Of a stretch of 64,000 nt of DNA, positions 1 to 64,000 are shown one piece after another. Each line of letters begins with the position of its first letter. The stretch's first letter is position 1. Origin of the DNA: Amyelois transitella (lineage: Eukaryota > Arthropoda > Insecta > Lepidoptera > Pyralidae); assembly GCF_032362555.1 (NCBI RefSeq), contig NC_083517.1, positions 1,198,001 through 1,262,000 of the forward strand. Direction: 5' to 3'. The translations under genes were made by a program, and so were the position numbers. Below the pieces are notes generated by a model. It ran no database searches and had not been told where the DNA came from. It saw only the letters and a program-made list of their open reading frames with translations.

Positions 1-117
1 AAATACCAACATGACAACAAAAGAGGATTCGTTCATAACTGGTTACGAAGCAGCTATTATTTAATCATATTGACAAATTGCTACGAAGGGAAAATATTTA
101 ATAATAAATAGAAATAT
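1..117. other. Left edge, nothing recognised
   Basis: This short AT-rich stretch before the first SINE shows no ORF or repeat I can name. It could hold intron sequence of the ARMT1-like gene, whose last exons were not found. Confidence 0.3.
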
Positions 118-366
118 ACATATATACGGGACAAATTACACAGATTGAGTTAGCCTCGAAGTAAGTTCGAGACTTGTGTTACGAGATACTAACTCAACGA
201 TACTACTTACATATATTTTTATAATAAATAGATACTTATATAGAAACATCCAAGGCCCAGGCCAATCAGAAAAAGTTCTTTTCTCATCATGCCCTGGCCG
301 GGATTCGAACCCGGGACCTCCGGTGACACAGACAAGCGTACAACCGCTGCGCCACAGAGGCCGTCA
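118..366 (-). mobile_element. tRNA-head SINE, near full length
   Basis: On the minus strand it starts with a tRNA-like head: an A-box-like TGGCGCAGCGGT and a B box inside GGGTTCGAATCCCGG. It continues with a body containing GTATCGTTGAGTTAGTATCT and ends in TTTGTCCCGTATATA. The acceptor stem does not pair well, so this is a tRNA-derived retroposon and not a tRNA gene. Other copies lie near 7352, 9416, 32037 and 43798. Confidence 0.85.
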
Positions 367-495
367 AAGCTTAATTGAAAAAACTTAGGTACTTAAACAG
401 GATTAATAAACGGATACAATTACCTGGTCGAATGACGGTTTTGCTGAAGCTTACTTCACTGCACGCCTTTATGACGTAACTGAAATAAAATTACA

Positions 496-757
496 AACAT
501 ACATACATATAATCACGTCTACAACCCTTGCAGGGTAGACAGAGCCAGCAGTCCCGAAAAGACTGAATGGCCACATTCGCTATTTGGCTTAATGATATAA
601 TTGAGATTTTGAATGAGTTGCAAGCCCATCGCCTAAAAGAAGAATCCCAAGTTTTTTATAAGCCTATCCCTTAGTCCCCATTTACGACATCTATGGGGAC
701 GAGATGGAGTGGTCGTATTCTTTTTTTTTCATTGGTGCCGGTAACCGCACGGCACTA
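496..757 (-). mobile_element. TGTA-tail SINE-like retroposon, full length
   Basis: This is one copy of the window's commonest repeat. Read on the minus strand it starts GCCGTGCGGTTACCGGCACC, passes through the GGACGAC/CCACTCCATCTC-type head and the CTGTCTACCC motif, and ends GACGTGATTATATGTATG with a short (TGTA)n tail. No protein is encoded. The head is not clearly tRNA- or 5S-derived, so the class is inferred from length (about 260 bp), copy number and tail. Confidence 0.75.
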
Positions 758-762
758 AAATA

Positions 763-1212
763 ATATTAGCATCAGTATAAAAGGGTTCCTTTCCATCACC
801 CAGTTACTCGTTACTTAAATATTTATTTTTTATATTCACATTTGCTTAAAACTTACGTTCGTTATGTGGGGACCACTTAATATTTAAATTTTTAGTATAT
901 TATGTTATTATAACAGCAACGGAAATAGATAATTTGTGAAAATTTCAGCACTCTAGCTATCATGGTTTATGAGATACAGCCTGGTGACAAACAGACAAAT
1001 GGAGAGTAGAGTCCCGTTTTTATCTTTTAAGCATGGAACCCTAAAAAACTTATTAATGTTGATATATTATAATACATATATCTTGGAATGTAGGTTCCAT
1101 ATTATGATCGAGTCAAGCAAAGAATTGGTACTCGAAATTCTCGCGGGTTCAGAAATTTAAGGGATTGTTCGCTTTTCGATATTCAAATTAACGGGATTTT
1201 CAGGCGTTAAAT
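763..1212. other. AT-rich spacer, no gene seen
   Basis: No exon of the ARMT1-like gene or named repeat could be placed here, apart from a short stretch near 960-1010 that resembles the generic tails found at the ends of several insect retroelements. Confidence 0.3.
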
Positions 1213-1486
1213 AACATACATGCATACATACATACATATGGTCACGTCTATATCCCTTGCGGGGTAGACAGAGCCAACAGTCCCGAAAAGACTGAATGGC
1301 CACGTTCAGCTTTTTAGCTTAATGATAGAATTGAGATTCAAACAGTGACAGGTTGCTAACCCATCGCCTAAAAAAGAATCCCAAGTTTGTAAGCCTATCC
1401 CTTAGTCGCCTTTTACGACATCCATGAGAAAGAGATGGAGTGGTCCTATTCTTTTTTGTACTGGTGCCGGGAACCACACGGCTCTA
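1213..1486 (-). mobile_element. TGTA-tail SINE-like retroposon, full length
   Basis: Minus-strand copy with a (ATAC)n run at 1213-1238, the complete body and a CCGTGTGGTTCCCGGCACC head. It ends about 30 bp from the donor of the last ARMT1-like exon. Confidence 0.75.
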
Positions 1487-1516
1487 AATAACCAAATCTC
1501 TTAAACGACTACTCAC

Positions 1517-4500
1517 TTGAAATCTCTCAGCGTCACATCAGACACAAACCAAGGGATGCTTTTTATGTGGAATCTAACCTAAAAATCATATTTTTTAATG
1601 ATAAGTAACCAGGTATATTATTTTAAGTTATATTATAATAAAATATGATGAACAAAATATCTACATACATACATACATACAATCACGTCATCACTTGCGG
1701 GGTAGACACAGGCAACGGTCTCGAAATGACTGAAAGGCCACGTTCAGCTGTATTGCAATATAGATATATATATAGCGAATTCGTCCGCGTGGAATAGTTA
1801 TTCTGGGCATCATTGATTTTCCCCGTTTTTTTTCACATTTTCCATTATTTCTTTGCTCCTTATAGTTGCAGCGTGATGTTATATATGGTTTATTCAACAC
1901 AAAAAGATTTTTTTAATTCGAACAAGTAGTTCCTTTGATAAGCGCGTTCAAACAAACAAACAAACTCTTCAGCTCTATAATATTAGTACATCTAGATATG
2001 TAATAAAAAATATATAATATTTGTTACAATACCTTTTGTACAATTTTCTGCGAAACGAGAAAATGGGCCAAGCACAAATCCGCAAAGAATTCATAGCCCG
2101 CATTGTCGCACACGATATCTGTACGTATATAAAATATTTTAACTATAGTGTGTGTGTGTGTTTAATACACAATTATATTGAATTTGTAATGGAAAGTTAT
2201 TTTGATATTTAATTTTACTGTAGTCACCTATTCTATTAATATTTGCATGCCTTAGGTTTGACGTGAAATACAAGATCTTTATAATAATTAATTATGCCTA
2301 AAATGCAATGTAAGTAGGTAGGTATTTAAGCAAAAATAATTTATTTAAATGATTTATGTAAAAAACAGTTTTTTTTTGTTTTAATTCTTCAATTTAAAAA
2401 AAATTAAAAAAAAACAGTTTCCTTCTTGTTAAACTGGCACAAATAGATTAGACGGGAGTCGCTTCGTGTAAAAACCTGACTCACCATATCCTGAATCCAT
2501 GGTCAAAAGCATACCCCGGGCTCCTCTCCAGAGTGGTGAGGATGCAACCGGGACTGAAGCCAAGAGGAAGAAGACTAAAGAGGCCGGGATTACAACGGGA
2601 AATATTATTTTTTCTTAAAGTTCCATTATTATGTGAAAACTTACCAAATATTACCGTATTGTCGCCTCCCTGTAGACAAATTATTAGCAAAATTAAACAT
2701 CGCGTAATATCGTCTCACATTTATATATATTGTTTATTGTTTACAGCCAGCATTATGCTGTGGTGGTACCCTTTCGGGAGCACCATACTATACTACACGT
2801 CTATTTTTGTACATATTATTGTTTTTATTTTCTTTTTTGTCTTTTTGTTATGGTGTTTTATGAATAAACTAGCTTTCCGCCCGCGGCTTCGCCCACGTGT
2901 AATTCGGTTATATATAGCGTTTTTTAATGATCTCGACAGGGCTTTTTCTTCCACAGGCTGAAATCTTGTTACAACTGGAATTAAATATAGCCTGTGTTAC
3001 TCAGGGATGATGTAGCTTTCTAATGGTGAATGTTTGAAATCGATTCAGTAGTTTCGGAGTTTATCGATTACATGTGTAAACAAACAAACATATAAAAAAT
3101 AGATTGTTCCTCTTTATAATATTAGTATACATACAAATCTATATAGAAAAAGTAAAGCGAGACAAAATCATCGTCTCAAAAGAAAAAAAAAACAGGATTT
3201 ATAGGACGAAGAGGCCTTACAGGATTTCCTTCTGTTTAAGTATTTGCGTCTGATAGTCATCATCCCATGTGAATGAGCTGATGATGGAAGGTACAACTCC
3301 TCAACGGTTAGGAGTTGAAAGAAAATTCTTACGAAGTTATACGTACATGTGAGGCTATTAGGTTGACCTGATAATAAAAAGTACCTAAATCTCATTAACG
3401 TTAAGAATTTAGGTGAAAATGGATGCGGACAAATTTCGTCTCTTCACTTGTTTCCTTTTAGCTGTTTGTATGGGTAGTGTTAACACAAAATAGGGATTTA
3501 AAGGCGTGATGTTATTAATGTTATGCATGTATGTACATAATTATGTATGTTATTATGTATGTTAAAGAGACGACTGAAAGTTGTCATACAAAGTCTTTTT
3601 TTTTAAGGATGGGAAATCATCAAATGACCTCTCCCGCTCTGGGTGGAACGGAAGGGAGTGTCAGACTTTTACTGACTAAAACCCACCTCGTTCCTTCAGT
3701 TGCCCTTTGCGTTCCGGGGCCACGGTATCTCGTTAGAACTTTCCCGCAGCCCCGGCTCAGTTTATCCCGTTTCCCCCCCTTGGGGGTTGACGTTTCAAAA
3801 ATCCCTTCTTAGTGCTCACTTATGTTACTAAAGGAACCTCTGTTCAAAATCTCAGACTCCTATACCGAGCGGTTTCGGCTGTGCGTTAATAAATCAGTCA
3901 CCCAATCGCACCCCCTAAATCACGATTGGAGGGTAGTTTGAAAAAACTTATAATGTCAAACATATTTACTTGCCTATGTACGTGTTCATGCCAAGTTTCA
4001 AGTTTATAAACCCAAGGAATAAGATTTTTCATAGAAACGTTTTTACCCCTTTTCCCCCCCTTGGGGGTTGAATTTCCAAAAATCCTTTCTTAGTGCTCCC
4101 CTACATATCCCAAGGAACCTACATTCCAAATTTCAGCTGTCTACGACCAGTAGTTTCGACTGTGCGTTGTCTGTCAGTCAGTCACTCAGTAACGGAAGAG
4201 TTTTATATATATAGATTCTGTTTTACTTTTTACATATCATAATTTTTGTCTTTCATAGAAAAATACATGCATCCTATCTATATAATCACGTCTGTATCCC
4301 TTGCGGGGTAGACAAAGTCAGCAGTCTTGAAAGTCTCACAGGCTACGTTCACCTGTTTGGCCTAATGATAGAATTAAAATTCAAATAGTGACAGGTAGCT
4401 AGCGCATCCCCTATAAGAAGAATCCCAAGTATAAGCCTATCCCTTAGTCACCTTTTACGACATCCATGGGAAAGGGATGGGGTGGTCCTATTCTTTTTTT

Positions 4501-4708
4501 ATGTTGGTGCCGAGAACCACACGGCATAAAATCACAGAAATGATTTTACACACCTTTCCACTACTTCTTGCTATACTTTCTGCTTTCGCTATGACATAGT
4601 CGACGACTTTCTCCGAATCGTCAACTAGTACCTGAAATCAATAAAAATAATTGATCAAATACCTACATACTGAAAGAATTATTTATAATGCAAAAAAGGA
4701 TGGATTGC

Positions 4709-4739
<31 letters not shown>

Positions 4740-7077
4740 TATTGTTGTAATATTTTTAAACTTGTTCCCATGAGTATTCTGAAGCAGCTACTTAAAGTCA
4801 AAAGCGTTAATCAAAAACCGGCCAAGTGCGAATCCGACGCGCGCACATTTGTTGCTGTATCATTCACAGATATATACAGAGAGATGATATAAAGCCTAAT
4901 AACAGATCAATTTTCGTTTAATGATGTAATCACATCGACGTTTTTTCAAAAAGATATTTTTATGTAAGTACCTTATCCTTGAACTTTTTAATGATCTCGA
5001 AAGGATCCAGGATAGCGCCTGCGCCGGCGTCCAAGTCTAGATCTGCGCCATCGGTCAGCGAAAGATCGCATTGATTCGACCATAGACAAAGCTGAAACAA
5101 AATTTATAAAAACTCCTATATCCATGGGAAACTGGGACTCCTATATCCTAAAAAAAATGAATAAAATTAACTTTTTTAGCTCCGTGTAAGTCAAATAGTG
5201 ACAGGTTATTAGCCCATCGCCAAAAAGAAAATTCCCAAGTTAACAAGTCTATTACTTAATCGCCTTTCCGACATTCGTGGGAAAGAGATGGAGTGGTCCT
5301 ATTATTTTTTCTATTGGCACTGCACCAATAAAAAAATAAATATATTATACATACATAAAATCATGTCTATATCCCTTGTGGGGTAGACAGAGCCAACAGT
5401 CTTGAGAATAATGATAAGGCACGATCAGCGGTTTGGCTTACTGATTATAATTATATGTATTATATTTCTATAATCTTTGTGTCTTGCCAGTATTTTGTCA
5501 TGAATTGTAAATTGACATTACCTTTATCAGGGTGATAAAGTCTTCTCTCTGTTTCTTCTTGTCACTGCATGCCAACATACCAGTTAGCTTCTCCGCTACT
5601 ACACACATCATCTCTATGGTCGAGTCGAATGCTTTACGCTTTTGATCCTCGAACGGATCAAATGATGAGAGGCCATTGCTGAAAATAACATCAATTTAAC
5701 ATACCAAGTATGGACGGCATTCACTCATATATGTTATTTCAAGTTATATTGTAAATATCTTCAAAACCCAAATAGCTGAACGTGGCATATCAGTCTTTAC
5801 GGGACTGTTGGCTCTGTCTACCCCGCCAGGGATATAGACGTGATTATATGTATGTTCAAAACCCATCCAGAAGTCACAAACACACACATCTACCTACATA
5901 TCCTCACAAGCTTTTGCATTAAAATTATTATCAATAGTACGAATTGAGTGCCATATACAAAAGAATACAGGATTTTCGCAAATTCCACAGGAACAATAGT
6001 TTTTGCGGGGATGAAAAGTACCCTATGTCTTTCTCCAGGCTCTTAATTATAAATATGGGAAATTTCAAGAATATTGATTCCATAGTGTGTGTGTATTCCA
6101 ACGTGCGAAGACAAAACAAATAAACAATTTTTGCATTTATAACATTGCTCTGAAATCTTGCTTTAAAAACACAAGTGTGGTGATGTACATCGCTGCCAGT
6201 GTATTAATAAATAAAATAGTTGGGATGAAGGTAGCTTTTTAAGAAATAAATACTCACTTAAGTTCACCAGCCTCCCTTATTCTCCTATAGATGTAGCACT
6301 CACTATAGACCCAAAGATTTGTGAAGTATCGTGGTTCAATCTGGGATTTGATCCAGGCATTCCATTTTCTAGCTTCAGGTGTATCTACATTGATCAGCTC
6401 ATAGCACTGGTTGGTAACTAAATCAGTTTTTATTTTTGTTAATTGTTGAATGTAGTTATTAAGGTCTTTATCGCTCTGAAACATACGAGGTTTTAATTCT
6501 CACTGACATGTTTCTTTGTAATATCTTTATTGCACAGAAATTGACACAGTTCCAAAAAATAGTACATAGCTATTAAAGAAAAAAATCACTTTCAATGTGA
6601 TGATGATGATGAAATCAACCATTTATGATGAAAAGTCCCTTAAAATACTCACAGCATCACAGGCCAATTTTATTTTAGATCCTTCAGTTTTACATTGATC
6701 TATAATCTTGTTTATGATCCTCGGTATTCGTTCTATCAGGGAATAGTATGCAAAACTCCTTAAAAAAAAGGAATAGTAAAATAAATATTGAAGTCAATGA
6801 TTACTATAAATAATGAAGAATGTATGTATGTATTACATAGAAAAACATTAGTTCTACTTAAAAAAAAAATAGAGGCGCAAATGTTTAAAATTAATTAATG
6901 GATATTTTTTTTCCTCAAGATATTGAAAAAAAGGATAAATAAAATTCTATTACATAAGAGGATATAATACCGATATTACCTGCCATATATACCACACAAT
7001 GGAACATTGATTGGTTGTTTTAACTTCATTACTGGTAAATGTTCAGTATCAATTGGCCATTTAAGTTCTGCACCCAT
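1517..7077 (-). CDS. ARMT1: ARMT1-like damage-control phosphatase / DUF89 protein (3' partial)
   Basis: Eight exons chain in one frame: 7077-6980, 6758-6653, 6475-6258, 5678-5522, 5091-4972, 4631-4550, 2118-2033 and 1578-1517, giving about 309 residues. Recognisable DUF89/ARMT1 stretches are the start ending [62 protein letters not shown] and IPWFVSDVT. The Asp-Asn of CDNAGYE is the family's metal/catalytic signature. Known members are metal-dependent phosphatases acting on damaged sugar phosphates; human ARMT1 was also reported as a carboxyl methyltransferase. The protein is expected to be cytosolic. The vertebrate protein is about 440 residues, so roughly 130 C-terminal residues are missing; the last exon seen ends in a gtgagt donor and its partner probably lies left of the window. 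The sixth exon must use the gtaaaa donor at 4549 rather than the gtgtgt four bases earlier, because only the former keeps frame. The introns are full of SINE fragments. Confidence 0.88.
1661..1757 (-). mobile_element. TGTA-tail SINE, 3' fragment
   Basis: Only the tail-proximal 95 bp survive. It is interrupted at about 1757 by the Helitron-like sequence that follows. Confidence 0.6.
1779..1996 (-). mobile_element. Helitron-like non-autonomous element, partial
   Basis: On the minus strand it reads TCTAGATGTACTAATATTAT..., GAAGAGTTTGTTTG, then GAACGCGC, TAACATCACGCTGCAACTAT and TATTCCACGCGGACG. This matches the fuller copies at 33753 and 35064, which begin TC and end CTAG. The terminal GCGGG..CTAG hairpin end is missing here. 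Confidence 0.6.
2428..2620. repeat. GC-richer unclassified patch
   Basis: A compositional island with CTCCTCTCCAGAGTGGTGAG and a purine-rich run reading through as short ORFs on both strands. It sits in an ARMT1 intron and is probably a retroelement remnant. I cannot classify it. Confidence 0.3.
2869..3130 (-). mobile_element. Helitron-like element, second subfamily
   Basis: The minus strand begins TATACTAATATTATAAAG and ends CGGGCGGAAAGCTAG|T, the same 5' motif and CTAG 3' end as the 35064 element but with a different body that includes TCGATAAACTCCGAAACTAC. Confidence 0.55.
3599..4213 (-). repeat. Composite repeat block with two related 3' modules
   Basis: A GC-rich module (3599-3767, containing AGTGTCAGACTTTTACTGAC) is followed by two related modules at about 3768-3905 and 4038-4213. 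Each contains CCCCCTTGGGGGTTGA, an AATCC(C/T)TTCTTAGTGCTC motif and a TTTCG(G/A)CTGTGCGTT end. The repeated order suggests duplication of one element end. It lies in an ARMT1 intron. Confidence 0.5.
4277..4527 (-). mobile_element. TGTA-tail SINE-like retroposon
   Basis: Nearly complete minus-strand copy, ending in TGCCGTGTGGTTCTCGGCAC on that strand. It ends about 20 bp downstream of the donor of the VLVDDSEK exon, inside the ARMT1 intron. Confidence 0.72.
4710..4743. repeat. (TA)n microsatellite
   Basis: Alternating TA run with one G interruption, intronic. Confidence 0.9.
5188..5441 (-). mobile_element. Two partial TGTA-tail SINEs
   Basis: A 5' half (5188-5330) and a separate 3' half (5346-5441) lie in the same orientation with a short AT-rich break between. 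They may be one copy disrupted in the middle, but the halves are in the wrong order for a simple insertion. Confidence 0.55.
5770..5856 (+). mobile_element. TGTA-tail SINE, 3' third
   Basis: Starts at AAATAGCTGAACGTGGC and ends ATAGACGTGATTATATGTATG. It is 5'-truncated, as expected of incomplete reverse transcription. Confidence 0.65.
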
Positions 7078-7351
7078 TTTTTTTTGCACGAAGCTGAAAG
7101 ATTTTATCCAAGACAATACTGTGTATCGACACCAAAAGAATACAACGCAAAGTACCCCTTATGACAACTAATATATGAGAACCTACTTTTATACACTTAA
7201 GTTTATCGACTTATTGTTATGTAACGAATATGCAATAAAACTTATTTAAATAAAACGTAAAAGATGTGATGTGGATGAAATGCCGTGGAGACATTAGTTT
7301 GTTTACTTTTTTTAGAGTTCCGTACCAAAAGGTAATACGGGACCACCACCA

Positions 7352-7590
7352 ACGGCCTCTGTGGCTCAGCGGTAGTACGCTTGTCTGTGACACCGGAGGT
7401 CCCGGGTTCGAATCCCGGTCAGGGCATGATGAGAAAAGAACTTTTTCTGATTGTCCTGGGTCTTGGATGTTTATCTATATAAGTATTTATTATAAAATAT
7501 AGTATCGTTGAGTTAGTATCTCGTAACACAAGTTTCGAACTTACTTCGAGGCTAACTCAATCAGTGTAATTTGTCCCGTATATATTTATT
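7352..7590 (+). mobile_element. tRNA-head SINE, full length
   Basis: Complete copy with GGCCTCTGTGGCTCAGCGGT head, B box GGTTCGAATCC, and end TTTGTCCCGTATATATTTAT. It lies about 275 bp upstream of the ARMT1-like start codon, on the opposite strand to that gene. Confidence 0.85.
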
Positions 7591-7690
7591 TATTATTATT
7601 TATTTATTATTACATAAACCTGCGCTGTCTGTCTATCAGTCTGGCTGTCACCAGGCCGTATCTTATAAACCGTGATGGCAAGGGAGCTGA

Positions 7691-7778
7691 ACATGCATAT
7701 ACATAAGTATAGTCACGTCTATATCCCTTGCGGTGTAGACAGAGCCAAAAGTCTTGCAAAAACTGAAAAGCCACGTTA
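7691..7778 (-). mobile_element. TGTA-tail SINE, 3' fragment
   Basis: Tail-proximal 88 bp only. Confidence 0.55.
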
Positions 7779-7796
7779 AACTGAAATTTTCACAAA

Positions 7797-7976
7797 TTAC
7801 CTATGTATAAAAGGTAAAGGGTCAGGTCAAAAGTACCCGAAACCGCCGAGCTTGTATGAAGAGAGTTATGAATGTGGACGAAGCGAAAGAAGTATGCAGA
7901 GATCGTGGCAAGTGGAAAGAGGTAGTCTCTGCCTACCCCTCCGGGAAAGAGGCGTGATTTTATGTATGTATGTATG
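7797..7976 (+). mobile_element. 5'-truncated TGTA-tail LINE (3' end only)
   Basis: Matches the last about 60 codons and tail of the LINEs at 24138 and 50774: GGTAAAGGGTCAGGTCAAAA, then CCGAAACCGCCGAGCTTG, a stop, and (TATG)n. No coding capacity remains. Confidence 0.8.
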
Positions 7977-8585
7977 TACCTATGTATTTCCTTTGACCTA
8001 TGTATTACAACAAACGTGATGATGGTACGGAACTCTAATGTAAAGTCAGACTCACACTTGGCCAGTGATTTTTATTTTGTTTTTGACATTTCTGACAGCG
8101 GAATCCAAAGAAATTGCACTAGGTATGTACTAGTGGTTCGCTCGCTAGTACAATTTGACTGAAATTTAGATGAAAGTGACAGCACGGAAAATTAAAGACA
8201 ATTTCTTTTTTTTTATGAAGCCTTGGGCCAATGTAAGGATATTAATTATTTAAAAAGGTTAAACCCGCGGAATGCCGTGTAACACCGATGTAGTTCACCG
8301 GTTCACCTATTATAGTCTCACTTAACTCATGATTATGTCTGTGGTTGTGCTACAGACTACGTGATATTAAATTACATTATAGTGAACGAAAGATTTTTAA
8401 GACGAAAGAATTACAATCGAACTAACACTATAAAATAAATCCACTAAGCGTTTCTTCCGGTTGCTTACACCATGGGAAACTTAAAACAGCCCCAGCATTA
8501 CGTTATACATATCTACATATTAAATCCTATGTAATCTAGTCTGTCAATAGTAAGGTATATTGGACCCAACACATAAGTATGTGAT
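7977..8585. other. Spacer with no gene recognised
   Basis: Short ORFs only, with no domain or splice pattern that I trust. A short AT-rich stretch near 8390-8460 separates it from the next SINE. Confidence 0.3.
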
Positions 8586-8826
8586 GTGTGGTTCCCGGCA
8601 CTAATACAAAAGAAATAGGACCACTCCATCTCTTTCCTATCGATGTCGTAAAAGGCGACTAAGGGATGGACTTACAAACTTGGGATTATTTTTTAGGCGA
8701 TGGGTTAGCAACCTGTCAGTATTTGGTTCTCAATTCTATCATTAAGCTAAATAGCTGAACGAGGCCATTGAGTCTTTTCAAGACTCTTGGCTCTGTCTAC
8801 CCCGCATATGTATGTATGTATGTATA
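8586..8826 (+). mobile_element. TGTA-tail SINE-like retroposon
   Basis: Nearly complete copy with GTGTGGTTCCCGGCACTAAT head and ATGTATGTATGT tail. The tail runs straight into the LINE fragment that follows. Confidence 0.75.
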
Positions 8827-8830
8827 TAAG

Positions 8831-9236
8831 TATGTATGAGAGTGAAAGTTGGGCGTGGCAGAAAAAGCACGAAAGCAGAATAAACGCAGTCGAAATGAGA
8901 GTGTTATAGATTATTATGATGAAATTATGTGACAGAATACGGAACAGCGTGTTATGGGAATGTTGAGACGTGAAAGAAGATAAAGTGACAGGAACAGAAA
9001 AGGGAATGCTTAGATGGTTTGGTCATGTTAAGAGGTTGAATGAAAGCAGGTTGACAAATCAAATATACAAGGGAAGTATGAATGGGAACGAGGCCTAGAC
9101 GAACGTACCTTGATTAATCGATGACTTAGCAAAAAGTCAGGTCCAGAGTACCTGTACCAAGTGGAAAGATGTAGTCTCTGTTTAGACTGCCTACCCCTCC
9201 GAGAAAGAGGCATGATTTGTAGTTTTGTATGTATGT
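8831..9236 (+). pseudogene. Degenerate 3' part of TGTA-tail LINE reverse transcriptase
   Basis: The sequence aligns with the C-terminal third of the LINE ORF (GAGAGTGAAAGTTGGGCGTG, then GGTTTGGTCATG) but has in-frame stops and deletions, such as a lost segment before GTCAGGTC. It ends in the family tail. Much older than the copies at 24138 and 50774. Confidence 0.75.
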
Positions 9237-9415
9237 AGGTGTAATAAAAATGCGAATGTTTGTAAGAATGTTAAGCGTGTGTTTGTACGTGAAAGAGCAA
9301 CAACTACCTACCTACTGGAAGAAAATTTTGCAGTAACATTAGCCTATAGCTTAGCTTAGGCACTAGATTAACACAATACGTAAAATTTATAGACATTTAA
9401 TATATATTAATATAT

Positions 9416-9473
9416 TAATGTATACGGGACAAATTACACAGATTGAGTTAGCCTCGAAGTAAGTTCGAGACTT
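9416..9473 (-). mobile_element. tRNA-head SINE, left piece of an interrupted copy
   Basis: Ends GTAAGTTCGAGACTT. The sequence that follows this point in other copies (GTGTTACGAG) resumes at 10707, so the two pieces were once joined. Confidence 0.85.
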
Positions 9474-10704
9474 CCCAAGTAACAATTAGGCGCTAAAGTA
9501 AGATTTATAATAAGTCTATAAAAGCGCTAACTAGATTCTAAAGTGGTTTATGGGTGTAACAAATTAGTGTTAGAGCGCGCTCTAACCCTACTTTACCCCC
9601 GAATTGGGCACAATTTTTATATTACTTAAGGTTGTATAATGACGGTATACAAGAGTTATGGTAATTGGCTAAGAGGTACAATTAGTGCTATAAGAAAGTT
9701 ATTATAGCGGTAACAGGATCTCTTAGCGATACAAGAGGGGTAAATAAGCGTCAACTGACTCCTTAAGCGGTACAGTAGAGATACAAAGGCGTTAATTATA
9801 TTTTCAAGCGCTAAAAGGGAGGTAAATAGGTGTTTTGTAACGGTCTGAACGCTATTCAAGATAATTAAACTAATTTTGTGATCTAATAATAAATAATTTT
9901 ATTTTCAATGGCTATAAGTTTACGACTAATGATTTTTATATTAAACAAAAAAAAGTGATATTGTATGGTGAGAAAGGAAGCATATTTTTGCTGCGAAGGG
10001 AAGTACACTGTGAATATGTTACATATTTATTGGCAAATAATTCGAGCGCCCGATGTATGTTGTCTATTTACTGAAAACTTTTCCACGTATTTACAACAAT
10101 TTTTGTTTATTTTGGTTGCGACGCCATTGTCAAAAACAAGTAGTCAATATAAGAAATACAGTAGTGACCTTAAGCGCTATTACTTTACCTTTAGTCACAA
10201 AAAAGTAAATAGACGCTATAGGATCTGTTATAGCGAAAAATTATACTCCTATTTGACTTAAGGTAATGCAAGAGAGTTTTGTATAACTTCAAGCATTTGG
10301 TTCTATATAAGATTAAATAAACACTATTGTAAGGCTGGTAGCGCTTATTAACGCTATTGTGCAACTTTAGGTTCTTGTAAAGAGTTTATTATCACCTGCA
10401 TAGCACTTTTGGAGGTAGTAGCTAATTCTTATTCTTATTTAGATCTTAGAGTTCTAAGATTCACTTAAAGCTATAACACAAAATGCTGTGCATGTACAAC
10501 AGTGTTAAGATTTGCCATAATACATCCATAACCTTTAAGCTCGCCTAATTGTCGCGCTTGTAACTCTGTATTATAAGTAGAAGTGATATACGTTACTTGG
10601 TACGCCACTTTATCGCCAATAGTCATAAGTGTTGCTACTGTAATGCCTTTGTAGCCCACTAAGTAACAAAATAAGCTCTAATCGTCGCCTAAATGTTTGT
10701 TGGG
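9474..10704. mobile_element. Unclassified 1231-bp TIR transposon inserted in a SINE
   Basis: The ends are inverted: CCCAAGTAACAATTAGGCG on the left and, reading the other strand from 10704, CCCAACAAACATTTAGGCG, matching at 16 of 19 positions. The flanking dinucleotide TT (9472-9473 and 10705-10706) is duplicated relative to intact SINE copies. The interior is crowded with short degenerate motifs of the form (T)AGCGCTA, AGCGGTA and AGCGATA, in both orientations. No transposase is encoded; the longest interior ORF on the minus strand, 10659-10471, is 62 codons without recognisable domain. A 2-bp duplication and subterminal motif clusters recall EnSpm/CMC elements, but this assignment is a guess. 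Confidence 0.75.
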
Positions 10705-10776
10705 TTGTGTTACGAGATACTAACTCAACGATACTATATTTTATAATAAATACTTACGTATAGATAAACATCCAAG
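10705..10776 (-). mobile_element. tRNA-head SINE, right piece of the interrupted copy
   Basis: Continues TGTGTTACGAGATACTAACT through AACATCCAAGACA. The tRNA-like head itself is absent, so the host SINE was also truncated. Confidence 0.8.
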
Positions 10777-10795
10777 ACAAGACAACATTTAAGGA

Positions 10796-10829
10796 GGACG
10801 AAGTCGCGGGCTGCAGCTAGTAAGTATCT
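10796..10829 (+). mobile_element. Helitron-like 3' end fragment
   Basis: GGACGAAGTCGCGGGCTGCAGCTAG only, the terminal hairpin region and CTAG of the family. Confidence 0.5.
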
Positions 10830-11262
10830 ACTTAAATCACGCTTTTTTCCTTCTTCCTTTTAGTGAGCGCAGGTATGAAGCTCAGGCAATTGGATATATT
10901 CAATGTATTTGTGTTTCTGCGATGTATGTACCTATAACTTTTAATTATTATTTATAATTGGAAGGTAGGTATCTAGAATATATAGTATCTAAAATTAGTA
11001 GGTAGGTATCTAAGTAATATCCAGCAATTTTCTATTTTTATCCTTATTTTTAATGCAAGGAGATGAAGCTAATGGCTTGAAAGCCGATTAGATGTGAACT
11101 CACGTGGAAGATATGTCTTGACGTACTTTCTTTCCCTTTATAAAAACAATAGTACTCAGCAATTTAAGATCAAACAAAGTCTTGCACTTGTTTTAGAAGG
11201 GTCTATTTCACGTGATTAAATATAAAGAGAAAGGAATTTGAAACAAAATTTCTCTTATAAAA
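10830..11262. other. Probable GPB5 5' flank
   Basis: Unique-looking AT-rich DNA before the GPB5 start codon. No TATA or initiator could be assigned with confidence, and the transcription start is unknown. Confidence 0.3.
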
Positions 11263-12409
11263 ATGGAGAGTTGCGCTAAGCCCAAGTTCAGTGGTACTAC
11301 AGTGACGTTAGTGTTTTGGTGTTTGGTGATTTGGTGCTCATGTTCTGCCCTTGGAGCCAGATGCAAACCTCGGCGGTACACCCACAAGGCGATGCAAACC
11401 GACCTAAACGGCCGCCGATGCTGGGATGACGTCAAAATAAACGCATGCTGGGGATACTGCATGTCTTACGAGGTATGTAGAAACTAAAATAGTCCCAAAA
11501 TGACCTAGATTTTGTTTCATCCCGAAGAAAGTACTGTTCCCGTGGGATTTTCGACACGCAACTGGTAAACGCAAGTGAATTTGGCGACAAAAGTTGTAAA
11601 TTAACATAAGTTATGTATAGGTCGTTTTGAAGTAACACACCTAACCAACACACGTTTGTGTGTTTTTTAGGTGTATTACTTCATAATTATATGTAATTTA
11701 CATACATACTATGTATGTAAAAGAAGTGTACTTTCTATCTATACATATATTTCTGTAACTGATAGGTACTTTAATCTTCTCAAATCTGGATAATTCGTTT
11801 GAAGATTTTCATGGCGCTCTTTAAAGAGGACGGATTCCGGACAAACGCTTTAATGATGATAATGAGATAAATCATCAACTTTTTTTTTGTACATAGTTTT
11901 CTAAAGTCTTCCAACGTGTATTCTTAGCTTAATGAACGAAAGTAAAATTGATCTACATTTTTAAACTTGCTGTCAAGATTTCAGATTGGCAGTTTCCTTA
12001 TAAGGAGTCCCATCACCCTGTCTGCGTACACTACGAGAGGAAGCATGCGTCTGCAAAGCTGAAGAATTGCGACCCTGGGGTGCAACAGGGCACAGACGTA
12101 TATCATTACGTCGAAGCTGCCAGCTGCAAGTGCCAGGTTGGTTTTGGTCTACTTCTGAAGGCACGAGTCTATTTTGTTGCGAAAAGTTTGACCACTACGA
12201 GTCTTTGATTATCTCAAAATTAAGGGCGAATTAAGGCACTACTTATGTCGCTTATTTTTTTTTAACATAATTTAAGGAATTTTTTGAACATAATTATTTA
12301 TTTCTAGGGATGTTCATCTGAAGATACAAGTTGCGAATGGCTGCCACCAGATTCTTCTTTGCTTGGAGGACTTATTCTGAAAGAAGAGTTGGAAGAAGAA
12401 TTGGAATGA
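11263..12409 (+). CDS. GPB5: Glycoprotein hormone beta-5 (thyrostimulin beta)
   Basis: Three exons, 11263-11472, 11978-12136 and 12308-12409, give 156 residues, all with GT-AG junctions and consistent phase. The N-terminus has a hydrophobic signal segment (VTLVFWCLVIWCSCSALG). The mature part holds ten cysteines in the cystine-knot spacing of GPB5. Diagnostic pieces are GRRCWDDV, NACWGYC, the junction-spanning SYEISDWQFPYK, HPVCVH and EAASCKCQGC. GPB5 pairs with GPA2 to activate an LGR-type receptor; in insects it is linked to hindgut and water/ion balance. The acid-rich tail after the last Cys is variable in the family. The second exon uses the AG at 11976-11977; the nearby TTTCAG a few bases later would delete residues conserved in the family. 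No GPA2 gene was found in the window, although the two are neighbours in many animals. Confidence 0.93.
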
Positions 12410-12508
12410 TCAATTGCGGCGGAGATAGGTACCTTAGGATTACTTCGTTTGATATGTATCTTGACATAGTATATTTCCTGACTTAGATTGCAAGTTACAC
12501 GTCTAAGA

Positions 12509-12514
12509 AATAAA
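12509..12514 (+). terminator. Probable GPB5 poly(A) signal
   Basis: AATAAA 100 bp after the GPB5 stop, followed by a T/G-rich stretch (GTGTTGG). Confidence 0.55.
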
Positions 12515-12727
12515 GATGATTAAAATGTGTTGGTTCTTTAAATATTTTTCCATTTCAACCTTCCCTCTTAATAATGAAATGTGACATGATGTGCGCCTAT
12601 TTAGGTACTAAATCGATTGATGTTTGCAAATAAAACAAGAAAATCAAATGAAGACGCTTTAGAATAAAGCTGTAATGTGATCCCTCGTCGGAATTAAAGA
12701 TAGGTACTTACTGTCAAGACACAGAGT

Positions 12728-12998
12728 GCCGTGTGGTTTCCGGCACCAATACAAAAAAGAATAGGACCACTCCATCTCTTTCCCATGGATGTCGTAAAAG
12801 CCGACTAAGGGGTAGGCTTATAAACTTGGGATTCTTCTTTTAGGCGATGGGCTAGCAACCTGTCACTATTTGAATCTCAATCCTATCTTAAAGCCAAATA
12901 GCTGAACGTGGCCTATCAGTCTTTACAAGACTGTAGGCTCTGTCTACCCCGCTAGGGATATAGACGTGATTGTATGTATGTATGTATGTATGTATGTC
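12728..12998 (+). mobile_element. TGTA-tail SINE-like retroposon, full length
   Basis: Well-preserved copy from TGCCGTGTGGTTTCCGGCAC to a (TGTA)n tail of about 25 bp, between GPB5 and Ror. Confidence 0.8.
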
Positions 12999-13556
12999 AA
13001 GACAGACAAGAGGCAACAGTCACAGATACCTAACTAACAAAAATTTATTATACCTAGCTTCAAGTAGATCTAAGCCCTGTAACCATTTTGGTACTCGTTA
13101 TATTGTACTTCCTCATTAGGCTTGGACATTAGGTACCTAATGCAAGCAGTCTAAGCCGATAAATATTCTTTTTCGTAAAATATTCTTCTAAAAACCGTTG
13201 AATTGAGAACCTCTTCCTTTTTGAAGGCGGTTAGAAAACGCTTTTAAAAAGTTCACGACAGCCAGCAGCTGTCATTGTCACTCAATTGTTATTGTCAAAT
13301 GAAATTGATGCCAATGTTTTGCGAATGCGACTGTCATTTGCGCAGTGCAAGGAAATATTATGTACTGAATTCATTGAATTTTCTAATAAATTCTTTCTAT
13401 TGTTCATTTGTATTCTAATTGCCCGAAATTTAACATAGCTAATACATACAAATATTTAATTTAAATATATTCATAATGGAATTATAGTGTGCTTGTCTCT
13501 TCGATGTGAAATTATGAACGAAATATTATTGTGAAGTGTTATGGAAAGCGATAGTC
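12999..13556 (+). promoter_or_regulatory. Ror 5' flank / leader with upstream ATGs
   Basis: No repeat is visible. The last 100 bp before the Ror start codon contain four ATGs with short frames: 13476 (3 codons), 13504 (start-stop), 13514 (6 codons) and 13541 (20 codons, running past the Ror start to 13603). Whether they are in the transcript depends on the unknown transcription start. Confidence 0.4.
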
Positions 13557-16500
13557 ATGAAATATCTGTGTGTAATTATTGTTTTATGCTTTTCTTCGTG
13601 TGAAAGTCAATCGCCCGCCTCAGAAAAAGTGGATTCTCCCTCACTGACAAAGGGAAATTCGTTATCCGAACAGAAATGGAATATAAAACTCGACGTAAAT
13701 TTTTTTAAAAATTTCCCATCGGTAATAAGAAAATCTCTTGGCAGTAATGCTCGTTTGAAGTGCGAGGTTATAGTGAATTTCACAAAAGTTGAAAGATACA
13801 TAAAAAACAAGGAAGGCGTTGAGACTATTCTGAAAGAATCACCTCCTGAACACATTCAACAAGCATTGATGAAAAATGTCAAAATTCATTGGCTCAAAGA
13901 CAATAAACAGGTAACAGATTCGGGAAGATTAAATATTTCGTCGAGTGTTAACATTAACAATAGTACAATAGCAGTTAGCTTACTCATTAAAGATATTCAA
14001 AATGATGATAAAGGAAATTACTCATGTGTTATCAAGCAAAATGATAAGAGGCAGACAACTGTGTTGAAAGTTGTGAAAGATAAAGATGCATTGAAGAAGT
14101 ATGAGATACCGACATACACACCATTGTTTCCAGAGTCTGATAACAACGAATTGGAGATGACTGTGCAAACTACATCTGACATCGCATTGGAGAGCATGAG
14201 ATCTCAAACAACTAACCATAGAGAACCAGAGAACAAATTGAAAGCCTCCCAGAAGTTGCAACCCATCTGTCAGGAGTACGTTGGTGCTGTCTGTGACTCA
14301 TACTTGAGGGGCCAGTTTGTTTACATCCCTTACGAAACAACTCAAGCATCGCTTGAAGACAAGTTGGGTAAAGCTTTAAGAGTCACACAGTATTCCAATG
14401 ATATTAGCTCTAATTGCGAAGGGTATGCCTTACCTAGTCTCTGTTATTCAACCTTCCCTATCTGTAGAGACCCAATTGTGACTAATGATAACTTCTACAA
14501 AGAAGCTAAACAGATTCTAGAACTACTTTCATCCTCAGATGATGAACCCAAAATAGAATTTGATAATTTGCCTCAAGGAATAGTTCCTCTTCCAAATAGT
14601 AGATTAAGTAAAAATGTTACTATTGAAATGTTGAATTATCGCCACAACTCAACAGTATTACGGAGAGTGTGTAAACAAGACTGTGAGATACTGGAAAATG
14701 AACTGTGTCAAACTGAGTATGCCATAGCGAAAAGACATCCTCATATTGGCCAGCAGCTGGATCTAGAAGAGTGTCATAATTTACCAGAAAATGATCCTGA
14801 TTGTCTCAAAATTGGTATAGGAGCTGTGATGGTTTCGGATGATGAATGTTACTGGGAGAACGGCAGTGGTTACCTCGGCCGAGTGAGTGTAGCGGACAAT
14901 GGCATGGCCTGCATTCCTTGGTCTAAACAAATGCATGTGAAATTATCTGACCACCCTGAGCTAGCGGGACGACACAGCTACTGCCGTAACCCTGGCGGCA
15001 CAGCATCGCAACCCTGGTGTTTTGTAGAAAGAGACGGCAAAGCCGAAAGACAACTTTGTGACATCCACAAATGTGCTCATAAAATATGGATTTACATTGT
15101 CGTAGTGTTCTTCTTGCTAACACTGTCTATCGTCGGGTTCATCATCTGCATATGTTACAAGCACAAAAATAAAAATAATGCGGCCGCAATCAGAGACATA
15201 AATTTACCAAATGCTGATAAAAATATTTATGGAAACTCTCGATTGAACTCGCCCATAGAAATGAATGAATTGTTGACCAACCAAAACATGAGCAACCAAC
15301 CTCACCTCACTAGGAATACTCGTGGTAACGGTGTTCTGAGAATACCCCAATATTCTCTATCACAGATAAAGTTCTTGGAAGAACTTGGTGAAGGTGCCTT
15401 TGGTAAGGTTTACAAAGGTGCTATAAAGAAGAATGGTGAAACGCAGTATGTGGCTGTGAAGGCATTGAAAGAGAATGCTTCGGCTAAAACCCAAGCAGAT
15501 TTTAGGAGAGAGATTGATTTGATTTCGGAGTTGACTCATGAGAATATTGTGTGTATTGTGGGTGTGGCTTTGAGAGAGGAGCCATTGTGTATGCTGTTTG
15601 AGTTCATGGCTCGTGGGGATTTGCACGAGTTTCTGATGGGCCGGGCGCCGCCCTCGGGGAAAGGACTGCCGCCCATGCGTCTGTTGAACATAGCGAGTAA
15701 CATCGCATCAGGAATGCAGTATCTTGCGTCTCATCATTATGTACATAGAGATTTAGCAGCTAGGAATTGCCTGGTCTCCGACGACTTTGTTGTGAAAATT
15801 TCCGATTTTGGCCTTTCAAGAGATATTTATAGTTCTGATTACTACAGAGTGAGTAAATCCCGATTTGTTTTTTTACATACATACATACATATGGTCACGT
15901 CAATATCCCTTGCGGGGTAGACAGAGCCAACAGTCTTGAAAAGACTGAATGGCCAAGTTCAGCTATTTGGCTTAATGATAGAATTGAGATTCAACTAGTG
16001 ACAGGTTGCTAGCCCATCGCCTAAAAAAGAATCCAAAGTTTGTAAGCCTATCCCTTAGTCGCCTTTTACGACATCCATGGGAAAGGGATGGAGTGGTTCT
16101 ATTCTTTTTTTTTTTTTTGTTTTTTTATGTTTCAAATCTATGTCAATTTGGATAAGTTCTTTTAAGAAGAATTGATATACCTAGTTTTTTATGTGGTTTC
16201 TTTTTCAGGTTCAATCAAAAAGCTTGCTGCCCGTGAGATGGATGCCTCCTGAATCCATTCTCTATGGCAAATTCACGACGGAGAGTGACATCTGGTCGTA
16301 TGGAGTGGTCCTGTGGGAAATTTATAGTTATGGTCTACAACCTTATTATGGGTGAGGATTTTACATTTATTTTTTTTTTATTTTTTTTTTTTAATAGCCT
16401 TTATTCGCTGACTTTGTACATTTTTATTTCATTACACAGAATAAGCTGATTTGGAATGAAGTGTGTGTTCTTCATGCATCAGCAACCAGTTGTTGGTCAG

Positions 16501-19500
16501 GTTGTCCATTGACATAGGCCTCCCCCATCGCCTTCCACTCATCTCTATTTCTAGCTGACCTTCTCCATCCTTTAGGTAGATCGTCTGACCATCTCTTGAT
16601 TTGGCGTCCTTTTTGCCTTTTGCCGTTCCTAGGGTACCATTCCATTAAATCCTTGGTCCATTTTTCTTTATTTGTTCTCAAGATATGACCGGTCCAGTTC
16701 CATTTCAGTTTTCTTATTTTTTGTATAACATCGTTTAATTTAGTTCTTTTTCTTATTTTCGTGTTTTCCCATCTATCCCGCAATCTTATGTTCAACATGC
16801 TTCTCTCCATGTTGCGTTGACAAACTGCTAGTTTCTGATTGTTTTTCATAGTTGTGGGCCATGTTTGACACCCGTAAGTGAGGCATGGGAGAATGCACGT
16901 ATTATAAAGCTTGCTTTTTGTTGAGAGTTGGATGGTTTTATTTTTGAAAATTTCTTTTAACGACCAGTAACGTTTCCAAGCTGTACTTATTCTTCTGCTG
17001 ATTTCCTTTGTATATTGATCATTGATAGATATTAATTGACCTAAGTATATGTATTCATCTACATATTCGATGGTATCTTTCCCTAGTGTTATGGTATCTC
17101 TTACCGCATTTGTCATCAATTTTGTTTTCGCAGAATTCATATAAAGACCCGCGCTTCTACTCTCTTGATCTAGTTGCTGTATCATATTTTGCAATATATC
17201 TGGTTTCTCTGCAAATAGCACGATGTCATCTGCAAATCTCAAATGATTTAAATTAACGCCATTAATGTTTATTCCAAAATTTTCCCAGTCTAACTTCCTG
17301 AATATTTCTTCTAATACAGCCGTGAATAATTTTGGGGAGAGTGGATCGCCTTGCTTTACTCCTCTTCGAATACTGAATTCTTCTCCTTGTTTTTCTAGTT
17401 GGACCTGTGCTGTACTGTTTTTGTAAATTTCCTTAATAATTTCTATGTATGTCATGTGTACTCCTTGATTCTGCAGTGCTTCCCAAATATAATTGTGATT
17501 TATGGAGTCGAAGGCCTTCCTGTAATCGATGAATGCTATGTAGTAATGTTTGCCGTACTCATTAAGTTTTTCCATAACTTGTTTTACCACATGTATATGA
17601 TCTATGGTTGAATAATCAGAGCGAAATCCTGCCTGTTCATTTGGTTGATTTTCTTCTAGTTGTTTCGTAATTCGGCCAAGAATTACTTTAGAAAAGGCCT
17701 TATATAAATTAGACATTAAACATATAGGTCTGTAGTTGTTAATATCGTTTTTATCGCCTTTTTTATGGAGTAAAATTATTGTCGATTTAGCCCATTGAGT
17801 TGGTATTTGCTTAGTTTCTAATATTTCATTGAATAAATTCGTTGTGTGTTTGGATGTAACTGGGAGGGATTCTTTTAATAGTTCACTAGAGATCTTGTCA
17901 TCACCAGGGGCTTTATCATTTTTTAATGATCTTATAGCTTTAATTGTTTCGCTTTCTAGTATGCAAAGTATTTTTTCTTCAGAGCTCTGGTATTCTTTCT
18001 TTCTGATTTCTGTAAAGTCTATCTGGCTATACAAGTCTTTATAAAATTCAGTCGCTATTTTTGCTATAGATGATCTTTTTATGGTAGATTTATTTTTGTT
18101 TTTGGTTTTCATGTTGGGTATCCATTGCGTGTATTCTCTTAATTGTTTCAGACCTTTCTTAAGACCTCCTGTCTTTTCTATTTGTTCATTTAGTATCTCC
18201 AGTCTCTCCCCCTTTTTATGTTTTCTTATTGCCATTCTTATATTTTTGCTGAGGGTTGAGATGGTTGTGTAGTTTTGTTTACGGTCCTTCAACAATTCTT
18301 TCCTTACCTCCATAAGCTTTAGGGCCTCTTCACCTATTTTGTTTTTCTTTTCTCTTATTGTATTAATTTTATTTAAGTTAATTAGGTTTGTTTCCAGAGA
18401 ATCATATCTTTTTTGTAATGTGTCATGCTTTTCGAGGTCATGTAATGCAAGTTTTAGGTCATTCAGTACATTTTGTTCCAATGATGATCTTGTAATTTTG
18501 TTCGTGTTGCAGGAGGTAATATGTTTTCTTGATTTGTTTTTTCTGAGTAATATAGTACCTCTAACCATTCTATGGTCTGTACTGAAATTTAAATTGTTAA
18601 CAACGTCAATGTCGCTAAATATACGTTTGTCTCTTGTTAGTATGAAATCGATTTCATTTTTATCTTTGCGCGGAGACATCCATGTCCATTTTCTTGAGTT
18701 TTTCTTTTTGAAGAAACTATTCATTATTTTAAGATTATTTGCAAAAGCTAAATCGACAAGTCTTTGTCCATTGTCATTCTTGTTTCTGTCACCAGCACTA
18801 CTGTAGTTTCCTAACACAAATTCATCCTTGTTTGTTTTGCTGCCAACTTGGGCATTAAAGTCTCCCATAAGGATAATATTTCTAGTCGTATTTTGTATTA
18901 ATTGTGTCAGATCTTTATAAAATATGTCTTTTGCCTCTTTTGAATCTATTTCTGTGGGTGCATATATTTGGATAATAGTGAACGGTTGTTTAAATTCTGG
19001 CAGCTGTATTTTAAGCACTGCAATTCTATTTGATATTCCATTAAAACTTATAATTTTGTCTTTCAGATATTTTTTTATTAAAAACCCCGTTCCATGTGAA
19101 CCTCTCTTTTCTCTGTAGAAACAAAAAACATATTCCTTGTATTCCCTTATCTCTTTACCAAGTCTTCTTACTTCACTAAGACCGATAATATCCCAATTTA
19201 TATGACTTATGGCTTCCTCAAGTTCTTGTAATTTGTCATCAGACATTAACGTTCTAACATTTAAAGTTGCGAGATATATTTTGCTTTTATTCTTGATTTT
19301 GTTAAAAGATGCATTTCTGGGGGGTAGTGGTCTGTAATTTTACATTTATAACAATTTTTAAATATAGAAGAGTAAAGTGCGTGTCGGGCCATTCACAGAG
19401 TAGGGCACCACAAATATTTTTCATGGAGTTGTTCGAAGTATTATTGTTGTATACATTTGTTTATTTCTCGTAAACTTATGTATAAAGCTGATTTACGTAT

Positions 19501-21684
19501 AATAGCTTATCTTCTAATCTTGCTGTAATGTCTGAATTCTTAACCAAAACCGTTTCGATGGTAGAGCATGCACGCATGCCTCTAATGAAATGAAACTTGG
19601 CAGTATACGAACGGATTTTTTTATTTTTTTTACACTAAATACGGTCTAAAAAATAATCCAAAAACGGTTTTCCCACACTCCTTATAGTTTGGTAGACCTA
19701 TCCAACAAAATACTAATCTATAGAAAAAAAAAAGATAAAAAATAAAATAATCTCTATTTCATGTGATAGGTAGTTATGAAGCCTATCTTCACCTATCACA
19801 TGAAATAGATCACGTCACATTTAAAATTTCTGATCAATTTGAAAAAAACTTCTTGAATACAACCGTGTAGGTTCAGCAATCAGGAAGTAATAGCGATGGT
19901 CCGCGGGGGCTCCCTGCTGGCGGCGCCGGCGGGCTGCCCGGCGCCGCTGTACGCGCTCATGCGGGGCTGCTGGGCCGCCGCGCCGCAGCGGAGGCCCAAC
20001 TTCCAGGAGATCTGTACCAGGTACGCCGCAACCTCAAATATTATCGATTAGGTAAATTCGAATTAAATTTTTTTATTAATTATTACAGGACACTTTATAT
20101 CACTTAATAATTGACATATCTTTTAGTTTCACGTCAAATGAATTACTTAAAACTAAGGTAACTGCCGCTTCCAAAGCGTCAGTTCAGAAGAAGCGGTAAC
20201 AAACTGCACTACAGCATTTTCTTAAAGACAACCTTGCAGTGTCTTGTAGTTTCCGGTATTTTAATAGAATAGGACCGTTCCATCTATAGATAAAGTAAGC
20301 GGCGACTAAGGGAATAGGTACATATTCATCTAGCGAAGCTTTTACTTTTTTAATGATCACATATGGATTAAGTTCCGGAGGTCAGACGGGAGTCTTTCAC
20401 GACATCCATGGGAAACTGATGGAGTGGTCATATTCTTTTCCTGTCAGTGCCGGGAACCACACGGCACACTATTATGTCATATGTATCTATGTCAAATTTA
20501 AGCTTTTTTCTCAACAGAATCGAGGAGTGGATCCAAACGGGCGGATGTCCGGAGGCGGCGGAGTGCGCTCGCGAGCCAGAGCGCGCGCCGCTGCTTGCGC
20601 ACGCGTCGTCTTCTAACGGCTCGTTGCACACCAACAGGTGATTGTCATTAATTCTCTCATTCTCTTCTTTACATACATATAATTCGATACATATCTTTCT
20701 ACTCTATCCTAAGTATATGTTATTATTATGTATTTATCTGTATTTATGCGTATTTGTATGTATTTATATGTATTATATATAGATATATATTCTGTATGTA
20801 TTTTATTATATTCAAACATTAATTTATCTTGCTCTGCGCCAACGCCGATCTCCTGTTTGGTTTCCTTCCACCCAAAGGTTGACTGGAAGAGATTGCATTA
20901 GCGATAAGTCCGCCTTTGTACCATCTATATCTGCTTTGTGTTGTTTTGTATGTTTTACTCTTATGATGCAATAAAGAGTTTTATCTATCTATCTACATAC
21001 ATATAATCACGTCTATTAGTGCCGTGTGGTTCCCGGCACCAATACAAAAAAGAATAGGACCACTTCATCTCTTTCCCATGGATGTCGTGAAAGGCGACTA
21101 AGGGATAGGCCTATAAAATTGCGATCCTTTTTTTAGGCGATGGGCTAGCACTATTTGGATCTCAATACCATCATTAAGCTGAGTAGCTGAACGTGGCCAT
21201 TCAGTCTTTTCGGGACTATTGGCTCTGTCTACCCCGTAAGGTATATAGACGTGACTTTATGTATGTATGTATGTAATCACATCTATATCCCTTGCGGAGT
21301 AGACAGAGCCAACAGTCTTAAAAATACTGATAGGCCACGTTCAGCTGTTTGGCTTAATGATAGAATTGATATTCAAATTGTGACAGGTTGTTAGCCTGTC
21401 ACCTAAAATGTAAAAAAAAGGAATAAAAACAAAATAATAGAAACAGTAATAGTGTCACACAATATACGATTTGTCAACAAATTGATAAACGAAACAGCCT
21501 CAAGAAATTCAGCACGGCCAGCTCCAGCCTCAGGGTCTCCGACGACGCCCGTTCCACTTGCAGCGACGTGCCCCCCCTCGCCCCGAAAACAAAGAAACAT
21601 AGCGCCGCCTCCCTCATAGACGACAGGGTGGGCAGAGATACGGTCGTGAGGATACCCAATACCAATTTTGGCAATGAGATTTAA
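13557..21684 (+). CDS. Ror: Ror-family receptor tyrosine kinase
   Basis: Five exons (13557-15848, 16209-16351, 19871-20020, 20518-20637, 21498-21684) total 2892 nt, giving 963 residues in unbroken frame. Order: signal peptide (1-17); Ig-like domain (about 60-160); Frizzled-type cysteine-rich domain starting PICQEY near 235; kringle (about 415-503); single TM helix near 509-533; kinase from about 605 with GEGAFG, VAVK (Lys635), [11 protein letters not shown] and activation-loop YSSDYYR. This combination is found only in Ror receptors, which bind Wnt ligands. The Ig domain, present in vertebrate RORs, is retained. The start is the ATG at 13557 because it gives a clean signal peptide; the frame opens slightly upstream without an ATG. 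Exons three and four are strikingly GC-rich. The last exon's coding end is the first unit of the tandem array at 21595-22610. A LINE lies in the second intron and SINEs in others. Confidence 0.95.
15873..16110 (-). mobile_element. TGTA-tail SINE in first Ror intron
   Basis: Antisense copy beginning with (ATAC)n only about 25 bp after the GTGAGT donor. The distal head is replaced by a poly(T) run. It fills most of the 360-bp intron. Confidence 0.75.
16371..19336 (-). mobile_element. Nearly complete APE-type LINE in second Ror intron
   Basis: The element is antisense to Ror. An exact 13-bp direct repeat, ATTTTACATTTAT, flanks it at 16358-16370 and 19337-19349. Its 3' end (left in the window) carries an A-rich tail seen as T runs. 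The 5' end is near 19336, just beyond the ORF, so the copy is probably full length or almost so. Confidence 0.9.
16472..19246 (-). CDS. LINE endonuclease-reverse transcriptase
   Basis: A 924-codon uninterrupted frame, open further upstream without an ATG to about 19336 (the upstream part encodes [11 protein letters not shown], a typical endonuclease start). An AP-endonuclease domain comes first ([26 protein letters not shown]), then reverse transcriptase ([50 protein letters not shown], and RFADDIVLF as the catalytic box). The C-terminal WTGHIL and [12 protein letters not shown] blocks are shared with insect RTE-like elements. The FADD variant of YADD is common in non-LTR enzymes. It shows no frameshift and may be active. 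The exact clade was not determined. Confidence 0.85.
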   Translation of the reverse strand: MSDDKLQELEEAISHINWDIIGLSEVRRLGKEIREYKEYVFCFYREKRGSHGTGFLIKKYLKDKIISFNGISNRIAVLKIQLPEFKQPFTIIQIYAPTEIDSKEAKDIFYKDLTQLIQNTTRNIILMGDFNAQVGSKTNKDEFVLGNYSSAGDRNKNDNGQRLVDLAFANNLKIMNSFFKKKNSRKWTWMSPRKDKNEIDFILTRDKRIFSDIDVVNNLNFSTDHRMVRGTILLRKNKSRKHITSCNTNKITRSSLEQNVLNDLKLALHDLEKHDTLQKRYDSLETNLINLNKINTIREKKNKIGEEALKLMEVRKELLKDRKQNYTTISTLSKNIRMAIRKHKKGERLEILNEQIEKTGGLKKGLKQLREYTQWIPNMKTKNKNKSTIKRSSIAKIATEFYKDLYSQIDFTEIRKKEYQSSEEKILCILESETIKAIRSLKNDKAPGDDKISSELLKESLPVTSKHTTNLFNEILETKQIPTQWAKSTIILLHKKGDKNDINNYRPICLMSNLYKAFSKVILGRITKQLEENQPNEQAGFRSDYSTIDHIHVVKQVMEKLNEYGKHYYIAFIDYRKAFDSINHNYIWEALQNQGVHMTYIEIIKEIYKNSTAQVQLEKQGEEFSIRRGVKQGDPLSPKLFTAVLEEIFRKLDWENFGININGVNLNHLRFADDIVLFAEKPDILQNMIQQLDQESRSAGLYMNSAKTKLMTNAVRDTITLGKDTIEYVDEYIYLGQLISINDQYTKEISRRISTAWKRYWSLKEIFKNKTIQLSTKSKLYNTCILPCLTYGCQTWPTTMKNNQKLAVCQRNMERSMLNIRLRDRWENTKIRKRTKLNDVIQKIRKLKWNWTGHILRTNKEKWTKDLMEWYPRNGKRQKGRQIKRWSDDLPKGWRRSARNRDEWKAMGEAYVNGQPDQQLVADA
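19350..19870 (+). other. Rest of second Ror intron, with a hairpin
   Basis: AT-rich intron DNA. It contains a perfect 18-bp inverted repeat at 19754-19771 and 19791-19808 with a 19-nt loop, reported separately as a finding. Confidence 0.6.
20078..20467. repeat. Mixed repeat remnants in third Ror intron
   Basis: 20078-20226 matches other window copies (near 31258 and 43076) sharing CTGCCGCTTCCAA(A/G)GCG and AGAAGAAGCGG, an imperfect palindrome. 20396-20467 is the head of a minus-strand TGTA-tail SINE (CATCCATGGGAAACTGATGG to CCACACGGCAC), only 50 bp before exon four. Confidence 0.55.
20818..20998 (+). mobile_element. LINE 3'-end/SINE repeat with (TATC)n tail
   Basis: Contains CTTGCTCTGCGCCAACGCCG, GGTTGACTGGAAGAGATTGC, TAAGTCCGCCTTTGTACCAT and GCAATAAAGAG before a TATC run. 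Related copies lie near 29870, 30072, 32512 and 59628. Probably the 3' end of a Jockey- or CR1-type LINE; the coding part is absent. Confidence 0.6.
21018..21273 (+). mobile_element. TGTA-tail SINE-like retroposon, full length
   Basis: Complete plus-strand copy in the last Ror intron. Its tail abuts the tail of the next, opposite copy. Confidence 0.8.
21274..21403 (-). mobile_element. TGTA-tail SINE, 3' half, tail-to-tail with its neighbour
   Basis: Opposite orientation to the copy at 21018, truncated about halfway. The pair makes an imperfect inverted repeat about 95 bp upstream of the last Ror exon. Confidence 0.75.
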
Positions 21685-22610
21685 CATATTAATAGATTTG
21701 TTAAGTAAAGAACACCCCCCCCCCCCTTACATTCGCCCTTAAAATTAAAAAACAACGCCGCCTCCCCCTTAGGGTGGGCAGAGATACGGTCGTGAGGGTA
21801 CCCAATACCAATTTTGGCAATGAGGATTTAACATATTAATAGATTTGTTAAGTAAAGAACACCCCCCTTAATAAACCCCCTCTACATTCGCCCTTAAAAT
21901 TAAAAAAACAACGCGGCCCCCCCCCCCGTTAGGATGGGCAGAGATACGGTCGTGAGGATACCCAATGCCAATTTTGGCAATGAGATTTAACATATTAAGA
22001 GATTTGTTAAGTAAAGAACACCCCCCCCCCCCTTACATTCGCCCTTAAAATTAAAAAACAACGCCGCCTCCCCCTTAGGGTGGGCAGAGATACGGTCGTG
22101 AGGATACCCAATACCAATTTTGGCAATGAGATTTAACATATTAATAGATTTGTTAAGTAAAGAACACCCCCCTTAATAAACCCCCTCTACATTCGCCCTT
22201 AAAACTAAAAAACAACGCCGCCTCTCTCTTAGGGTGGGCAGAGATACGGTCGTGAGGATACCCAATGCCAATTTTGGCAATGAGATTTAACATATTAATA
22301 GATTTGTTAAGTAAAGAACACCCCCCCCTTAATAAACCCCCTCTACATTCGCCCTTAAAACTTAAAAAACAATGCCGCCTCCCTCTTAGGGTGGGCATAG
22401 ATACGGTCGTGAGGATACCCAGTACCAATTTTGGGAATGAAATAATAGATTTGTTAAGTAAAGAACCCCTCCTTAAAAGACCCCCTTTTTCACACTCACC
22501 CCCAAAACTGAAAATACATAGCGCCGACTACCTCATAGACAGGGTGGGCAGATACTGTTGTGAGGATATCCAATGACCTAATCTTAATAGATTTGTTAAG
22601 ACCCCTTTCT
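21595..22610 (+). repeat. Seven-unit tandem array born from the Ror coding end
   Basis: The marker CGGTCGTGAG (CTGTTGTGAG in the last unit) recurs at 21641, 21787, 21947, 22093, 22247, 22404 and about 22555, giving periods of 146, 160, 146, 154, 157 and 151 bp. Unit 1 contains the last Ror codons ([10 protein letters not shown]...NFGNEI) and stop. Later units repeat the same codons plus the stop-proximal 3'UTR with indels. Spacers alternate between a pure C run and a longer form with TTAATAAACCCCC, so the inner units look like dimers. The last unit keeps AGCGCCG and CATAGAC features seen in unit 1 but not in the middle units. Confidence 0.92.
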
Positions 22611-24124
22611 AAATAACAAATACATTGTAATTTTTATAAATAATTAAATTTATACATTTTTAAGTCGCCACGTCACGGATCGGTGTAGTTAAAATCTTAG
22701 CCAATATGGGATAAGTTGTAGCTTTTTATAATAATTTATTAAATGTACATTTGATCTTTAGTAGTTATTTGGTTAAAAAGTTAAGAACGTCGTTTTCAGA
22801 ATATCAGTGGGTTGAAATATTGTTTGTACAGTCCACTGCAGAGAAACCTGACCTCTTTGCACAGGTCTGCAGTTGACTGTATCATGTTTCACATAAGAAA
22901 GTAGAGAATACTACCTTGATGTAGTGGTTTATTTTACTATTTCCCCCGTCGTATAGCGGAGGTCAAAAAGTCCATTCGTTCTTAAATCAATTTTTCATAA
23001 TATTATCCTTTCTAGCGTTTCTTTTGTTGTAAATAACTAAAATGTAAGTAAAATAAGTAAAATGATAAATATCCACAAACCTTTGGAAAATTTGTATTTG
23101 GACTTTTTGCTGCGACTAAATCAGACATAGATAAAGGCTGATTTAAAAAAATCCGTCTATTTATATGGACTTGGCACATAGTAATTTAGGTCAAGCAAAT
23201 ATCAGCACTTATCATTATGTATGTTAGGTAAAGAAATTATATACAATTTTTTAGTAACGCCTTTACATAGTTCTTTTGTAAAATAAAAAAAAACCCTACG
23301 TTCGAAATTTTAAATGCGAAATTTTATTTTCAGTATGTCAGTGAAAATGTCGCAGCGCGAATTTCTTAGTCTATGGTACTCTCCTGTTCCTCATTGTGTA
23401 ATTTTTTTTTACATAAGTTTACAATTTATTATACAAACTAGCTTTAATCCTATTTGTAAATGTACTTAATGTAAGTAATTTGTACGGTGTTATTGTTTGT
23501 GTGTGTATTCGACGACATAAACTTTCGTTAAAATATTTTTTTTTCGTAATTTTGATATAATTGTCAGAAACTAGCCACGTGCAGAACTAGTTTAGTTTAT
23601 TTTCTTTTAATGTAGTTTTAAGTCAACGAAATTATTGAATATAAAAACAATCAAACATTTTCGATGAGTACATTATATTTCATTTTATACTTTTATACGA
23701 AGTACCAAATTTTTATTTTTTAAGTATCCAAAACTAACTATAAATAAAACAAAAACCTGTACTATTAATTAAAGAATTTTTGTTTATGCTACGTATTTGA
23801 GGCAATAGAATATTATGTAAGAACTGTTACATAAATTATTTTAATTATGTTAAAGTACCTATATTATTCCGTTTAGTTCTAAGTTTAATTTAAATATTTA
23901 TTGTATTGCTCGTTAGGATTAAGCAACCAGCAGACATTTTGTGTATTATACTTAGATAATTTAAAAGAAAATTTATTTTAATTGTTTTGTAAAACGCATT
24001 TACAAGATGCGTTTGATAATAGGATTTATGATTGCTTTTTTATATTGATAAAACCTTTCCTCAATTATGTTTCATCTTCCCGAGGTTTGATAAGAAGCCG
24101 CCTATTTGATATTTTTTTTTGTTT
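22611..24124. other. Ror 3'UTR or intergenic DNA
   Basis: About 1.5 kb of AT-rich sequence with no ORF, SINE or Helitron end recognised. Some may be Ror 3'UTR; no poly(A) site could be singled out. Confidence 0.3.
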
Positions 24125-24137
24125 TTTAATTAAATAC

Positions 24138-26401
24138 ATACATACATAAAATCACGCCTCTTTCCCGGAGGGGTAGGCAGAGACTACCTCTTTCCACTTG
24201 CCACGATCTCTGCATACTTCTTTCGCTTCGTCCACATTCATAACTCTCTTCATACAAGCTCGGCGGTTTCGGGTACTTTTGACCTGACCCTTTACCAGGA
24301 CGTCCTTAATTTGATCAAGATACGTTCGTCTAGGTCTTCCCACTCCGACCTTTCCCTCCACACTCTCCTTGTATATCTGCTTAGTCAACCTGCTTTCATT
24401 CATCCTCTCCACATGACCGAACCATCTTAACATACCCTTTTCTATTCCTGTAACTACATCTTCTTTCACATCACAACATTCCCTTATCACGCTGTTCCTT
24501 ATCCTGTCACTCAATTTCACACCCATCATACTCCTTAACGCTCTCATTTCCACTGCATTTATTCTGCTTTCATGCTTCTTTTGCCATACCCAACTTTCAC
24601 TCCCATACATTAATGTCGGGACCAACACGCCCCTGTGCACAGCCAGTCGAGCCTTTTTGGATAGTTTCTGACTGCTCATAAAGGCATGCAAAGCTCCATT
24701 CACCATGTTCCCCGCGTTCACTCTCCTTTCAATATCACTATCATACTTGCCATCTGATGTAAACTTTGATCCTAGATATACAAACTCTTTCACTTGCTCC
24801 ACTTTTTCTCCTCCAATCAAAATATTACATGCTGTCATTTCTTTCTCCATTTCAAAAACCAGTGTTTTAGTTTTACTTACGTTCACTTTCATTCCTTTCT
24901 CTTTTAAAGCTTCATGCATACAGTTTACCATCTCCTGTAACTCCTCCGCTGATGACGCCAGTATAACCTGATCGTCGGCATAGAGCAGACATTTGACGAG
25001 TAACTCATTCATCCTTAATCCACTTTTAGACTCTTTCAAATCTGTCAAACAGCTATCCATAAATAGGTTGAACAGCCACGGTGACGCAACACATCCTTGC
25101 CTAACGCCTTTCTCAATCTTAAACCACTCAGTGTGCGCTCCGTTTATCCTGACACAAGCACTCGAATCCTCATATAAGGATTTCAGTGCTCGTATTAAGA
25201 GACTGCTCACCCCATGCATAGAAAGTGCTGACCACAATTCATTCCTCTCAACTCTGTCATAGGCCTTTTCCAGATCTACGAATGTGCAATAGACTTTTTG
25301 ACTCTTGGCCAAAAACTTTTCGGCTATGCACCGCAAGGAAAAGACCTGATCAGTACATCCCATTCCCTTTCGAAATCCCGCTTGAGCATCCCATATTTTG
25401 TCATCAGTTTCATTCCTGACTCTATTAATCAATACCTTAGCATACAATTTGCCGACGACGCTAAGCAGGCTTATACCACGATAATTTTTGCAGTCCAGCT
25501 GTGACCCTTTTCCTTTGTAAAGTGGCACGATAACAGCCTTACACCAATCTTTTGGTACTCGGCCGCTTCTCCAACACAAATTGAAAAGGCAGTACAACTG
25601 ACTAGCCACTACGCCTTTTCCTGCTTTAAGCATCTCGACCGACACTCTATCACACCCAGCAGCCTTTCCCGCTTTCATACTCCCAAGTGCCTCCACAATT
25701 TCGAACATTTCAATTTCGCCTTCCATCTCATTCTCTTTTTCTTCGCTATAGCAGAAATCTTTTTTATTTCCTTCCTTTTTTTCAAATAAACTTTCAAAAT
25801 AGTCCTTCCATATCTTTAGTACACATTCTTCTCCTTTCACAACGCTACCATCCTGGCATCTGATCCTAGTCAGCTCTCTGGTTATAGTATTTCCTCGGGC
25901 TGACCTTACGGATTTCCAGAATACTTTCAGATTTGACTGAAAGTCTTCTGATAGCCTTTTATCAAAATCCTCTTTATACTCTTCTTTCTTTCTAATCACA
26001 GCTTTCTTAACCAAATCTTTCATTTTCTTATATTCCTTACGTGCTTCATTCACATCTTCATCTATAACCTCTTGCATTCTTAAGTTAGCTTTTGCTGCTA
26101 ACAAATCCAGCCATGCTTTCTTCTTTAATCGCACAAGTTCTTGCACATCTTTACTCATCCACGCATTTTTGTGATTTTTTCCTTTCCTTCTTCTACTTAC
26201 ACCACACACTTCAACAGCTACTTTCACAATTCTTTCTTTAAATTCCTTCCATCCATCTTCAATATCGCTCATTTCCTCTAAATCTTCAAATTCATCCTTC
26301 AGTCTATTAATATACTTCTTACCTACATCCATAGGTATCTTGCAAATTTTCTACTTTTACTCTTTCCAAAGCGCTGGTTTGCTCCCTTACCCCTTACTCC
26401 C
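24138..26401 (-). mobile_element. Young 5'-truncated TGTA-tail LINE, copy 1
   Basis: Bounded by an exact 13-bp target duplication, TTTAATTAAATAC, at 24125-24137 and 26402-26414. The 3' end has the (TATG)n tail typical of the family. It lacks the endonuclease part and starts at GGGAGCAAACCAG-equivalent sequence. Almost identical to the copy at 50774. Confidence 0.93.
24152..26332 (-). CDS. LINE reverse transcriptase, copy 1 (truncated element)
   Basis: A 726-codon intact frame. Visible RT blocks are AAGCDRVSVEML, LDCKNYRGISLL, QAGFRKGMGCTDQ, TFVDLEKAYDRV, KGVRQGCVASP and LLYADDQVILAS, followed by RWFGHVERM and GVGRPRRT near the C-terminus. The endonuclease is missing, so this copy could not be autonomous. 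It differs from copy 2 at only a few residues (FEIVEALGSM here, FEVVEALKSM there). Confidence 0.9.
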   Translation of the reverse strand: MDVGKKYINRLKDEFEDLEEMSDIEDGWKEFKERIVKVAVEVCGVSRRRKGKNHKNAWMSKDVQELVRLKKKAWLDLLAAKANLRMQEVIDEDVNEARKEYKKMKDLVKKAVIRKKEEYKEDFDKRLSEDFQSNLKVFWKSVRSARGNTITRELTRIRCQDGSVVKGEECVLKIWKDYFESLFEKKEGNKKDFCYSEEKENEMEGEIEMFEIVEALGSMKAGKAAGCDRVSVEMLKAGKGVVASQLYCLFNLCWRSGRVPKDWCKAVIVPLYKGKGSQLDCKNYRGISLLSVVGKLYAKVLINRVRNETDDKIWDAQAGFRKGMGCTDQVFSLRCIAEKFLAKSQKVYCTFVDLEKAYDRVERNELWSALSMHGVSSLLIRALKSLYEDSSACVRINGAHTEWFKIEKGVRQGCVASPWLFNLFMDSCLTDLKESKSGLRMNELLVKCLLYADDQVILASSAEELQEMVNCMHEALKEKGMKVNVSKTKTLVFEMEKEMTACNILIGGEKVEQVKEFVYLGSKFTSDGKYDSDIERRVNAGNMVNGALHAFMSSQKLSKKARLAVHRGVLVPTLMYGSESWVWQKKHESRINAVEMRALRSMMGVKLSDRIRNSVIRECCDVKEDVVTGIEKGMLRWFGHVERMNESRLTKQIYKESVEGKVGVGRPRRTYLDQIKDVLVKGQVKSTRNRRACMKRVMNVDEAKEVCRDRGKWKEVVSAYPSGKEA

Positions 26402-26414
26402 TTTAATTAAATAC

Positions 26415-26978
26415 TGTAACAAATTATGTGACCATACATTGAGTTTGCTACGAAAACCGAAGAACACTCGTAGAATTAATTGCACTTTTAATAATAGAAA
26501 TGTACAGTCAACAACATAATTACACGTTCAGGGCCGAAAATTTAAAAAATAATTTTTCGATAAAATGGAGATAAAATTGGTTACATTTTATCTCCAAGTC
26601 TTTGGTCACTATCCGTGAAACGGCAAACAGGTGATGATTGTATGAAATTTTTAAAAATTATATGTACGTTTTGGCAACATTTTAAAATTAGATTTTAATA
26701 ATTTTGTTTTTGACTGTACCTTTAAGTGGACTGTGTGGGATTGTGACGTGTATCAATTATCTGTTGTAATTTTCATTATACGTAGTTATTATTGTAAATT
26801 TTTAAGACGAGATGGTGTTTTTTTTTTGTAGTTGCAGGTTATGGTTCTAAAAAATACATCATAGTTTGTTACAGTCGTTAAGGTGTCCACCTTACCATGG
26901 AGACTTCACAATCATTAAGATAATTTCTTCCATATTGTATTATATATATTAATTACATACATTGTATTCATATGTCGA
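26415..26978. other. AT-rich spacer
   Basis: No gene or named repeat seen. Confidence 0.3.
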
Positions 26979-27228
26979 TCATTGGCCATGTGATTCCCGG
27001 CAGCAATATAAAAAAGAATAGGACCATCTCCATCTTTCTCCCATGGATATCGTAAAAGGCGACTAAGATATATGCTTATAAACTTGGGATTCTTCTTATA
27101 GGTGATGGGCTAACAACCTGTCACTATTTTAATCTCAATTCCATCATTAAGCCTTACAGCTGAACGTGGCCTGTCAGTCTTCCAACTGCTGGCTCTGTGC
27201 ACCCCGCAAGGGTTATAGACGTGATTAT
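26979..27228 (+). mobile_element. TGTA-tail SINE-like retroposon
   Basis: Diverged full-length copy, with a head reading CCATGTGATTCCCGGCAGC and a short tail. Confidence 0.7.
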
Positions 27229-27671
27229 ATGAATTGTATTCGTATGTATCCACGCCGGGGCACTAGTAACAGTATCGAAGATGGCATTATAGGATCCTTT
27301 TCAAGAAATTTCAATTTATGGGGACAGAATCAGATACAACACCGCTTAATGATATTGAAACTATTAAAAAGACATCTTCCATTCCTTATAAACTTTTATT
27401 TAAATTTTAATTTAACGTAACAATCAATTTATGTTATTATATACTTTTTATAAAAGTAAAATAAACTTAAATCAGTACTTTCTGTACTTGCCAAAGACTT
27501 TTTTTGTATGTGATACATTTACTTTTGTACTTAGCTGTAAATTGTCTTTCTAAATAAAGTTTTTATAATATAAATTTGTTTTATGATACAATTAAACTTA
27601 TCCCAAATGATTGCTTTACTAAAATTAAGTAGGTAATAAAGTAAATATTTCAGTATAGCAGACGCTGCGCC
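27229..27671. other. AT-rich spacer downstream of the zinc-finger gene
   Basis: Short ORFs only; nothing recognised. Confidence 0.3.
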
Positions 27672-27923
27672 GAAGATTTTGTTTGTTTGTTTGAACGCGC
27701 TAATCTCGGATACTACTGGTTCGAATTGGAAAATTATTTTTGTGTTGAATAGATCATTTATTGAGGAAGGCTTAAGGCTATATAACATCACGCTGCAACT
27801 ATTAGGAGCGACGAAATAATGGAAAATGTTAAAACATAAAACGGGGTAAATTATTCATCCTTGAGGGCTTCAATGATGCCCAAAATAACTATTCCACGCG
27901 GACGAAGTCGCGGGCACGGCTAG
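27672..27923 (+). mobile_element. Helitron-like non-autonomous element
   Basis: Body and 3' end of the family: GAACGCGCTAATCTC, TAACATCACGCTGCAACTAT, and ACGCGGACGAAGTCGCGGGC ending CTAG|T. The TC start motif is diverged. A 60-bp scrap of TGTA-tail LINE (CCCGAAACCGCCGAGCTTGC) follows at 27948-28008. Confidence 0.7.
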
Positions 27924-28017
27924 TTCAAAAATAAGGCGAATGGTCATCATGTCAAGAGTACCCGAAACCGCCGAGCTTGCACAAAGAGAGTTATAAATAT
28001 GACAGTGTGATGCGCTT

Positions 28018-28023
28018 TTTATT
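28018..28023 (-). terminator. Probable poly(A) signal of the zinc-finger gene
   Basis: AATAAA on the minus strand just 8 bp past the stop codon, implying a very short 3'UTR if used. Confidence 0.5.
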
Positions 28024-28031
28024 TATACAGC

Positions 28032-31000
28032 CTATTTTATCAAAGCCACGGAGGATTCCAGTACGTTTGCTGGCTTGGAATCGTCCGCGACTTTGTTCCT
28101 CTTAACGATAACGTCTTCTCCATGAATTCGCATGTGGACTTTGAGATTGTGGTTCCCCGTGAAACCTCTGCTGCAAATCTTGCATACATACGGTTTTTCA
28201 CCTGAAAATAACATTCAATTATTGAATATCTAATGTCGTTGTGTAATGGTGGACTGTATAATCAGATGAAATAAAATCAATTATTATTATGAAATTCGTA
28301 AGCAGATTAATAGAAAATAAAAAATATACTGAAAAAGGTTTTAACAAAAAATTGTTTACAAAAAATGAAATTTTCTGGCAATACGATAAGGATCAAGCCG
28401 TGTGGTTCCCGGCACTAAAGAAAAGGACCACTTCATCAATTTCCCATGGATGTCGTAAAAGGCGACTAGAGGATATGCTTATATACTTGACATTCTTTTA
28501 CACGATGTGCTAGCAAACTGTCACTATTTGAATCTCAATACTATCATTAAACATATAACAGCCGATGTTGGCCTATCAATCTTTAAAGACGAAACGAAGC
28601 GATATACCTACTTGGACATACATACATACATCACGTCACGTCTATATCCCTTGCGGGGTAGACAGAGCCTGTAGGGGTAGCAGTCTTGAAAATACTGAAT
28701 GGCCACGTTCAGCTATTTGGCTTAACGATAGAATTGAGATTCAACTAGTGACAGGTTGCTAGCCCATCGCCTAAAAAAGAATCCCAAGTTTTTAAGCCTA
28801 TATTATAATAAATATTGAAATGAACACATTGAACCTACCTGTGTGCACACGCCTATGTTTCAACAGAACAGTGTAAGAATAGAATCTCGCACCGCAGTAC
28901 TCGCATCTCTGTTTTTTAACACCATCATGTCTATCAATGTGAACACTGAGCGCGTTGCGGCTGCGATATGCGGCTGCGCACCTCCCACACTTGTACCGCG
29001 GCTCGGCGTCGTGACGAACACCTATTATTTTATGTACCTATGTATGTGTGTGATTATAAGAATGAACGAAATGAACGAATCGAACCCACCTGTGTGCACA
29101 CGTCTATGTTTCAACAGAACAGTGTAAGAATAGAATCTCGCACCGCAGTACTCGCATCTCTGTTTCTTAACACCGTCATGTGTACCTATGTATGTGTGTG
29201 ATTATAAGAATGAACGAATTGAACCCACCTGTGTGCACACGCCTATGTTTCAACAGAACAGTGTAAGAATAGAATCTCGCACCGCAGTACTCGCATCTCT
29301 GTTTCTTAACACCGTCGTGTCTATCAATGTGCACTCTGAGCGCGTTGCGGCTGCGATATGCGGCTGCGCATCGCCCACACTTGTACCGCGGCTCGGCGTC
29401 GTGACGAACACCTATTATTTTATGTACCTATGTATGTGTGTGATTATAAGAATGAACGAAACGAACGAATTGAACCCACCTGTGTGCACACGCCTATGTT
29501 TCAACAGAACAGTGTAAGAATAGAATCTCGCACCGCAGAACTCGCATCTCTGTTTCTTAACACCGTCGTGTCTATCAATGTGCACTCTGAGCGCGTTGCG
29601 GCTGCGATATGCGGCTGCGCACCTCCCACACTTGTATCGCGGCTCGGCGTCGTGACTGTGAGAGTGGCGCGTGAGTGACTTCTTGTTGTTGAACACCTGA
29701 AAAAATTGAAAAAATCTTTATTTCCGAGCCGTCGTTGAACACCTATTATTTATTTATTTATTTGTTTATATTTATCTATAACTTAATCTCTTTAATTAAT
29801 TATCTCTAACTTAATCTCTTAAATTCTCTTAATCCCTCTTTAACTCTTTATTGCACATAAAAATAAATATAACAAAAATAGAACAGTCATTGGATATACT
29901 TAGAAGAATACGTACAATGGCGGACTTATCCCAATCGTGATTTCTTCCAGCCAACCAAAATAAAATGGAAAATCCATAATCAAAGAGGCAGCGCAGATTA
30001 AAAGCATTGAGGATGCGTTACAACAATCAATTAATTACAAACTAATTAATAATAAACAAACATACATAAATTTTTATTTTGGTTGACTGGAAGAAATCCC
30101 GATTGGGATAAGTCCGCCATTGTACATATTCTTCTATATCCAATGACTGTTTTATTTTTGATATATTTATTTTTATGTGCAATAAATAGTTTACAAACAA
30201 ACATAAATATAAATAAACTTAAATGTTAGATGCATCATAATACAGTCTTTTGATTAGTGTTTTAAAAGAACTAAGGTTACGGGCAGATCTCGTATCTAAA
30301 TTTTATTTATATTTATCACTACATAGTATAAAACAAAGTCGCTATTTTAGTCTGTTTGTCTGTATGCTTAAATCTTTAAAATTACGCAACGGATTTTGAT
30401 GCGGTTTTTTGTAACAGGTAGAGTGATTCAAGAGGAAGGTTTTTATGTATAATTTTTCCGAATTTTGCACCCGTGCGAAGCCGGGGCGGGTCGCTAGTTA
30501 TATTTATATTATACTAGAGGCCGCCCGCGACTTCGTCCGCATGGAAACCCTATCAATCCCGCGGGAACTCTGGGATAAAAAGTAGCCTATGTGTTATTCT
30601 GGGTCTTCAGCTACCTACATACCAAATTTCATGGTAATCGGTTCAGTAGTTTTTGCGTGAAAGAGTAACAAACATCCATACAAACTTTCGCCTTTATAAT
30701 AGTAGTAGGATTTATTTATATTTACCTTCCCGCACAAGGGACAAACACCGCCGTTGGATTTGCAAACGTGCTCTTCGTATTTAGTTTTGTCTATGAATAT
30801 TTTGCTGCACATTTTGCACGTGAACTTGACCGGTTGGTGTTTTCTCAATTTGTGGTGCTGAAATTTTGGGTTACATTTTTTACAAACATACATACATACT
30901 TACAATATAACTAAGAGTCTGGATAAGGACATAGGGTACTTTTCATTCCGATATTAACTACATTACCTGTGTTTTTTTGTGAAAAACATGTATTCTTGTG

Positions 31001-34000
31001 TACATACATACATACATAGAATCACATCTATATTCCATGCGGGGTAGACAGAGCCAACAGTCTTGAAAAACTGATAGGCTGCGTACAGCTGTTTGACTTT
31101 GATAGAATTGAGATTCAAATAGTGACAGGCTAGCCCATCGCCTAAATGAAGAATCCCAATTTTATAAGCCTATCGCTTAGTCACCTTTTACGACATCCAT
31201 GGGAAAGAGATGGAGTGATCATATTATTTTTTCCTATTGGTACCGGGGACCACAAGGCACGTCACATAACTCAAATCTAATTATATCTACTACCGCTTCC
31301 AAAGCGCATGTGTAGAAGAAGCGGCGGAACAAACTGCGCTGCAGCATTTTACAATAATTAAGAGTCTGGAGAAATAGCGTATGTTTCATCCAGGTGAAAG
31401 CTAAAATGGAGTAAGTCAAACAGCTGAACGTGGCCTATCAGTATTTTCAGAACCGTGGGCTCGGTCTACCCCGCAACGGATATAGACGTGATTATATGTA
31501 TGTACGTATGAATGATGAGACGTCAATAAATGATTCCTTGTATCCAATTTAGAAAATAAATCAATTATATTCTATTAATTCACCTTCAAACCTTGTCGCA
31601 GTTTTGAGGAGAAATCGCATTCATCGCACATATATCGTTTCCCTTGTCCGTGCGACGCTAGATGAGAACGCAGATTACTTTTATTTATGAATCTGTAAAA
31701 GATAACCTTCGATAAACATACATACATAATAATCACCCTTGCGGGATAGACAGAGCCAGCAATCTCGTAAAGACTGATAGGCCACGTTCAGCTATTTGGC
31801 TTTAAAATAGAATTGAGATTCAAATAGTGACAGGTTGCTAGCCCATCGACTAAAAGAGGAATCCCAAGTTTATAAGCCTATCCCTTAGTCGCCTTTTACG
31901 ACATCCGTGGGAAAGAGATGGAGTTGTCCTATTCTTTTTTGTAATGGTGCCGGGTACCACACGGCACTTCGATAAACTTAGTACCTATATACCAGAATCA
32001 CAGTGGAGAGCAAAATAAAATAATAAAATACCTACATACGGGACAAATTACACAGATTGTGTTAGCCTCGTAGTAAGTTCGAGACTTGTGTTACGAGATA
32101 CTAACTCAACGATACTATATTTTATAATAATAATAAATACTTATACAAATAAACATACAAGACCCAGGACAATCGGAGAAAGTTCGTTTCTCATCATGCC
32201 CTGGTCGGGATTCGAATCCGGGACCCTCCGGTGTCACAGACAAGCGCACTACCGCTGCGTGTGCTTTAGTTATTTGTAAAAAAAAACCGAACTATAGTCT
32301 AGGCAGTACCACTCCATGGATGTAGTAAAATGCAACTAAGGGATAGGCCAATAAACTTGTGATTCTTCTTTTAGGCGATTGACTAGTAACATATCACTAT
32401 TCAAATCTCAATACTATGATTGAGGCATTCCTCACAAACTTTCGCGTTTCTAATACCTATTAGGGGAAAAAGGCGTGACTTTATGTATAATATAGGTATA
32501 TTCTGTGTGCATTTTATTATGTTTAAATATTTATTTATCTTGCTCTGCGCCAACGCCAATCTCCTATTTGGTTTCCTTCCACCCAAAGGTTGACTGGAAG
32601 AGATTGCATTAGCGATAAGTCCGCCTTTGTACCATTTCTATCTGTTTTGTATGTTTTGCTCTTATGGTGCAATAAAGAGTTATCTATCTATCTATGTATG
32701 TTTGTTACAATAGGTATTGATAAGAGTGGAGTGGAGTGGGAAGACCTAGACGAACGTATCTTGATCAAATTAAGGACGTCCTGGTAAAGGGTCAGGTCAA
32801 GAGTACCCGAAACCGCCGAGCTTGCATGAAGAGAATTATGAATGTGGATGAAGCGAAGGAAGTATGCAGAGATCGTGGCAAGTGGAAATAGTCTCTGCCT
32901 ACCCCTCCGGGAAAGAGGCATGATTTTATGTATGTATGTATTCCATCATTAAGCCGTACAGTTGAACGTTAGCCACGTTTCAGTCATATCATGACTGTCG
33001 GCTCTGTCTACCCCGCAAGAGATACAGACATTTATATATGTATGTATGCACGTGTAACCATACCTCACTATCTCTGCCTACCCCTCCGGGAAAGAGGCGT
33101 GATTTTATGTATGTATGTATTGAAACATTTTTGTGCCGTGTGGTTCCCGGCACCAATACAAAAAAGAATAGGACCACTCCATCTTTTTCCCATGGATGTC
33201 GTAAAAGGCGACTAAGGGGTAGGCTTATAAACTTGGGATTCTTCTTTTAGGCGATGGGCTAGCAACCTGTCACTATTTGAATCTCAATCCTATCTTAAAG
33301 CCAAACAGCTGAACGTGGCCTATCAGTCTTTACAAGACTGTAGGCTCTGTCTAACCCGCAAGGGATGTAGACGTGTTTATATGTATGTATGTATGTATGT
33401 ATTGATAAGTTTACAAAATGAAATAATCAGAATTTTACCCTTTAGAACAGTGATCACAGAAGTATCTCTTGGGCGCGTGCACAGAATTCAAGTGCTTCGT
33501 CAATTTCCTAGGACTGCCGTAGGATCGGAGGCAGTGCTTACATTTCAAATTTTTATCCTAAAAAAATATAGATAGATACATAATCAATTAATAATACCAA
33601 GTAATATTATAAATGCCAGAGTGAGTGTTAGTTTGTTTGTTACGTCTTCACGCGTTATCTACTGAACTGATGTTGTTGAAATTTTACGTAAGTATATTAT
33701 AATTAACGAATTTAGACGATTTATTAGCGTCACATACACTATTTATTTATAACTAGCTGGGCCCGCGACTTCGTCCGCGTGGAATAGTTATTTTGGGCAT
33801 CATTAAAGCCTTCAAGGATGAATAATTTAACCTTATTTCTTCGCTCCTTATAGTTGCAGCGTGATGTTAAATAGCCTAAAGCCTTCCTCGATAAATGGTC
33901 TATTCTACACAAAATGATTTTTTTCAATTTGAACCAGTAGTTCCTGAGATTAGCGCGTTCAAACAAACAAACAAACTCTTCAGCTTTATAATATTAGTAT

Positions 34001-37000
34001 ACCTAGATAAAGTAGATACTATAAGATCTACACGCGCTAATTTAGCGCCACCTACAAAAGAATACAGGTTTTTAGTTTTTGCCGAGATCAAACCGTACCC
34101 TTTGTTTTTAAATATTAATAGGATCAGTTGACATAATTTATACACAATAACAACACCGTGTGGTTTCCGACACTTCAGAAAAGAGAAAGAAAAACAAGAC
34201 TGTCGGCTCTGTCTTACCCCGCAAGAGATACAGACGTTTATATATGTATGTATGCACGTGTAACCATACCTCACCATCATAATGCATCCTTCTGTAGTGG
34301 AACTCCAAATTGTTCTGCGTTCTGAATCGACGGTCACATAAATGGCAACTTCTTTGGGTCGGAGGCAAATGTAACACTCTGTAACGCAAATAACATACAT
34401 ATAAATAACATAACATATATATACATGTAGTCACGTCTATATCCCTTGCGGGGTAGACAGTGCCAATAGTCTTAAAAACACTGATAGGACACGTTCAGCT
34501 TTTTGGCTTGATGATAGAATAGAGACTCAAATAGTGACAGGTTGCTAGCCCGTCGCCTAAAAGAAGAAACCCAAGTTTACAAGCCTATCCCTTAGTCGCC
34601 ATCCAGGCATCCATGGGAACGAGATGGAGTGAGTCTATTTTTTTATTATTGGTGCAGGTAACCACACGGCACTTTGCATACATACATAAACAATTTAAAA
34701 ACAAGCGGAAAGGCATACATAAACAATTTGCAAGGGAAAAGAAGCTAACTCAATTCCTGTGCTGACAATAATTAAAAAAGACTAAAACTACCTACTTAAA
34801 TAAAAAACGTTCACAATTTATTTATTTGAATATTATTCTAAAATATTTGTGGTATGTGTCGTCAAAGGCGACTAAAGGATTGACGTATAAACTTGAACTT
34901 CTTCTTTTAATTCAATCAAACAGCTGAACGCGGCCTTTCAGTCTTTTTAAGACTGCTGGCTCTGTCTACCCCGCATGGGATACAGACGTGATTATATGTT
35001 ATGTTATAAAGCTAAAAACGTACATTCAAACTAGTGCTTGAAGTAGGTATCCGATGGAACTTATCTATACTAATATTATAAAGCTGAAGAGTTTGTTTGT
35101 TTGTTTGAACGCGCAATCTCAGAAACTACTGATTCAAATTGAAAAAATCTTTTCGAGTTAAATAGAACATTTATCGAGGAAGGTTTTAGGCCACATAACA
35201 TCACGATGCAACTATAAGGAGCAAAGAAATAATGGAAAATGTGAAAAAAAAAAACTGGGGAAAATTATTCATCCTTGAGAGCATCAATGATGCGCAAAAC
35301 AACTATTCCACGCGGACGAAGTCGCGGGTACATCTAGGCATACATAAGAACATTACCTGTGTCCCAATAGCTGCGGCCAACTGTTGCAAAATTCTTGACA
35401 TATTTCACAAATTGAGATGCCCTCGGTCTTATGGTTCTCCAAATGGTTCAACAGGAGATCTTTGTCATCAAACTTCAGACGGCACAGTCCTGGAATCAAC
35501 AAACATACATACATACATATAGTCACGTCTATATCCCCCGCGGGGTAGATAGAGCCAACAGTCCCGAAGACACTAACAGGCCAAGAAGAAATAAAGGAGA
35601 ATGTGAAAAAAAATCGGGGAAAATTATTCATTCATGAGGGCTTCAATGATGCCCAAAATAACTATTCCACGCGGACGAAGTCGCGGGCACAGCAAGTTTA
35701 CATATAAAGATGCAAAATTTCAAGAAGATTGGTTTAGCAGATGTCGCGTGTAGACAACATAAACAAACAAATATACATTCGCATTTATTAGTAGGGACGT
35801 TTAACTTACCACAGTTCAGTATCGGAGATTCTGATGCTACTTCGTTCCGTTTTATGCACCCATTCGCATTTTTAAGTTTTCTTTTAACTGAAAAAGAAGT
35901 TTTTAATTAATTTGTTCAGATAGATCTAACTAATACGCTGGTTACGCAACTCAGAGGTTAACTATCTTTACCATATTATTTTGAAATTTCTGTACAATTT
36001 CAATATTGGAGTGGGCAAAAGATAGCTGATGGATTTAATTGTACATTAAATTATTTCCAGATATCGAATTTGATTAAAAAAATTAGAATAAAATGTTACT
36101 TACCTTTGACTGTTGAACGTGTCTTTACACTGTTTAAAGTCTCCAATTTTATTACTGGATATGTGTTTGATTCCTTAAACAGAGTTTGGTTAATAGAGTC
36201 ATAGACGTAGAAAAAATGCAGACTTAGTGTGGCTTGAAAAAAAAGTGAAGCATCGTAATGGCGGCATTGTACGCATGTGTGAGTGAAAGTGAGATAATCT
36301 ATGACGTTATGGCGGCCGACTGTCACACTACATATTAGTAAGAGTGTGTTTATACGTTTATCACACTATAAGTGAGTGTGGTGAGGGTGATATACGTTTC
36401 TATACAGTGGGCCGGGCATACTATAGGTGCTTCATTTTGACGTATAGTAACACTCTGTCCGCCTTTGTTCTTCGTCTATGATAAAAATCGGTAGCAACAA
36501 ATCTATGCAACAAGTCATAAAAACAAAATCAAGCGACGCTATCAGTCAAAAATAGAGGAAATTCTAAATCGCGCAAGCAACGATTTCACGGATTGGAGCA
36601 TATATAAGGTGGGTGGACCATGGAAGGCCACTCTAACGGAGAAATACTTTTTATTCGTTTGTTTACTGGAAAAATGAAGGAAACAAATTATTAAGTAATG
36701 CTTTGTTTTATTGTGCACCATTTAAATCATTCTTTTTTTACCTAACTTTAATCACTTTTTAACAAACTTAAGTTTTATAAAGCTCTTCCAAATGGCGTTG
36801 CAAGGAACGCGGCTCCAAATAAGGCCAATATTAGAAATCAGTCGTAAAACTCAAAAATAGAGTTGTAACAATAAATATATCTGCATGTACAAAACTACAC
36901 AATAAGCTTTATCATTTAAGCGTAACATTATTTGCTCAATATATTTTTATCATTTATAAAAAACTCAACGAACAATATTTGAACACCGTAGTGTAACTAA

Positions 37001-40000
37001 GAAAATATTAATGGAAATAATTTAAAACAAGATATAATGAATATTATATTGGCAATAAATATCTTATCAACGTGTTTTATAACGAAATTACGAACTTTCT
37101 TTTTAATCAAAATTGGCCTTCCAATGGGTCCGTTCTTTGTTAGGCCAATATGTTCCTTTCCATGCCAAACTAACGATTATGACTATGAATTTTTCATATA
37201 CATAGATATATAACGCCTCTTTCCCAGAGACCACATCTTTCCACTTCGTCTAGGCCTTCCCACATCTAAATATAAATTGAAAGTAATTGTTAATACATAC
37301 ATGTTTTGCAAGTGTTCCTTCTAAGGCCCATGTACCATAGCAAGGCCAACCGTCAAATTTTTTATTGGCCTTTTAAGGAACGGCCGGCCTTCCTAGGAAC
37401 ACTACCAATATTTTAACTTAAATTGAGGGTAACTATGTCATTATTCTTTAATCTCATAGACATATCCTTCTACTATAACTCACAGAATGAAAAAAATGCA
37501 ATAGTATAAGTAAATTAACCAAAAACCGACGTTTTGCTGTGCGCGCGAATAACAGTTGTAGCGTCGACGACCGAAGTCTACAAAGCATGAGATCGCACAG
37601 CCACAATGGCGGCGCAAGCGACTCGCTGCCACGTTTGTGGCTTTGAGTTTGATGGATGTGTGTGTTAAGTATAAGAAATATGTCTTAACATGTCAATAAC
37701 TACGACTTTTCAACAGTTGGCCTTCAAAGGAGCGTGGCCTTCCATGGTCCACCCACCTTACAACCTCCGACACAACATCGTGTGTCGCGCGGTTCCCCAG
37801 GCATCACACCAGCCTGGTGAAAGATCTTCCCTTTTAGTGGCGGTCGAGTCATAATCATCGCGCCCTATACAAGTATCTGTATAAGAGAGGGTGTACAGAA
37901 AATCTTTTATTCACTTTTTGATGTCATGTTATGAAAATAAATATTTGAAGCCAACTCAATCTGTGTAATAGATGCTATTTGCGTAATATGGTGAGAGCGA
38001 TAGAGGTTAAATATAAAATACATTGCCGCACCGGAATTCGAACTCGGAACTATACACAAGTTTTGTACTTAACCACACTGCCATTAGAAAACTTAAATTT
38101 TATACGCACTTGTTTTACGTCCATAGAAAATTGGTGGTGTGCAAGCGTATGCGCATATAACTCTGTTATTTTTATATTTTCAAAACACAGTTTACACTTT
38201 CCTCCCCTTTTGTGTTCTTTCAAATGATCTTCAAGTGCATCACTATTAGGAATATATTTTTTACATAATCCTGAAATAATGAAATTATACATACATATAA
38301 TCAGGTGTCTATGTGTATTGACCGAGCCATAAGTCGTGAAAAAACTGAAAGGCCACGTCCAGATTTATGGCTTAATAATAGAATTGAGATTCAAATGGTG
38401 AAAAGTAGTTAGCCCATCGCCTACAAAAAGAATCCCATTTCATTAGCATTACCCTAAGTCGCTTTTTACGACATTCATGGGAAATATAAAGCCCCAAGAA
38501 CCACACGGAATATAGAAAATATAATCAGCAGAATTATTCACGAATATTCAAAAGGCATTAACTTTTCTCTCTCTAACCAAAAGGAAAAAAAGCAGATGAG
38601 ACGTGGACACATACAAAAAATCACGCCTCCCGGTGGGGTAGATAGAGACTACATCTCTCCAGTTACCACGATCCCGTCATGGGTAGTCTTTACAATGATA
38701 TACAGACACCTTAGAAACAGAAAGTCGAAGAGAACTCAGACGAAGAAAGCAAGTAAGAGAAAAAATGGCGGACTCGACTTTTTTACTCTTAAAAAAAACA
38801 GTGCTTTGAAAAAAGTTATTACTTACCGCACTGCAACATCTGTACATGTTCCTTTTTTACGTCACTCAATTTATATGTAGATTTAAAACATATTTCCTCA
38901 TTATCTGGTGAAAAAAAAAACAATATAAATAGATTTATTTTCATAATTGGATTACAAGGTATCGCTTTATGACGTCAACATAACTTAAAAGTCTAATTAT
39001 AGGTGTTTTTTGCATGCAGTACCGTCGTCTGAGTAAATGATAGCAATAGTGTGCAAGAGAGAGGTCATGCTTTACGCCACCATTTTGGATTCGTTACTAT
39101 AAGTATTAAAACAGGTTATACCTACCTCTCCGCCCTCAGACCCCCTACCGTCGACGCCGACATACTGGCGTACATAAACGAAGAAGTAAGACCATTGCCC
39201 AGTTCACCAGTTATCGCCCCGCGGCGTCACCTGATGGATCCGCCACTTAGTCAGGCCCTTATGGCGTTTGAACACTAAGTTCAAACCTACTCAGGTGGCG
39301 TCAAAGCCGAGGTTCGTCCCACTATGGGAACCCTTTGAGCAGCCACTGCGCCGGCGCCGGCGCGGGCCCTTCAGGCCCCGTCAATAAAAAGCCCGGTGAC
39401 ATTGCAAAGCCCTTGAGGCAGCAACAATGATAGGTCCAAAAAACTACCTACCTCCAGAGTAAATCGTCTCATACGTCAAAGCGTCATCATGATCGTCGTC
39501 AAGTGACTCAATTCTAATACATTCACTCTCAACATTTTCTTCTTTGTCACAAAAATTGTTAAGTTCATTCTGGAAAAAAAATAAAGTACCAAGTAAGTTG
39601 CCTCTGCCGTTGATCATTGTGGAGCAACACAACTTTACAAAAAGTTTTTAATGTTGCTACTGTTTTGAAACACTAAAAATAGTTTTATTATGTCACATAT
39701 GTTTACCAAAATAGAACCAGCATCTTAGTCAAACTGTTTATAGATACATGAAAGGTCGCAAATGGATAAATTTCTAAAATGTACGCAAGATAATACAATT
39801 CATTCCTTTTTTAGAACCCTACAAGAGTTTATAAATTTCCTACGAAGTTTACGAACTTGCGGTTTTTGTTATTTTCCAGTGACATATATATATAGCTTTT
39901 GCCTGGAGACATAATTTAAGCTTGGTGCATTAGTACATGAGAAACCATTTGAATTTATAGAATTCTCAGTTTCTTAAAAAAGAGATATAACTACTATTAC

Positions 40001-40720
40001 CTGAAAAAATATAGGTGAACTATCTTGATAAGTACACCTTCTTGTTGAATAATAATTTATATGTGAAGACAAAACTAAATGAAATAACATTAATTACTTA
40101 CTTTTGATATAGGTATATTGACAATAATTTACAATAAATTAACATAGGTATTTGAATATTTAACAAAACTTTATTGAACAAAGGTACATGATTAGGTATA
40201 GACTCTCAAACTGATATTTTTAAGTTAATTAGAAAGCCTACCTCCTTGATATTTCGTAATGTTGTCTCAGACACAATTGCCTTTTGCCGGAAGTCCATAA
40301 AAACTTTAATCATATTAAAACAATTCTGGCAAATATTTTGTGGCATCTCATCGCCTAAAACAATCTGTAACAAAGATGATTAAAACCTTTAGAAACTAAA
40401 AATAATATATAGTTCTGTAGAATATTGAAACATGCTTTGGTCTTTCATGTATACAGTCAACCAAAACGGCAGAGATTTATGACAAATGTTTATACAATTT
40501 AAAACCAGGTTTCTCAACAATTGACTGTACATACTTACAAATGATGGCCACAAGAATATTCATCAATTACAGAAAAATATAATGAAAAATATGCACAGGG
40601 ATATGTATTATAGAAATTTACCTGTAAGTTGGTCAATAAGTTATAACTAGTCACACAGGACTCATCTAGCGCAACCATATCTTGTTCTGCCAGTAGACAG
40701 GATCGGCACAGTATTTCCAT
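28032..40720 (-). CDS. ZAD / C2H2 zinc-finger protein
   Basis: Fourteen exons chain in frame (high to low): 40720-40622, 40364-40242, 39569-39452, 38904-38827, 38270-38119, 36173-36104, 35887-35810, 35489-35357, 34378-34270, 33557-33439, 31692-31584, 30857-30726, 29696-29480, 28201-28032; 1707 nt, 568 residues. Residues 5-8 (CRSC) and PQNICQNC in exon two are the four zinc ligands of a ZAD dimerisation domain typical of insects. After an acidic linker come about ten C2H2 fingers from residue 245 on, e.g. CHLCDRRF, CKHCLRSY, CDHCSKGF, CDECDF, CGRCAAAY, CEFCGARF, CKICSRGF, the last after a TGEKPY linker. Several fingers are split by introns. The expected role is nuclear DNA binding; targets cannot be told. 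The ninth exon must end at GAG|gtatgg, since the earlier gtgagg donor would bring a stop. Exon 13 has partial downstream copies. Confidence 0.9.
28398..28803. mobile_element. Two TGTA-tail SINE pieces, opposite strands
   Basis: A diverged plus-strand copy (28398-28590) lacking its tail is followed by a minus-strand copy (28617-28803) lacking its head. They sit in the last intron of the zinc-finger gene, just downstream of the amplified exon. Confidence 0.65.
28831..29696 (-). repeat. Tandem partial copies of zinc-finger exon 13
   Basis: Unit starts (left edges) are at 28831, 29082, 29221 and 29472, i.e. steps of 251, 139 and 251 bp. The 29472 unit holds the full exon (29696-29480). The 28831 and 29221 units carry about 180 bp of the exon and its donor but lack 34 bp near the exon's start, joining GTGTTC directly to GTCACGAC, which shifts frame. 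The 29082 unit lacks a further 112 bp. All units keep the exon end GTGCACACAG and a GT donor (GTAGGT in the first, GTGGGT in the rest). Coding use of the extra units looks unlikely, so they are probably pseudo-exons. Confidence 0.88.
29870..30195. repeat. Inverted pair of (GCAATAAA)-type LINE tails
   Basis: The same about 100-bp tail occurs on the minus strand (29870-29970, CAATGGCGGACTTATCCCAA) and on the plus strand (30072-30195, TTGGGATAAGTCCGCCATTG), separated by about 100 bp. The arms could pair in the transcript of the zinc-finger gene intron. Confidence 0.75.
30317..30495 (+). mobile_element. Helitron-like 3' part
   Basis: Ends CGAAGCCGGGGCGGGTCGCTAG|T and contains ATTACGCAACGGATTTTGATG, another subfamily sharing the CTAG end. 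Confidence 0.5.
30514..30712 (-). mobile_element. Helitron-like element, third subfamily
   Basis: The minus strand starts CCTACTACTATTATAAAGGC and ends CGCGGGCGGCCTCTAG|T. It lies back to back with the previous element and stops 14 bp short of the exon 12 donor at 30725. Confidence 0.6.
31001..31260 (-). mobile_element. TGTA-tail SINE, full length
   Basis: Intronic copy in the zinc-finger gene, same strand as that gene. A copy of the CTGCCGCTTCC palindromic repeat (31285-31350) and a 3' fragment of a plus-strand SINE (31412-31505) follow. Confidence 0.7.
31708..31968 (-). mobile_element. TGTA-tail SINE, full length
   Basis: Starts 13 bp upstream of the acceptor of zinc-finger exon 11 (exon begins at 31692 on the minus strand), so the SINE head is close to the branch-point region of that intron. 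Confidence 0.75.
32037..32259 (-). mobile_element. tRNA-head SINE
   Basis: Near-complete copy with B box GGATTCGAATCCCGACC; the extreme head is diverged. Confidence 0.8.
32305..32428 (+). mobile_element. TGTA-tail SINE, 5' half
   Basis: CCACTCCATGGATGTAGTAA to CTATGATTGAGGC; tail missing. Confidence 0.55.
32512..32698 (+). mobile_element. LINE 3'-end repeat with (TATC)n tail
   Basis: Closely matches the 20818 copy through CTGCGCCAACGCCAATCTCC and GCAATAAAGAGTTATC. Confidence 0.65.
32716..32943 (+). mobile_element. 5'-truncated TGTA-tail LINE
   Basis: GTATTGATAAGAGTGGAGTG then GGAAGACCTAGACGAACGTA to the stop and (TATG)n tail; a few indels relative to the young copies. A further 57-bp tail scrap lies at 33062-33118. 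Confidence 0.8.
32938..33401 (+). mobile_element. TGTA-tail SINE cluster
   Basis: A 3' half (32938-33048), the LINE tail scrap, then a full-length copy (33133-33401) with a long (TGTA)n tail. All three share orientation and tail, suggesting repeated insertion into or next to earlier tails. Confidence 0.75.
33753..34011 (-). mobile_element. Helitron-like element, near full length
   Basis: On the minus strand: start TCTAGGTATACTAATATTAT, body GAACGCGCTAATCTCAGGAA, end GGACGAAGTCGCGGGCCCAG CTAG|T. A short similar scrap lies at 33601-33700. Confidence 0.72.
34157..34256 (+). mobile_element. Rearranged TGTA-tail SINE
   Basis: Head CCGTGTGGTTTCCGACAC joined directly to the 3' end AGACTGTCGGCTCTGTCTTA, with the middle deleted; the tail ends 14 bp before zinc-finger exon 9. 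Confidence 0.65.
34424..34674 (-). mobile_element. TGTA-tail SINE, full length
   Basis: Copy just upstream (gene sense) of zinc-finger exon 9. A 5'-deleted plus-strand copy follows at 34861-35000. Confidence 0.7.
35064..35337 (+). mobile_element. Helitron-like element, best copy in the window
   Basis: Starts TCTATACTAATATTATAAAG and ends GCGGACGAAGTCGCGGGTAC ATCTAG, flanked by A on the left and a purine on the right; 274 bp, non-coding. This fits a non-autonomous Helitron (TC...CTRR, no target duplication). It ends 20 bp from zinc-finger exon 8. Confidence 0.78.
35500..35697. mobile_element. SINE fragment plus Helitron-like 3' end
   Basis: A minus-strand TGTA-tail SINE fragment (35500-35583) is followed by the last 110 bp of a plus-strand Helitron-like copy (35585-35697) ending GCGGGCACAGCAAG, with CTAG mutated. 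Confidence 0.6.
36607..37758. mobile_element. 1152-bp TIR element in a zinc-finger gene intron
   Basis: The first 25 bp (from AGGTGGGTGGACCATGG) are an exact inverted repeat of the last 25 bp, and both ends are flanked by TA (36605-36606, 37759-37760). The interior has no transposase ORF but repeats AAGGCCAA/TTGGCCTT-type motifs on both strands (near 36822, 37108, 37137, 37340, 37365, 37715). A scrap of TGTA-tail LINE (37209-37268) lies inside. It is a non-autonomous DNA transposon; a TA duplication would fit the Tc1/mariner supergroup, but the end sequence is not one I recognise. Confidence 0.82.
37761..38118. other. Intron DNA, nothing recognised
   Basis: GCACCGGAATTCGAACTCGG at 38030 resembles a tRNA B box and could be an eroded SINE. 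No exon was needed here. Confidence 0.3.
38288..38690 (-). mobile_element. Old TGTA-tail SINE and LINE tail
   Basis: A diverged minus-strand SINE (38288-38513) and a short minus-strand LINE 3' end (38617-38690, TCACGCCTCCCGG). Confidence 0.5.
39050..39425. other. GC-rich island in an intron
   Basis: Abrupt GC-rich tract with GCGCCGGCGCCGGCGCGGGC near 39350 and a short open frame (39051-39278, +). It is not needed for any host exon. Possibly an unidentified retroelement fragment. Confidence 0.35.
39570..40241. other. Intron, nothing recognised
   Basis: Plain AT-rich intron sequence of the zinc-finger gene. Confidence 0.4.
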
Positions 40721-41198
40721 TTCATTAGTTTAGGTAGAGCTCATAATCCAGACTATTTTTTCGTAGAATCAAAACAGTAAAAATATATTATGTTTACTTT
40801 ATTAAGATACGGTAAAATAAACAAGAAAGAAATCCTGTCTTTTTTTTTTGTTTTGACAGTTTGACATCGACAAAAACAAAGTAAATACCTAGGTATCGAT
40901 TTAGTAAGATCAAGTCAACGTCAAAATCACATCAAAATTATTTTAAAAAGAAAGTGAAAAGGTAAAAGGTTCGACATTTTCAAATAAAATAAAAAACAAA
41001 TGTCAATGCCAATGTCAATATGTCTCAATGCAGTGTTGTTTTGATTTGTATTGTATTTAGTTTGTTGCAAAAATAATTCGGAAAATATTACGAAAAAAAG
41101 GAATTCATTCGTGTAATTGGTACTTTTAATAATAATACAAATCGGGGTAAAGTTATGTTAAAGTAATGAATGTCGCGACCGTGAATAAATAGGTTATC
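40721..41198. promoter_or_regulatory. Shared 5' region of the zinc-finger gene and DPAGT1
   Basis: Only 478 bp separate the two divergent start codons. No repeat interrupts it. Short motifs of the form TTGACAT/ATGTCAA recur (near 40860 and 41000). A bidirectional promoter is inferred from the arrangement only. Confidence 0.5.
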
Positions 41199-44100
41199 AT
41201 GTGGTCAATTGTTGCTTTGTTATTTTTATCGTTCGTGGCATATCTTTTTACTGATGAATTAATACCGAAACTGAAGGAATTATTCATAAAAGCTGGTCTG
41301 TTTGGCATCGACTTGTGTAAACCGACAAAAAATAAGATGTAAGGACTTTTATCATAATTTATTACTGTGTTGAAATCGACTGATTCAATCATATTAAAGT
41401 TTACCGCAATAATTTCTTTTACAGACCAGAAGCGATAGGTGTTGTTTCAGGGTGTATTTTTTTAGTGACATGTTTCCTTTTCATACCTATTGCTTTTGGC
41501 AATGGGCTTATGGACAGAGCGCATTTTCCCCATAATGAGGTACATAATTTTTACAATACTTACAAAATTAACAAGCTTTGCATTCAATAAACTTGGTTCA
41601 CTCCTTAGGTTCTATAGTTGTATTGAATTGTTGTTGCAAAAGGAAGGAAAGTAATTTTTTTTTTTAAAAGAAGTTTTTTTTTTAAATAATAAGTTTGAAA
41701 TTGAAGTTTATTCAATGTATACCTTGTAGTTCTCGGCACTTAAGAATAGGACCACTCCATCTTTCCCATAGATTTTGTAATAGGTGACTAACGGAAAGGC
41801 TAATAAACTATTTGAATCTCAATTTCATAATTGAGTCATATCAGCCTTTTGGTCTTTTTTAACACTGTTGCCTCTGTCTATCCCGCAAGGGAACCACAGG
41901 GACACAGTCAGCTCGTCTTACAATAACCTTTTTTGGGGAATGATCATTGACATACTTCAAAAAATCTGAACCCATTTTTATTGACCACAACACATTCACA
42001 TTGCAGTTTGCGGAATTGCTAGCGGCATTACTATCCATTTGCTGCATGCTACTCCTCGGTTTTGCTGATGATGTGTTGGATCTGCGTTGGAGATACAAAC
42101 TGTTGCTGCCCACTATCGCGTCACTACCGTTACTTGTTGTTTATTATGTGAACTTCAACTCTACGACCTTTATAGTGCCCTGGCCTTTAAGACCGTGGCT
42201 GGGAGTGTCTATTAACATTGGTATGTTTTGATATCAGTTTTTAAGGCTATACAGAAAATCCCTACTAATATTGTTACTCATTGCAAAATGAATTGTGCCT
42301 GTGGAAACTGACACAACTATCTGAGATTAGCACATACATACAGACAGAGAAATTAGGGGGACTTTATAATACATACATATAGTCACGTCTATATCCCTTG
42401 CGGGTACACAGAGCCAACAGTCCTGAAGAGACTGACAGGCCACATTCATCTGTTTGGCTTTATGATAGAATTGAGATTCAAATAGTGACAGGTTGCTAGC
42501 CCATCGCCTAAAATAAGAATCCCAAGTTTAAAAGCCTATCCCTTAGTCGCCTCTTACGACATCCACGGGAAATGAGATGGAGTTTTCCTATTCTTTTTTA
42601 TATTCATGCCGGGAACCACACGGCACACACTTAGTAAGATCTAAATTAACTGAAACAGATATTATTTAATTCACCTTTAATTCTTTTCCAGGTTTTCTAT
42701 ACTACATATACATGGGAATGCTGGCCGTGTTCTGTACAAACGCCATCAACATTTTGGCGGGAATAAACGGCTTGGAAGTGGGCCAGTCAGTGGTCATAGC
42801 GCTATCTATTGTGATATTTGACTTGATAGAATTAACAGGGGATCAGTACAAAGCGCATATGTTCTCTCTGCATATCATGATACCGTATGTGGCCACCACT
42901 TTGGCGTTATTCAAACATAATTGGTGAGTTAAAAATATTTATTGCCTACTTTCCCGGTGGTTCCCAGCAACAGTACAAAAAAGAATAGGACCACTCCATC
43001 TCTTTCATCATCATAATCATCTTTCCTATGGATGTCGTAAGAGGCAAAATTTTATTCATTCATTATTATTCATTATTATAGGATACTATTATATCGCTTA
43101 ATAATTGTCGTATGGTTTAACAACTTGGTTGACGTCAAATAAATTACTTAAAAACTAAGTTTACTGCCGCTTCCAAGGCGTCAGTGCAGAAGAAGCGGTA
43201 ACAAACTAAGGCGACTAAGGGATATAGACGTGACCATATGTATGTATGTTTGTTATCTGAAACCGACGAGCTAGCACGAATAGTTCTATAAGGGGGATGA
43301 AGTGAAAGTGTGGGAATATTTAGTAATTAACTACCCTCTGCGAAAGAGGAGTAATTTTATGTATGTATGTAAGCTGTTTACACTCAGGGGCACTGAATGA
43401 TGGAATGATTTGACATTCGCCTTCAACGATTTCAACGTCTTCAATCGGGAGAGGTGTGGGACTCCTGGCATCTTATGTGCCAGCCTACCCACTAAAACCT
43501 CTTCGATGCACCCGACCGCCATTTTGATGACACCATGGGATCGCATTGCCTTTCACCACGACATTTGGCGTTCGCCTGACCATCCAAACAGGACGAACGA
43601 AGATACATATATACATTTTTGTGTACTTCACGCCTCTTTCCCGGAGTGGTAGGCAGAGACTAAATCTTCTCACTTGCCACGATCTCTGCATACTTCCTTC
43701 GCTTCATCCACATTCAAATATGAAAGGTATTCTTATGTATGTTTAAGAACAAAGATTTTAACAATATTAAGCAATTACCAGGGATTTCTCTATTATTGAC
43801 GGCCTCTGTGGCGCAGCGGTAGTACGCTTGTCTGTCACACCGGAGGTCCCGGGTTCGAATCCCGGCCAGGGCATGATGAGAAACGAACATTTCCTGATTG
43901 TCCTGGGTCTTGGATGTTTATCTATGTAAGTATTTATTATAAAATATAGTATCGTTGAGTTAGTATCTCGTAACACAAGTCTCGAACTTACTTCGAGGCT
44001 AACTCAATCAGTGTAATTTGTCCCGTATATATTTATTTATTTATTTTCCATTGTCCAGGTATCCGTCCAGCGTGTTTGTCGGAGACACCTTCTGCTACGT

Positions 44101-44551
44101 CTCAGGGATGACGTTCGCCGTCGTAGGAATACTGAGTCACTTCAGCAAAACCGTGCTTTTATTCTTCATACCGCAAATAATCAACTTCCTCTACTCAGTG
44201 CCGCAGCTGTTCCACATAATACCGTGCCCAAGACACCGTTTGCCGAAATACAGCGCCGAAACGGATCTGCTAAATCCCAGCAGAACTATTATAGTGAAAA
44301 AAGATATGAAATTTTTAACTAAACTCATAGTGAACATAGCGTCAATTTTACACTTGGTAGACGCTAAAGAAGATGGTGATAGTATAGTGTTAAATAATAT
44401 GACGTTAATTAATTTATTCCTAGTGAAACTCGGACCTATGACGGAGGTAAGGTTGACAAAGAGCTTGTTGCTGTTCCAAATATTGTGCAGCGGTCTAGCA
44501 TTTACCATTAGGTACCCAATGGCATCTTATTTTTATGATACAGCCAAATAA
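41199..44551 (+). CDS. DPAGT1: UDP-GlcNAc:dolichyl-phosphate GlcNAc-1-phosphotransferase
   Basis: Five exons (41199-41338, 41425-41539, 42007-42220, 42692-42923, 44059-44551) give 1194 nt, 397 residues, close to the 400-odd usual in animals. The enzyme makes dolichyl-PP-GlcNAc, the first step of N-glycan assembly, in the ER membrane. Family blocks visible are [34 protein letters not shown] (Mg/UDP-binding Asp pair), [37 protein letters not shown] and the cytosolic-loop [14 protein letters not shown]. About ten hydrophobic helices are apparent. The insect name is Alg7. A tRNA-head SINE ends about 20 bp before the last exon, so the 3' splice region there is partly SINE-derived. Confidence 0.96.
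41730..41892 (+). mobile_element. Degenerate TGTA-tail SINE in DPAGT1 intron 2
   Basis: GAATAGGACCACTCCATCTT to CTGTCTATCCCGCAAGGGA, no tail. Confidence 0.55.
42370..42626 (-). mobile_element. TGTA-tail SINE in DPAGT1 intron 3
   Basis: Near full length and antisense to the gene; occupies over half of the intron. Confidence 0.75.
42955..43250 (+). mobile_element. SINE pieces around the CTGCCGCTTCC repeat
   Basis: The head of a TGTA-tail SINE (42955-43050) and its 3' end (43203-43250) are separated by a copy of the palindromic CTGCCGCTTCCAAGGCG repeat (about 43076-43209), which reads as an insertion into the SINE between GAGGC and GGCGACTAAGG. Confidence 0.6.
43253..43722. pseudogene. Degenerate TGTA-tail LINE ends
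   Basis: A plus-strand 3' end (43253-43368) and a minus-strand 3' end (43629-43722, CACGCCTCTTTCCCGGAG), both short and mutated, flank unclassified sequence in DPAGT1 intron 4. Confidence 0.55.
43798..44036 (+). mobile_element. tRNA-head SINE, full length
   Basis: Best-preserved copy: GGCCTCTGTGGCGCAGCGGT head, CCCGGGTTCGAATCCCGG B-box region, TTTGTCCCGTATATA end followed by a (TTTA)n run that leads straight to the DPAGT1 exon 5 acceptor. Confidence 0.88.
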
Positions 44552-44596
44552 TTTGTTATTTTAGTTCGTAAGGATTCAAAGCTTATTATTTAAAAA

Positions 44597-44602
44597 AATA
44601 AA
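44597..44602 (+). terminator. Probable DPAGT1 poly(A) signal
   Basis: AATAAA 46 bp after the stop codon, followed by a T/G-rich stretch. Confidence 0.6.
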
Positions 44603-45498
44603 ACATTTATTATTTTGATTATTTGTGTTTATTCCTTTTCGTTGATGTACAATGGTTGGTTCCGTTTAAAGTGCTTAAACTTATATAAAAAGTTGCAGTT
44701 AAATAATAATACATACCTATTTATCGATACCTCTCCTATAGCAATGGAGTTAGCATTCACATCAATTTATAAGCAACGCATAGCTCACTTTTAAGTCAGT
44801 CCTTTTAACTAGCTCTCAATTTTTATACGTCATTTTATGGGAAAGTGAGTTTAGTTAAAATAAAAATAAAGTTTTACTGACACTGTTTCATACCGTTTAC
44901 ATGCGATGGATACTTGCCTAATATTAATTTACAAAAAAAAGAGACCCCTCCCCCTGCCCTCAGAAAATTTGGGATAGAAAATGTACTAATCAGTTTGCCT
45001 GATGCAAGGCGTGTATGCGAACACTACTTTCCAGCAAACTTATAGAAATAAATACCATTCCCATCTGTACAGCGACATCTATATATATTTATATTATATA
45101 TTATAGCACCTTCATTAACAGTTACAAAACCAAAAGCTATTGCATTAAAGATAACATAGGTAGGTACTATTGGTCTTACAAAATTTATAAAGAATTCTTC
45201 TAGATACAAAGTTGAATTGAAATAAAGCAATTAAAATAGATAGTATATGTATTTACCAGTGTTTTTGCATGGCCAGTAACTTTACAAACAATATTTACAA
45301 TACATAATTGAACCCCCTCATTGCGCAAGGAAATTGTATAATTGGGAAAATATAAAAAGAAACAGCTTCTATTTAAATGCAAGTCTCTGTAAGTACTCCA
45401 TACACCCATTTCCATACATAGTAACTGACCGATGCCTGTACTTGAAAGATATGAGGAAAAATCGATATATGTATATATATATGGGAGATCTACATAAG
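44603..45498. other. Convergent intergenic DNA
   Basis: AT-rich spacer between DPAGT1 and VPS54; short ORFs only. Confidence 0.35.
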
Positions 45499-45728
45499 AA
45501 TAAATATGATTTTAGAATTTTTGTCTCTATCGGTCTGTCTGTCTGTATGTTTGTACTCGCATTACGCGAACACTAGGTATAGCTCCAGTTTGAATGCGGT
45601 TTTCTTAGATGTATTAGACTTGGTCCAACTTAAAAACTGGTATACAAAAATCAACCACCCCTTTATGGGACAATTCAGGAAGTCAACTTTTCAGCGAACT
45701 TTTACGCCGAAATCGCGGGTATAAGCTA
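45499..45728 (+). mobile_element. Helitron-like 3' part
   Basis: Ends GCCGAAATCGCGGGTATAAG CTAG|T; the 5' end is not clear. Confidence 0.5.
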
Positions 45729-46337
45729 GTCTATAATATTACATAGGTATACTTCGTCTACTTTTATTCAATGGTATTAATACCTACTTGAATAAAAGTA
45801 AGCAAGTAAAACCTGCACCAATTTTATAAATTAAACGCTTTTACACATAGTTCTGGCCGCTTTCACCATAAGATCCTGAAAATACCAACAAATACCAGAA
45901 AAATGCAGAAAAATACGTTCGTCAAGTGCTTAAAAACATGATAATAACGCTATTATAGTCAATAATATTGATCCCTTGTCACATTATAATGTATGATTGA
46001 ATTCCCACTTATTTGTGTATTTTGAAATATTTATATAGCATACATCTAGCGAAAAGGAACATGAAAGGCAAACATTTTTAAGGTCCTGAGATATTTAATA
46101 AATATTCTTTCCCAATCATCAATAATTACAAAATATGGATACAATAATTCAGCAATATACAAATATACCTTGTTCTACCAGGGCTTGAAATTTAAAGCGC
46201 AGATCTATCCTACATTGGAATTGTCAGTTGTCTAATATTTTTGGTACTGGTATAAACTGACATAGTCATATTTGAAAATATCATAATTTCAAGTCCTAGC
46301 CAGAACCAACAGAATTTTAAACACATTTAGAATGTTA
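45729..46337. other. Intergenic DNA before the VPS54 3' end
   Basis: Nothing recognised. An inverted repeat around CTTTTATTCAA and TTGAATAAAAG (45760-45800) is a short hairpin. Confidence 0.35.
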
Positions 46338-46343
46338 TTTATT
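46338..46343 (-). terminator. Probable VPS54 poly(A) signal
   Basis: AATAAA on the minus strand about 80 bp past the stop. Confidence 0.5.
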
Positions 46344-46423
46344 TACATATTGAGTTTTTATTTATATACTATTAAAATACATAGGTATAATATCTTCTTC
46401 ACAATCAGTACTAAACGGTACAA

Positions 46424-49228
46424 TTAATTTAACCAAATATCATACAGAATATTATCTTCGGTATCATTCTCGTTGATTACTCTAAGAGTTTTAAGTGTTT
46501 GCAAGTAAAATGTTAATTCCGAAGTAACCACGCCATGTTGAGGGCTGCCATTAGCTACAATATTCATTTTCGCCAACTGCTCTCTCAATTTATCCTTAAA
46601 ATTATCATGCACTCTTTTATATATGGTCCTTATTTGTTCAATTGGTAAAATATCAATTAACGCTTCATGTAATTTAACTAAATGTTTGGAAATATTCCGG
46701 AATGTCTGAGACGGGACTGGAGGCTTAGCGTCCCAGCCAGTTAGCTGGGATATTAACATGTTACTGACTATTAGGCAAATCTTATTCTCTATCTCTTGCT
46801 TATGACTAACTATATCACTTTCAATGTTACTAAAGCCATTTAATGATAGTTCCTGGGCGTGCAGTTTCTCCAATAGCTGTTTTATTAGTGGTAGTAGCCA
46901 AAGGATGACTTGCAAAGACCTAGAGACTAGGGCGAGGTTGGAAGTAGATATTGTCTTCAAGCCCGCACTTTGTATTGCGCCCGCGCCGAGCACCAATTGG
47001 CAACAGCGAGAATTGAACAATCTGATGAGTTCCAACATACAATGAACTAAGTACTGCACTATAACTGGCGACTGTCTCGTCGCGTCACAATACTCCAGCA
47101 GAATTCTGATGAGGAGTTGAACAGTAGCCACCACTGAGAAATTTTCTTTATTGATAACTAAATATTTGCCCTCAGATTTCCTACTATCACACTGTAGACT
47201 AGAAGGTATCTCCCCATGTTCGCATATCTTGTCGACAATACTTTGTAAGTCCTGTGGCACATCAGCAGTTTTCCACCTCTCTAAGTTAAGACTAGTGGTG
47301 AGTTGGGACCTCTTTTCTGCATGTAGGTTCTGTATATATTTCATTGCGAAACTTCTCAATGCAAGTTTCATAGCGTTGCTGTAATGGCCCGTTATCTTTT
47401 CACACTCATTGGAAAAATGTTCAATTAAATTTGAAAGTGTAGACAATTGATTTAAATCTGAGAATACATAATCTTTGTCAGTTCTTGTTACTATAAGATT
47501 CGCGCAGCGCTCGTTGCAGTAATCGGAAAGTGAAATGATTATCTTTTTCAATTTATCTTCCACATTCATTATCTCTTCGGGCGTCCACATTTCGTCCCCC
47601 TCGTTACCAGTCACATCTTCCAATTGGCTTATTTCAAGAATTAAATTATTCAATGACAGCAGTCTTCGAAATAAAGTGATAAGATTTGGTGCTACTTTTT
47701 CTAAAAATATTATTCCTTCATTACATAGGAGCCATGTATTGTCAGCATTTGATCCTCTTAATACAATTTCAGTATTGCCATCTCTCTCTGCTATAATTTC
47801 TATAACACTTTGCTTGATAGTAGCTTGAATAGAAGTCATGGCTTCCACTTTGAAGGTATCTAAGAAATCGAATTCCTTCAATCTGAGAATGCCTGACACT
47901 ATAGACACAACCTTGTCCCTTTCTGATATCTCTGATAGGTCTTGTGGCGGTCTATTTAGATCTGTTACTAGGAACCGTTGAAATTCATTACTAAGCATTT
48001 TGTGAATTAACCTTTTCATTTCAGTTAATTGCGGAGACAAATGCCTAAAGGCTTGTATGCCAGATAAGCGAGTTGAAAGGACTTTTTGTGTGGAGCTAAT
48101 TAAGTCAAGAGCGGCCACATAATCTGAAGTGCTGAGGAGGAGTTGAATCATAGGCTGAGTTTGCTGGACAGTGGTCATCAGTTTCATAAGTTCTTGGACA
48201 TTACCAAGGTTTCTTTTGATTCTTGACAAACTAACTAACTTCAAGGGAGTGACGGTTAAATTTTCTTTAACCTGAGTTATATTTTGGCGAGTGTGCTGTA
48301 CGGCTTTGACAGCTTTCGCCATTTGCTCCATGATAGTATCGTGGGATAGCATGGCATGAAAAAATGCGTCTGATTTTTGCGCTACTTGCTTAGATATCTT
48401 CATTTCAATTACATCAAGGTATGTACTTAAAGTTTCTTGCAGAGATCTAATAGCGGCACTAGAGTTGAGGTAATTACACAGGTTAGGGAAAACCTGGCTA
48501 AATACTTTAGGGTCATTGAGGGCTAAGGCTGGTTCATAAAATATCTCTGGTATCTCACAGTCATTTTCTACAACTGGTGTCTTCGTTTTTGCAGGCACGT
48601 TTTCTTTGAATCTACAGTGCCTTCTGTACCTTTTAGCAATTTTTTTACAGTAAGATTCAAAATGATTTAAAGTGATATCTGGTAAATACGGGCTGGGGTA
48701 TATTTCAACCTTTTCTACAAAGTTATCACCCCATGTTTTAGTAAAAAAATTGCTTTGCTTGCCTCTGTTTGGATCGTTTAATACTGCTGGTAGATTCTGT
48801 GATGAGGAATAAAATGTCCAGTCTTCAGAAACATCCTTGGCGTACAAGTGGTACTCTCTTACGTGATACTTGAACCCTGCTTTTCTCAAGTCCCCAAATT
48901 GTAAAGCAGAACATATGCCATTCTGCCCATATTGACATAAGATTATGGATCCTTCTTTAATACTGTGCTTATCCTGGATGTGCCTGAAAATAAAATAATC
49001 AATTTTTTTGTTGGTATGCACAGACTAACAAAACGAGAAAAATGGCGAAAATAAAGAGCCTCTAACCCGTAACTAGTAGATAACCTTATAGAAAGTAAGT
49101 GCAATATTAAGATAAGGAGATACAACGAACCTTTCAAATTCTGTTGCTGTGGAGAATAACAGACTTGGACAGTGGATACAATTTTGCCATGATGGTGTTT
49201 TTTTACTAGCAGCGGGGTTGTCCTCCAT
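46424..49228 (-). CDS. VPS54: Vacuolar protein sorting-associated protein 54 (GARP complex)
   Basis: Two exons, 49228-49131 and 48983-46424, give 885 residues (vertebrate VPS54 is about 980). VPS54 is the GARP-specific subunit of the complex that tethers endosome-derived vesicles to the trans-Golgi. The stretch WTFYSSSQNLPAVLNDPNRG followed by FFTKTWGDNFVEKVE is diagnostic of the family. The long helical middle and C-terminal part matches the rod-like tether organisation. The start at 49228 is chosen because it splices in frame (AG|G CAC) to HIQDKH; the alternative ATG at 49233 is in another frame. Across the junction the N-terminus forms a C-x2-C-x12-H-x4-H pattern (residues 17-38), a possible zinc finger. 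The insect gene is called scattered. Confidence 0.95.
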
Positions 49229-49948
49229 GACATCTTCGTGTCTTCTAAACGATTTATAGGAAATGTTTTTTATAAAGTATTATTAAATATTTCATTGGTA
49301 CTATATTCAATTGCTGGAAATAAGATTTTGATCGCTGTTTCATTTCCATCAAATTTCCTATTTCATTTCATTTTCATTTAGATCATGATGTTGATGACAT
49401 TTTTCTGACATTTCAATGCAACGACATGACAATGACATTTTGTTTCTTTGAAATTGTATGTATTTCGCTCAAAGAAAATTAGGTGAAGCTTTCAAGGCTC
49501 ATTCGAGTTTAACTCTGGATATCCTATAAATGTAATGGGAGATTAACTGAATGTAAAATTCCCGAGATTGCGTGTCGCGACGTCTTACATAAAATATGTT
49601 AACTAATGAAAACTCTTCGCTATTTACCTACTATTATAATCTAAGTAATCTCCTGAAAAATACGCTGTGGTGGAGCAGAATAGAAAAGTCATTATCATAT
49701 TCATGTGAAAAAATAAGTTGACAAAGTTAGTTCAATTAAATGACGTTGTCATTGACAATGTCAATATGTCATTAAAAAGCATTAAGACCCGGCTCGGGAG
49801 GCGAATAATTATATTATGTATCAAACGAAAACATTATTTCATTAATAATTCTGATTATTTCCTTAAAAAATAGATTTCTAATACACCTTTGGTGCAGAAA
49901 AACCATTGGGAACCCATATTTTATAAAGTGAAGTAAAGAGCTAGTAAA
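49229..49948. promoter_or_regulatory. Shared 5' region of VPS54 and LARP7
   Basis: 720 bp between divergent start codons. Clusters of GACAT/ATGTC repeats (TGATGACATTTTTCTGACAT near 49390-49440 and GTCATTGACAATGTC near 49745) resemble those upstream of DPAGT1. No TATA box assigned. Confidence 0.5.
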
Positions 49949-52900
49949 ATGTCTGAATCCGAATCAGCAGATGTAGAAACAGTGGAAGGGACTAAACAAG
50001 AAAGTAGTCCGAGAAAACGAGTTAGACATCGCAAGAAGCAGCTCTATGAGAATATTTTGAAACAAATGGAGTTTTATTTCAGTGACGCAAACCTTAATAA
50101 GGATAGGTTCTTGGGCGAACTAATTAAGAAAGAACCGTTTGTTCCATTAGAAATATTTTTAAAATTCAATAAAATTCGGTCTATGACCCAAGATATTAAT
50201 GATATTGTGAAAGCTATGAAGAATTCTACAATTTTGGAGCTTTCAGAAGATAAAACTAAGGTATGGTTCAAAAATTATTTTAGAGAATTCAATGTGGTTT
50301 ATTTTTCACAACTTGATTTGCAGTGAAGCATTCAAATTGAACTGATAATTTCAGGTAAAGAGGCAAACTCCTATACTCCCGTACGATGCAGATCAAAGGA
50401 CAGTATATGTGGAGTCTATACCTGTGACAGCGAGCAGGGAGTGGCTGGAGAGGGTGTTCTCGGATTATGGTCGAGTAGCTTATATTTCATTGCCCAAGTT
50501 TAAGAATTCACAAAGAATTAAGGTACAAAATATATTTTTCAATATTTTTTTTTATATTGTTGTAGTAACCTAGATAATTTCTTTATTATTTTCTTGGTTG
50601 GTAGTAGAGTTTCCCCTATTAAATAAATAAAAGGGCTTAAAAAAATAATATGTACTGAATACTACTACAAATACTTTTAGGAATATTTATCTGAGAAATT
50701 TGATTACCACATTTTCAATACTCACTGAGTGGCTATCAGATGAAACAAAATTAAACATAGTTTCATTTGTATTTGGATCTTTTTGTGTCAAACTCAATGT
50801 TTCAACATAAAGAGATCCACACCTACACAAGAGTGGAAGGTATTTTAAAAAGTATGATAGACTTTGTGATTGTAGATGAAAGATTGAAGAACAAAGTGCT
50901 GGATACCCGTGCATATCACGGTGCTGGCATTGACTCGGACCATTTACTGGTGATATCCCGGATAAGGGGTATCTTCAATCGCTGGCGGCACAGGGTAAGG
51001 GAGCAAACCAGCGCTTTGGAAAGAGTAAAAGTAGAAAATTTGCAAGATATGGATGTAGGGAAGAAGTATATTAATAGACTGAAGGATGAATTTGAAGATT
51101 TAGAGGAAATGAGCGATATTGAAGATGGATGGAAGGAATTTAAAGAAAGAATTGTGAAAGTAGCTGTTGAAGTGTGTGGTGTAAGTAGAAGAAGGAAAGG
51201 AAAAAATCACAAAAATGCGTGGATGAGTAAAGATGTGCAAGAACTTGTGCGATTAAAGAAGAAAGCATGGCTGGATTTGTTAGCAGCAAAAGCTAACTTA
51301 AGAATGCAAGAGGTTATAGATGAAGATGTGAATGAAGCACGTAAGGAATATAAGAAAATGAAAGATTTGGTTAAGAAAGCTGTGATTAGAAAGAAAGAAG
51401 AGTATAAAGAGGATTTTGATAAAAGGCTATCAGAAGACTTTCAGTCAAATCTGAAAGTATTCTGGAAATCCGTAAGGTCAGCCCGAGGAAATACTATAAC
51501 CAGAGAGCTGACTAGGATCAGATGCCAGGATGGTAGCGTTGTGAAAGGAGAAGAATGTGTACTAAAGATATGGAAGGACTATTTTGAAAGTTTATTTGAA
51601 AAAAAGGAAGGAAATAAGAAAGATTTCTGCTATAGCGAAGAAAAAGAGAATGAGATGGAAGGCGAAATTGAAATGTTCGAAGTTGTGGAAGCACTTAAGA
51701 GTATGAAAGCGGGAAAGGCTGCTGGGTGTGATAGAGTGTCGGTCGAGATGCTTAAAGCAGGAAAAGGCGTAGTAGCTAGTCAGTTGTACTGCCTTTTCAA
51801 TTTGTGTTGGAGAAGCGGCCGAGTACCAAAAGATTGGTGTAAGGCTGTTATCGTGCCACTTTACAAAGGAAAAGGGTCACAGCTGGACTGCAAAAATTAT
51901 CGTGGTATAAGCCTGCTTAGCGTCGTCGGCAAATTGTATGCTAAGGTATTGATTAATAGAGTCAGGAATGAAACTGATGACAAAATATGGGATGCTCAAG
52001 CGGGATTTCGAAAGGGAATGGGATGTACTGATCAGGTCTTTTCCTTGCGGTGCATAGCCGAAAAGTTTTTGGCCAAGAGTCAAAAAGTCTATTGCACATT
52101 CGTAGATCTGGAAAAGGCCTATGACAGAGTTGAGAGGAATGAATTGTGGTCAGCACTTTCTATGCATGGGGTGAGCAGTCTCTTAATACGAGCACTGAAA
52201 TCCTTATATGAGGATTCGAGTGCTTGTGTCAGGATAAACGGAGCGCACACTGAGTGGTTTAAGATTGAGAAAGGCGTTAGGCAAGGATGTGTTGCGTCAC
52301 CGTGGCTGTTCAACCTATTTATGGATAGCTGTTTGACAGATTTGAAAGAGTCTAAAAGTGGATTAAGGATGAATGAGTTACTCGTCAAATGTCTGCTCTA
52401 TGCCGACGATCAGGTTATACTGGCGTCATCAGCGGAGGAGTTACAGGAGATGGTAAACTGTATGCATGAAGCTTTAAAAGAGAAAGGAATGAAAGTGAAC
52501 GTAAGTAAAACTAAAACACTGGTTTTTGAAATGGAGAAAGAAATGACAGCATGTAATATTTTGATTGGAGGAGAAAAAGTGGAGCAAGTGAAAGAGTTTG
52601 TATATCTAGGATCAAAGTTTACATCAGATGGCAAGTATGATAGTGATATTGAAAGGAGAGTGAACGCGGGGAACATGGTGAATGGAGCTTTGCATGCCTT
52701 TATGAGCAGTCAGAAACTATCCAAAAAGGCTCGACTGGCTGTGCACAGGGGCGTGTTGGTCCCGACATTAATGTATGGGAGTGAAAGTTGGGTATGGCAA
52801 AAGAAGCATGAAAGCAGAATAAATGCAGTGGAAATGAGAGCGTTAAGGAGTATGATGGGTGTGAAATTGAGTGACAGGATAAGGAACAGCGTGATAAGGG

Positions 52901-55900
52901 AATGTTGTGATGTGAAAGAAGATGTAGTTACAGGAATAGAAAAGGGTATGTTAAGATGGTTCGGTCATGTGGAGAGGATGAATGAAAGCAGGTTGACTAA
53001 GCAGATATACAAGGAGAGTGTGGAGGGAAAGGTCGGAGTGGGAAGGCCTAGACGAACGTATCTTGATCAAATTAAGGACGTCCTGGTAAAGGGTCAGGTC
53101 AAAAGTACCCGAAACCGCCGAGCTTGTATGAAGAGAGTTATGAATGTGGACGAAGCGAAAGAAGTATGCAGAGATCGTGGCAAGTGGAAAGAGGTAGTCT
53201 CTGCCTACCCCTCCGGGAAAGAGGCGTGATTTTATGTATGTATGTATGTATGTTTCATTTGTATTGTATTAATGACTCATACATACATACAGTCTTGTCT
53301 ATATCCCTTATGGGGTAGACAGAGCCAACAGTCTTGAAAAGACTGATAGGCCATGTTCAGTTTTTTGGTAATTAATTAATTGATTTCTGACTCAAAGTTG
53401 GCAAATAAATGTTTAAAATCTTAGAATTATCTGAGTAAATGGTTAATGTTTGAAATTCAGTAAATTATCTTATCAGGATTTAGGAGAGGAGTTGAGAGCA
53501 ATTCTTGTCATTGTCGTTGTGATGCCTCTACTATTTATATTATAGTACATGTATGTAGGTTTTTCTATTGATATTTGTAATTAAAAGTGAATGCAATTTA
53601 GGTTTATTAGTATCAGTTAGTTTATGTGTGTTAAGTTTATATCTAATTAAAAGTTAAAAAACAGTATTTGTATGTAACTTTTTAATAATTATAACAAATA
53701 TCAAAACTATAAATTGAACATAAATTAAAGAAATTAAAAGAAATAATTCTAATAATATAATGATATTTGGGTGTATTTGTAGGTGAACAAATACACCCGA
53801 ATATAAAACTAACGCTTATGTACAAAAAAGCAAGTCCCAGCATTGTATGTACACTAGCCAATGCCTTTCTTTAATACAAGAAGAAATTTCGTAAGAAATA
53901 AGAAAAGAACAGATATAATTGTCTGTGTTTGATCAAGTTCAACAGTTTTACTGAATCTACTTTTCCAGGGTTATGGATTCATAGAATTTAGTAAACCTGA
54001 GGAAGCACAGAAATGTATCAGCACTTTCACCAAAATGGGATGCAAACTTCCGACATGTATGCCTCCGGAAGATCTTTCCTCTATAAAAATGTTCAGTGTG
54101 GAACCACCTTTAGATGACACACCGGAAGAGAGAGAAGATTTTGAGCCACCAAAGAAGAAGATGAAGAAGAATAAAGACAAGAAAGCACATAAAAATCTGG
54201 AATTGAAACTGGAGCTTGAGTCTGATCGTGAAAAAACATTGGATACACCAACGGTAAGAATTTAATAAAAAAAAATTTTCAAGTTCTTATTACAAAGTGT
54301 GCTGATCAGCCATATAAAAATTAAAGACTCAGAGTTAAAAGTGTCTCAACAAAAGTCTGTGTGTGCTGCCAGTCTCTCATGGTCTCAAACTATGGGTCTC
54401 TTAAATAGGCTCAGGGTCACTCAGTGAGCCATGGAGAGAGCTATGCTCAGTATTTCTCTGCAAGATCAAATGAAGAGATTCATGAAGTAGTGTGTCGACA
54501 CACACTACTCAAAATGTGTTTTCTTAATATTGATCAGTTTTCCTTTCAACCCATCAGACTTAATAAAATTTCAACAAACAAATCACATTAATAAGTCTGG
54601 TGGGTTGAAGAACAATTAATAAGAAGGGTGTTGTGGAGATACAGTTTTGTATAGCTCATCTTTCATTTGTTTTCAGAAAGAAGATGCCAGTGTATCTACG
54701 CCAACAGAAGTAAGTAAATTCTTTATTTCATCATAGCACTGTTGGATGTAGGTGTATCCAGTATTTGTTTGTTTTGACCTTTTGTAGTCTAACAGGTCCC
54801 AGTTTAAAAATCACTCGGAACCTTATATAAGTATACTACTCTGTCAAGAAAGTAGCAGGAAAAGATCAATATGTAATACACAAACTGTTTGTTATTCATC
54901 CAAATTTATTTTATCACCTTCAAAATATGCTCCTTTAGAAACGATACACTTACGCCAACGAATAATCCAATCATCAAAACATTTTTTAAACGCTGTTTCC
55001 GGAATTGAGGTCAGTTCTCGCCGCGAATTCTCTTTTATGTCTTCTACCGATTGAAAACGGGTGCCACGAAGTGGTAATTTGAGTTTAGGAAAAAGAAAAA
55101 AGTCGGCTGGAGCCATATCTGGTGAATATGGTGGTTGCTCGATGGTATTTGTTGAGTGTTTGGTTAAAAATTCGTTCACAATGATGGCCTTGTGCGAAGG
55201 TGCATTATCATGGTGCAAAATCCAAGAATTTTCTTTCCACAAATCTGGCCTTTTTCGTCGGATTTGCTCTCTTGAACGCCGCATAACACTCAAATAATAT
55301 TCCTTATTTACCGTTTGACCTTCCGGCAAGAATTCCGAGTGCACAACACCGCGATAGTCAAAGAAAACAGTCAACATGACTTTGACTTTTGAACGACTTT
55401 GGCGTGGTTTTTTCGGTTTCGGTTCAGTTGGAAGGCGCCACTCCGAAGCTTGTTGACTAGTTTGCATGTCAAACTCGTAAACCCACGGCTCGTCACCAGT
55501 AACAATGCGTTTCATGAATGTTGGGTCGGAATTGACTCGTTCTAGCATGTCCTCAGCGACTCTCATGCGATAGAGTTTTTGAAAAAAATTCAGGTCTTTT
55601 GGGACTAGCCGAGCGGCAACATGTTTCATACCCAAATTATTAGTTAAAATGGTACGGATCGACTCGTGAGATACAGAAAGTTCGGTGGCTATCTCTCTCA
55701 AAGTTGAATGAGGATTTTCAGTCACTATTTCCTTCACTTTTGCGATGTTAACTTCAGTTGCAGACGTTGATGGCCTACCAGAGCGAGGCAAATCTTCCAT
55801 CACATCTCGACCGCTTTTGAACGCTTTGTACCACTCATAAGCACGAGTTTTTGATAAAGTCGATTCACCGTAAGCCTTCTGTAACATTTTCAGTGACTCC

Positions 55901-58403
55901 GAACACGATATTCCATTGGCAATGCAAAATTTAAGACAAACTCTTTGTTCGATGTTTTTATCCATTATGAAATTAGCAATACACACTAGATATGATATAA
56001 CTAAAAATAGCACTGTATTTAATGTAAACAACAGATGCAACTCAAACTCCGCGCCAAAATGGAAAACAGTTGTGCCAATCTAACAACAACAAAAAAAAAC
56101 AAAAATTTTAATTTGGAACCATAAATAAATAATCCATTCCCGATACTTTTCTGACTGAATGTACAACATCTGGAGAATCATTCCATCCTATTATTATATA
56201 TTTATTTTGTTTAGAAAACCATTGGCATTACTTATTAATTTCTATTTCATCAAGAAACTAAATATTTAAGGAAAAGCATGTGAAATTACAGATTCATTTG
56301 CATTTAATAAAAAAAAAACTTTAAATATTCCAGGAAAAGCATGTAGACTCCTCCAAAGAAGAATTAACAAGTCAAGACGAGGGTAAAGATGACCAAACTT
56401 CGCGCAAAAAGAAGTCAAGAAAACGTACGGCCAAAGAGCGGAGTCGGGCCAAAAGGAATTCCCATAAAAATGAAGCCCCTAAAGGCGCGTTATGGGGCCT
56501 ACAAGTACTGCCCAAATCCGAGTGGAAGGTCCTTAGGAATAAATACCTGAATTTGCAGAAGAAATATATGAAGGAAATGAAAGCGAACATTAAAAATAAT
56601 AGACATTTGTATTGTAGTATTCCTGCGCCGGCGGCGCCTTCTGTTGAAGTGGAACCAGGTAGGGTTTTTTTATAATTAAAAAGAAAATAGGACCGCTCAA
56701 TAGTTCCCATGGATGTCGTAAAAGGTGACTAATGGATGGGTTTTTTAAGTTGGGATTCTTTTAAGCAATGAGCTTGAAGAAAACTGTCACTATTCTATCA
56801 TTAAGCCTAAAAGCTGAACGTTGCCTATCAGTCTAGCAGCCGACATATAGACGTGATTATATGAATGAATGAATAAAAAGAGATTTCTTTGAAGTGGCTT
56901 CTTATATTATTTTAAAATCGCTATGCTCAACGGGGTTCATATTTACCTACTTAAGACTGACTGTAATTCAACTGTTGCACATACTATATGATAAGTAAAT
57001 TGAATATAGTATATATATATATATATACTAGCTGTCCCGGCAAACGTTGTTTTGCCATATTAATATGTTTAAAGTAATTTCTAGTTAAAAAAAAATGTTA
57101 AGGGTGGACAACCCTTAACACTTAGGGGTATGAAAAATAGATGTTAGCCGATTCTCAGACCTACTGAATATGCATGCAAAATTTGGTTAAAATCGGTAAA
57201 GCCGTTTCGGAGGAGTACGGAGACAAACATTGTGACACGAGAATTTTATATATAAGAGATATACATATATATAAATATTTTATTTATTTCAACTGTTTAG
57301 CTCTAGATTGTGGCGAAGAAGCGAAGCCCGCTGAAATGGAGCGTCTGTCCGGGGTGTTTGTTAAGGAGGAACTACAGGAGCCCTGCTTTGACGTCAGACT
57401 CACAAAGAGAACGGTGAACTTTATATTTGTATTTTACATTACTGAGTGCCATGTGGTTAACTAGGTCATTGAGTTAAAAAGCGTATGTCCTGGGTCTGGT
57501 AGTTGGGATTTATCTATCTTCCCAGTACATACATACATATATTCACGCCTATATCCCTTGCGGTGCAGACAGAGCCAATCGCCTTGAAAAGACTGATAGG
57601 CCAACGTCGTTGTTTGGCTTAATGATAGAATGGAGATTCTAGTAGTGACAGGTTGCTAGTCCATCGCCTAAAAGAGTAATCCCAAGCCTATCCCTTAGTC
57701 GCCTTTTATGACATCCTAGGGAAAGAGATGGAGAGGTCCTATTCTTTTTTTATTGGTGTCGGCAACCACACGGCGCTATATGATAGTATGTAATAGTATT
57801 TCAGTATGGATATGGACGGCAATGATTACAAAACGCTAAACCTATTTTTTTCGCAGATCCGAAGCAATATCCACGTTTTGCACGTTGACGTGAAAGAAGG
57901 TCAAACTGAAGTCATTATAAGATTTGATTCTCCAAAAGCCGCTGAGGAGGTAAGCTATTCTTCTTGTAAGTGATGGGCTAGCAACCTGTCACAATGAACT
58001 GATCAAACGATGAAGTGATCTTATAAGATCAAGACAGATTATATATCTTTTACTTTGAAATAAGAAGTTAGTTATTTATGCGTTAACATAGACTGTTTTT
58101 ATTTTTTCTGCTCTTGCTTTAATCGCCCCCCAACATATTAAAACAATAAATTGTATTTTCAATGTAATTTCCTATTTAACAATATGTATCCGGTTCCAGT
58201 ATGCGCAGCAGCCGGGCAGCCGCGCGGCGGTGCTGCGCGGGGCGGCGGAGGGCGAGCAGTGGGCCCGCGCCGAGGCCGCGCGCTCGCGGTCCCGCGCGCG
58301 CGGGCCGCGCCTGCCGCAGCGCGGGCCCGGCGGCGGCGCGCGGCCCGCGCTCGCGCCCGCCTCGCCGCAGCCCACTCACACGCACATACGCTTCGATGAA
58401 TAG
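49949..58403 (+). CDS. LARP7: La-related protein 7
   Basis: Eight exons (49949-50260, 50355-50522, 53969-54253, 54677-54709, 56334-56658, 57301-57413, 57857-57949, 58200-58403) give 1533 nt, 510 residues. LARP7 binds the 3' end of 7SK RNA and stabilises the P-TEFb-sequestering RNP; it also assists U6 modification in some animals. Visible parts: La motif (about 33-110, QMEFYFSDANLNKDRF), RRM1 (about 115-185, TVYVESIP and GYGFIEFSK), a basic linker (KKKMKKNKDKK, SRKKKSRKRT), and a C-terminal xRRM with IHVLHVDVKEG, VIIRFDS and EGEQWARAEAARSRSR, matching the helix that replaces RNP features in xRRMs. Exon six has two in-frame acceptors 6 bp apart. The last exon is extremely GC-rich. Introns hold a LINE, a mariner and SINEs. 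Confidence 0.94.
50767..53229 (+). CDS. LINE reverse transcriptase with endonuclease remnant, copy 2
   Basis: Open for 820 codons. The first about 15 codons come from flanking or junction sequence. Then an endonuclease C-terminal piece (MIDFVIVDERL, GIDSDHLLV) precedes the full RT and C-terminal region, identical in blocks to copy 1. Because most of the endonuclease is gone, the element is unlikely to mobilise itself. Its intact frame shows the insertion is young. Confidence 0.9.
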   Translation: MYLDLFVSNSMFQHKEIHTYTRVEGILKSMIDFVIVDERLKNKVLDTRAYHGAGIDSDHLLVISRIRGIFNRWRHRVREQTSALERVKVENLQDMDVGKKYINRLKDEFEDLEEMSDIEDGWKEFKERIVKVAVEVCGVSRRRKGKNHKNAWMSKDVQELVRLKKKAWLDLLAAKANLRMQEVIDEDVNEARKEYKKMKDLVKKAVIRKKEEYKEDFDKRLSEDFQSNLKVFWKSVRSARGNTITRELTRIRCQDGSVVKGEECVLKIWKDYFESLFEKKEGNKKDFCYSEEKENEMEGEIEMFEVVEALKSMKAGKAAGCDRVSVEMLKAGKGVVASQLYCLFNLCWRSGRVPKDWCKAVIVPLYKGKGSQLDCKNYRGISLLSVVGKLYAKVLINRVRNETDDKIWDAQAGFRKGMGCTDQVFSLRCIAEKFLAKSQKVYCTFVDLEKAYDRVERNELWSALSMHGVSSLLIRALKSLYEDSSACVRINGAHTEWFKIEKGVRQGCVASPWLFNLFMDSCLTDLKESKSGLRMNELLVKCLLYADDQVILASSAEELQEMVNCMHEALKEKGMKVNVSKTKTLVFEMEKEMTACNILIGGEKVEQVKEFVYLGSKFTSDGKYDSDIERRVNAGNMVNGALHAFMSSQKLSKKARLAVHRGVLVPTLMYGSESWVWQKKHESRINAVEMRALRSMMGVKLSDRIRNSVIRECCDVKEDVVTGIEKGMLRWFGHVERMNESRLTKQIYKESVEGKVGVGRPRRTYLDQIKDVLVKGQVKSTRNRRACMKRVMNVDEAKEVCRDRGKWKEVVSAYPSGKEA
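50774..53252 (+). mobile_element. Young 5'-truncated TGTA-tail LINE, copy 2, in LARP7 intron
   Basis: Flanked by an exact 13-bp duplication TTTCATTTGTATT at 50761-50773 and 53253-53265, with a (TATG)n tail. It is longer than copy 1 by about 200 bp at the 5' end and is on the same strand as LARP7. Confidence 0.93.
53278..53370 (-). mobile_element. TGTA-tail SINE fragment
   Basis: Tail-first minus-strand fragment 12 bp beyond the LINE's right target duplication; CCATGTTCAGTTTTTTGG marks its truncation. Confidence 0.6.
53371..53968. other. Intron DNA with a small hairpin
   Basis: Holds a perfect 12-bp stem GGGTGTATTTGT/ACAAATACACCC (53769-53798, 6-nt loop). Otherwise featureless AT-rich sequence. 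Confidence 0.5.
54340..54620 (+). pseudogene. Relic LINE RT C-terminus with inverted repeat
   Basis: 54428-54490 translates as AMERAMLSISLQDQMKRFMK, which resembles the region after the RT domain in many RTE-like LINEs; flanking sequence is broken. It is followed by an 18-bp near-perfect inverted repeat (54544-54561 and 54593-54610) around TTCAACCC/GGGTTGAA. Confidence 0.45.
54836..56162 (-). mobile_element. mariner-family DNA transposon in LARP7 intron 4
   Basis: Inverted ends pair over 24 bp with 17 matches (54838-54861: ACTCTGTCAAGAAAGTAGCA...; opposite end 56160-56137: ATTCAGTCAGAAAAGTATCG...), with TA next to each end. Size about 1.3 kb as expected for mariner. Exact boundaries are uncertain by a few bases. 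Confidence 0.88.
54892..55965 (-). CDS. mariner transposase
   Basis: 357 codons from MDKNIEQR; the frame extends upstream with an implausible hydrophobic leader, so the MDKN start is preferred. An HTH region comes first (EWYKAFKSGRDVMEDLPRSGRPS, STLREIATELSVSHESIRTIL), then the catalytic acids in TGDEPWVYEF, HHDNAPSHK and YSPDMAPADFFLFPKLK. The spacing between the last two Asp is 34 residues, the D,D34D of mariners. The WVYEFD and PYSPDMAP motifs match the family. No stop or frameshift is present, so the protein may be functional. Confidence 0.92.
   Translation of the reverse strand: MDKNIEQRVCLKFCIANGISCSESLKMLQKAYGESTLSKTRAYEWYKAFKSGRDVMEDLPRSGRPSTSATEVNIAKVKEIVTENPHSTLREIATELSVSHESIRTILTNNLGMKHVAARLVPKDLNFFQKLYRMRVAEDMLERVNSDPTFMKRIVTGDEPWVYEFDMQTSQQASEWRLPTEPKPKKPRQSRSKVKVMLTVFFDYRGVVHSEFLPEGQTVNKEYYLSVMRRSREQIRRKRPDLWKENSWILHHDNAPSHKAIIVNEFLTKHSTNTIEQPPYSPDMAPADFFLFPKLKLPLRGTRFQSVEDIKENSRRELTSIPETAFKKCFDDWIIRWRKCIVSKGAYFEGDKINLDE
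56690..56865 (+). mobile_element. Diverged TGTA-tail SINE
   Basis: AAAATAGGACCGCTCAATAG to ACGTGATTATATGAATG in LARP7 intron 5, starting 32 bp after the donor. Confidence 0.65.
57001..57262 (-). mobile_element. (TA)n run and Helitron-like element
   Basis: A TA microsatellite (57005-57028) abuts CTAGCTGTCCCGGCAAACGT, the reverse of a CTAG-ending element whose other end is near 57262 (TATATATAAAATTCTCGTGT on the minus strand). It ends 38 bp before exon six. Confidence 0.55.
57527..57775 (-). mobile_element. TGTA-tail SINE in LARP7 intron 6
   Basis: Full-length antisense copy with CGCCGTGTGGTTGCCGACAC head on its own strand. Confidence 0.75.
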
Positions 58404-59627
58404 TGCAGTGAATGTGTGAACCAGTGTCGTGGCGCCGATGTCCGCTTTGATCTATAGGATACTAATGTTATCCATATATATGACTGACTGACAGGCAGCG
58501 CGCAGCCCAAATCGTTGGGTCTAGATTTCAAATTTGGCACGTTGGTTCAGATTTTCCGAAATGCGCACGGGAACGGGACGAGTCTTTTTTTATGAATAGT
58601 GCAGTGAATGTATGAATCAGTGTAATCATGTAACGCTTCGGTGTATATGATACTAGTGTTATTGTTTATATGCTTGATTAATTGAGCTATTATTAAGTGA
58701 CTAGCGACTGTATGAACCACTGTCAATATAGGCTTTGATGATAATAACAATAAATGCCAACGTGAATCAGTGTCAAATCACTAATATATGCTTTCATAAA
58801 CATGGTGTTTATAGTTAGTATATTGTACGAAGTGATTATATGCAATGTGTGTGATAAGAGTATATAGTGAAAGAAGTGAAGAAAATTTTGTACAAAAACA
58901 AGAAACTTATAAGCGTCTTTTTTTTGTAAATTGCGTTGTTGAACAAAGAAAATTACAATGTAATTGTTGAAAGATAATTTACGTTGTTCCTGTCAAGAGG
59001 AACACTCTTTTTCAGTTGTAATAAAAAATTCTAAATTTCCATTTTTTTTTATTTTAATTGTCCATCTTTTTGCGTAGACGTTTTTTACGTCTATAGCATG
59101 TTATATTTTTTTAATCTACTTCAAGAAAGGAGGTTCCGTATTTTATCCGATCGATTAGTGTCCTTAACAATTACACTGAACTTCTGAATATAATATGAAA
59201 ATGAAAGTATAAATGATTTACATGTAAATAAAAGAATAAAGTTTCATTATAAAGAAATTTATTACATTAAAAAGTAAATGCAACATCAAATTCAGTCTTA
59301 CAAATAGTTATAATGTTAACCTTAATATTATAGGAGGCACTGGCACATTGAATTAATATTACAATTAAAACTACTTATTGCCTATTCTTACCATTGTCAA
59401 TACCTGCATTAAAATACATACTCATCGTTTTAACAACCATAATTAAGTGGCGAACACATTGTTTTGTAATAAACATTTAAATAAGTACTTATTGTAAACA
59501 ACATAAATTGACAAATATATTTTTTTAACAAAGTTTATAAAAACCCTAGTGAATATGTTGTTAGTTAACACAACTAAGCCGGATTTAGTTAAATGAAAAA
59601 AATTGAACTATAGATAGAAAGATAGAT
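58404..59627 (+). other. LARP7 3'UTR and convergent spacer
   Basis: Candidate poly(A) signals AATAAA occur at 58749 and 59020. A phrase around AATAGTGCAGTGAATGT...GAATCAGTGT recurs (58400-58425, 58595-58620, and 58720-58790 partly), as a loose tandem repeat. No gene seen in the rest. Confidence 0.45.
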
Positions 59628-59805
59628 AAAAGTTTATTGCACCACAAGAGTAAAACATACAGAATAGCATAAAACAGTCATAGATAGAGTAGCATAGAGA
59701 ATAGCATAAAACAGTCAAAGGCGAACTTATCGCTAATGCAATCTTTTCCAGTCAACCTTTGGGTAGAAGGAAACCAAATAGGAGATTAGCGTTGACTATA
59801 ATGTC
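59628..59805 (-). mobile_element. LINE 3'-end repeat with (GATA)n tail
   Basis: Minus-strand copy of the 20818/32512 family with a small internal duplication of ATAGCATAAAACAGTCA (59659-59725). Confidence 0.65.
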
Positions 59806-60024
59806 TAAGTGATAAGGTTTTTAATATTCATGAATTCATATACATACATTCCACATAGGGAGCACCAGTTTTAAGTAAATTAAAATAGTATTTATGTACA
59901 AAACAACACAATATTGAAATTGACAGAATAATATACAAAAAATATCACATATAATTATGTCATATGTACCATGCCACATTGATTAAAATATATGTACAAA
60001 TAGAGGTAGATTAGATATATAGTA

Positions 60025-63000
60025 TTATGATGCTTCCATGTGTCTATGGACAGTGACTGGAGCTATAATACTGTTTTTGCCACAAGGCAGTACCGTGACG
60101 CTGAGATCACCAGTTTTCAATCTGGGCTTTAACTTTGGGAGCGGACAACTAACGTCCGATTTAGTGTCGTCCGACAAAATGATCGGATCGTTCACTGAGA
60201 AGCCAGTAGCTTCGGAATCCTCGTGAGGAGTCATGGTAGAATACCCATGATCCGACCCACCGGCCGTATGCGCCCTTCTATACCCTGTTATCACTCTATA
60301 AGGAGATATAGGAGCTTCTATCTCCATGGCCGGCAGAAGCTTGTCCTGTCCAGATTTGTCGTGCGTGTCATCAGATTGCAAATGACTCATTTGGACATCA
60401 GGATCGTGCCACGTCTCAGCCGGGCCGTCTACGTAAAGATTGTGGCAACTAACTGAAGTAACGTTCTGCCTGTAGCAGTACGCAGCTACAGCTATAATTA
60501 AACTAACAGTAACTATACAACCTGCTATAGGACCTATGGCGGAATAGCTTCCAAATGCGTCTCTATTAATATGGCCGAAGGTGCCCTCGCCGTAAGGAGT
60601 GACCGCACCTAGGACGCCGTTGAAGCAAGTCGACTGCGAGGTACAGAAAGGGGAAGACAGGGGAGTCTTGGCATCGGCGTCGATCTGACACCATTCGCAC
60701 CCCAAGACCCCGAGGCAAGAAGAGTGCGTAGTGTAGCTTTCGCATTGAAAATCAAAGCAGCTGTTTAAATTTTCCGCAAAATTATGGAAATAATGCGATT
60801 TGTGATTATTGTGCTCTGGAGTCATTCCGCACAGGGGAATGTCCTGGTTGAACGTGGATACATTTGCATTGGGACAGTTGTAAAGTTTGGAATTGCATTC
60901 GCATGGGCACTCGCATTCGGTCTGCTCCATACGGTTGCAATTCAGACACTGGCGATCAATCATACTGCAGGGACAGAAAACGATGCTGCAGGACGAATTG
61001 ACGAGGCCGATGAAGGCGTTGGTGCCGGGGATGGCAGCTATGTAATACTGAACACAATGAAGACCCGACGCTACATTAGTCAAAATGCTCGTCAAAGAAG
61101 TATTGAATTCATAAAACCTTTGTATGGTGTTATCATAAAAATTGTTACACAACCTTTTAGTCACAAAATCTTTATGATTTAACATATCTATGGCAATCAT
61201 AGACTCTTTATGAGTGATGTGTTGTTGTTCGATGGGCCCCGAACTATTGGGATCCATAAGTCCCGGATGGGATACAAGATATCCTCTATTGTTCATGATG
61301 AAGCATTTTATATTAGACGTTGCACAGAGAGGCATGCTGTCAATAAGCATTTTGTAAAGAAATCCCATAGTGACATCCATTGAGACAACCATAGTAGGAT
61401 AATTACTTTTTCTGATTGCATATGAGATGCTGACAATATACCCTGCACCTCCGACATCTAAATTAGGCGGTGTGAGTACCACTTTGCCAGGATGTTCCAA
61501 AGCATATGTGAACCAAGGTCTTTTCACAGGTTCGTAGTCATATTCGAGAACTGTGCCTGGGAACATCACAAGAACACCACTCTCAGAGACAGCATACCTT
61601 CTGACAATGTATTTAGAATAGGGACCATGCAAGTGCTGCCTCTTGTAAAATGATAAAATGGAATTTAAATAACTAACATCATGTTGGATGTCGCTTTTCA
61701 AGCCAGGATTGGACAATAATCCATATGCTAAGCTTTTTAAATATGCCAAATAATTCTGCATGTAAGTGACAGCCTCTTGGCCATCTGCCATGTCATAAAG
61801 ATATGTAAAAGGCGATTGGAAGCTAGAAGGACTAAGATAAACAGTGCCCTGATCTATAGTGGCAATCTGCTTGAAATGGCGACAAATTTTGCCATTTTTT
61901 GGGGGGAACAGGTCCAATCTATGAAATAGAATATCCTTGTTGTTTCTTGTAATGAAACTATTTGATGAATTAGATGAGTTTAGAGCAGGAACTTCAGATA
62001 CAATACACACAACATAAAAATTGTCAACCCACCGCCAAGAGTATGTTATAGAATTGTTATGGTTACTTTCAACCATTGTTAGGTTACCAACACTAGAATT
62101 TAATATTTGTTTCTTCAGTTCAGGTACGAAGCTGTGTGTTTCAACTTGTTCTAATGGCACAAAATTTATTTTTTCTGATGCTGTTTCTGGCCTCGGGAAG
62201 AATGTATGCATGAGGACTTTTCCTGCAGCATCCATTACAAACGCCCTCCTCTTAAGATTTACACCTCTAAAGTAAACAATATCTTCAGCAAGGTCCGACC
62301 AGAAAAGGTCTAGCCCTAACACTCCATTGGCAGTTGGGAGCATTAAAGATATCATAAAATCCCTTTCAGTTGCTTCCCAGGTGGGACCGATAACTTTAAG
62401 CTGGTCGTCTTTGTAGTTTCCTGGCAAGTGAGATATAAAAGCTGAAGCCACCTGACCAATCACCGCACTGTCATTAATGTGGACTTTCATTATTGAGTCG
62501 TTGTTTGAGTCATTGTGCCATTTATCAATGTGAAATATCCCTAACGAACTATTTCTGTCAAATCGGTTTTCAAATATCAAGCCTATAGCAAATTTGAGTT
62601 TACTGTCGTAGTTTGAATAAGGGAATATTTTAAGCCATGTTTCATTTTTTAGTACCTTTGTGTCTGTTAGCAAGATGAACAGTTTATTCTCAGGAAGCGT
62701 CTTCTTGTCTAGAATATTACGTAGTTCTTTGTTAATAGATAGAGGAGACAAGTTTGATGAAGCTGTTGCTATGTCGTATAAGTAATCCCGGAAGATCATT
62801 TTGTTGTTATCAGTGGCATTTCCAACATCAGGCATGCCATCACTGCTGCAGGTATCTTCAAATTTGATAGACTCTGTGGTGTTGGTCAATTTTAATGCAA
62901 TATAATCTGTACTTTGTAATGCAAATGCAGTTTCTTTAGCTACATTCACTGCGTGTTGAAGAGAGTCCTCATCCATATTGTTGTCAATGATAAATACCAC

Positions 63001-63597
63001 AAGCTTTGGATCCGGGTTCACTACTGAATGATATAAATATCTCAGATTTGAGTGTGGCATACTGGTGCAATCTCTGTCAGTAGCATAATCTAAATGTGAT
63101 AGGAAATATTGTCTCTTAACTTTCAAATCTTTAAACCTATCTAGCACTTTTGTTTTAGTGTTCAATATTGGAAAGGTATCATACAGGTTACTCCTTCTCT
63201 TTATAAATACAGACTTACGAATAGAGTTAAACGGGCAAGGATTCGTGAAGGACGGAGTATTCTTTTGGCTGGTAACATTTTTCATGTCAATCAGGATGTT
63301 TCTAGCAGACGAGAGCTTGAAATATAGTTTATCGGCGACTTCGTTCAAGGTGTCATTGTCGGACGCCTGGTACCGGCTCACTTTGTGTGTGTTTCGTATT
63401 TCGAAGTGTGTGGTGTATTCACTGCCTAGTTCTTTGTGAACTATTTCTTTAAATTTCTTGGATAGCGAGTCTGCTAGCTGGCGCACGCACAGCTGGTAGT
63501 CTCCACGACTATTAGTCCTCGTACAGTTATCAATTTGGGCGAAGATCTGAAGGACGCCAAAACTCGTAATCACTAATAGCAAAGATAATTGCTTCAT
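60025..63597 (-). CDS. CACHD1: VWFA and Cache domain-containing protein 1-like
   Basis: A single open frame of 1190 codons. The signal peptide is MKQLSLLLVITSFGVLQIFA. A VWA-like domain starts near 195, where the metal-site strand reads VVFIIDNNMDEDS and not a canonical DxSxS. Double-Cache regions follow (about 420-520 and 590-800, with RRYAVSESGVLVMFPGTVLE, RPWFTYALEHPGKVVLTPP and MNNRGYLVSHPGL). Next come a Cys-rich block (CECPCECNS...) and the CEWCQID motif, then one TM helix near 1020-1042 and a cytoplasmic tail of about 145 residues. CACHD1 relates to voltage-gated calcium channel alpha2delta subunits; the vertebrate protein modulates CaV3 channels and has been linked to Wnt receptors. 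The Drosophila relative I know of is CG16868. The start is the first ATG of the frame and gives a clean signal peptide. Confidence 0.88.
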   Translation of the reverse strand: MKQLSLLLVITSFGVLQIFAQIDNCTRTNSRGDYQLCVRQLADSLSKKFKEIVHKELGSEYTTHFEIRNTHKVSRYQASDNDTLNEVADKLYFKLSSARNILIDMKNVTSQKNTPSFTNPCPFNSIRKSVFIKRRSNLYDTFPILNTKTKVLDRFKDLKVKRQYFLSHLDYATDRDCTSMPHSNLRYLYHSVVNPDPKLVVFIIDNNMDEDSLQHAVNVAKETAFALQSTDYIALKLTNTTESIKFEDTCSSDGMPDVGNATDNNKMIFRDYLYDIATASSNLSPLSINKELRNILDKKTLPENKLFILLTDTKVLKNETWLKIFPYSNYDSKLKFAIGLIFENRFDRNSSLGIFHIDKWHNDSNNDSIMKVHINDSAVIGQVASAFISHLPGNYKDDQLKVIGPTWEATERDFMISLMLPTANGVLGLDLFWSDLAEDIVYFRGVNLKRRAFVMDAAGKVLMHTFFPRPETASEKINFVPLEQVETHSFVPELKKQILNSSVGNLTMVESNHNNSITYSWRWVDNFYVVCIVSEVPALNSSNSSNSFITRNNKDILFHRLDLFPPKNGKICRHFKQIATIDQGTVYLSPSSFQSPFTYLYDMADGQEAVTYMQNYLAYLKSLAYGLLSNPGLKSDIQHDVSYLNSILSFYKRQHLHGPYSKYIVRRYAVSESGVLVMFPGTVLEYDYEPVKRPWFTYALEHPGKVVLTPPNLDVGGAGYIVSISYAIRKSNYPTMVVSMDVTMGFLYKMLIDSMPLCATSNIKCFIMNNRGYLVSHPGLMDPNSSGPIEQQHITHKESMIAIDMLNHKDFVTKRLCNNFYDNTIQRFYEFNTSLTSILTNVASGLHCVQYYIAAIPGTNAFIGLVNSSCSIVFCPCSMIDRQCLNCNRMEQTECECPCECNSKLYNCPNANVSTFNQDIPLCGMTPEHNNHKSHYFHNFAENLNSCFDFQCESYTTHSSCLGVLGCEWCQIDADAKTPLSSPFCTSQSTCFNGVLGAVTPYGEGTFGHINRDAFGSYSAIGPIAGCIVTVSLIIAVAAYCYRQNVTSVSCHNLYVDGPAETWHDPDVQMSHLQSDDTHDKSGQDKLLPAMEIEAPISPYRVITGYRRAHTAGGSDHGYSTMTPHEDSEATGFSVNDPIILSDDTKSDVSCPLPKLKPRLKTGDLSVTVLPCGKNSIIAPVTVHRHMEAS

Positions 63598-64000
63598 CGT
63601 GGCGGCATTACCTTTGATCTCAATTCACTTGATCACACGTGCTTTTTATCACAACTGTACATTTCACTGTAGGGTACTCTGCCATTATTTTTATTTTCTC
63701 ACAATAATTGAAAATAACACACGTGTCAAAATTTAATTTATAACAAAAACAACTCCGCCTTCCACCACATTCCAAACAAACCACCATTTGACAATAACTA
63801 GAGCTATAACAAACTGTATGTATTCGGTACTGAGTAACGGGTATGCGCTCTGGTACCGAGTAACGAAACGTTACTCTCGAATGTATTTCGTTAATCGCAC
63901 GATTTCGTTACTCGCATTTATTGTATAATGGGTTCATTTCACGCATGCGCACATTACGCACGTTTATTCAAAACCGTACGTTACAATAACAAAATACAAA
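63598..64000 (-). promoter_or_regulatory. CACHD1-like 5' flank with GAGTAACG repeats
   Basis: GAGTAACG or its reverse CGTTACTC occurs four times between 63832 and 63916, two of them forming GAGTAACG-AAA-CGTTACTC at 63858. The rest is unremarkable. A transcription start was not assigned. Confidence 0.4.

Follow-up and report, generated by a model that had tools for sequence, protein, structure and literature searches.

A seven-unit minisatellite probably seeded by the coding end of Ror in Amyelois transitella

An array of seven tandem units lies at the 3' end of the Ror receptor tyrosine kinase gene in one assembly of A. transitella. The comparisons described below, made within a 64-kb window (the whole stretch of DNA that was analysed), suggest that the array is probably a short minisatellite with a unit of ~150 bp, seeded when the final part of the last Ror coding exon was duplicated in tandem, and that most of it now probably occupies the 3'UTR or the adjoining downstream DNA. 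Most likely, this is a repeat array of an ordinary kind whose effect is to extend the trailing region of the gene, and the protein is probably unchanged. The locus offers a readable case of how a gene's coding end could give rise to a minisatellite, both edge units having kept older features.

The gene upstream of the array was modelled on the + strand as five exons that hold one frame throughout and encode 963 aa. According to the gene model and Pfam, exon 1 (13557..15848) encodes the Ig-like, Fz-like and Kringle regions together with the N-terminal part of the kinase, while exon 2 (16209..16351) and exon 3 (19871..20020) continue the kinase. Exon 4 (20518..20637) ends at the donor CAG|GTGATT with two codon bases left over. 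Exon 5 (21498..21684) is the inferred last coding exon and ends with the stop codon TAA at 21682-21684. The Ror protein was matched by the Pfam families PK_Tyr_Ser-Thr (3.4e-94), Kringle (6.8e-16) and I-set (above its cut-off), and the Fz match reached 26.2 bits, under its cut-off of 32.1 bits. The top solved relatives were the kinases of ROR1 (7.8e-98) and ROR2 (8.9e-92). This domain set, with Ig, Fz and Kringle outside, a tyrosine kinase inside and ROR as the closest relative, identifies the gene as Ror. A hydrophobic membrane-spanning stretch was also seen in exon 1, by eye only. Exon 5 is preceded by a weak putative acceptor, an AG ending at 21497 with 4/14 pyrimidines, so the last exon of the model rests on phase and composition, with a GC of 0.57 and a GC3 of 0.74 (window GC 0.37). 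An alternative acceptor for this exon, also in phase, ends at 21563 and has 10/14 pyrimidines.

The sequence-only reading of this DNA had described a seven-unit tandem array at about 21595-22610, in which the first unit contains the end of the Ror frame and its stop codon and the other units are copies placed downstream. Both statements were borne out. TRF reported an array at 21625-22440 with a period of 146, 5.3 copies, 90% matches and a score of 1320, and a repeat finder located seven copies of a 26-nt motif, 88-100% alike, from 21636 to 22575 at spacings of 146, 160, 146, 154, 157 and 151. When 21400-22700 was shuffled with dinucleotide composition preserved, TRF found an array in 0/100 shuffles; the same TRF command on the real interval served as the positive control and returned the score of 1320. 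The units are imperfect, arranged head-to-tail and well above chance, as is characteristic of a minisatellite or VNTR. Judged by sequence, the array begins at the inferred Ror stop codon, within the inferred terminal coding exon, with the final ~30 codons and the stop in unit 1, and the 3'UTR status of what follows is a prediction. Elsewhere in the window, outside 21400-22700, just seven matches of 17-24 bases to the array were found (E 0.019 to 0.79).

Each unit consists of a 5' half, a core and a C-rich spacer, in that order. The 5' half is AAAA-rich and continues into GCCGCC and a C/T-rich stretch, and the core of unit 1 codes for 19 residues and the stop. The core is 81 bases long in units 1, 3, 4 and 5, 82 in unit 2, 71 in unit 6 and 62 in unit 7. 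Unit 1 (21590..21735, + strand, as for all units) comprises the coding end, the stop, the early 3'UTR and a C12 spacer. Unit 2 (21736..21895), in which the copied frame is one base longer, has an acceptor-like TTAG ending at 21772 and an AATAAA at 21870, and unit 3 (21896..22041) has a C11 run in its 5' half, a TTAG ending at 21932 and a C12 spacer. The 81-base core of unit 4 (22042..22195) is the same as that of unit 1; this unit carries a TTAG ending at 22078 and an AATAAA at 22175. Unit 5 (22196..22352) carries a TTAG ending at 22232 and an AATAAA at 22331. In unit 6 (22353..22503), which has a TTAG ending at 22389 and no AATAAA, the core is shorter by ~10 nt, a loss that takes away the copied stop. 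Unit 7 (22504..22610) is the most diverged and has a 5' half in common with unit 1.

The spacers had been read as alternating between a C-run form and a form containing TTAATAAA, with the implication that a dimer had been amplified. From unit 1 to unit 7, the spacers are C12, TTAATAAA, C12, TTAATAAA, TTAATAAA, TTAAAAG and a divergent sequence, so that the alternation holds across units 1-4 but fails from unit 5 on. The intervals 21625-21824 and 21931-22130 are 98% alike over 200 nt and mark two 306-bp dimers; a single duplication of a 306-bp dimer fits units 1-4. Because the alternation is confined to these units, amplification of a dimer throughout the array is unsupported. The coding sequence directly upstream of unit 1 (CCCCCCCTCGCCCCGAAAAC) is similar to the spacers that precede other units. 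When this likeness was scored for the spacers before units 2, 4, 5, 6 and 7 (the one before unit 3 was left out), the score was reached by 33, 27, 33, 57 and 33 of 2000 mononucleotide shuffles, respectively. The homology of the spacers to the upstream coding sequence is only suggestive, and would point to a join at C-rich stretches.

The claim that the last unit keeps features of the first held up: 21581-21621 matches 22500-22540 at 80%, compared with 63% for the four listed inner copies. Units 2-6 have in common a shortened and changed 5' half that ends in TTAG. When the 5' halves were compared in fixed windows, unit 1 differed from unit 7 by 3 mismatches and 12 gapped bases and from unit 6 by 1 mismatch and 22 gapped bases, values that are blurred by offsets and indels, so the grouping of units 1 and 7 rests on their common motifs. 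Relative to the core of unit 1, the mismatches and gapped bases were 0 and 0 in unit 4, 1 and 0 in unit 5, 1 and 1 in unit 2, 3 and 0 in unit 3, 3 and 10 in unit 6, and 4 and 25 in unit 7, indicating that divergence peaks at the far end. The exact match between units 1 and 4 extends for 96 bases rightward of 21625 and for 0 bases leftward. These 96 identical bases suggest that the coding end takes part in homogenisation; the Ror coding core appears to have undergone recent exchange with the array, whereas the 5' half of unit 1 seems not to have done so. On the simplest reading, the order of events would start with an early duplication of the coding end, represented by units 1 and 7, and proceed through one changed intermediate copy to the later growth of units 2-6. 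The direction of growth, outwards from the coding end, is inferred from copies within this array. A hand count of the copied 19 codons in units 2-6 gave five amino-acid-changing differences (one common to units 3 and 5 being counted once) against one to three silent ones, and the copied frame has a frameshift in unit 2 and has lost its stop in unit 6. Small as these numbers are, the copied codons show no sign of coding constraint.

The sequence-only reading had also proposed that exchange between units could alter the C-terminus of the receptor. The effects of such exchange were examined with a script that joined unit 1 to the other units at hypothetical points. Joins in the 5' half, at GCCGCC, produced a short shifted tail with units 2, 4, 5 and 6 and another changed tail with units 3 and 7. 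Joins at the start of the core were scored for units 2-6 (the row for unit 7, which has two bases fewer there and is out of register, was left out). They left the tail the same with unit 4, changed one residue with unit 5 and two with unit 3, and with unit 2 altered one residue along with the final few. The core-start join to unit 6 gave a long read-through tail, so some core exchanges would not be harmless. For these hypothetical joins, the proposal is thus upheld in the 5' half with every unit, but core-start joins with units 2-5 bring little or no change. One implication is that homogenisation may meet a border inside a single unit, set by selection on the reading frame.

A series of events can be proposed for a minisatellite seeded in this way. 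In the first duplication, C-rich stretches flanking the last ~37 codons would have been joined, and the C-runs would then have promoted slippage and unequal exchange. Unequal crossing-over or conversion would later have extended into the coding core of unit 1, and selection would bar exchange from its 5' half because such exchange alters the protein tail. Most events would have no effect on the Ror protein. The six extra units behind the stop would lengthen the 3'UTR or the DNA that adjoins it, possibly adding as many as three AATAAA motifs.

Runs of six or more C or G occur 12 times in the window; six of these are in the array and a seventh lies just upstream, at 21571. Eight of the 12 stretches in the window with an absolute G4Hunter score of at least 1.5 fall at 21559-22506. 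It is possible that instability of the array is driven by G-quadruplexes or i-motifs. AATAAA occurs three times in 21690-22610 and 110 times on the + strand of the 64 kb, and three copies are too few for a claim of enrichment. ATTAAA was also observed at 21744, 21899 and 22050. A search of 20500-24000 against 4227 Rfam families returned none at the gathering score.

Splicing had been named as a further route to an altered C-terminus, and on paper this route is possible, given the candidate in-phase acceptor sites in units 2-6. When the 103 AG sites in about 20690-22650 are narrowed to those with C or T at -3, the five highest pyrimidine contents (12/14 over positions -4 to -17 of the AG) belong to the TTAGs of units 2-6, every one of which matches the phase of the exon-4 donor. 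Sites of this kind are not predicted by a plain minisatellite, and the weak acceptor of exon 5 likewise counts against it. We therefore weighed the reading that the inner units are tiny alternative last exons, in which the donor after 20637 would be joined to the TTAG of a unit, a new 19-residue tail or a variant of it would be added, 43 residues would be dropped and the AATAAA of units 2, 4 or 5 would end the transcript. In favour of this reading, the five in-phase TTAGs rank first as described, they also make up 5 of the 7 sites, out of 3569 AG sites on the + strand of the window, that pass a combined test (at least 12/14 pyrimidines, a C or T at -3 and the preceding 60 bases free of AG), a test passed by 3 of the 3462 AG sites on the - strand, and AATAAA occurs in units 2, 4 and 5. 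However, all five sites were copied from a single origin, the thresholds were fixed with the sites already in view, and a phase match alone is expected one time in three, so the sites amount to a lead. The tract is C-rich rather than T-rich, and AG sites at 21136 and 21619 (11/14 each; the second lies in unit 1, out of phase) are nearly as good. Of the features of a last exon, the in-phase acceptor-like site is present in units 2-6 and AATAAA in units 2, 4 and 5 only. As for the copied frame, its end is disrupted in unit 2, where the stop is displaced, and unit 6 has lost the stop. Collectively, we regard this reading as highly improbable. The corresponding history would be just as improbable: after duplication of the coding end, a small deletion would have created the in-phase TTAG and left Ror with as many as five last exons, interchangeable with one another, of which three would carry an AATAAA. 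If it were true, the frequency with which the receptor lacks a 43-residue segment of its tail would depend on copy number. If the in-phase acceptors were used, the locus would show a repeat array evolving into alternative last exons.

The array could also have come first, as downstream repeat DNA into which the Ror frame was extended, in which case the last 20 or so residues would be an exapted repeat. Consistent with this, no Pfam family covers the Ror tail at E 0.001, and searches of contig collections confirmed nothing: the exact 24-base unit motif had 0 matches in viral_contigs, and of the stretches that fit the pattern of the exon-5 tail, 51 in viral_contigs and 381 in the prokaryotic genome_contigs, none was confirmed. 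These collections are viral and prokaryotic and say nothing on insects, so the misses carry little weight. Moreover, unit 1 continues smoothly into coding-like upstream sequence (GC3 0.86 at 21499-21561; exon 0.74), unit 7, the other edge unit, has a diverged copy of the 5' half of unit 1, and the rest of the window holds only the short matches noted above, with E 0.019 or worse. An origin of the tail in repeat DNA is thus considered unlikely. That the number or the existence of the inner units is an assembler error is very unlikely, since every whole unit differs from every other and units 5, 6 and 7 have private differences, even though C12 runs and near-identical units are difficult to assemble and the two 306-bp dimers are so closely alike.

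The preferred reading, a minisatellite seeded from the coding end of the gene, is best filed under an already known kind of array. Among the literature matches listed, there was no Ror array and no array seeded on a stop codon; the 3'UTR search terms probably missed spellings with a prime sign, and we make no claim of absence from print. Polarity is reported in one study (PMC2599865) as not statistically significant, and hence no support is drawn from it. Three systems share features with the Ror array. The VNTR of human carboxyl ester lipase, CEL (PMC8692231), is likewise a tandem array in a terminal coding exon, and a frame shift inside it alters the C-terminus. In contrast to the Ror array, in which only unit 1 is in frame and contains the stop, the CEL units are 33 bp long and each is translated. 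The 40-bp VNTR of SLC6A3/DAT1 (PMC4472402, PMC8502797) is a tandem array in the 3'UTR of its gene, as is predicted for Ror, with possible effects on expression. Its unit is smaller and its copy number is reported to vary, whereas the Ror array is known from one assembly and its unit includes the coding end and the stop of Ror itself. The CUP1 arrays of yeast (PMC4232551) arose from duplicated single-copy sequence, with unequal crossover later changing copy number, which resembles the course suggested for Ror. The CUP1 units are gene-sized (1998 bp in type 1) and their junctions have little homology (3 bp or less) or none, whereas the Ror unit is part of one exon and C-rich stretches lie near its suspected junctions.

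Besides the array of ~150-bp units that starts in the inferred last coding exon of the receptor tyrosine kinase gene Ror, the window has another place where coding sequence is duplicated in tandem, a C2H2 zinc-finger stretch on the - strand (28801-29717). Three closely similar tandem copies were recognised there by eye in the translated frames. Tandem Repeats Finder (TRF) reported a period of 390 with 1.9 copies and 95% matches at 28819-29571, and the Pfam search of this stretch covered one copy (29418-29717). An inverted repeat with arms of 106 nt and 81% complementarity was observed at 21149-21382, within the intron directly 5' of the last Ror exon and near the weak acceptor inferred for that exon; it is possibly the remnant of a mobile element.

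On the + strand, the reverse-transcriptase frame of a LINE-like element is open over 821 codons (50764-53226). It is flanked by a La-domain coding sequence (49937-50323) on one side and by an open frame (53933-54262) on the other, and these two may belong to one gene. A 394-codon open reading frame lacking internal stops was found on the - strand (54898-56079) and has matches of mariner transposase type, to Transposase_1 and to HTH_48 of Mos1. Also on the - strand, a single open frame of 1198 codons (60031-63624) gave a Cache-domain match of 33.9 bits, below the 45-bit cut-off; its product presumably resembles a protein of the calcium-channel alpha-2/delta type.
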